From the IMG/VR virus record IMGVR_UViG_3300023178_000189, positions 1 through 29,561 of that record: a stretch of DNA of 29,561 nucleotides; one strand, written 5' to 3'. The position numbers were made by a program, and so were the translations under genes. Below, piece after piece: positions 1 to 29,561 of this stretch. Each line of letters opens with the position of its first letter. The stretch's first letter is position 1. The stretch is from a virus. The notes beneath the pieces are model-generated. The model did not search any database. It was not told the DNA's origin and worked only from the letters and a program-made list of their open reading frames with translations.

Positions 1-37
1 TCTTTACAAAGTCTAATATTCCAGCTATCCTTTCTGG

Positions 38-352
38 ATGGCTCTCACTCCCGAAAAGAAAGTTAAGAACAAAGTAGTCTCAATCCTAAAGGAAGCAGAC
101 GCCTATTACTTTTTTCCCGCCACGTACGGCATGGGTCGCTCCGGTGTTCCCGATGTCGTTTGCTGTTACTACGGTATGTTCATTGGTATTGAATGCAAGG
201 CCGGTAATAACAAACCAACAGAACTGCAAAAACGAGAGCTTGCTAACATCGAGAAGGCTTGGGGTAAAGCCCTTGTCATAAACGAAAACAACCTGCATGA
301 ACTGGAGGCCACACTTGACTACATACAAATCCGACGAGATACCAATCCCTAA
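38..352 (+). CDS. VRR-NUC domain nuclease
   Basis: This 104-residue protein is a stand-alone PD-(D/E)xK nuclease of the VRR-NUC type, a family of small phage proteins thought to cut branched or damaged DNA. The catalytic pattern is visible: GVPD with Asp39, then I-E-C-K with Glu52 and Lys54, followed by a helix carrying Gln64. The length fits single-domain phage members. ATG 38 is the only start after an in-frame stop at 14-16, although no clear ribosome binding site precedes it. It opens the plus-strand replication arm seen here and overlaps the next gene. It probably works with the polymerase and other nucleases downstream in replication or recombination. The family call is firm; the substrate is unknown. 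Confidence 0.85.
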   Translation: MALTPEKKVKNKVVSILKEADAYYFFPATYGMGRSGVPDVVCCYYGMFIGIECKAGNNKPTELQKRELANIEKAWGKALVINENNLHELEATLDYIQIRRDTNP

Positions 353-653
353 AGGCGCGCATACTTACCCGCCATCAACCATCCACATAGCCTGCCCGCA
401 CTGCACTGCACAGGAACTACACCACGATTCTGTCGAAAGTTTTTTCCGTATGGAAGATTGGGACGAAGGGGTCTACACAAAGTCTACGCATGATGGGGTC
501 GTATCAGGTACAGATTTAACCGGAAACCCTAGCCCGCGAAGAGACGGGGTAGTGATTCGTTTTTGGTGCGAGATATGTGATGGCAAATCTAAGCTATGCC
601 TTATCCAACACAAAGGCTCGACTTACATGTACTGGGATATGGGTAATGAATAA
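315..653 (+). CDS. Small zinc-ribbon-like protein
   Basis: This protein of about 112 residues is not assigned to a named family. Two cysteine pairs, CPHC (residues 27-30) and CEIC (85-88), are spaced like a zinc ribbon. I place the start at TTG 315 because a GGAGG Shine-Dalgarno sequence at 304-308 lies six bases upstream. The in-frame ATG at 297 has no such site and would lengthen the overlap with the nuclease gene. The 3' end overlaps the start of the next gene by eight bases, suggesting translational coupling. A nucleic-acid-binding role is inferred from the cysteine pattern and the neighbours only. Confidence 0.65.
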   Translation: MTTYKSDEIPIPKGAHTYPPSTIHIACPHCTAQELHHDSVESFFRMEDWDEGVYTKSTHDGVVSGTDLTGNPSPRRDGVVIRFWCEICDGKSKLCLIQHKGSTYMYWDMGNE

Positions 654-924
654 GGGCTTAGAGATCATGCTTAAGCGCATGGAAAGCCATCCCGAAGAGT
701 TCGACATACTCATGCCGCAAATGCCAACTAACCACAAACCCAAAGAGAGGTGGGATAAGTTGATACGCATTGTGCTTGACGAAAACAAAAGCGGCGGGTT
801 CATAACGGAAGAAGAACGACATCGCTTCAAACTTAAACTTGAAGAAGTCCAAGCCGATACGTTTACACGAGTCGTGATGGAACGCCTCTTTGATGATGAT
901 AGTTGCCAAGATAAGGAATGGTAG
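646..924 (+). CDS. Hypothetical protein, charged helical
   Basis: This 92-residue protein has no family I can name. It is highly charged and predicted helical, with an acidic patch (FDDD) near the C-terminus and no membrane segment or cysteine motif. The start chosen is ATG 646, which overlaps the stop codon of the preceding gene (651-653). The reading frame stays open upstream to 577, but that stretch lies inside the previous gene. It ends 19 bases before the polymerase start and sits in the same transcription unit, so a replication accessory role is possible but unsupported by any motif. Confidence 0.6.
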   Translation: MNKGLEIMLKRMESHPEEFDILMPQMPTNHKPKERWDKLIRIVLDENKSGGFITEEERHRFKLKLEEVQADTFTRVVMERLFDDDSCQDKEW

Positions 925-943
925 AACAAAGGGAATTAAGGCT

Positions 944-2758
944 ATGGATGTTTTGGTTATAGACTTTGAGACGTACTACGACAAACAGTACGGCTTCAAC
1001 AAACTGACAACAGAAGAGTACGTACGCGATGAGCGGTTTGAGGTTATTGGCGTAGCCGTAAAACGTAACCATGAACCTACGCAATGGTTTAGCGGCACAC
1101 TTAAAAAGACGCAAGACTTTTTGGATACGTTTGACTGGGCTAACAGCATAGCTGTGGCGCACAACGCCAAGTTCGATATGGCTGTGCTTAACTGGCTATT
1201 CACAATCCGACCCAAAAAGATAGCAGACACGCTGTCTATGGCGCGGGCAATCCACACCGTAGAAGTCGGGGGTAGCCTATCTGCTCTGAGCGAATACTAC
1301 GAACTGGGCAAAAAAGGTACGGAAGTCGTTGATAACATCGGGAAAAGGCGTTTGGACTTCAGCCCATCAGAGCTTGAACAGTATGGTAAATACTGTATTC
1401 AGGACGTGGAGCTTACTCACAAGCTGTTCCTTATCCTGATGAAGAAGTTGAACTTCAATATATTTGAGCTTGACCTGATTGACCTGACGTTACGAATGTT
1501 CACAGAACCGCGCTTGGTGCTGGACAAGAGCATACTGCAAGCCCATCTGGATGAGATAAAGATGAAAAAGCAGGAGCTTATGGAGAAGGTGCGCCATGAG
1601 GAGACACAGCTACGCAGTAATCAGCAGTTCGCTGATCTGCTTAGGGAGTTTTGTGTAGAGCCACCGATGAAGGTTAGCCCCACTACCGGCAAAGAGACGT
1701 ATGCCTTCGCCAAGACTGACGAGGAGTTCAGGGCCTTGTTAGAGCACGAAAATGACTACGTACAGGCACTGGTTGCTGCAAGGTTGGGAGTCCGGTCTAC
1801 GATAGAAGAGACGCGCACAGAGCGGTTTATTGCGATAGCTGACCGAGGCCCACTGCCCATACCACTACGGTACTACGCAGCGCACACAGGCCGGTGGGGC
1901 GGCGACGAAAAGATCAATATGCAGAACCTGCCCCGTGGCTCTGCTTTGAAGAAGGCTATATGTGCTCCTGAAGGCTACGTATTTATTGACTGTGACTTGT
2001 CTCAGATCGAGGCGCGCACTTTGGCGTGGCTAGCCGAGCAGGACGATTTGGTAGATGCGTTCACCCGAGGGGACGATGTGTACAGCATCATGGCCTCAGA
2101 CATTTATTACAAACCTGTGGATAAGATAACTAAAGAAGAGAGGTTTGTGGGCAAGACCACTATTCTGGGGGCCGGATATGGTATGGGAGCGCAGAAATTT
2201 CAGCTACAGCTTAAGAACTTTGGAGTAGAGCTAGAGCTTGCAGAATGCGAGCGGATCATAAAAGTATATAGGACGGTATACAGACGGATACCAAAGCTTT
2301 GGTATCAGGCGAATGATGCTCTTAAGGCTATAATGAAAAACCACACTTCACCGCTGGGCAAAGATGGCGTACTGCAAGTCACGGGCCATAAGGGCATTGT
2401 TATGCCTAACGGCTTAAGTATAAAGTACCCCAATCTGCGAAGAAGCGACAACGAGATGGTATACGACACTCGGCGGGGCCGAGCGGTTATAGCTAACAGG
2501 ATATACGGAGGGAAGGTCATCGAGAACGTGTGCCAAGCCCTAGCCAGAATAGTGATCGGGGAGCAGTTGTTACGTGTGTCCAAGAGCTATAAAGTGGTAA
2601 TGACTGTACACGATGCGATAGGCTGCATAGCTCCAGAGTCAGAGGCTGAGAGAGCTATGGCGTACGTAGAGGAATGTATGAAGATATGCCCTGAATGGGC
2701 GAAAGGCTTGCCCCTAAACTGTGAAGGGGGCTACGCCAAAAGTTATGGAGAATGTTAG
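944..2758 (+). CDS. polA: DNA polymerase, family A
   Basis: This is the replicative DNA polymerase of the phage, about 604 residues, with an N-terminal 3'-5' exonuclease and a C-terminal family A polymerase domain, and no 5'-3' exonuclease. Exonuclease motifs are DFE (Asp7, Glu9), AHNAKFD and YCIQD. Polymerase motif A is DLSQIEAR with catalytic Asp351, motif B runs from Lys404 through GAGYG, and motif C is VHD with Asp557. The residue equivalent to E. coli Phe762 is Leu408. I start at ATG 944 because AAAGGG and AAGG precede it; the open frame back to 890 overlaps the upstream gene. HMO-2011-type polymerases are reported to carry a DnaJ-like zinc insertion; I see no matching cysteine pairs here. 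It probably acts with the primase-helicase encoded at 8949-11840. Confidence 0.96.
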   Translation: MDVLVIDFETYYDKQYGFNKLTTEEYVRDERFEVIGVAVKRNHEPTQWFSGTLKKTQDFLDTFDWANSIAVAHNAKFDMAVLNWLFTIRPKKIADTLSMARAIHTVEVGGSLSALSEYYELGKKGTEVVDNIGKRRLDFSPSELEQYGKYCIQDVELTHKLFLILMKKLNFNIFELDLIDLTLRMFTEPRLVLDKSILQAHLDEIKMKKQELMEKVRHEETQLRSNQQFADLLREFCVEPPMKVSPTTGKETYAFAKTDEEFRALLEHENDYVQALVAARLGVRSTIEETRTERFIAIADRGPLPIPLRYYAAHTGRWGGDEKINMQNLPRGSALKKAICAPEGYVFIDCDLSQIEARTLAWLAEQDDLVDAFTRGDDVYSIMASDIYYKPVDKITKEERFVGKTTILGAGYGMGAQKFQLQLKNFGVELELAECERIIKVYRTVYRRIPKLWYQANDALKAIMKNHTSPLGKDGVLQVTGHKGIVMPNGLSIKYPNLRRSDNEMVYDTRRGRAVIANRIYGGKVIENVCQALARIVIGEQLLRVSKSYKVVMTVHDAIGCIAPESEAERAMAYVEECMKICPEWAKGLPLNCEGGYAKSYGEC

Positions 2759-2972
2759 GTTTCGGGGGGTTTTAGCGAATTTTGACCCCGAAATACCCCA
2801 GCGGGCGGTGGGTAGGCATGTTCTTATGTTTTCATTCTGGCCAAAACACCCGCAGTACGTGAGTTGACCACGGCATCATAGTGTGTCCTCCACCTTCTGC
2901 ACGTACCGACTAAGCCGCGCTAAGGTTAGCCGTGCCTTTATCCTTGGGGCACGCACAGAATTTGAGGTGCTT
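2759..2972. other. Non-coding gap with inverted repeats
   Basis: This is the longest non-coding stretch in the window. Directly after the polymerase stop, an 8-bp perfect inverted repeat (TTTCGGGG at 2760-2767, CCCCGAAA at 2786-2793) could form a stem with an 18-nt loop, but no T-run follows, so it is not a standard terminator. Further on are GCTAAGGTTAGC (2919-2930, complementary arms around GG) and CGTGCC/GGCACG (2931-2936 and 2948-2953, 11-nt loop). The frame of the next gene is open back to GTG 2883, but the extra residues look unlike conserved protein. I found no convincing -35/-10 pair. It may hold a regulatory RNA structure, a processing site or part of an origin. Confidence 0.4.
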
Positions 2973-3098
2973 ATGCGAGTCACAATAGAGTTAGATCAGC
3001 ACGACCTAGAAGATGTAATTGAGCTAGTAAAGAGATTGACAGAAGCTTTGGAAGAAGTAGAAGCACTCTTACAGGACACAGGCGATCCTGATGAGTGA
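2973..3098 (+). CDS. Small acidic helical protein
   Basis: A 41-residue acidic protein, probably one amphipathic helix or coiled coil with regular Leu, Ile and Val spacing. I choose ATG 2973 because GAGG sits just upstream at 2964-2967. A longer form starting at GTG 2883 is possible but adds an unconvincing basic N-terminus. The stop overlaps the start of the next gene by eight bases, so the two are probably translationally coupled. No function can be assigned. Confidence 0.5.
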   Translation: MRVTIELDQHDLEDVIELVKRLTEALEEVEALLQDTGDPDE

Positions 3099-3300
3099 CG
3101 TGTATTTACTTGATGATTTAGACACAGCTTCTGATCTGGTTACAACCCTAACAGCGAAGAACGGCAAAACTTACGGGGTGTTGTACTACTCAATCGGAGA
3201 AAAGGCACAAGAAGAATTTTATCTGGTGCTAGAGAAAGCTACTTTCTTACTGCTAGAGAAGTTCATAGATGAGTTGATGGAATCGGGGACGATACACTGA
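3091..3300 (+). CDS. Hypothetical protein
   Basis: This 69-residue protein has no recognised family. It is acidic, with a probable small beta section around the KNGKTYGVLYY stretch followed by a C-terminal helix. It lies in a run of four very short genes between the polymerase and the SleB-like hydrolase, its start overlapping the previous stop and the next gene beginning two bases after its end. Such small genes in the early arm of lytic phages often act on the host, but nothing in this sequence shows that here. Confidence 0.6.
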   Translation: MSDVYLLDDLDTASDLVTTLTAKNGKTYGVLYYSIGEKAQEEFYLVLEKATFLLLEKFIDELMESGTIH

Positions 3301-3301
3301 C

Positions 3302-3499
3302 ATGGCTACGTTATTTACTGACCCAGAAGCAGCAATAGAAGAAGCAGAGTATTTGGCTAACTCTACAGGAAAAATCCACTGCTTAATTGAAGTTGTACCG
3401 AACGGAATACAAGTTTGTGCAAAGAAAGAAGCATTGTTGATGGACGGCACGATACTAGAAACTGTTACCCCAGTAGACAACTTCAGTATCTATGACTAG
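3302..3499 (+). CDS. Hypothetical protein
   Basis: This 65-residue protein has no recognised family. The N-terminal part is a likely helix rich in Glu and Ala (DPEAAIEEAEYLA), followed by alternating hydrophobic residues consistent with a short beta sheet. No signal peptide, membrane segment or metal site is visible. No good ribosome binding site precedes ATG 3302, so it may rely on coupling to the upstream gene two bases away. Its 3' end overlaps the next gene by eight bases. Confidence 0.55.
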   Translation: MATLFTDPEAAIEEAEYLANSTGKIHCLIEVVPNGIQVCAKKEALLMDGTILETVTPVDNFSIYD

Positions 3500-3680
3500 T
3501 GTGTATAAAGAGTTGGAACAGAAGTGTAAATGCGGTCAGAAGATGCTTGAGGTGCTCGGGTATATCGAGAAGCAAGACGGTGACGAGCATCCACGAGCCT
3601 ACCGCAAAGGTTGGTTCTGTCCGTGGTGTAAAGAATGGAAGGACGCAATACTTAGAGAGAAGATTGTAGAGGAGGAGTAG
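3492..3680 (+). CDS. Small zinc-ribbon protein
   Basis: This 62-residue protein has a CKC cluster near the N-terminus (KCKCGQK) and a CPWC pair near the middle (WFCPWCKEW), a layout typical of a zinc ribbon. The aromatic residues around the second pair fit a small metal-stabilised beta fold. It begins inside the previous gene and ends two bases before the SleB-like hydrolase. Zinc ribbons of this size in phages commonly bind nucleic acid or RNA polymerase; that is a family-level possibility only. Confidence 0.65.
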   Translation: MTSVYKELEQKCKCGQKMLEVLGYIEKQDGDEHPRAYRKGWFCPWCKEWKDAILREKIVEEE

Positions 3681-3682
3681 AC

Positions 3683-4087
3683 ATGGTGAGCCAGTTGATG
3701 TGCGTAGCCCTAGCTATCTACTTTGAGGCTAGAGGTGAACCAGACGCTGGGCAGATTGCAGTCGCTCACGTAGTCCGAAACAGAATCGAAGACCCACGCT
3801 ATCCAGATAATGCGTGCGATGTAGTCAAGCAAGGTTACTACTGGAACGGTAACCCGATACGAAACATGTGCCAGTTCAGCTTCTACTGTGATGGCAAACC
3901 GGAAGACCCGCACGACCAGAAGGCTTGGCGCGATGCGTTGTACATAGTGCATCTAAGTGGTTTGATTCCTGATATTACAGGAGGTGCAACGCACTACCAC
4001 AGTACGAAAGTGTTCCCTGAGTGGGCATACACAGGACAAGTCACAGCAAATATACACAAGCATGTATTTTATGCAGGTGTCAGATGA
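3683..4087 (+). CDS. SleB-family cell wall hydrolase
   Basis: This 134-residue protein matches the Hydrolase_2/SleB catalytic domain, which cleaves the glycan strands of peptidoglycan. Family landmarks are YFEARGE with probable catalytic Glu15, AVAHVVRNR (27-34), QFSFYCDG (64-71) and GATHYH (101-106) followed by Trp114. There is no signal peptide or transmembrane segment, so it would need a holin or virion delivery to reach the wall. A strong GGAGGAG site precedes ATG 3683. Its position is odd: it lies among early replication genes on the plus strand, while the other wall enzyme, a GH24 lysozyme, is in the late minus-strand arm. It could be an endolysin, a virion muralytic enzyme or have an early role. 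Confidence 0.85.
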   Translation: MVSQLMCVALAIYFEARGEPDAGQIAVAHVVRNRIEDPRYPDNACDVVKQGYYWNGNPIRNMCQFSFYCDGKPEDPHDQKAWRDALYIVHLSGLIPDITGGATHYHSTKVFPEWAYTGQVTANIHKHVFYAGVR

Positions 4088-4140
4088 AACAGAAGTTCGG
4101 AACCTATAAGCCTAGAGGTTCAGCAAAACAAGGAGAGCCA

Positions 4141-4407
4141 ATGGCGGAGATGAAGAAGCCCGTATTCAAGACGAGGCTGAAGACAGCGGCTGATCCAGTG
4201 AACAGCCCACAGCACTACGCATCACAGGGCATTGAGTGTATTGACTATATAAAGCAACAGCTAACGCCGGAAGAATATCGCGGGTATCTGCTCGGGAACG
4301 CGCACAAGTATCTTCACAGACACCGCTACAAGGGTAAGTTACTTGAAGACCTGCGTAAAATGCAGTGGTACTTTTTGCGTTACATAAAAGAGTACGAGGA
4401 AAAATAG
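4141..4407 (+). CDS. DUF3310 protein (T7 gp1.7-like?)
   Basis: This 88-residue protein carries the DUF3310 signature: NSPQHY (residues 21-26), then IECIDYIK, a GYLLGNAHKYLHRHRYKGK core and a final LRKMQWYFLRYI helix. The family is widespread in phages and is often annotated as nucleotide kinase by relation to T7 gp1.7; no classical P-loop is visible here. I start at ATG 4141 because AAGGAG lies five bases upstream. An alternative ATG at 4084 overlaps the upstream stop as ATGA and would add 19 residues. The gene ends at the GTG start of the nuclease gene. Confidence 0.75.
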   Translation: MAEMKKPVFKTRLKTAADPVNSPQHYASQGIECIDYIKQQLTPEEYRGYLLGNAHKYLHRHRYKGKLLEDLRKMQWYFLRYIKEYEEK

Positions 4408-4811
4408 TGTACGAATACAAAGCAACTATAGTTAAAGTCGTAGACGGAGATACAGTAGATGTTGACATTGATCTTGGTTTTGATACTTGGCTGCACAATC
4501 AGCGGATTCGTCTTGATGGTATTGATACTCCCGAGTGCCGCACAAGAAATAAACAGGAGAAAGCTCATGGACTCCTCGCAAAAGAATACGTTCAAAAGAC
4601 TCTCATCGTGGGAGGAACATATGCGCTCACAACAAAAAAGAAAGGAAAGTTTGGAAGATTTCTGGGCGAGTTCAAAACGGGAAAAGGAACTATTACGCAA
4701 CTCCTTGTCAAAAAACGATTGGCGGTTCCGTACACTGGGCAAAATAAAGCGGAGATAGCAGCCGCGCACGAAGCCAACCGAATAGCACTAATAGAAGAAG
4801 GTAAATTATGA
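4407..4811 (+). CDS. Staphylococcal-nuclease-like (SNase) protein
   Basis: This 134-residue protein has the thermonuclease (SNase) fold signature, a calcium-dependent phosphodiesterase of DNA and RNA. Visible are VVDGDTVDVD (residues 11-20), RLDGIDTPE with Arg35, Asp40, Thr41 and Glu43, and KFGRFLG with Arg84, matching the S. aureus catalytic residues Arg35, Asp40, Thr41, Glu43 and Arg87. No signal peptide is present, so it would act inside the cell. I choose GTG 4407, which overlaps the previous stop by one base and follows GAGGA at 4396-4400; the open frame back to 4365 is inside the neighbouring gene. A role in host DNA degradation or phage recombination is plausible. Confidence 0.88.
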   Translation: MYEYKATIVKVVDGDTVDVDIDLGFDTWLHNQRIRLDGIDTPECRTRNKQEKAHGLLAKEYVQKTLIVGGTYALTTKKKGKFGRFLGEFKTGKGTITQLLVKKRLAVPYTGQNKAEIAAAHEANRIALIEEGKL

Positions 4812-5473
4812 CAGCGTGGTCTTACAGTAGTATCAAAACTTTTGAACAATGCCCTAAAAAATATTACCACTTGAAGGTAGCTAAGGATGTTAAAGACTAC
4901 GGCAACGCAGCTACCCGATACGGCAACGAAGTACACAAAGCAGCCGAAAACTATATTAAGTCCGGGGAAGAAGTGCCTAAAAAGTTTTCTTTCCTTAACC
5001 GCTTACTAGATTCGCTTAACAGCTTAGAAGGCGAAAAACATTGCGAATTAAAATTCGGTGTTGCTTTTGATGGCGAAGAATATAAGCCAACTAAGTTTAT
5101 GGCTAAGGATGTTTGGTTTCGCGGCATCGTAGACTTGCTCATAGTAAATGAAGACAAGGCTCTGATTATTGACTACAAGACAGGCAAGAACGCTAAGTAC
5201 GCTGACACTACGCAGTTAGACATAATGGCTGCGGCTACGTTTACACACTTCCCAGAGGTACAGGAGATTAAGTCTGCGTTGGTATATGTAATCAGTAACG
5301 ACTTTATAAGTAAGAAACACAGCAGAAAACTGCATAAATCATACTACGCTACGTTTGAGGAACCGCTACAGAGGTTAGCTGTTGCCGAAGAAAACAACGT
5401 CTGGAATGCAAAAAGCGGGCCGCTCTGCGGCTTTTGCCCAGTAAAATCATGTGAACACTATCGTGGGAGATAA
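4808..5473 (+). CDS. RecB/Cas4-like PD-(D/E)xK exonuclease
   Basis: This 221-residue protein belongs to the RecB/AddB/Cas4-like nuclease group. It opens with the SYSSIKTFEQCPKKYY motif, followed by His43, Glu80, GIVD with Asp109, IIDYKTGK with Asp122 and Lys124, and Gln136 in the QL motif. Four cysteines have the spacing of the iron-sulphur staple of AddB and Cas4: Cys15 near the N-terminus and Cys207, Cys210 and Cys215 at the C-terminus. The active site is complete. It overlaps the SNase gene by four bases, and the basic HNH-like gene follows two bases after its end. It probably resects DNA ends during recombination or breaks down host DNA. Confidence 0.85.
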   Translation: MTAWSYSSIKTFEQCPKKYYHLKVAKDVKDYGNAATRYGNEVHKAAENYIKSGEEVPKKFSFLNRLLDSLNSLEGEKHCELKFGVAFDGEEYKPTKFMAKDVWFRGIVDLLIVNEDKALIIDYKTGKNAKYADTTQLDIMAAATFTHFPEVQEIKSALVYVISNDFISKKHSRKLHKSYYATFEEPLQRLAVAEENNVWNAKSGPLCGFCPVKSCEHYRGR

Positions 5474-5475
5474 CG

Positions 5476-5766
5476 ATGGCAGAGAAGAAACGTAACTACA
5501 AAAAAGAATACGAGAACTACCAAGGCACTGAAGAGCAGAAAAAGAAACGTGCGAAGCGTAATGCTGCTCGGCGCAAAGCAATGCGAGAAGGCAAAGTAAA
5601 GAAAGGTGACGGCAAAGACGTAGCGCACAAAAAAGCTCTGGACAAAGGCGGCAAAAATTCTGACGGCGTTAGAGTAGAAAGCGCTAGCCGGAACCGATCC
5701 TTTAAACGAGACTCAAAGGGTAACTTAGTTTCTGAAACCAGCAAGCGCGAGCGGAAGCGCAAATGA
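5476..5766 (+). CDS. Very basic HNH-like protein
   Basis: This 96-residue protein is extremely rich in Lys and Arg. The C-terminal half resembles a compact or degenerate HNH motif: DVAHKK with Asp48 and His51, then GGKNS with Asn61, and SRNRSF with Asn73. It lacks the cysteines of zinc-bearing HNH proteins. The N-terminal half (YQGTEEQKKKRAKRNAARR) is probably a charged helix that binds nucleic acid. It sits between the RecB-like nuclease and the SNF2 helicase and overlaps the helicase start as ATGA. A nuclease or DNA-binding cofactor is likely; catalysis is uncertain. Confidence 0.6.
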   Translation: MAEKKRNYKKEYENYQGTEEQKKKRAKRNAARRKAMREGKVKKGDGKDVAHKKALDKGGKNSDGVRVESASRNRSFKRDSKGNLVSETSKRERKRK

Positions 5767-7316
5767 TACTAGTAGATAATAAGGAGTTGGTCTTAAGGAC
5801 TAAACGACCACATTTAGTTGCTGAAAAAATACAGAACTGCGAAGTAACAGAAGAAGAAAATGGCGTATTCAAGGTGTCAGTAAACTGGGGCCTAGAAGAG
5901 TGCCAACAGTTAGCAGAGCTTAAAGTAAAAAATATACCGTCACCGATAGAGCGTGACTACGAGTGGGTAGGTAAGTACAAACCTTTTGACCACCAAAAAG
6001 TTACAGCTAGTTTCTTAACTGTACACAAACGAGCTTTTTGTTTTAACGAGCAGGGGACTGGTAAAACTGCCTCTGTCATCTGGGCAGCCGACTATCTTAT
6101 GAAGCTCGGGATCATAAAGCGCGTGCTTGTGATCTGCCCTTTGTCGATTATGAAGTCCGCATGGCAGCAAGACTTGTTTACATTCGCTATGCACCGTAGC
6201 TGTTCCGTGGCGCACGGCACGTCTAGCCAGCGGAAAAAGATAATTGAAGCTGGGTGCGAGTTTGTAATTATAAACTTCGACGGCGTAGGTGTAGTCAAAG
6301 ATGAAATAAAGAACGGCGGCTTCGACTTAGTTGTGGTAGATGAAGCCAATGCGTATAAAAACGTACAGACAAACCGATGGAAAATCTTGTACGACATTAT
6401 GAGGAACGTCGATTGGTTGTGGATGCTTACAGGCACACCAGCGGCACAGTCTCCGGTGGATGCGTTTGGGCTTGGTAAACTAGTCAACCCAGAAGGTACA
6501 CCAAAATACTTCGGGCAGTTCCGAGACATGGTAATGTTTAAGCTTTCGCAGTATATATGGAAACCTAAAGTTACTGCTGATAAGACCGTACACCAAATAC
6601 TACAACCAGCGATCCGGTTTGAAAAAGAACAATGCCTAGACTTGCCGCCCGTAACTTATGTAGAAAGGGATGCTCCGCTTACAAAGCAGCAAGAAAAGTA
6701 TTACACCCTGCTAAAGAAACGCATGATTATGGAGGCGGACGGCGAACAGGTTACTTCTGTTAACGCTGCTACTAACTTAAACAAACTACTACAAATCTCT
6801 GGCGGTGCTGTATATACGGACGATGGAGAAGTCATAGAGTTCGATGTAAAGAATAGGCTTAAGGTAATACACGAAGTAATAGAAGAGTCTAGTCACAAAG
6901 TTCTGGTTTTCGTACCGTTTACACACACCATAGAACTACTGCATGAGTTCCTAACCCAGAGCAAAATAAGCAGCGAAATAATTTCCGGCAAAGTGTCAGT
7001 TAATAAACGAGCTGAAATAATTAAACAGTTTCAAGAAACAGATCGGCCGCAAGTGCTAATTATCCAGCCCCAAGCCGCTTCTCACGGCTTAACTTTGACT
7101 GCGGCTAACACCGTCATTTGGTATGCCCCAGTTACGAGCGTAGAAACTTACCTTCAGGCAAATGCCCGCATAAATAGGCCCAGCCAGCACAACCCGATGA
7201 CTATAGTACACGTCTGCGGGAGTGAGGTTGAGACACGCCTATACTATATGTTGAGGTCGAACATTGATAACCATAACAAGATAGTCGATCTCTACAAACA
7301 AGAAATAATTGGTTGA
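5763..7316 (+). CDS. SNF2-type DEAD-like helicase/translocase
   Basis: This 517-residue superfamily 2 ATPase has two RecA-like lobes. Motif I is EQGTGKT (96-102), motif II is DEAN (193-196) rather than DEAH or DEAD, motif III is LTGTP (222-226), motif V lies in HGLTLTAANTVIWY (441-454) and motif VI is QANARINRPSQ (465-475) with arginine fingers. The overall pattern is SNF2-like. Phage SNF2 helicases are often found beside family A polymerases and are thought to remodel forks or displace proteins. The ATG overlaps the previous stop as ATGA. Its stop codon shares bases with the -35 box of the next promoter. The family call is firm; the biological role is inferred. Confidence 0.9.
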   Translation: MILVDNKELVLRTKRPHLVAEKIQNCEVTEEENGVFKVSVNWGLEECQQLAELKVKNIPSPIERDYEWVGKYKPFDHQKVTASFLTVHKRAFCFNEQGTGKTASVIWAADYLMKLGIIKRVLVICPLSIMKSAWQQDLFTFAMHRSCSVAHGTSSQRKKIIEAGCEFVIINFDGVGVVKDEIKNGGFDLVVVDEANAYKNVQTNRWKILYDIMRNVDWLWMLTGTPAAQSPVDAFGLGKLVNPEGTPKYFGQFRDMVMFKLSQYIWKPKVTADKTVHQILQPAIRFEKEQCLDLPPVTYVERDAPLTKQQEKYYTLLKKRMIMEADGEQVTSVNAATNLNKLLQISGGAVYTDDGEVIEFDVKNRLKVIHEVIEESSHKVLVFVPFTHTIELLHEFLTQSKISSEIISGKVSVNKRAEIIKQFQETDRPQVLIIQPQAASHGLTLTAANTVIWYAPVTSVETYLQANARINRPSQHNPMTIVHVCGSEVETRLYYMLRSNIDNHNKIVDLYKQEIIG

Positions 7317-7340
7317 CATTGTAAAATCTTCAACTAAACT
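7313..7340 (+). promoter_or_regulatory. Sigma70-like promoter
   Basis: A perfect -35 box TTGACA (7313-7318) is followed after 16 bases by TAAACT (7335-7340), which matches four of six -10 consensus bases. It lies in a 55-nt gap before ATG 7372, and its -35 box overlaps the TGA stop of the helicase gene. It would drive the coiled-coil, ssDNA-binding candidate, HTH and primase-helicase genes as a second early or middle unit using host RNA polymerase. Confidence 0.7.
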
Positions 7341-7362
7341 TGCTTTCCCCCTAACGTAATTT

Positions 7363-7367
7363 GGAGG
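7363..7367 (+). promoter_or_regulatory. Strong ribosome binding site
   Basis: GGAGG, continued by AGCG, lies four bases before ATG 7372. It is among the best Shine-Dalgarno matches in the plus-strand arm and fits a highly translated first gene after the promoter. Confidence 0.75.
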
Positions 7368-7371
7368 AGCG

Positions 7372-7764
7372 ATGAGCAACCAATATACCGCCGACCGCAT
7401 GACCAAAGACTACATGACTTTGCGGGAAGCTATTCGTAAGAAAGAAGAAGAAATAAAAAAACTCAAAGAAATGCAAGTAAAGATCACAGACAAAATGCTT
7501 GAGCTTTGTGCGGAACAAAATGTAGACAGCTTAAAGACTGAGTTCGGCACTATATCAAGGCGAGTCCAATCTAATTACTGGACTAGCGACTGGGAGCAAT
7601 TCTACAAAACAGTCAAAGAGCACGATGCTTTTCACTTACTGGAGAAACGCATCCACAACGGGAACATGAGGGAGTTCTTAGAAGAAAACCCTGATACCGT
7701 GCCAGTAGGACTGCAAGCAAAACAAACACACGTTGTCCGTGTAATCAAACCATCCGCTAAATAG
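7372..7764 (+). CDS. Coiled-coil protein, phage conserved-looking
   Basis: This 130-residue protein starts with a long charged helix (about residues 8-50, including KKEEEIKKLKEMQ) likely to form a coiled coil, then a compact region with YWTSDW, LLEKRIHNGNMREFLEENPD and a VRVIKPS end. The pattern resembles a family seen in many phages near ssDNA-binding and primase genes. The helix-plus-small-domain layout is reminiscent of Gam-like nuclease inhibitors, but this is only a resemblance. It is the first gene after a strong promoter and has a GGAGG site, implying high expression. Function is unknown. Confidence 0.7.
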   Translation: MSNQYTADRMTKDYMTLREAIRKKEEEIKKLKEMQVKITDKMLELCAEQNVDSLKTEFGTISRRVQSNYWTSDWEQFYKTVKEHDAFHLLEKRIHNGNMREFLEENPDTVPVGLQAKQTHVVRVIKPSAK

Positions 7765-7775
7765 GAGCGAGCCAT

Positions 7776-8714
7776 ATGTCAAATGAAGTATCAATTTTCG
7801 GCAACGATAATGCCGTAGCTGCGCCGCGCAACCGTAAGAGTTCACTGGCGCAGAAGTTAAGCAGCCAGAACACGATTTACAGCAGAAGAATTAAAACCAA
7901 TGCAAGGGGCACATTCACAAAGCTTATTAACGGTAAGCCTGTGGGGGAACCAATCCGCGACGAGTTTGAGGCTATTGTGGTTAACATGTTACCCAGTGTG
8001 TCTCGTAACTACTACAAAGAAGAATATGACGCCAAGAAAGAAGAAGAAGGCGTCGTTACTTTGCCGGTATGTTGGTCGCACGCAGCGGATAAACCCGCAG
8101 AAGATGCGCCTGAGCCACAAAGCGCTAACTGCGTCAACTGCCCGCAAAACCAGCCCGGCTCTGGACAAGGGCAAAGCAAAGCTTGCAGGTTCAAGCGTAG
8201 CCTAGCGATCATGCTAGCGGGCGATAAATCAGGTGACGTATATCAGATCAACATCCCTGCTAAGTCATTGTTCGGTAAGAGCGCAGGTAACAAGCATCCG
8301 TTTGAAGCATACGTTAAGTATCTGCTTTCTAATGGCGAAGCACCCGACACGGTGGTTACGAAGATAGCTTATGATCCTGATGCCGCTGGCATGGAGCTTT
8401 ACTTTGCGCCTGTGCGCCGTGTCACCGACGAAGAATATGACTTGATTGAAGCAGCGTTAGATAAGCCTGAGACCGAGAGATACGTGAAGATCAGTGTTGG
8501 ACAAAACGATCTTGGTCAGCAGAAGGCGCTAGAGAGCAAGCCGGAAGAACCAAAGATTGAACGCAGCGAAGAACCGGAAGAGGTCGAAGTTGAGGTCGAA
8601 GTAGTCGAAGAACCACAGAAGCGGGCGAAAAAGAAAAAAGAAGAACCAATCGCTGATGACGAGTCTGGTGATCTTGCTGACGTAATCAGTGCGTGGGGTA
8701 GCGACGACCAATGA
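7776..8714 (+). CDS. Candidate ssDNA-binding protein
   Basis: This 312-residue protein looks like a phage single-stranded DNA-binding protein. Four cysteines (Cys99, Cys119, Cys122, Cys137) could bind zinc inside a central domain, as in T4 gp32. The C-terminal 60 residues are strongly acidic with a short lysine patch and end in a tail (DVISAWGSDDQ) like those SSBs use to recruit partners. The N-terminus is basic. It lies between the coiled-coil gene and the HTH and primase-helicase genes, with AGGAG before ATG 7776. No clear OB-fold signature can be read by eye, so the assignment rests on layout and context. Confidence 0.5.
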   Translation: MSNEVSIFGNDNAVAAPRNRKSSLAQKLSSQNTIYSRRIKTNARGTFTKLINGKPVGEPIRDEFEAIVVNMLPSVSRNYYKEEYDAKKEEEGVVTLPVCWSHAADKPAEDAPEPQSANCVNCPQNQPGSGQGQSKACRFKRSLAIMLAGDKSGDVYQINIPAKSLFGKSAGNKHPFEAYVKYLLSNGEAPDTVVTKIAYDPDAAGMELYFAPVRRVTDEEYDLIEAALDKPETERYVKISVGQNDLGQQKALESKPEEPKIERSEEPEEVEVEVEVVEEPQKRAKKKKEEPIADDESGDLADVISAWGSDDQ

Positions 8715-8944
8715 GTTACGGCTATACAGTAAAACTAGTCTCGCTCAACAAGTCTGCAAGTAACGAATCTCTAGGCGTGAAGCTAGGTAGAGAGTGCATT
8801 AAATACAATGTGCCTGTATCGCATGTGGCTAATCGTCTAGGGGTCTCCAGACAAACGGTATATAACTGGTTCACCGGCGAATCCCTACCTAATGAGCAAA
8901 CTAGGAAAAGCATCGAAAAGTTTATAAACAAAATACAGCGGTAG
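8711..8944 (+). CDS. Helix-turn-helix DNA-binding protein
   Basis: This 77-residue protein contains a clear HTH at about residues 34-58 (VPVSHVANRLGVSRQTVYNWF), in the style of XRE or Cro proteins, followed by a short helix. It probably binds an operator and regulates phage transcription, or marks DNA for the primase-helicase whose gene starts four bases after its end. Its ATG overlaps the previous stop as ATGA. No integrase or antagonistic repressor is in the window, so it does not by itself indicate a temperate lifestyle. Confidence 0.8.
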   Translation: MSYGYTVKLVSLNKSASNESLGVKLGRECIKYNVPVSHVANRLGVSRQTVYNWFTGESLPNEQTRKSIEKFINKIQR

Positions 8945-8948
8945 GATT

Positions 8949-11840
8949 ATGAAATACCTTGACCTGCTCGATCATGTGCAGCCAGACAACGGCTGTTACT
9001 GCGTTCTAGGGATAGGGTCATTCGTTAAACAAGAGTTAGTAGCTACACGGGAAGAATTTACCGAAGTTGTAGATACGTATTTAGCCGAAAAAAGAGATGT
9101 TTATTTCGGCGTTGCAAAGTTCAAGTCTGTAGATGGAGGTCGCAAAAAACAAGACGTACAGTCACTCAAAGCTTTCTGGTTGGACATAGATTGCGGTGAA
9201 GGCAAAGCTAAGATCAACGAGAAGACTGGGATACCTGATGGTTATGTAGATCAGGCTACGGGTTTTAAGAAGCTGCGAGAATTTGTAGAGACTGTAGGTT
9301 TACCTCCACCAACAATAGTCAATTCTGGGCGCGGCCTACACGTATACTGGGCGCTTACTTCTGAGGTGACTAAAGAGCAGTGGGAGCCTGTAGGCAAGAG
9401 ACTTAACGAACTATGTAAGAAACAAGAGTTTTACGTTGATCCGAGCGTCTTTGAAGTAGCACGGGTGCTTAGAGTGCCCGGCACTCTTAACTTTAAGGAT
9501 GATCCCCCTAAGCCCGTAGAGATAATGGGTGAGCTACGGCCACCTGTTGATTTCGATGAGCTTAAAGACATACTGGGTGTCAAAGATAAGCAACCTGCGG
9601 TAGAAGTAGAGCCTAGCAGGAAGTCTGCTTTGCGCGACAAACTCATGGAGAACATCCAGAGTAACTTCGCAAAGATCATGACAGCAAGCGCCAAAGGCTC
9701 TGGGTGCAAGCAGCTTCTTTCTTGTTACATGGACAGAAAAACACTATCTGAACCGAGGTGGTGGAATGCTCTGTCTGTGGCAGCTAACTGCGCGGATAGG
9801 GATACGGCGATACATATATTGTCCAAAGACTATCCGGACTACACACCCGAAGAAGTAAACAACAAAGTAAAGCATATAACTGGGCCGCACAGTTGCGAGG
9901 AGTTTGAAAAGAATAACTCTGGCGGATGCGAAGGATGCCCGCACAGAGGCAAGATAAAAGGCCCGATACAGTTAGGCAATACTTTTGTGGCTGCTACTGA
10001 TAGCGACATACCAGATGCGCCGGAAGAAGCCGAAGAAGAGGACGAAGCAGAACCAACGAAGCCTTACTACACCCACCCGTATTACAGGGGCAAGAATGGT
10101 GGCATATACAGGATAGACGACCTGAACGATGAGGAAGCAAAACCTGTACTTGTTTACGAGTATGACTTGTACGTTAAAAAGCGTATGACTGACCCTGTAA
10201 ATGGCGATCTAGTGGTGTTCGTGCTGCATACTCCAAAGGATGGCGTGCGTGAGTTTGATATAGAAAATTCAACCATAGCGCAGCCTATGCGTATACGAGA
10301 GGCGCTAGCCAAAGAAGGCGTGCTAGCAACAAACAAACAATTCGAGCTGATTGTGGCTTATGTGATCCACGCAGTTGTCGAAAACCAAAAGAAGAGGAAA
10401 GCGGAACTTATGAGAAGGCAATTTGGGTGGCACGATGGTGACACTAAATTTGTTGTAGGGGATATGGAGATAACTGTAGACGGTGTATACCACAGTCCTC
10501 CTTCTTCTATAACTAAATCTCTTGTGCCTCACTTTGAACCACAAGGCACACTAGCTAAGTGGAAAGAAGTGTTTGCTCTGTACGGGATGCCTAGTATGGA
10601 GATACAAGCTTTCGGGGCTTTGACTGGCTTTGGCGCACCTTTGTTAAAGTTTACGGGGCAAAAAGGTGCGATCATTAACCTGATCCACAGCAACGCAGGT
10701 ACAGGTAAAACTACGATCTTGCGTATGGCTAACAGTATCTACGGTGATCCTGAAAAATTACTGGGCACAGTAGATGATACAAAAACCGCTAAGATTACGA
10801 AGCTAGGTATACTGAACAATATAGTCAACACCGTAGACGAAATAACCAACACAAGGGGGGAAGAGTTTTCAGAGCTTGTCTATGCGTTCTCGCAGGGTAA
10901 AGGCAAAGAAAAGAGCGAGCGGCACGAAACGAAGCTACGTATGAATACGACTACGTGGAACACGCCTACGCTAACTAGCTCCAACGCTTCGATGTACGAC
11001 AAGCTGGCAGCCATAAAGAAACAAGCAGACGGAGAAGTAATGCGTCTACTTGAGTTCAGAATTGATTACACCGACGAAAGCCTAATATCCACAGAGAAAG
11101 GCAAAGAAATGTTTGACCACCAGTTAAACGCAAACTATGGCCACGCTATCGTTCCTTTTATTCAGTTTGTTCTGGCAAACAAAGAAGAAGTGCTTGCTAC
11201 GTTACAGAGCGTACAGAAAAAGATAGACAAAGACTTAAAATTTACGTCTAGGGAGAGAAATTGGTCTGCTGTTGTATCGGCTAATATCACTGGTGGTTTG
11301 ATAGCTGAGCGCATAGGTTTGTTTACCGACGAAGAAGGAGATAAGACTTGGGACATGCTGCGTGTGTATAAAGCCGTACTGAGAGAATTGTCAGACATGC
11401 GGACTAAGACAACAGCACCTGTAGCCAATGCACCTGCAACTGTAAGTGACTATATACACAGAAACATAAACAATATGCTGGTGATAAACGACAACGCAGA
11501 TAAACGCACTCACTTAGTTAGCGAACCTATCGTTGAGCCTAAGCACAATCTGTACATACGGTACGAACCAGACACTAAGTTAATGTATATATCCGTAACC
11601 TCCTTCAAGAAGGACTGTGCAGAGTACCAAGCAGAGTATAGCGATACTCTAAACCAACTAAAGAAAATGGGTATATGTCTGGGTACGGGCAACAAGCGGC
11701 TGTCCAAAGGCACAAACATACCGTCCGCTAGTGTTCGCTGCGTAATCTTGAACTGCGATCACTCAGAGTTTATATCTATGGAAGGCATACTTCCGGACGA
11801 ACTTAAAGATGAAAGTGGAGAAGGTGACGTACGAGATTGA
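8949..11840 (+). CDS. Bifunctional primase-helicase (AEP primase + P-loop ATPase)
   Basis: This 963-residue replication protein combines an archaeo-eukaryotic-type primase with a helicase-like ATPase. The primase half has LDID (Asp79, Asp81), SGRGLHVYW (126-134, His131) and RVPGTLNFK (175-183). A cysteine group (Cys316, Cys327, Cys330 in GCEGCPHRGKI) follows and probably binds zinc, then an acidic linker (about 350-370). The ATPase half has a Walker A at NAGTGKTT (582-589, Lys587) and Walker B VDEI (Asp630, Glu631), resembling DUF927/DUF5906 or D5-like helicases. It would prime and unwind DNA for the family A polymerase. Its last 32 bases overlap the next small gene. Confidence 0.9.
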   Translation: MKYLDLLDHVQPDNGCYCVLGIGSFVKQELVATREEFTEVVDTYLAEKRDVYFGVAKFKSVDGGRKKQDVQSLKAFWLDIDCGEGKAKINEKTGIPDGYVDQATGFKKLREFVETVGLPPPTIVNSGRGLHVYWALTSEVTKEQWEPVGKRLNELCKKQEFYVDPSVFEVARVLRVPGTLNFKDDPPKPVEIMGELRPPVDFDELKDILGVKDKQPAVEVEPSRKSALRDKLMENIQSNFAKIMTASAKGSGCKQLLSCYMDRKTLSEPRWWNALSVAANCADRDTAIHILSKDYPDYTPEEVNNKVKHITGPHSCEEFEKNNSGGCEGCPHRGKIKGPIQLGNTFVAATDSDIPDAPEEAEEEDEAEPTKPYYTHPYYRGKNGGIYRIDDLNDEEAKPVLVYEYDLYVKKRMTDPVNGDLVVFVLHTPKDGVREFDIENSTIAQPMRIREALAKEGVLATNKQFELIVAYVIHAVVENQKKRKAELMRRQFGWHDGDTKFVVGDMEITVDGVYHSPPSSITKSLVPHFEPQGTLAKWKEVFALYGMPSMEIQAFGALTGFGAPLLKFTGQKGAIINLIHSNAGTGKTTILRMANSIYGDPEKLLGTVDDTKTAKITKLGILNNIVNTVDEITNTRGEEFSELVYAFSQGKGKEKSERHETKLRMNTTTWNTPTLTSSNASMYDKLAAIKKQADGEVMRLLEFRIDYTDESLISTEKGKEMFDHQLNANYGHAIVPFIQFVLANKEEVLATLQSVQKKIDKDLKFTSRERNWSAVVSANITGGLIAERIGLFTDEEGDKTWDMLRVYKAVLRELSDMRTKTTAPVANAPATVSDYIHRNINNMLVINDNADKRTHLVSEPIVEPKHNLYIRYEPDTKLMYISVTSFKKDCAEYQAEYSDTLNQLKKMGICLGTGNKRLSKGTNIPSASVRCVILNCDHSEFISMEGILPDELKDESGEGDVRD

Positions 11841-12006
11841 TTGGAAGAAGTTCAAGGTGGGGTATTCGTTTTTTATACCCTGCCTTAACCCCAAAAAGTC
11901 TAGGCGAAACATATTAAAAGTAGTACACAGACTTAAGTACAAAGTTGTACACAAAGTAGTAATAGAAGACGGAGTGCGCGGCGTCCGTGTATGGAGGGTA
12001 AGCTAG
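11809..12006 (+). CDS. Small basic protein at arm junction
   Basis: This 65-residue protein is basic, with a predicted beta-rich core (VGYSFFIPCLNPKKSRRNI) and a GVRGVRVWRV end that looks conserved-type. It has no named family that I recognise. It starts inside the 3' end of the primase-helicase gene and is the last plus-strand gene. Its TAG stop (12004-12006) shares two bases with the TAG stop of the giant minus-strand gene. The perfect inverted repeat GGGTAT/ATACCC (11860-11880) lies within its coding sequence and may be a coincidence of codons. Weaker GTG starts exist at 11815 and 11824. Confidence 0.6.
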   Translation: MKVEKVTYEIDWKKFKVGYSFFIPCLNPKKSRRNILKVVHRLKYKVVHKVVIEDGVRGVRVWRVS

Positions 12007-15000
12007 TCTGGTATTGCTGGCAGCCTGTTCGGCACTGGGTCAGACCTAGAATCTCGGATTATCGGGTATAGGTATGGAGCTTCTTTTGAGTTCAGGAACA
12101 AACCGTCAGTGCTGATAGCTGCCCTTTTCATTCTGGTAGTTACAGAACGAGTTAAGTCATCTGGGCTTATAGCATCGTAGAAATACATGTAATTGTACTT
12201 TGCTACTTCTTTTTGCATGTCTAGCAGTTCGGCTCTGGCTTTCTTAGCTTCTTCGCTCTCTGGGCCAGCACTCATATTAGCGTTAACCAACCTGTCCGCT
12301 GCTTCGGCGTAGTCTTGATACAGAGTGTTCCTTGCTTCAGTCCTTTCTGCCTGTAAGCGCTTAATTATAAAGGTGGACTCTTGGCTCTCAGCCACTTCTG
12401 TAGAACCAAAACCTATAGTCTGACCCAGAAGCTTCCAAGCATCATAATAGTCCGGCGGTCTGATCTCAGTAATGCCGTCCCTAGTCTTGAAGCCTTGTGT
12501 GCCTAGACGCAGAGCCTCCATAGGCTCTTTAATGAAGCCGGGAGCCATAGCCTCAAAGCCACGCATAACGTCACCGTCGAGTATAAAATCGAAGCCTCTA
12601 GCAGTGTTTCTAGCTACACCGCCAAATGCACCAAGAGTGAAGTCGAACATGCCGTTAACCCAAGCATCTTCCGTAGTTTCTCTCGGCACAGAATCTCTGA
12701 ACCACAAGCCATCCAGTGCCAACGAAGGTTGCGCGTTCCAGTCGGTGAGTGCAGAAATTGGCCCTAGTTCTACTGCTCGTGCAAGCAGTTCTGCGGTCTC
12801 TGGTTCCAAGCCAAACTGTTTGGCTAGTCCGCTCTCTGCACCAAAGTATCTAGGTATAAGGTTGTTGCGTATGTACAAGTCAATGCTACGTAAGCCTAGT
12901 GGATTACCGGCATCATCTACGTCATAAAAATAGTCAGCGTCTTCATCATCATAGTCGGGGCGTAAGAACTCTCGCAGTCCGTCCATGAAGGCTACAGCAG
13001 CAGTGTAACCGAGCATGCCAGTAGCTCCCCCAAAGACAAACCCCATCCCCATCGTATCCCAAAACTTGGTAGCAGCTTTCTTTTTCTCTTCTCTGGTTAA
13101 CCCTGAAGCGGCATACGCTTTGTAGAAGTTCTGTACTATGTAGCCCAAAGCTTGAAACTGGTAACTCTTGAACTGATACGCCATACGACCCCACCACTGT
13201 TTTGCGTAGCGAGGCTTATTGTATGACGAGTAATCAAACATACCTTCAAAGGTCAACTTGATTGCTTTTTCTGCGGCTGCTTCTATAGCAGAATCGCCAG
13301 TGACCCCTGCCTTCAATTGTTTTTCATACTCAAGCTCAAAAGCCGACATATAAAAAACTTCACGGCTCGTTCTCTCCAAGTGATGTAGTGCGCCTGTCAT
13401 TACGGAGTAAGTAAATTTTGTAGCGCGGCTAGCCCGCATTCTGGTACGACTGCCTGTGGCTCTTATTGCAGACTCTTCTGGTTCGGCTCTACCAGTTATG
13501 TCGTGTATGCGGGTAGCTATAAATACGTTACGCATATCGGCGTAATCCCACGCCTTCTGTAGAGCATTTTTAATAGGGCTGCCTTTTACGTATTTAGAAT
13601 TACGTATCGCAGGCTCGCCTCTTTCGTCCAGTATTTCTCCGTTTTCACCCGAGTCAGTAGAACCTAGACCTCGGAAGGTCATAAAGTTCTTCATGTATTT
13701 GCCTGCCATCAAAGACGTTTTAGCTGCACCGTACTCCGCGTGTAACGTGCCATAACCAAAGATGGCTAGTTGGGTAGGCTGTATGATCGCAGAGCGCATA
13801 GAGCTTAGTAGGAATAAGAAACCAGTCTTAGTGCCTGCTCTTGAGACGTAATCTAAAACAGACTCGACGCTGTTTAACTTAGGAGGGCTTAACTCGTTAG
13901 TTGCTCGCAGCTCAGCTTCGTTAAGCAAAGCATTCTTTTTCGCAAACTCTGTGTATCTTTTTTGTACGTCCCTAGCAGTTTCGCCTATTATGGTAGGCTG
14001 CTCTCGCTGCTCTCCTTCTATTTGCGCTCTACCTTCGCTTATCTGGTTGCGTATAACTCTGGAGTATTTTGCTCTGGAAGTCTGATTTATATTGGCTAGC
14101 TTCGTAGTGATAAAAGCTCGCAATGCGTCATTGCTAAAACCTGCTCTATTTTTACGGCGTATGTATGCTCTACGCACGTTACCTTCTGGCAGGGACAATA
14201 AATACATCTGATATATTGTATCTTTTAATGTGTTTACGCCTTCTTTACCTAAAGTCTGAATATCGTCTATCTGCTTAAATATTTCTTGCAGTTTCAGGCT
14301 GTCGCTAGTTATTTGCTTCCGCAAATCTTTAGCCGGATTTTCAAAAGATTCCGGCTGCGGTCGAGCAGAACTAGGGTTGTCCGCCATGTAATCTGCTATA
14401 AATCTGTTTGCCTCTGCCCTAGTTTCAAATGGATACAAAGCGCCATTTTTGCCGGGCATACGCACACCGTATTTACCCGGACGGGTCAAGGGGACATAGA
14501 CTCTCAGCTTACGTGCTTCTTGGTAGTCTCTAACTATGTTAGCCAGCAACTTGCCTTTTGGCGAATTAGTGTCTTGCTCTGTGCCGGGTATGTTCGGGTC
14601 TTTTCTAACATTGTTCACCAACAATGCTTGCTGTTCGTTCAGGTCATTCTCATATTCTTGCAGAGTTTGGGCGTAAATTTCTAAACCAGTAGCACCGTTT
14701 TTGCTGGCTTTAAGCTCTTCGTATATTTTAAATACGTCTTCTATTTCTTCTTCTCTTTTTGCTATTTCCCTTCCCAGACGATCCATCTCTGCGATCTCGT
14801 CATTAGTAGGGCTAGGGTTTTTGTTTAACTCTTGTAGTTCAAACTTTAACCCACGCAGTGTTGTGTCAGTATTTTTTGACTGCTTCAAAGATATAGTGCG
14901 TTTTGTCTTGGTACTGTAAATAAGCACGTCAAACACTGAAGAGAAATGCAGCAGGTCTTCTAAAATTGCTCCTCCTTCTGTGTTAGCAAGAATATATTTT

Positions 15001-18000
15001 TCCCAACGGTCAACTTGCTTCGACAGCATGTCTAGCTTTTTACTTCGGTATACAGTCAGCTCATTTTGAGTTTTGTTTAGTTTCCCAACTACAGACATGT
15101 TGAAGCCATCAGCCAGCTTCGTAAGCATAGTGTTAGTAAACGCGCCCAACACACTTTGCATTGTGTTTACGTCCATAGCGTCAGAAAACGCCAAGAAGTC
15201 TCGGACACCTTTTTCTGGGTCTCTAACCGCGTTTATTATGCCTTTTGACTGACCTAAAAACTTACGCAACGTGTTTTGCTGCGCCTGCAACTTCTGCACC
15301 TTAGAAAGCTTTTCTACTTGCTTCTTGGCTTGCACCACTTGGCTTGCACGTTTTGGCCTAGTGCGTACCTGTTCTTCTGCAAGACGGCCAGTCAAGTCGA
15401 TTAGCTGCTCGAACGCGCTTATGTCTCTGCTGGGCCTACCCAACATCCGACGAATTATGTCTACAAAGTTAGAGAATGCTGTTTTAATAGCTCCGAGTTG
15501 GTATTTGTTTACAGGAGCCATGTTGAGCAACATCTCTTGAAGCGGTTGCTCGGTAATGCCATAGCTAAGAAATTCAGCTATGTCAGTAAAATTATCTGTA
15601 CTTTTAGCTAGACGCTGCAATGCAGGTGATGCACGATCTGACGCAAGTAAGTTTTGGTACTGTACCCCTACTTGGTGCATCAACAGAAGCGCGTCATCTA
15701 TTGCAGCTTGTGCTTCTTGGGATATAAGCAGACCTTGTTTAAAGCTTGATATTATATCCAGCGTACTGGCATGGATCATTTCATGTAATACAGTGCGAGC
15801 GTCCAAGCCCTCAACTGAATCTATGTACATGGTGTTAGTTTCTGGGTCGAAAAGACCAGCAGAAATTTGCTTTCCGTTCTCGTCTACCCAATATTGAAGC
15901 AAGTCATCCGGTACTTGTTCCGAGTTTTCTATAAGCTGAAACTTCGTAGCTAATTTTTTTGCTATCGGCCTAAACAGTGCAGCTAAGCCTCTCTCAAAGT
16001 CTGTCCTGTTAGTGTCAGCGTTAATTACCTCCATTGCTTCTTCCGCAGTTGTGACCTCTTCTATCGGGCCATCAATCATCTCTTTGCGCGGAACTAACGG
16101 AGCATATTCGCCGGGTACTATTTCGTTTCTTACTGTTTTGTTTTCTAGTGGAATTATGCCTGTAGGAGCTTTAGCCTTAGCTCTTTTTCGCGCTTCGGCC
16201 AGCATCTCTGGTGTGAGCCTTGCATCCTGTAAAGCTCTTAAAGCAGCAGTGTGGGCCGCTCTACCTTCTAACCTAGAGTTGTTTGCTATGTTGATGACAT
16301 CAGCTAGCTGGTCTATGGTTTTGTCTTGCAGTGCGGCAATTTCGTTTTGTATCTCGTTATAAGCAATTCGCTGCTTGTTCGCATCCCTACGGGCGCGGCG
16401 TGCAGATTCCTCTGGGTTAGCGCCTAGTATTCGATATGACTGTATTCTTCTTTGTACTCTGGCTTCATATTGAGCATCAGGGTCAGCGTCGTACTCATTA
16501 AAAGCCTCTTGGTTGGCAAAGAACGGAACATAACCTTTTTTACTTAATATTTTCTGTACGCCCCTATCCAGAGAGTTTGTAAGTTTCTCTACAGTGCGTA
16601 TCTCAGATTTTCTCTGGTTGTCCTGTCTTTTTTGCAGCTCATTAACTCTGGCAGTAGCCTCCGGAGCGCGCTCTACGGGGGGCCTACCAACTTGAGCTTC
16701 CGGTGCTTCTTCTATGCCGGGCAGCCCGATTTGTTCTTGGTCTGGAGTTATTGCCGCTGCTTTAGGCTTTTGTTCTGGTGTGCTACCGGCAAGAGACAAA
16801 GACTCATCTATGTTTTCATTCTCTATTGTGTCTAAGTCTTTTTGTGTATCTGTTTCTATCCCCGCCATCCATGCTTCGTAATCATCCGGAGTCGGTTCAT
16901 CCCTGACTTCTTCTTTTTGTGCTGGCGCAGCTTCATCTTGGTTAGTATCTATTCCACCTATTTCTGCTGTGTCAGTTTCTGTGTCTACTTCAGGCGCTGA
17001 TTCAGTTCTGGCAAGAGTCAGTCCTTCTCCGCGCACACCTCTGACGTACATCTCAGCCGCTTCTTGTCCGTACTGGGCAACTAAACGACCGATCTTTTCA
17101 GGGTCTATTTCTTGCCCTTGGTCTGCATCTACTTCATCTGCTATCGCATCAAACCAAACAGGAGCCTCAATGTCTCCTTCTTCGTCAGTTGCAACTTCTT
17201 CCGCTACGACTTCTTCTGGTTGCGCCTCTACTTCTAAGCCTTCTGTTTCCAACGCTCTTCTTTCGGCTTCTTGTTCTGCTCGCGCAGTGTCCGCAACCTG
17301 CGCCTCGACCGCACCTACACCGCCACCGATAATGCCACCGACAATGCCTTCCAATGCAGCTTGGCCTACTACGCCACGACTAAGTGGTACGTCCACGCCT
17401 TCTCTTTGCAGAGCTAGGTTCTGGGCAAAGCGTTCTTGGGCTGCTTGTATGGCTTCTGGTGCGCCCTCTCGCCCAGCGGCTTCAACCATGTTCCTAACAA
17501 CGCCACGACTTAGCCCATCTTGCATTAGGCGCTTACCAAATTCAGTTTTAAGCACTGTTTCTGGCACACCAAACCTAGATGCCAACCAGCCGAATGCACC
17601 ACCCAGCGCGATCATGTCTAAGTTATCGCCTGTATAAGACTGTGCCTGCGTTGCAATTTCTCTAGCTTCTTGCTCGCTAAGACCTTGCTTGAGCATTTCG
17701 TCATTAACAGTGCTGAATACGGCGTCTTTTACTAGGCCAACACCAGAACCAACACCATACCCAGCCACACCAACTGTACCGCCATACACAGCGGCAGCGA
17801 GAGCAGGGATAATTGTGCCTACGCCTTGTGCAGCAAAGTCTAATGGGGAAGTAGCAAACGCTCTGAGAGCGGCTTTGACTTGCGCTCCTGCGCCTTTGTC
17901 CTCGGCTTCTTGCATGATCCTAGCAACTTCTTGCTGGTCTGCTTTAGCCTGTGCAGAGAGAAGTCCGTCTATATACTCTTCGACTCCGCTTAGTTGTCGA

Positions 18001-18317
18001 GAGACAGGATTATCTGCACCAAAGATATCTGTGATTAGCTTCGTACCAGTAACTACGCCACTGGCAAGATTCAGAGGTATGTCAGCAGCCTCCCGCAATA
18101 TATTGGACTGTACGGGAGGAGGTTCTTGGGCTGGGGGTTCTACCTGCACAGGGTCAAACTGATCGAAGAAATTACCATCAACCGTTTGTACAGGCTCTTG
18201 TTCTGCGGGAGGTTGAGCCTCGTCTAACCCAGTGTCAAACTGGTCAAAGAAATTATCTTGAGCGACATTTTCTTTTGCAGTATCAAACTGGTCAAAAAAG
18301 TTTTGTTGGTCTGCCAT
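12003..18317 (-). CDS. Giant polyvalent protein (zincin, PLxRFG-like)
   Basis: This 2104-residue protein is probably carried in the virion and ejected with the DNA. The motif NFFDQFD occurs three times in the first 56 residues (6-12, 22-28, 49-55). A glycine-rich hydrophobic stretch (about 162-196) may insert into membrane. A long acidic, disordered-looking region (about 330-600) follows. A zincin-like site HEMIH lies at 845-849 in TVLHEMIHAS. A PLxRFG-like segment, PLTRPGKY, lies at 1276-1283, and the HHLERTSREV...QFKSYQFQ part after residue 1645 resembles the C-terminal region of PLxRFG polyvalent proteins. Another hydrophobic segment follows near 1750-1775. Polyvalent proteins of other mobile elements enter the new host and act on its defences; that role is inferred here. 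It is the last gene of the late arm. Confidence 0.75.
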   Translation of the reverse strand: MADQQNFFDQFDTAKENVAQDNFFDQFDTGLDEAQPPAEQEPVQTVDGNFFDQFDPVQVEPPAQEPPPVQSNILREAADIPLNLASGVVTGTKLITDIFGADNPVSRQLSGVEEYIDGLLSAQAKADQQEVARIMQEAEDKGAGAQVKAALRAFATSPLDFAAQGVGTIIPALAAAVYGGTVGVAGYGVGSGVGLVKDAVFSTVNDEMLKQGLSEQEAREIATQAQSYTGDNLDMIALGGAFGWLASRFGVPETVLKTEFGKRLMQDGLSRGVVRNMVEAAGREGAPEAIQAAQERFAQNLALQREGVDVPLSRGVVGQAALEGIVGGIIGGGVGAVEAQVADTARAEQEAERRALETEGLEVEAQPEEVVAEEVATDEEGDIEAPVWFDAIADEVDADQGQEIDPEKIGRLVAQYGQEAAEMYVRGVRGEGLTLARTESAPEVDTETDTAEIGGIDTNQDEAAPAQKEEVRDEPTPDDYEAWMAGIETDTQKDLDTIENENIDESLSLAGSTPEQKPKAAAITPDQEQIGLPGIEEAPEAQVGRPPVERAPEATARVNELQKRQDNQRKSEIRTVEKLTNSLDRGVQKILSKKGYVPFFANQEAFNEYDADPDAQYEARVQRRIQSYRILGANPEESARRARRDANKQRIAYNEIQNEIAALQDKTIDQLADVINIANNSRLEGRAAHTAALRALQDARLTPEMLAEARKRAKAKAPTGIIPLENKTVRNEIVPGEYAPLVPRKEMIDGPIEEVTTAEEAMEVINADTNRTDFERGLAALFRPIAKKLATKFQLIENSEQVPDDLLQYWVDENGKQISAGLFDPETNTMYIDSVEGLDARTVLHEMIHASTLDIISSFKQGLLISQEAQAAIDDALLLMHQVGVQYQNLLASDRASPALQRLAKSTDNFTDIAEFLSYGITEQPLQEMLLNMAPVNKYQLGAIKTAFSNFVDIIRRMLGRPSRDISAFEQLIDLTGRLAEEQVRTRPKRASQVVQAKKQVEKLSKVQKLQAQQNTLRKFLGQSKGIINAVRDPEKGVRDFLAFSDAMDVNTMQSVLGAFTNTMLTKLADGFNMSVVGKLNKTQNELTVYRSKKLDMLSKQVDRWEKYILANTEGGAILEDLLHFSSVFDVLIYSTKTKRTISLKQSKNTDTTLRGLKFELQELNKNPSPTNDEIAEMDRLGREIAKREEEIEDVFKIYEELKASKNGATGLEIYAQTLQEYENDLNEQQALLVNNVRKDPNIPGTEQDTNSPKGKLLANIVRDYQEARKLRVYVPLTRPGKYGVRMPGKNGALYPFETRAEANRFIADYMADNPSSARPQPESFENPAKDLRKQITSDSLKLQEIFKQIDDIQTLGKEGVNTLKDTIYQMYLLSLPEGNVRRAYIRRKNRAGFSNDALRAFITTKLANINQTSRAKYSRVIRNQISEGRAQIEGEQREQPTIIGETARDVQKRYTEFAKKNALLNEAELRATNELSPPKLNSVESVLDYVSRAGTKTGFLFLLSSMRSAIIQPTQLAIFGYGTLHAEYGAAKTSLMAGKYMKNFMTFRGLGSTDSGENGEILDERGEPAIRNSKYVKGSPIKNALQKAWDYADMRNVFIATRIHDITGRAEPEESAIRATGSRTRMRASRATKFTYSVMTGALHHLERTSREVFYMSAFELEYEKQLKAGVTGDSAIEAAAEKAIKLTFEGMFDYSSYNKPRYAKQWWGRMAYQFKSYQFQALGYIVQNFYKAYAASGLTREEKKKAATKFWDTMGMGFVFGGATGMLGYTAAVAFMDGLREFLRPDYDDEDADYFYDVDDAGNPLGLRSIDLYIRNNLIPRYFGAESGLAKQFGLEPETAELLARAVELGPISALTDWNAQPSLALDGLWFRDSVPRETTEDAWVNGMFDFTLGAFGGVARNTARGFDFILDGDVMRGFEAMAPGFIKEPMEALRLGTQGFKTRDGITEIRPPDYYDAWKLLGQTIGFGSTEVAESQESTFIIKRLQAERTEARNTLYQDYAEAADRLVNANMSAGPESEEAKKARAELLDMQKEVAKYNYMYFYDAISPDDLTRSVTTRMKRAAISTDGLFLNSKEAPYLYPIIRDSRSDPVPNRLPAIPD
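18153..18306 (-). repeat. Three NFFDQFD-coding repeats
   Basis: Three short related DNA segments at about 18286-18302, 18238-18254 and 18157-18173 encode the identical heptapeptide NFFDQFD at the N-terminus of the giant protein. They are separated by variable proline-, glutamate- and glutamine-rich linkers, and third-position differences between the copies suggest selection on the peptide and not a recent DNA duplication. Confidence 0.8.
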
Positions 18318-18328
18318 AAGACCCTCAA

Positions 18329-20650
18329 CTATTGACCTAAAAATCTAGCTGCTGCACCTTGCCCAAATTTCTCATCAAACTCAGCACGACGTTGAGGGTT
18401 AGCAATTAACGCTTGTATTTGACTCGCGTTAGGTTGAGCACCAGTGGTACTCGTACCGTATTGGTTTCTTATTTGTTCGGCTAAATCCAATATCTTTTGC
18501 TGTCTTAGCTCTGGTTGACCAATGGTACTCATATCATTTGCCAATACGTCTGCGGCAGCACGTATTGAATCGTTTACTGCGCTTTGTTGTAGCTGTTGTT
18601 CAGTTACACCAATTCTTGACATTTGCGCTTTGATTTCTTGGTCGAACAACGCTTCTAACGCCCTGCTATCTAGTTCTACAGCACTAAGATTCGGATTATC
18701 TTGTTTTGCTTGATTTCTAAGCGTCCTAAACTTCCGACCAAACTCCGTGTTTTCTTTGTTCAGATTTGCTACTGCTAACTGCACATCACCTTGAATCTGA
18801 GCAACGTCCAGAGAAGTTTGGGCCGATAGTTGACGCCCTGCTGCTCTTTCGGCTCTGTCTGCTTCCGAAACTGCTATATCGGCCAAGTTTTTGTTGATAG
18901 CCTGAGTTACAGTCATTCCTGTTTGAACTTGGTCTCTTACGCCTTGCCGTGCTGCTTCTTCTGCTTGGAACTCATTCAAGCCCATAGCTTGCATTTCTTT
19001 TACAAGAGCATCGAACTCGGCAGCAGTCTTATCGCTAGATTCAATTTGCGCTTTGAGTAATCTATCAGCTTCGGCACGTTCACCAGCACCAAAACCACCA
19101 AGACCTTCTCTACCACCTCGCTCCAGAGCAGCTCTTAGGCGGTTAAAACGCATTGCTTCTGGCGTAAACTCCGTTTCTCTCAACCTTCTGCTTTCTTCTT
19201 GCGCCTGTCTACGTGACTCTTGGGCTTCTCTTGTTGGCCCCATAATTTCAGCGAGCCTGTCGCTCACACGCCTAGCATCTGCTTCTTCGTCTAGTGCCAT
19301 CAAACCTTTGCTTCTTTCTAGCAATGTTGCCATGTCTGACTGAAAGTTTTCAGGGAGTTGGGTTGGAAAACTTTGAGGTGCAGGAGCGCGAACTTCTTCC
19401 GCGCCCTCGGTTGTTGGTGCTGGCGTTGGTTCTTCTTCCGCACCTAAGCCGCCCATAGGTAAAGTAGATTGGTCTGCATTAGGCAAATATTCGGTTATAG
19501 TAGGTTCAGGCCCTGTAGCATAGTTGTACTGTGCTTCTGTTACGCCCGTATCTGTAGTCAACGCTTCTCTGCTGCTTAAAATTCTTCTAGCTTCTGCTGG
19601 CGACTTACCAGAGTTTATAAGTGCAACAAGATCGTTAAAAGCAGCTCTATTGGCTTCTCTCTCGGCTTCTCTTCGTGCGCGGGCTTCCTGAGCTGCCTGT
19701 CTTCTCTGTTCTTGCGCTGCTGTGTCTCTTCGGCGTACTAAAGAACCATCAGGGCCAGCGTAGCCTTTTACCTCACCACCCATCATTTTGTTCTGCTGTA
19801 CGCTTTGCAGTGCTTCTCGTCGAGTGGTCTCGTCAAAACTATTCACAAGCTCTAAAGTGCGGGCTATTCTCTCTTCGTTGCCACTCTCTAAAGCTTTGGT
19901 GTAGTCGTCGTAAACACTTAAAAATAGTGCGTTTACGTCTACTGGTTCTTCTTTTTCTTCGGGCTTTCTCTTCATCAGATTAGCCAGACCAGACACACCT
20001 TGCCCGATGTCGTACATTAAATTCTTCACAGGTAAGTAGTAGCTACCGCCGCCCGGCACGGGGATATAGTCAGAAACTCTCCTGCCTCTGGCCATTCTTT
20101 CGGCTTGTCTTTCGGCTTCGTCTGCCTTCAAACCTTCGTCAAGTTCTCTCAACGCTGCTAGAAAACCCGTGTCTTCCGCCTCTACGTCACCACCTGATTC
20201 ATACCCAATAACCCCACCATTAGCAGCCATGCGGCGCATGTTAGTCGCAGGTAGGCCGGGCAAGCCAGCCGCCATCTGGGGCGCTCTTCGTTGTGGCATA
20301 GGGCCTAACATCTGTCTGGCTCTAGCTTGCTGGACTTGTCTACCCCGCAGTGCTTGGCCGGGCATCATGCTGCGTAGCATTCCAGCTAAGCCTTGGTTAA
20401 CTTGGTCGTTAATAGAGGGATTAGGAGGAGCCTGAAACTGTGCGGCTCTCTCGTCATTCTCGGCGCTTTTTAGCAGCTCCAGAGCTTCATTACGCTTCAT
20501 CAAAGCAGCCGTAGCTAACGGCATATCGGTCTTTTCCGCCATTTCGTCTGCGCCTACTACGTCCAGAGCTGCGCCCATTCTGGGATCAACGGGCTGAGCA
20601 GCCATAGGAGCCTGTGGCATAAGTCCACCTAAACCTTGTTGTATAGCCAT
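18329..20650 (-). CDS. Internal virion protein, coiled-coil rich
   Basis: This 773-residue protein is rich in Ala, Gln, Glu and Arg, with long predicted helices (for example residues 310-345 and 460-560) as in tape-measure or ejectosome proteins. It carries a double glycine motif, ANGGVIGYESGGDV (143-156), and a second copy-like MMGGEVKGYAG (289-299). I do not recognise an enzymatic domain. AGGAG precedes ATG 20650. It lies between the giant protein and another structural gene in the same minus-strand unit, a position where short-tailed phages often encode internal ejected proteins. Structural role is inferred from composition and context. Confidence 0.65.
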   Translation of the reverse strand: MAIQQGLGGLMPQAPMAAQPVDPRMGAALDVVGADEMAEKTDMPLATAALMKRNEALELLKSAENDERAAQFQAPPNPSINDQVNQGLAGMLRSMMPGQALRGRQVQQARARQMLGPMPQRRAPQMAAGLPGLPATNMRRMAANGGVIGYESGGDVEAEDTGFLAALRELDEGLKADEAERQAERMARGRRVSDYIPVPGGGSYYLPVKNLMYDIGQGVSGLANLMKRKPEEKEEPVDVNALFLSVYDDYTKALESGNEERIARTLELVNSFDETTRREALQSVQQNKMMGGEVKGYAGPDGSLVRRRDTAAQEQRRQAAQEARARREAEREANRAAFNDLVALINSGKSPAEARRILSSREALTTDTGVTEAQYNYATGPEPTITEYLPNADQSTLPMGGLGAEEEPTPAPTTEGAEEVRAPAPQSFPTQLPENFQSDMATLLERSKGLMALDEEADARRVSDRLAEIMGPTREAQESRRQAQEESRRLRETEFTPEAMRFNRLRAALERGGREGLGGFGAGERAEADRLLKAQIESSDKTAAEFDALVKEMQAMGLNEFQAEEAARQGVRDQVQTGMTVTQAINKNLADIAVSEADRAERAAGRQLSAQTSLDVAQIQGDVQLAVANLNKENTEFGRKFRTLRNQAKQDNPNLSAVELDSRALEALFDQEIKAQMSRIGVTEQQLQQSAVNDSIRAAADVLANDMSTIGQPELRQQKILDLAEQIRNQYGTSTTGAQPNASQIQALIANPQRRAEFDEKFGQGAAARFLGQ

Positions 20651-20665
20651 TACTAACTCCTAACC

Positions 20666-21439
20666 TTAAGACCCGAAATAGTCGCTTAAAAGACTGTATA
20701 TACCTGTCACATCAGACAGCCCACTTTGCAAATTCTGTAGCCCAGACGGTTGGTAATACGAATAACTCTGAGTCTCCAAAGGCAAGCCTTGCAACAACGA
20801 CTGCATGAACTGTGTCTGCTTATATGGGTAGTCCCTTTCCTGCTCAAACTGCGCTATGTCAGCAGCTACACCTGCTTGCTCTATAGCTCGTTGTTCTGCA
20901 CCTGCTTGTCGTTGCGCAGCTAGAGCATCCAAGCCGTATCCTCGCTCTCTACCTAATAGGTCAACCGCTTTATCGTACGCAGTTCGGTAGCCTTCTCCGG
21001 TAAGTTGGGCCATCCTGTCCAGTAGTCCGCGCTGTAACTCAGCTTCGGCCACACCTTGTCGAGAACCTCCGTACGCACCGGCTTTACCGTACTGGCTTTG
21101 AAGCTGCTGTGCTTGTATTTCGGCTTGGCGTCTGGCGGCTTCTAGCTGTGGGTTCAGCGCCTGTTCAATATATGGGTTCATTAGACCAGCAATTTGTTGC
21201 TGCGTAGTCCCCCCAGTTAAGGTACTCGGTGCGCTTAACGCGCCTAACCCAGCAAAGGCTTGTTGCTGTAGTTCAGAAGCCCCAGCGGTAAGTGGGCCTT
21301 CGTAGGGGGTATACGGCATATTTGCCAAAGCCGCGCCACGACCAAGCATGTCGGTTACATACGGGCCAGCCCAGCTAGAGAGCGAAGACTCTTCTGCTGT
21401 TACGTTATTTACGTTACCGCCGTTGTTGTAATATTTCAT
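20666..21439 (-). CDS. Structural protein with GGNV N-terminus
   Basis: This 257-residue protein starts with YYNNGGNV (residues 3-10), followed by a helical Ala/Gln-rich body with a YGGSRQGVAEAELQ segment and a Tyr/Gln-rich C-terminal end. Helical proteins of this build with an (F/Y)GGSR segment are common in the virion gene block of marine phages. No catalytic motif, signal peptide or membrane segment is seen. GAGGTTGAG lies just before the ATG. It probably belongs to the tail or internal core, by context. Confidence 0.65.
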   Translation of the reverse strand: MKYYNNGGNVNNVTAEESSLSSWAGPYVTDMLGRGAALANMPYTPYEGPLTAGASELQQQAFAGLGALSAPSTLTGGTTQQQIAGLMNPYIEQALNPQLEAARRQAEIQAQQLQSQYGKAGAYGGSRQGVAEAELQRGLLDRMAQLTGEGYRTAYDKAVDLLGRERGYGLDALAAQRQAGAEQRAIEQAGVAADIAQFEQERDYPYKQTQFMQSLLQGLPLETQSYSYYQPSGLQNLQSGLSDVTGIYSLLSDYFGS

Positions 21440-21446
21440 CTCAACC

Positions 21447-22646
21447 TCACGCTGGCATCATCTTGGTAGGGTTGATCTCTGGGCCTTGTTTGGTAGTCCC
21501 AGTACGTTCTTGACGCACCCTATCCATCATTGAATATAGTTGTTGCGCCCCTGCATCAGAGTTGCCATTGCCTAAATGACTCACCACATCAGCGGGAATA
21601 ACGAATTCACCATCACTGAGCGCAGCAGGCTGTTGACCGTCTATTGTAGCGGGTATTTGATCTGCCATCCCGTCAGTAGAGCCACCTAAGTAGTAACCTT
21701 TACCGCCTAAAGAAGCTAGCCCACCGCCAGCATAACCTTGGCTCTTCAGGTAATTGTAAGAATGATGCGGGTAGTAAGTTTCTAGGTAAGCTACGGCATC
21801 TTCTATAGTGAAATTTGGATCAATCCCTTGCGTTATCTCTACAATATCAGTTAGCGGTATGTCGTTGGTTATAGCATAGTCCAACACTCGCCCTGCTTCG
21901 CCGGTGCTAATACCGTCTGTTGACTCCATGTAGTTTATGATTTCAGCTATGTCGTTGTACGGATCGCTAAACAACGGTGTTTGGTTGCCGGGAACAGTCT
22001 GGTATATCTCAAGCCCGCTAAGATCGCTAACCTCCCCTGTAGTAGCTCTAGGCGTGTAGGCTTCTGCATAAGTCTGACGAGCAGGATCGCTTTCTATGGC
22101 TTCCCTTGTTCGGCTTCGTCTTCGCTGGGTGGTTGTTGTATCTTCATCTGCGTCAGTTGCAGCCTGAGTGGTTGTTGTATCTTCGTCTCCCCCACCCGTA
22201 CTCCCGATCCCACCACCGAAAAAACTGGAAAGCAACCCGATAACTGCTTCTTCTGGTAGTGCGCTCAGAAGACCGCTGGCTGCATTGGTAGTGGCGGTGG
22301 TGTCAGTTGCAGTTGCAGGCGTACCGGCAGCACTCATTACTTCGCCGGTTGGGGTAAACGTAGTATCAGTAAAGTATCTACGGCCCATTGAACCGGGTCT
22401 TCTAGGTGTGCCTTCGGCTGTAGTGGTCGCAAAAGCTCCGGGTAGCACCTCACGGGATATCTCATACTCGGGAATGCCGCCCGTGTACCCAACGGGTTGC
22501 TGAGAACTACCCATACCTAAAAATTCACCGACGCTGCTGTCCGGCTTTAGCGCACCATATAAAGTAGCAACCCCACCCGCAGTAGCTGCTGCTTTGGCAA
22601 GGTCAAATTTGCCATTTGTAGAATATAAGTTTTCAAGCCAGCCCAT
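21447..22646 (-). CDS. Structural protein with conserved C-terminal domain
   Basis: This 399-residue protein has a low-complexity N-terminal two thirds and a conserved-looking C-terminal part. The latter begins with a glycine motif, YAGGGLASLGGKGYYLGG, and continues with TDGMADQIPATIDG, PAALSDGEFVIPADVVSHLGNG and MMDRVR, a run I know from marine phage virion proteins of unknown function. The middle contains DEDTTTTQ twice (about residues 154-161 and 167-174). It starts three bases after the stop of the upstream gene, so the pair is tightly linked. It is probably a virion or assembly protein; the biochemical role is unknown. Confidence 0.7.
   Translation of the reverse strand: MGWLENLYSTNGKFDLAKAAATAGGVATLYGALKPDSSVGEFLGMGSSQQPVGYTGGIPEYEISREVLPGAFATTTAEGTPRRPGSMGRRYFTDTTFTPTGEVMSAAGTPATATDTTATTNAASGLLSALPEEAVIGLLSSFFGGGIGSTGGGDEDTTTTQAATDADEDTTTTQRRRSRTREAIESDPARQTYAEAYTPRATTGEVSDLSGLEIYQTVPGNQTPLFSDPYNDIAEIINYMESTDGISTGEAGRVLDYAITNDIPLTDIVEITQGIDPNFTIEDAVAYLETYYPHHSYNYLKSQGYAGGGLASLGGKGYYLGGSTDGMADQIPATIDGQQPAALSDGEFVIPADVVSHLGNGNSDAGAQQLYSMMDRVRQERTGTTKQGPEINPTKMMPA
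22129..22184. repeat. 17-bp direct repeat in the 399-aa gene
   Basis: Two identical 17-bp copies (22129-22145 and 22168-22184) lie 39 bp apart, keeping the reading frame, and encode the duplicated DEDTTTTQ peptide. The spacing equals 13 codons, so gain or loss of one unit would not disrupt the protein. Confidence 0.75.
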
Positions 22647-22648
22647 AA

Positions 22649-24397
22649 TTAGCCTCTAATTATCCTAGCGATTTCGTCGATTCGATCCGAAGCACGCACG
22701 CTACCACCGCCATAATACGTTCTTGCCCTGTTCCTGTCATCTTTGCGGTTTTCTCTGTCTTGCTGAAGAATCCGCATAATGTTCTCATATAAAGAAGCAC
22801 TTAACTGGTATGGGTCACCTATATCAGCCACTCCAGCCTTCTCTGTAGACATCCCCCTCATACCTTGAGTGGTAGGAGTTGTTGTTACTGTAGGTAGGTC
22901 AAACCCACCGTCAACACCTGTGCCGTCGCCTATACCATCGCCTATGCCATCGCCTATGCCATCACCCACACCATCGCCTGTACCATCACCGGTATCTGTA
23001 AGGTCTGTGCCAGTGTCGATGCCGTCACCTGTACCATCGTCGATATCTGTAGTGTCCGTAATATCCGTAATGTCTGTGCCAGTGCCTGTAATGTCCGTAA
23101 TATCCGTAATGTCTGTGCCAGTGCCTGTAATGTCTGTAATGTCTGTGCCAGTGCCTGTGCTTGTAGTGTCCGTAATGTCTGTGCTAGTGCCTGTAGTGCC
23201 GTTGGCTAATACGTCTACTGCATCATCTTTATCTTTGTCTAAAATTGTCGCAGCAATTGTTCCAGCAATACTTGCAGCATTTGAAAATAAATCATCGCCT
23301 TGGCTAGTTGAGGTCTGGCTAGTTGAGGTCTGGCTAGTTGGGGTCTGGCTAGTTGGAGTAGCACCTCCCCCAGTTTCAGTAGTAGAAGCTCCGGTAGTGG
23401 GCCAAACACCTTTCGAGGTTTTGAATCTTATTTGCGAACTGTTTGGATCGTAGGTCTCCCCTGTGGCTTCTTCCCATTGCGCGATAACATCGGCAGAGGG
23501 GTTTAGCGCCCGCCAAGTGTTGAAATTTTCCTCTCCGGGGGACATTGATGCTGGGCCAGTGTTCATCCAAACTGTACCGTTTGGGTCTTGAAATGTGTCC
23601 CGTAGTTTTGGGGCTTCACCAACATCTCTAGCCTTACCAATCGCTGCCTCTACAATATCTGCTGCCGCTGCCGCATTGGGGTCATTTGCTGTTGCCGTTG
23701 CCGCCGCTTCCGCCGCTGTTTGGGCTGATTGTGCTGCGCTTCCAGACGGGGTTCCGCCGCCTCCACCCGCCGCTGCGGGAGCGGTACTAGCTGCTGTTTC
23801 TGAAGATGCCCCACCTCCGGCGACTTCATCAGTAGTGGATTCAATAAATTTAATCAAACCACTTTCATCTTCTCGAACTCCATAAGGACTAGATGCGCCA
23901 GCGTAAGGTAATTCCTGATAACCTTCAGCGGTTAAATTTACTTGTTCACCCAACTCACTCCAGACTTCAGTCATTACCTCGGCTTTGACGGCATTGGGAG
24001 CACCAGACTCGACAAGCCAATCGTTAGCCAATTGAGCTATTCTGATTTTCTTCTGTGACTCAGAAAGCACAGTGTTTGACTGTATTTTCGCAACTTCATC
24101 TTTAAGTTGCTTTTCCATTTGAGCTAGAGCATTGTCTGCTTGCAACGTAGTAACTTCAGTTGCAATCTGATCTGACAAAGATGTGCCACCGCCAGAACTA
24201 GAATAATCACCAAGATCACCAAGAACTACGTCTACTGCATCAGCGCCAATAGTGTCAGCAATTCCTGACCTAGCACCTAAAATGTCATTCAGGTTACCAA
24301 AGAAATTCCCACCGCTACCGCCACCGTAAGTGCCGAATACATCAATTGCTTCAATCTTCGGATCATCTTCACCAAACTGAGGATCAGTTACACTCAT
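22649..24397 (-). CDS. Repeat-rich structural protein
   Basis: This 582-residue protein joins an N-terminal helical domain (to about residue 180), an Ala/Gly-rich linker, a small WNT/GETYDPN-containing region (about 270-330), and three tandem-repeat blocks: (TP/ST)SQ units at about 346-366, TDI/TGTG units at about 398-449, and GDG(I/V/T) units at about 468-492. It ends with YYGGGSVRASDRIDEIARIIRG (residues 561-582 in total), whose start matches the glycine motif of its neighbours. The repeats resemble variable linkers or calcium-binding Asp/Gly runs, though not true RTX. Probably a virion protein at the tail or an adhesive appendage; function is unproven. Confidence 0.65.
   Translation of the reverse strand: MSVTDPQFGEDDPKIEAIDVFGTYGGGSGGNFFGNLNDILGARSGIADTIGADAVDVVLGDLGDYSSSGGGTSLSDQIATEVTTLQADNALAQMEKQLKDEVAKIQSNTVLSESQKKIRIAQLANDWLVESGAPNAVKAEVMTEVWSELGEQVNLTAEGYQELPYAGASSPYGVREDESGLIKFIESTTDEVAGGGASSETAASTAPAAAGGGGGTPSGSAAQSAQTAAEAAATATANDPNAAAAADIVEAAIGKARDVGEAPKLRDTFQDPNGTVWMNTGPASMSPGEENFNTWRALNPSADVIAQWEEATGETYDPNSSQIRFKTSKGVWPTTGASTTETGGGATPTSQTPTSQTSTSQTSTSQGDDLFSNAASIAGTIAATILDKDKDDAVDVLANGTTGTSTDITDTTSTGTGTDITDITGTGTDITDITDITGTGTDITDITDTTDIDDGTGDGIDTGTDLTDTGDGTGDGVGDGIGDGIGDGIGDGTGVDGGFDLPTVTTTPTTQGMRGMSTEKAGVADIGDPYQLSASLYENIMRILQQDRENRKDDRNRARTYYGGGSVRASDRIDEIARIIRG
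22922..22993. repeat. 12-bp tandem repeat, six units
   Basis: Six head-to-tail 12-bp units related to GCCATCGCCTAT encode GDG-type tetrapeptides on the minus strand. Unit length is a multiple of three, so copy-number changes keep the frame. Confidence 0.8.
23053..23202. repeat. 39-bp tandem repeat and partial copies
   Basis: A 43-nt stretch at 23053-23095 recurs identically at 23092-23134, giving a perfect 39-bp period; shorter and diverged copies continue to about 23202. The repeat encodes TDITDITDITGTG-like peptides on the minus strand. Identity at the DNA level points to recent slippage or recombination. Confidence 0.8.
23301..23360. repeat. 15-bp tandem repeat, four units
   Basis: Four 15-bp units (two identical TGGCTAGTTGAGGTC, then two diverged by one to three bases) encode TSTSQ and TPTSQ pentapeptides on the minus strand. 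The first two units being identical suggests recent duplication. Confidence 0.85.
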
Positions 24398-24404
24398 ATC
24401 TCGC

Positions 24405-25058
24405 CTACGGAGGTGTCGGTAGTGTCTCAGGCAATGTTGAGACGAAAGTTACAGTAATTACAGCAGAGGGTTCGCCGGGGTGTGGGCTTACCGCTGTTTC
24501 AGCGTCTAGTGACGTATCTATATCGTCCGATGACCACATCATCTCTATGTACGACCCTGCCTGTAAATCAATACTAAAACTCCACGCAATGTCATTACTG
24601 TCGTTGGAGCCTGATAAAACCAAATGTCTGGCCGAATAGTTTATATCCGTACCATCTCGCCTGATCCACACGTACACGTTCTTGGACGAGGCTGACCCAC
24701 TAACTGCTTGGGCTACAAACTGGAAGTTATAAATACCAGAATATGTTGCTGTAATCTGGCTGTTAGAACCGCCGTTTATCGTTATCGCTTCGCTCAAATA
24801 GGTGTTTTCAAAACTAACTACCTGAGCTGTGTTTACTACTGCTATGGGCTGATCTGTAGTGGAAAAGAACAACCCGTTAGGCTTTTCTATAAACTGGCCA
24901 CCATACTCACCGGTTAACAAGTTTACATTGTTTGCTAACCTATTGAAAAACAAACGCAAAATATTATTCAGGTCATCTAAATACGTCCGCAGTGTGTTTT
25001 TCTCTGGCGGTATCGGCAGGGCAGGATTTTCTACCTTATTTATCAGGCGGTTAGCCAC
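24405..25058 (-). CDS. Jelly-roll (C1q-like) virion protein
   Basis: This 217-residue protein has an N-terminal helical segment (to about residue 50) and a beta-rich C-terminal domain that reads like the C1q/TNF-like jelly roll of phage fibre or head proteins: GLFFSTTDQ, NTYLSEAITI, YSGIYNFQFVAQ, KNVYVWIRRDG, LSGSNDSND, AGSYIEMMWSSDD and a closing VTFVSTLPETLP. It is probably a tail-attached or surface-exposed binding protein. The start is GTG at 25058, with GGAGAGG just upstream, and overlaps the stop of the previous gene by one base. The fold is assigned from pattern only. Confidence 0.7.
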   Translation of the reverse strand: MANRLINKVENPALPIPPEKNTLRTYLDDLNNILRLFFNRLANNVNLLTGEYGGQFIEKPNGLFFSTTDQPIAVVNTAQVVSFENTYLSEAITINGGSNSQITATYSGIYNFQFVAQAVSGSASSKNVYVWIRRDGTDINYSARHLVLSGSNDSNDIAWSFSIDLQAGSYIEMMWSSDDIDTSLDAETAVSPHPGEPSAVITVTFVSTLPETLPTPP

Positions 25059-26929
25059 TAACCTCTCCTACCGTCAGGCCGCATATCCATTCTAGGTGCG
25101 CCTAGTTTCCACGTTACTCCTAGCTCTGTAGACTCAATCTTGATCGACATCTGCCGACCCCGTACCCGTGTAAATACCTGCCCTGTAAACTCTTCTACAG
25201 GCAATACGGCTGTTCTGGTGACCGTTGCGCTGCTGTTACCCCCGACTGAGGCTGGGTCATACCGCCCAGAACCTGAGTTTTCCAAGGGGTTCAGAGTCAT
25301 GGTAGCCGCAGGAGAATCCGCTGTAGAGCCGTCAAACGTCATATCAGGCAGCATCTTGTTAATCAGCATGAACCGGTCGCCATCGTCCAGATCGAACTGT
25401 GCCGAGGTTATAGTAGCCACAATCGGGTTCGCCGAGCCTAGCTCGTTACAATCCACGCCGTACTCTTGATAGACCAAGTTGTTACTAAAAGTAGCAGCTA
25501 TCGGGTACTCTCGTATGTCTGAGTCAATCCACGCCGAACGGCTTAGTGTGCCGTAGTACCAGACGTTTTCGACATAGTTATAGACCACATAACGGTCGTT
25601 CTGTGTGGCTTCAGAAGAGCAATAGAACCACCATATCTCATCAAACTGCTCGTTAGAGCCACAGATTACTTGGTCAACCTGCTCTTGGTTGAAGTCATCA
25701 AATACGTAGCTGCGCACGTCACAGGGTAACGTCTTGACCGTACCATCGTAATAGTAAAACTTGTTTGTGCCCATCCAGTAGGCAATGTTGTTTGAGTATA
25801 CCGCCGCATTCGGGCTGGCTATGGTCAGGTTTGAACCCAGAAGCTGCGCTCCCCATACCTCTGGAGCACCCAGATACTGTAGGCCGTACAAGGCCGAATC
25901 AGTCCAGACCAGCACCTCTTGACGTGCTTGGATGGCGTCTACGATTTCTGTGCCTTCTGACAGGCGCAAACTACCCGCTTGGTTGGTAGCGGCAGGCGTC
26001 CAGTTAGCCACGTCTTCTTGGTCTGACCAACGGATCAGCATGGGGTCAAGCGTAGAGCCGCCCAAGTCATTCGCCCCAAAACAGAACGCAAAGCGAAATA
26101 TGTCTGATACAAACGCTAGATTTACTATAGTAGGTACATCGGACGCTCCACCCAAGGAACTGACGTATACACCTCTTGTCGTAGTGCCGTTTGTGGCGTC
26201 CCAGTAAAGCGGTACGCCTCCTCTGTAGGCAAAAAACAAGTCCTCGCCAAAGTTAGCTTCTGACCACAACCGCATAGAAGCATTGGTAGAACCACCCGTA
26301 CCCCAAGTGCCTGAACCCCAACGCCCTGCACCCCAACCAGTAACGGGCACCTCGATCTCATTGCCGACAGGTATCTGGTACGCACCTACGACAGAAGCCC
26401 CGCCGTTGCCTGTATCAGACGCATTGGCCGTGGCCGTAGCTGTGATGGTGTAGTTGTCATCGTCTACCACAGTGGTTACTGTATATTCTGCGTTTAATAC
26501 ATCAGCCGTAATGTTGCCGCCCAGAGATACCGCACCGGAAAATGTCACGTAGTCGCCTTGTGAGGCACCGTGGGCTGTGTCAGTAACAGTAAGAGTGGCA
26601 GAACCATCAACAGCAGCAAAAGTCACGTCACCGGCTGCTGTAGTAGCTCTAATGGGGGTAATATCGAAATAGGCACCCCCACGTTCGAGGTAATATTTCA
26701 GGTTAGTGCCAAGGGCTACTATGTTTTGGCCAGAAAGGGTCACCCAGTTATGCAGTGATCTGGCCACACCTAAATAAGTTTCTGAGGAAATACGCTGCCA
26801 CCCGCCTATTTTCTGGGGTAGCCCACGTCTGAAGCGCACCTTGTTAGTGTCGTACCACTGACCTTCGGCGGCGTAACGGGTGGTTTCTCTATTTACACCC
26901 GGTTTGAATTGTAGTTTTCTGACAGCCAT
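25058..26929 (-). CDS. Tail hub/nozzle-like protein
   Basis: This 623-residue protein is beta-rich throughout, with an N-terminus (FKPGVNRETTRYAAEGQW, then VRFRRGLPQKIGGW) typical of phage tail proteins related in role to P22 gp10 or T7 gp12. Residues about 100-182 form a separate Thr/Val-rich beta domain with DVTFAAVDGS and AHGASQGDYVTFSG, probably inserted in the main fold. The remaining part is a run of WD-like beta strands. It starts seven bases after the lysozyme stop and overlaps the jelly-roll start. A role as a tail nozzle or stabilising hub is the best reading; the exact homologue is uncertain. Confidence 0.65.
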   Translation of the reverse strand: MAVRKLQFKPGVNRETTRYAAEGQWYDTNKVRFRRGLPQKIGGWQRISSETYLGVARSLHNWVTLSGQNIVALGTNLKYYLERGGAYFDITPIRATTAAGDVTFAAVDGSATLTVTDTAHGASQGDYVTFSGAVSLGGNITADVLNAEYTVTTVVDDDNYTITATATANASDTGNGGASVVGAYQIPVGNEIEVPVTGWGAGRWGSGTWGTGGSTNASMRLWSEANFGEDLFFAYRGGVPLYWDATNGTTTRGVYVSSLGGASDVPTIVNLAFVSDIFRFAFCFGANDLGGSTLDPMLIRWSDQEDVANWTPAATNQAGSLRLSEGTEIVDAIQARQEVLVWTDSALYGLQYLGAPEVWGAQLLGSNLTIASPNAAVYSNNIAYWMGTNKFYYYDGTVKTLPCDVRSYVFDDFNQEQVDQVICGSNEQFDEIWWFYCSSEATQNDRYVVYNYVENVWYYGTLSRSAWIDSDIREYPIAATFSNNLVYQEYGVDCNELGSANPIVATITSAQFDLDDGDRFMLINKMLPDMTFDGSTADSPAATMTLNPLENSGSGRYDPASVGGNSSATVTRTAVLPVEEFTGQVFTRVRGRQMSIKIESTELGVTWKLGAPRMDMRPDGRRG

Positions 26930-26936
26930 CTAAACC

Positions 26937-27377
26937 TCATTCCGCATACTCGCCACTGGCAATCATGTCGGTTAGCTCCAAAGCACGGCCACCAACCTGT
27001 CTTGCCCACTTAGAGTCCAAGAACTCTGTCGCAGCAGTTTTATAATCCGCCGCTTTCATAGCGGCTAATGCGCGTCGAAAGCCACGTAAACGCGTAGCTC
27101 CGAGGTTAAATGCTATGTCAATAATAGCATCTTTTCGTACATCATCAAGATCGTTAAACCACTTATATTCTGCGGCTAACTCCTTGGTTACTCTGGCAAT
27201 ATCGTTCTCTAGGAGGTAGTCAACCTCATCGTCTGACAGCCCAATGCCGTTTTCTGGGTCTATATTACGCCCGATTCCCAGAGTCCAGTATCCGGCTGGG
27301 CACTTGTACGCTACATGCCTGCCGTTAGTTTTTACCTCGCCTTCATGGCGTTTAAGCATTGAAATCAGCTTTTTCAT
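26937..27377 (-). CDS. GH24 (T4-type) lysozyme
   Basis: This 146-residue protein is a T4-type muramidase that cuts peptidoglycan between N-acetylmuramic acid and N-acetylglucosamine. The active site is readable: RHEG with Glu12, YKCPAGYWTLGIG with Cys26 in the place of T4 Asp20, and Thr32. Cysteine at this position is known in active members of the family. No signal or SAR segment is seen, so export depends on a holin or other hole-forming protein. I start at ATG 27377; the preceding TTG at 27380 would add one residue. It follows the lipoprotein gene in the lysis cassette after a 36-base gap. Confidence 0.88.
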   Translation of the reverse strand: MKKLISMLKRHEGEVKTNGRHVAYKCPAGYWTLGIGRNIDPENGIGLSDDEVDYLLENDIARVTKELAAEYKWFNDLDDVRKDAIIDIAFNLGATRLRGFRRALAAMKAADYKTAATEFLDSKWARQVGGRALELTDMIASGEYAE

Positions 27378-27416
27378 CAACGAAACAACAGTATTAGTTG
27401 GACGAGTAACTTTATA

Positions 27417-27647
27417 TCAGCTATCGCTTTTGTCTACGCCGTCGGCGTTTTCCTCCGCAACGATTTCGTCGATAGTGTCACAGACATCAGGCACCACCAC
27501 GCCAGCAGTAGCAGACAGGGCAGAACGGCCAACAGCCCGAACCCCTTTGTATAGCTGAGAACAATAGATTTCTTTGTTGTCGATGACGCCCTGTACGGTG
27601 GTGCAGCTAGGCAGGGTAAACAGTAGTGCAATAGCTAGAAGTCTCAT
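27417..27647 (-). CDS. Small outer-membrane lipoprotein
   Basis: This 76-residue protein has a short signal peptide (MRLLAIALLFTLPSC) with a lipobox ending in Cys15, so it should be lipidated and exported. The mature part contains CSQLYKGVRAVGRSA and a VVVPDVC segment with further cysteines and an acidic end. I start at the ATG at 27647, preceded by AGGAGG; the longer frame to 27701 lies in the lipase gene. The start overlaps the lipase stop as ATGA. An outer-membrane spanin or lysis accessory role is possible, but no inner-membrane spanin partner overlaps it. Confidence 0.75.
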   Translation of the reverse strand: MRLLAIALLFTLPSCTTVQGVIDNKEIYCSQLYKGVRAVGRSALSATAGVVVPDVCDTIDEIVAEENADGVDKSDS

Positions 27648-28330
27648 TTGTGTTCCTCCTCCAGAAAACGAGTCAGGCTGTGCTTGTAGCCTTCCATACA
27701 ATGATCGGCAACTCGGTCTTTCAGACCCCCTCGGTCTGCCACACGGAAACTTCTCTTAGGGTTAATCAGTGTTCCGCCCGTATTGCTGAAGTACAGCATG
27801 TCTTGGGACTTAGAGGGGCCATAACAGAACCGTGGGATTCTAGCCACCACATCACTACCCTGCACACAGGATATCTGGGTATCGAGCTTCATTGGACGCT
27901 TGAACCCTTTGAAAAACACGTTTGGCTTACCGAAAGTAATCAGGTTTATGTTCTCGTGCTTGCCGTTCAGTTTAGCCGCAGACAGCTCCGCTAACGCCCC
28001 ACCAAGGCTATGGCCGGTTATCAGGGTGCGCTTCTTGGGGTCTAGGTGTTTTTCGATCTCTCCCCATATAGAGACGTGCTGGGCTACAAAGCCTCCGTGG
28101 CACAGCCTCCCGACATACGGCACAGGGAGTACAAACATGTCGGTGAGGACATCGTTTACTTTCTTTTGAGTACCCCTGAAGGCAATGACATCTATGGTTT
28201 TGCGCTTGATTACGAAAGCCGTAGCCCCCGTCATCTTGTTTTCTACTTTGATGGTACTTTTGTTTTTGTCGTTATACGCCTTCAGCGACCAGCTACAGGC
28301 CATATTCAGTAGTACGGGGTCGATTTTCAT
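27644..28330 (-). CDS. Class 3 lipase (alpha/beta hydrolase)
   Basis: This 228-residue protein is a class 3 lipase. It contains FRGT (51-54), HGGF (78-81), the nucleophile elbow GHSLGGA (106-112) with Ser108, Asp160 in GSDVVARIP, and probable catalytic His210 in DHCMEGY. It has no signal peptide or membrane anchor, so it would act in the cytoplasm or on the membrane after holin action. The gene begins by overlapping the previous stop as ATGA, and its own stop overlaps the lipoprotein start as ATGA. Placement between membrane proteins and the lipoprotein and lysozyme genes suggests it attacks membrane lipid during lysis, though a host-modifying role is also possible. Confidence 0.85.
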   Translation of the reverse strand: MKIDPVLLNMACSWSLKAYNDKNKSTIKVENKMTGATAFVIKRKTIDVIAFRGTQKKVNDVLTDMFVLPVPYVGRLCHGGFVAQHVSIWGEIEKHLDPKKRTLITGHSLGGALAELSAAKLNGKHENINLITFGKPNVFFKGFKRPMKLDTQISCVQGSDVVARIPRFCYGPSKSQDMLYFSNTGGTLINPKRSFRVADRGGLKDRVADHCMEGYKHSLTRFLEEEHK

Positions 28331-28548
28331 TTGTCTGCCTTGTTGTCGAGCCGCTTGAATATGGCCCCCAGCATCTCTTTGACTTCACGAATGTCTTCTC
28401 GGTAATCGTCTTTAGACACGTACTTCTCAGGGATTTGCTTCATGTCTGCATCCATTCTGTCTAGCAGTACAAAGACTCTGTTAACGAGCCAACCACCACC
28501 AAAACTGACTATCCCTAGAAAAACATTAAATCCCGTTTGAAAGTCCAT
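28327..28548 (-). CDS. Single-pass membrane protein with coiled coil
   Basis: This 73-residue protein has one transmembrane segment (about residues 6-28, FNVFLGIVSFGGGWLVNRV) and a charged helical C-terminus ending in LGAIFKRLDNKADK. The layout is that of small phage holin-like or XhlA-like proteins. I choose ATG 28548, after AAGGTG; a longer open frame to 28605 overlaps the neighbouring gene. It lies directly before the lipase, whose start overlaps its stop as ATGA. It may make or regulate the lysis hole; this is inferred from topology and position. Confidence 0.65.
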   Translation of the reverse strand: MDFQTGFNVFLGIVSFGGGWLVNRVFVLLDRMDADMKQIPEKYVSKDDYREDIREVKEMLGAIFKRLDNKADK

Positions 28549-28558
28549 CACCTTACAC

Positions 28559-28924
28559 CTATATCTCTCCGTCCAGCGGAATATCAAAATCCAACCGCTG
28601 CTCAAGCAGTTTTGTACGCACCTGTATATCGTCTATTCTTTCCAAGTTCCCCTCCAATCGCTCTATCTGGTTCTGGAGAATCTCAATGAATAAGTCTTGT
28701 CTGGCATCTGCTGGTAGAGCGCCAAGCTCACCCCTCGGCCATTTGACTCTGAATTCACTGTTTTGCGATATTGCCAGCTCTGATATTTCAAAGGCGTGTT
28801 CAAGCGAGTTAATCCGCTCAATCGCATCAAAGTACCCAGCCGTGGCAATAGATACCATCACCAAAAGACCCACGATATTCTTCAGCGGGATCGACAGTTC
28901 TGTATCTTCGTTGAGCTTGGCCAT
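28559..28924 (-). CDS. Membrane protein with WPRGELG segment
   Basis: This 121-residue protein has one transmembrane segment near residues 13-33 (LKNIVGLLVMVSIATAGYF), then a coiled-coil region with a VKWPRGELGALPADARQ motif (about 60-76) and a long helical tail. Proteins with this motif recur in marine phages without known function. The N-terminus is short and basic before the membrane span, suggesting a cytoplasmic N-terminus and a periplasmic coiled coil, or the reverse. It belongs to the run of three membrane proteins before the lipase. A spanin- or holin-like role is possible, but unshown. Confidence 0.7.
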   Translation of the reverse strand: MAKLNEDTELSIPLKNIVGLLVMVSIATAGYFDAIERINSLEHAFEISELAISQNSEFRVKWPRGELGALPADARQDLFIEILQNQIERLEGNLERIDDIQVRTKLLEQRLDFDIPLDGEI

Positions 28925-28949
28925 CTAACAACACCATAATCAAATAACT

Positions 28950-29099
28950 TCAGTCTTTTTTATTCCACAACTCAAACAGTATCTTTATTTTTTCTTTGAT
29001 CGTATCAATATCCGAGTGCATCTTTGCCAGCACTATGACTAGCGTCACGAACCCAAGGACAAGAGGCCACAGGGCCGATATTGCATCTAACGCTGGCAT
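28950..29099 (-). CDS. 49-aa single-pass membrane protein
   Basis: This gene is only 150 bases long. Reading the minus strand from ATG 29099 to TGA 28950 gives a 49-residue protein: a hydrophobic segment (about residues 8-25, ALWPLVLGFVTLVIVLAK) followed by a charged amphipathic helix (MHSDIDTIKEKIKILFELW) and a NKKD end. The topology is the same as the next two genes. It fills an otherwise empty gap between 28924 and 29129. No strong ribosome binding site is seen. Together with the two following genes it makes three adjacent membrane-plus-helix proteins before the lysis enzymes. Confidence 0.6.
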   Translation of the reverse strand: MPALDAISALWPLVLGFVTLVIVLAKMHSDIDTIKEKIKILFELWNKKD

Positions 29100-29128
29100 A
29101 TAAAATAACTTTGTGCGGCTAACCTAAA

Positions 29129-29377
29129 TCAGCTATTTCGGGGATCAACCCATTCAACACATAGTTCCCAAACACCATTGACATAGTTGTACTTGCAGCC
29201 ATACCAATCGTCTGGCTCAGTCACATTTTCAACAAGCGTTGAGTTATTAGCGTTAAGGTCTCCGATAATAAACTTAACAGGAGAGCCAATCGTTATGTTT
29301 TCTTCGCCAATTACAACAACCTCAGTATCGGGGAACAGATACTTTGAGCAACCCATACCGTCAATAATAGTCTTCAT
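29129..29377 (-). CDS. Small protein, tail-associated by position
   Basis: This 82-residue protein is not from a family I can name. Its acidic second half has a DDWYGCKYNYVNGVWELC pattern of aromatic residues and two cysteines, common in small proteins encoded next to tail-fibre genes, possibly assembly chaperones. AAGGGG precedes ATG 29377, and the gene begins two bases after the stop of the upstream fibre-like gene. It separates that gene from the membrane-protein set. Confidence 0.6.
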   Translation of the reverse strand: MKTIIDGMGCSKYLFPDTEVVVIGEENITIGSPVKFIIGDLNANNSTLVENVTEPDDWYGCKYNYVNGVWELCVEWVDPRNS

Positions 29378-29379
29378 GC

Positions 29380-29561
29380 TTACCCCTTAGTAATAATCTG
29401 AGTCGCTGAAATGGCTGTACCTGCAAATACTTCGGGTACATCTGGTGAAGTGGCAAGACTGCCATCAGTCTGGACGTAATGCTTTTTGCCAGTAGTTAGT
29501 CCTGTCTGAGCATCATCTACCGAACCAACAACCTGAATCGTAGCCGTAGCCGTATCTGAGT
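29380..29561 (-). CDS. Tail-fibre-like protein, C-terminal end (partial)
   Basis: Only the last 60 codons are in the window; the gene runs in from beyond the right edge on the minus strand. The visible part contains VDDAQTGLTTGKKHYVQTDG, a beta-hairpin repeat known from the tips of phage tail fibres, then AGTAISATQIITKG before the TAA at 29380-29382. It is therefore probably the C-terminal end of a tail fibre or another appendage protein. Everything upstream of this fragment is unknown. Confidence 0.6.
   Translation of the reverse strand, partial: SDTATATIQVVGSVDDAQTGLTTGKKHYVQTDGSLATSPDVPEVFAGTAISATQIITKG

Follow-up and report, generated by a model that had tools for sequence, protein, structure and literature searches.

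In viral metagenomics, residue 762 (Escherichia coli numbering) of viral family A DNA polymerase (PolA) serves as a marker from which phage lifestyle and mode of replication are deduced. According to two virioplankton studies (Nasko 2018, PMC6302109; Keown 2022, PMC9069017), PolA with leucine at this position lacks an accompanying RNR and occurs with helicases of the SNF2, RecB-like, or UvrD kind, and a link to temperate phages has been proposed; the lifestyle claim of Schmidt 2014 is given here as later papers report it. The association of Leu762 with SNF2 and the lack of RNR is already published, and the leucine alone is not new; a preliminary description of the DNA analyzed here cited a known link of this residue to lifestyle and to partner helicases and primases. 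PolA is typed by residue 762 in those papers; term searches of both papers and of a 2026 preprint on phage T7 (PMC13228545) returned neither position 734 nor position 845, bar noise from the reference lists. In the sections of that preprint available to us, the Leu enzyme of T7 (Y526L) loses 97% of its activity, leaves the phage not viable, and is too weak for fidelity measurement, the fidelity of Y526F is unchanged, and natural Leu enzymes are said to need compensatory mutations, of which those sections name none. Because T7 Y526L is nearly inactive, natural Leu enzymes must differ elsewhere.

The DNA analyzed here (the window) spans positions 1 to 29,561 of IMG/VR virus record IMGVR_UViG_3300023178_000189. 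With the virioplankton Leu762 groups, as described in the accessible text of PMC6302109 and PMC9069017, it has in common the residue itself, an SNF2 neighbor, a RecB-family nuclease gene, and the lack of a recognized RNR. The Kochitakasuvirus phages KPP25 and CRPAP1904 and Rhizobium phage RHph_TM3_14A carry the same Tyr734, Leu762, and Glu845 as the window polymerase, and KPP25 and RHph_TM3_14A resemble the window's clade in having an SNF2 helicase and no integrase match, but all three share only 34 to 36% protein identity with the window and keep Glu883 (HDE) where it has Ala. A set of temperate phages of Gram-positive hosts (StauST398-2, Rosalind, Adelaide, and phi-SsuNJ2_rum), together with Casjensviridae/Guernseyvirinae, have the same remodeled pocket and, in those searched, SNF2; they differ in occupying a tree branch separate from the window, and the Gram-positive ones in carrying integrases. 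The family A polymerases of E. coli, Taq, Bst, and T7 share the fold and motifs A, B, and C with the window protein, and the contacts described for KlenTaq serve as the map, but these enzymes have Phe or Tyr762, His734, and Asn845 in place of Leu, Tyr, and Glu, as read from the alignments for E. coli and T7.

Leucine at position 762 of a family A polymerase

The gene at 944 to 2758 (+), read from an ATG at 944 (604 amino acids; the list of open reading frames also gives a TTG start at 890), encodes a genuine family A polymerase that also has a 3'-5' exonuclease domain. Profile searches matched DNA_pol_A (PF00476; 116.3 bits versus a cut-off of 34.3) and the 3'-5' exonuclease domain (PF01612; 40.4 bits versus 23.6), and the AlphaFold2 model (pLDDT 89.5, pTM 0.85) has the Klenow fragment, 1d8y, as its top fold match (E, 2.4e-20). 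The catalytic residues Asp705, Arg754, Lys758, Tyr766, and Asp882 of E. coli correspond to Asp351, Arg400, Lys404, Tyr412, and Asp557, all of which are kept. The relevant sites are as follows:

962 to 1405 (+): exonuclease residues Asp7, Glu9, Asp78, Tyr150, and Asp154 (columns 424, 497, and 501 aligned to E. coli)
1994 to 2014 (+): motif A, Asp351-Leu-Ser-Gln-Ile-Glu356-Ala357 (E. coli Asp705...Glu710; Leu711 replaced by Ala)
2081 to 2083 (+): Tyr380, equivalent to E. coli 734
2141 to 2182 (+): motif B, Arg400...Lys404-Thr-Thr-Ile-Leu408-Gly-Ala-Gly411-Tyr412-Gly (Leu408, 762; Gly411, 765)
2522 to 2548 (+): Glu527-Asn528-Val-Cys-Gln531...Arg535 (Asn845 replaced by Glu, 846 by Asn, and 853 by Arg; Gln849 kept)
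2609 to 2617 (+): motif C, His556-Asp557-Ala558 (Glu883 replaced by Ala; HDA, not HDE)

We take Asp7, Glu9, Asp78, Tyr150, and Asp154 to be the exonuclease motifs; judged by these residues, the proofreading site appears intact and the enzyme is probably proofreading. The segment from Glu527-Asn528 to Arg535 is invariant in the 23 rows of an alignment subset (A6).

Nucleotides 2153 to 2182 (AAG ACC ACT ATT CTG GGG GCC GGA TAT GGT) encode KTTILGAGYG, running from Lys404 to Tyr412-Gly. In a pairwise HMMER alignment, this motif B falls on RRSAKAINFGLIYG of the E. coli Klenow fragment, and MAFFT alignments of 107 sequences, of 169 representatives, and of 377 loci all set Leu408 at Phe762, Lys404 at Lys758, and Tyr412 at Tyr766. 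The reading of this residue as leucine in the preliminary description was thereby confirmed: no other residue of the protein falls at 762 in these alignments. Leucine is also present at 762 in all 80 relatives from viral contigs, whose polymerases are 55 to 100% identical to that of the window (two, L002 and L003, are 100% identical), and Leu408 is therefore neither chance nor a sequencing slip.

A remodeled pocket around Leu762

Polymerases from 355 loci were aligned; the HMM recovered 323 of them, which were reduced to 169 representatives by clustering at 75% identity. The 32 loci missed by the HMM are T7-like and were recovered in the later alignment of 377 loci (379 minus two chance matches, L364 and L368). 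Among the 169 representatives, position 734 is Tyr in 84/84 with Leu762 and His in 85/85 with Phe or Tyr762, while position 845 is Glu in 82, Gln in 1, and Asn in 1 of the former and Asn in 84 of the latter, with one gap; columns 846, 853, 765, and 711 likewise split the two sets. Over the 377 loci, the states at 734/762/845 were Tyr/Leu/Glu (183), His/Phe/Asn (88), His/Tyr/Asn (79), and His/Leu/Asn (21), followed by Tyr/Leu/Gln (1; Rollin), Tyr/Leu/Asn (1; BcepNY3), and gapped (4). All of these are counts of sequences, not of events, because many of the rows, especially the T7-like ones, are closely related and class-specific queries were used to collect the sets. Tyr734 was accompanied by Leu762 in 185/185 rows.

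On this basis, we define a remodeled-pocket class (Tyr734, Leu762, Glu845) and a simple-Leu762 class (His734, Leu762, Asn845). The window polymerase, with Tyr380, Leu408, and Glu527 all present, is a member of the first class and, having Tyr380 and Glu527, lies outside the second. The group itself is known; the new element is that its Leu762 polymerases come with two kinds of pocket architecture, the window polymerase having the rebuilt one. A comparison with solved structures returned no near relative of the remodeled-pocket class, the best matches being E. coli, Bst, and Taq. In the accessible text of PMC7155079, the triphosphate contacts of KlenTaq are Lys663, Arg659, and His639 (equivalent to 758, 754, and 734), and its minor-groove water contacts are Asn750, Gln754, and Glu615 (845, 849, and 710). 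Since these KlenTaq counterparts contact the incoming nucleotide, two of the linked changes (734 and 845) lie at the nucleotide. In open-licence PubMed Central, we found no paper on Klenow Glu883/E883A, on Taq N750/F667, or on the combination of H734, F762, R754, and K758.

The change of Glu883 to Ala was considered as a further partner of Leu762 and rejected: HDE is retained in other Leu762 phages, many of those with Phe762 show HDA or HDS, and the column changes state 23 times on the tree. Every one of the 80 relatives has HDA or HDS as its motif C, whereas KPP25 and most other remodeled-pocket phages keep HDE; HDA/HDS is a subclade trait. Separately, two simple-Leu polymerases (L360 and L377) have Ile at 766, where the other 19 have Tyr.

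Mixed forms and descent

On a tree built without columns 734, 762, 845, and 883, all Leu762 rows then sampled fell on one side of one branch. As this tree could not tell coupling from descent, mixed forms were searched for. A scan of viral contigs for His734 with Leu762 returned 23 stretches, of which 21 are true polymerases, all with Asn845 and an ordinary Phe-type backbone; since the search pattern itself required His734 and Leu762, Asn845 alone counts as independent evidence in these 21. The reverse form, Tyr734 with Phe762, gave no stretch in viral contigs and 11 in prokaryote genome contigs, none of them a polymerase. This absence is strong, though incomplete: the scan patterns assume one spacing and, among representatives of the concordant kinds, match no more than 27 of 84 with Leu and 35 of 75 with Phe.

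The initial rule that Leu762 requires Tyr734 and Glu845, drawn from the 84/84 agreement at 734 in the first, class-specific sample, was broken by the 21 His734/Leu762/Asn845 polymerases: in general, Tyr734 and Glu845 are not needed for Leu762. The rule is kept one way only, in that all Tyr734 rows have Leu762. On a tree that includes the mixed forms (127 rows, thinned, with several long branches), Leu762 changes five times and Tyr734 once. Simple-Leu rows account for four of the five Leu762 changes, two of which are forced by well-supported branches, and the remodeled pocket sits on a single branch (SH-aLRT, 99). Because this pocket arose once on the trees, the linked columns may reflect shared descent rather than coupling.

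Replication partners

The preliminary description had named an SNF2 helicase and an AEP primase-helicase as partners of the polymerase, and both are present in the window, along with two nucleases:

38 to 352 (+): small Hjc/VRR-NUC-like nuclease, upstream of the polymerase gene (phrog_93 endonuclease, E 3.6e-16; PF01870 below cut-off)
4808 to 5473 (+): PD-(D/E)XK exonuclease, RecB-family/DUF2800-like (PF12705, 66.7 bits; PF10926, 25.7 bits; phrog_69 exonuclease)
5763 to 7316 (+): SNF2-type helicase/translocase, SF2 (PF00176, 69.8 bits; PF00271, 63.9 bits; phrog_62 DNA helicase, E 9e-102)
8949 to 11840 (+): primase-helicase with DUF927 ATPase (PF06048, 91.7 bits; phrog_2478 polymerase/primase; phrog_8841 primase/helicase)

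The last of these contains the AEP-like motifs LDID (9180 to 9191) and SGRGLHVYW (9324 to 9350), which we take to be marks of an archaeo-eukaryotic primase, and AGTGKTT (10695 to 10715) in the DUF927 ATPase. Between the SNF2 and primase genes lies a 312-amino-acid protein (7776 to 8714, +) with an acidic tail that matches only PHROGs of unknown function (phrog_27714 and phrog_23155); its position suggests a single-strand binding role. A small helix-turn-helix protein (8711 to 8944, +; HTH_3 over cut-off) directly precedes the primase gene.

Helicase types were compared in 34 remodeled-class records, namely, 17 of the 80 clade viral contigs (those >26 kb) and 17 of the 19 remodeled-pocket isolates. 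SNF2 was found in 33 of the 34, the exception being a 44-kb contig (L007) with a polymerase 68% identical to that of the window, and DnaB_C exceeded its cut-off in none of the 34, the window likewise having none. By comparison, the simple-Leu records had SNF2 in 6/21 and DnaB_C in 16/21 (DnaB in 13 of 15 clusters at 75%), a difference with Fisher P values of 6e-8 for SNF2 and 7e-10 for DnaB, uncorrected for kinship. Among the five Phe/Tyr references, DnaB without SNF2 is the pattern in four, and SNF2 without DnaB occurs in one, Gordonia phage Yarn (Phe762). Given the split between the two Leu762 classes and the case of Yarn, helicase type goes with the pocket class and the lineage of the polymerase, exceptions aside, rather than with residue 762. 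RNR was matched neither in the window nor in any of the 34 remodeled-class records by a profile that also missed the annotated RNR of HMO-2011. Among the open reading frames scanned in the window, which is a fragment, no SF1 helicase (UvrD or RecB-like) was recognized; the RecB-family PD-(D/E)XK nuclease is present.

Outside the replication genes, a 2,104-amino-acid protein (12003 to 18317, -), which has PHROG matches to DarB-like antirestriction proteins, virion RNA polymerase, and large phage proteins of unknown function, is probably virion associated or ejected. Two different cell-wall lysis-type genes are present, a Hydrolase_2 gene in the replication half (3683 to 4087, +) and an endolysin-like gene in the structural half (phrog_7; 26937 to 27380, -), and an esterase/lipase-like protein (phrog_21992; 27644 to 28330, -) is encoded near the latter.

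Lifestyle

Integrases were searched for in 48 of the 80 window-clade contigs (13 of them >30 kb) and in 25 reference records. Neither tyrosine integrase nor serine recombinase was found in any of the 48 contigs, and tyrosine integrase also had no match in the 29.6-kb window or in the 21 simple-Leu records; in the references, tyrosine integrase was found in 4/25 and serine recombinase in 3/25. All seven positives are among the 19 remodeled-pocket references and are phages of Gram-positive hosts, leaving 12 of these 19 isolates with no match to either family. A clean terminal repeat was absent from all 10 long contigs examined, although the two ends of one have a 126-base word in common, and the window has no end repeat either; because of this, the absence of an integrase may be a lack in fragments and is weak in any one record. 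The accessible text on CRPAP1904 (PMC13340246), a relative of KPP25 with a polymerase of the same class, describes a lytic phage with a latent period of about 40 min and a burst size of about 109. The reverse case is HMO-2011, a Phe762 phage with an annotated phage integrase. Leu762 alone does not predict lifestyle, and the suggestion that the window phage might be temperate runs counter to the integrase results for the 48 contigs and 12 isolates and to the lytic CRPAP1904; the phage would be expected to lead a mainly lytic life.

In passing, the record of RHph_TM3_14A (L082) annotates a "putative integrase" at 24610 to 27693, and neither integrase family matches anywhere in that record; by place and size, this gene may be the primase-helicase.

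Speed and fidelity

According to the accessible sections of PMC11666352, Taq F667M and F667A work at 0.13 and 0.02 of the wild-type rate and reach 13,759 and 42,014 nucleotides per error, versus 5,986 for the wild type. Taq H639Y, which has Tyr at 734 as in the window, has a rate of 0.15 and lower fidelity (2,707 versus 5,986 nucleotides per error; same source). The window enzyme differs at both positions, and the F667 and H639Y changes shift fidelity in opposite directions; single-mutant data cannot be summed to predict this enzyme, and the earlier expectation of a slower, more accurate polymerase, an extrapolation from Taq single mutants, is not supported.

Discussion

The explanation to which we give roughly even chances is that the window phage has its own replicative polymerase, in which Leu408 is one part of a pocket rebuilt in one phage clade and Tyr380 and Glu527 compensate for it. 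This family A enzyme, probably proofreading, would work with the AEP primase-helicase and the SNF2 translocase in place of a DnaB/gp4 ring helicase. Within a single large phage clade, its pocket would have been rebuilt in one piece, presumably with loss of the aromatic ring at 762, replacement of His734 by Tyr at the triphosphate contact, and replacement of Asn845 by Glu beside the minor groove, along with Asn846, Arg853, Gly765, and Ala711. Tyr380, where the triphosphate is contacted, and Glu527, close to the minor groove and the steric gate, may then take over part of the nucleotide positioning done by Phe/Tyr762, and such a take-over would make the enzyme competent, not crippled. The residues, the family and domains, the neighboring genes, the one-way rule, the division of helicases by class, and the absence of integrase matches in the window's clade are observed; the compensation step, enzyme speed and fidelity, and a mainly lytic lifestyle are inferred. 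Counting against this explanation are, above all, the single branch, and further the 21 Leu762 polymerases with His734 and Asn845, Rollin and BcepNY3 without Glu845, the harm done by His-to-Tyr alone in Taq, and the contig (L007) without SNF2.

Some of the same observations favor simple hitch-hiking, in which 734, 762, 845, and other positions were fixed in one clade ancestor and inherited together without any compensation, the helicase link being an inherited replication module. All changes do lie on one branch, other columns (e.g., 792, 825, 837, and 853) divide the classes just as cleanly, and 21 viral polymerases have Leu762 without the accompanying changes. On the other hand, 734 and 845 are nucleotide contact positions in KlenTaq, and Tyr734 goes with Leu762 in 185/185 rows across phages with hosts in the Pseudomonadota, Bacteroidota, Bacillota, and Actinomycetota, whereas 883 changed 23 times. 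We consider hitch-hiking plausible but less likely than compensation. The reading in the preliminary description, by which Leu762 by itself lowers the speed and raises the accuracy of the enzyme and points to a phage that grows slowly or is temperate, fits the link to temperate phages, to SNF2, UvrD, and RecB helicases, and to the lack of RNR in the published sections cited above, the slower and more accurate Taq F667 mutants, and the integrases of 7 of the 19 remodeled-pocket isolates. It is nevertheless improbable, given the 48 clade contigs and 12 isolates without an integrase match, the lytic CRPAP1904 with its burst size of about 109, the different helicases of the two Leu762 classes, and, in the accessible mutant data, the lower fidelity of Taq H639Y, the unchanged fidelity of T7 Y526F, and a T7 Y526L that could not be measured. 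From that description, the residue, the SNF2 and primase-helicase partners, and the fact that a link has been published are supported; the dependence of helicase type on 762 alone, the temperate lifestyle, and the slower, more accurate enzyme are not. An accessory repair polymerase in a phage that depends on the host replicase, residue 762 then having little weight, would be compatible with a window that is a fragment without an end repeat, but the gene is part of an intact replication module, alongside those for the primase-helicase, the SNF2 protein, and the nucleases, and SNF2 co-occurs with the polymerase class in 33 of 34 records, making this very unlikely.

Extending the compensation explanation to viruses at large, we tentatively propose, with somewhat less than even confidence, that viral Leu762 represents two solutions. 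One would be a coordinated rebuild, in which the aromatic side chain has effectively been shifted from the fingers helix (762) to 734, Glu845 re-tunes the minor-groove/steric-gate network, and Leu762 is obligatory, accompanied by SNF2 and, in the window, by the AEP primase; the other would be plain Leu762 in an ordinary pocket, mostly with DnaB. The rebuild would supply the compensation that the failure of T7 Y526L implies, and virome typing by 762 only would merge unlike replisomes.

Should Leu762 indeed occur in two architectures that differ in their helicases, typing by 734 (His or Tyr) would serve better than typing by 762, and it would be unsafe to deduce lifestyle from Leu762 alone. Provided that they are functionally coupled to Leu762, as we infer, Tyr734 and Glu845 would be concrete candidates for the compensatory changes that, in the available sections of the 2026 T7 preprint (PMC13228545), natural Leu enzymes are said to need.
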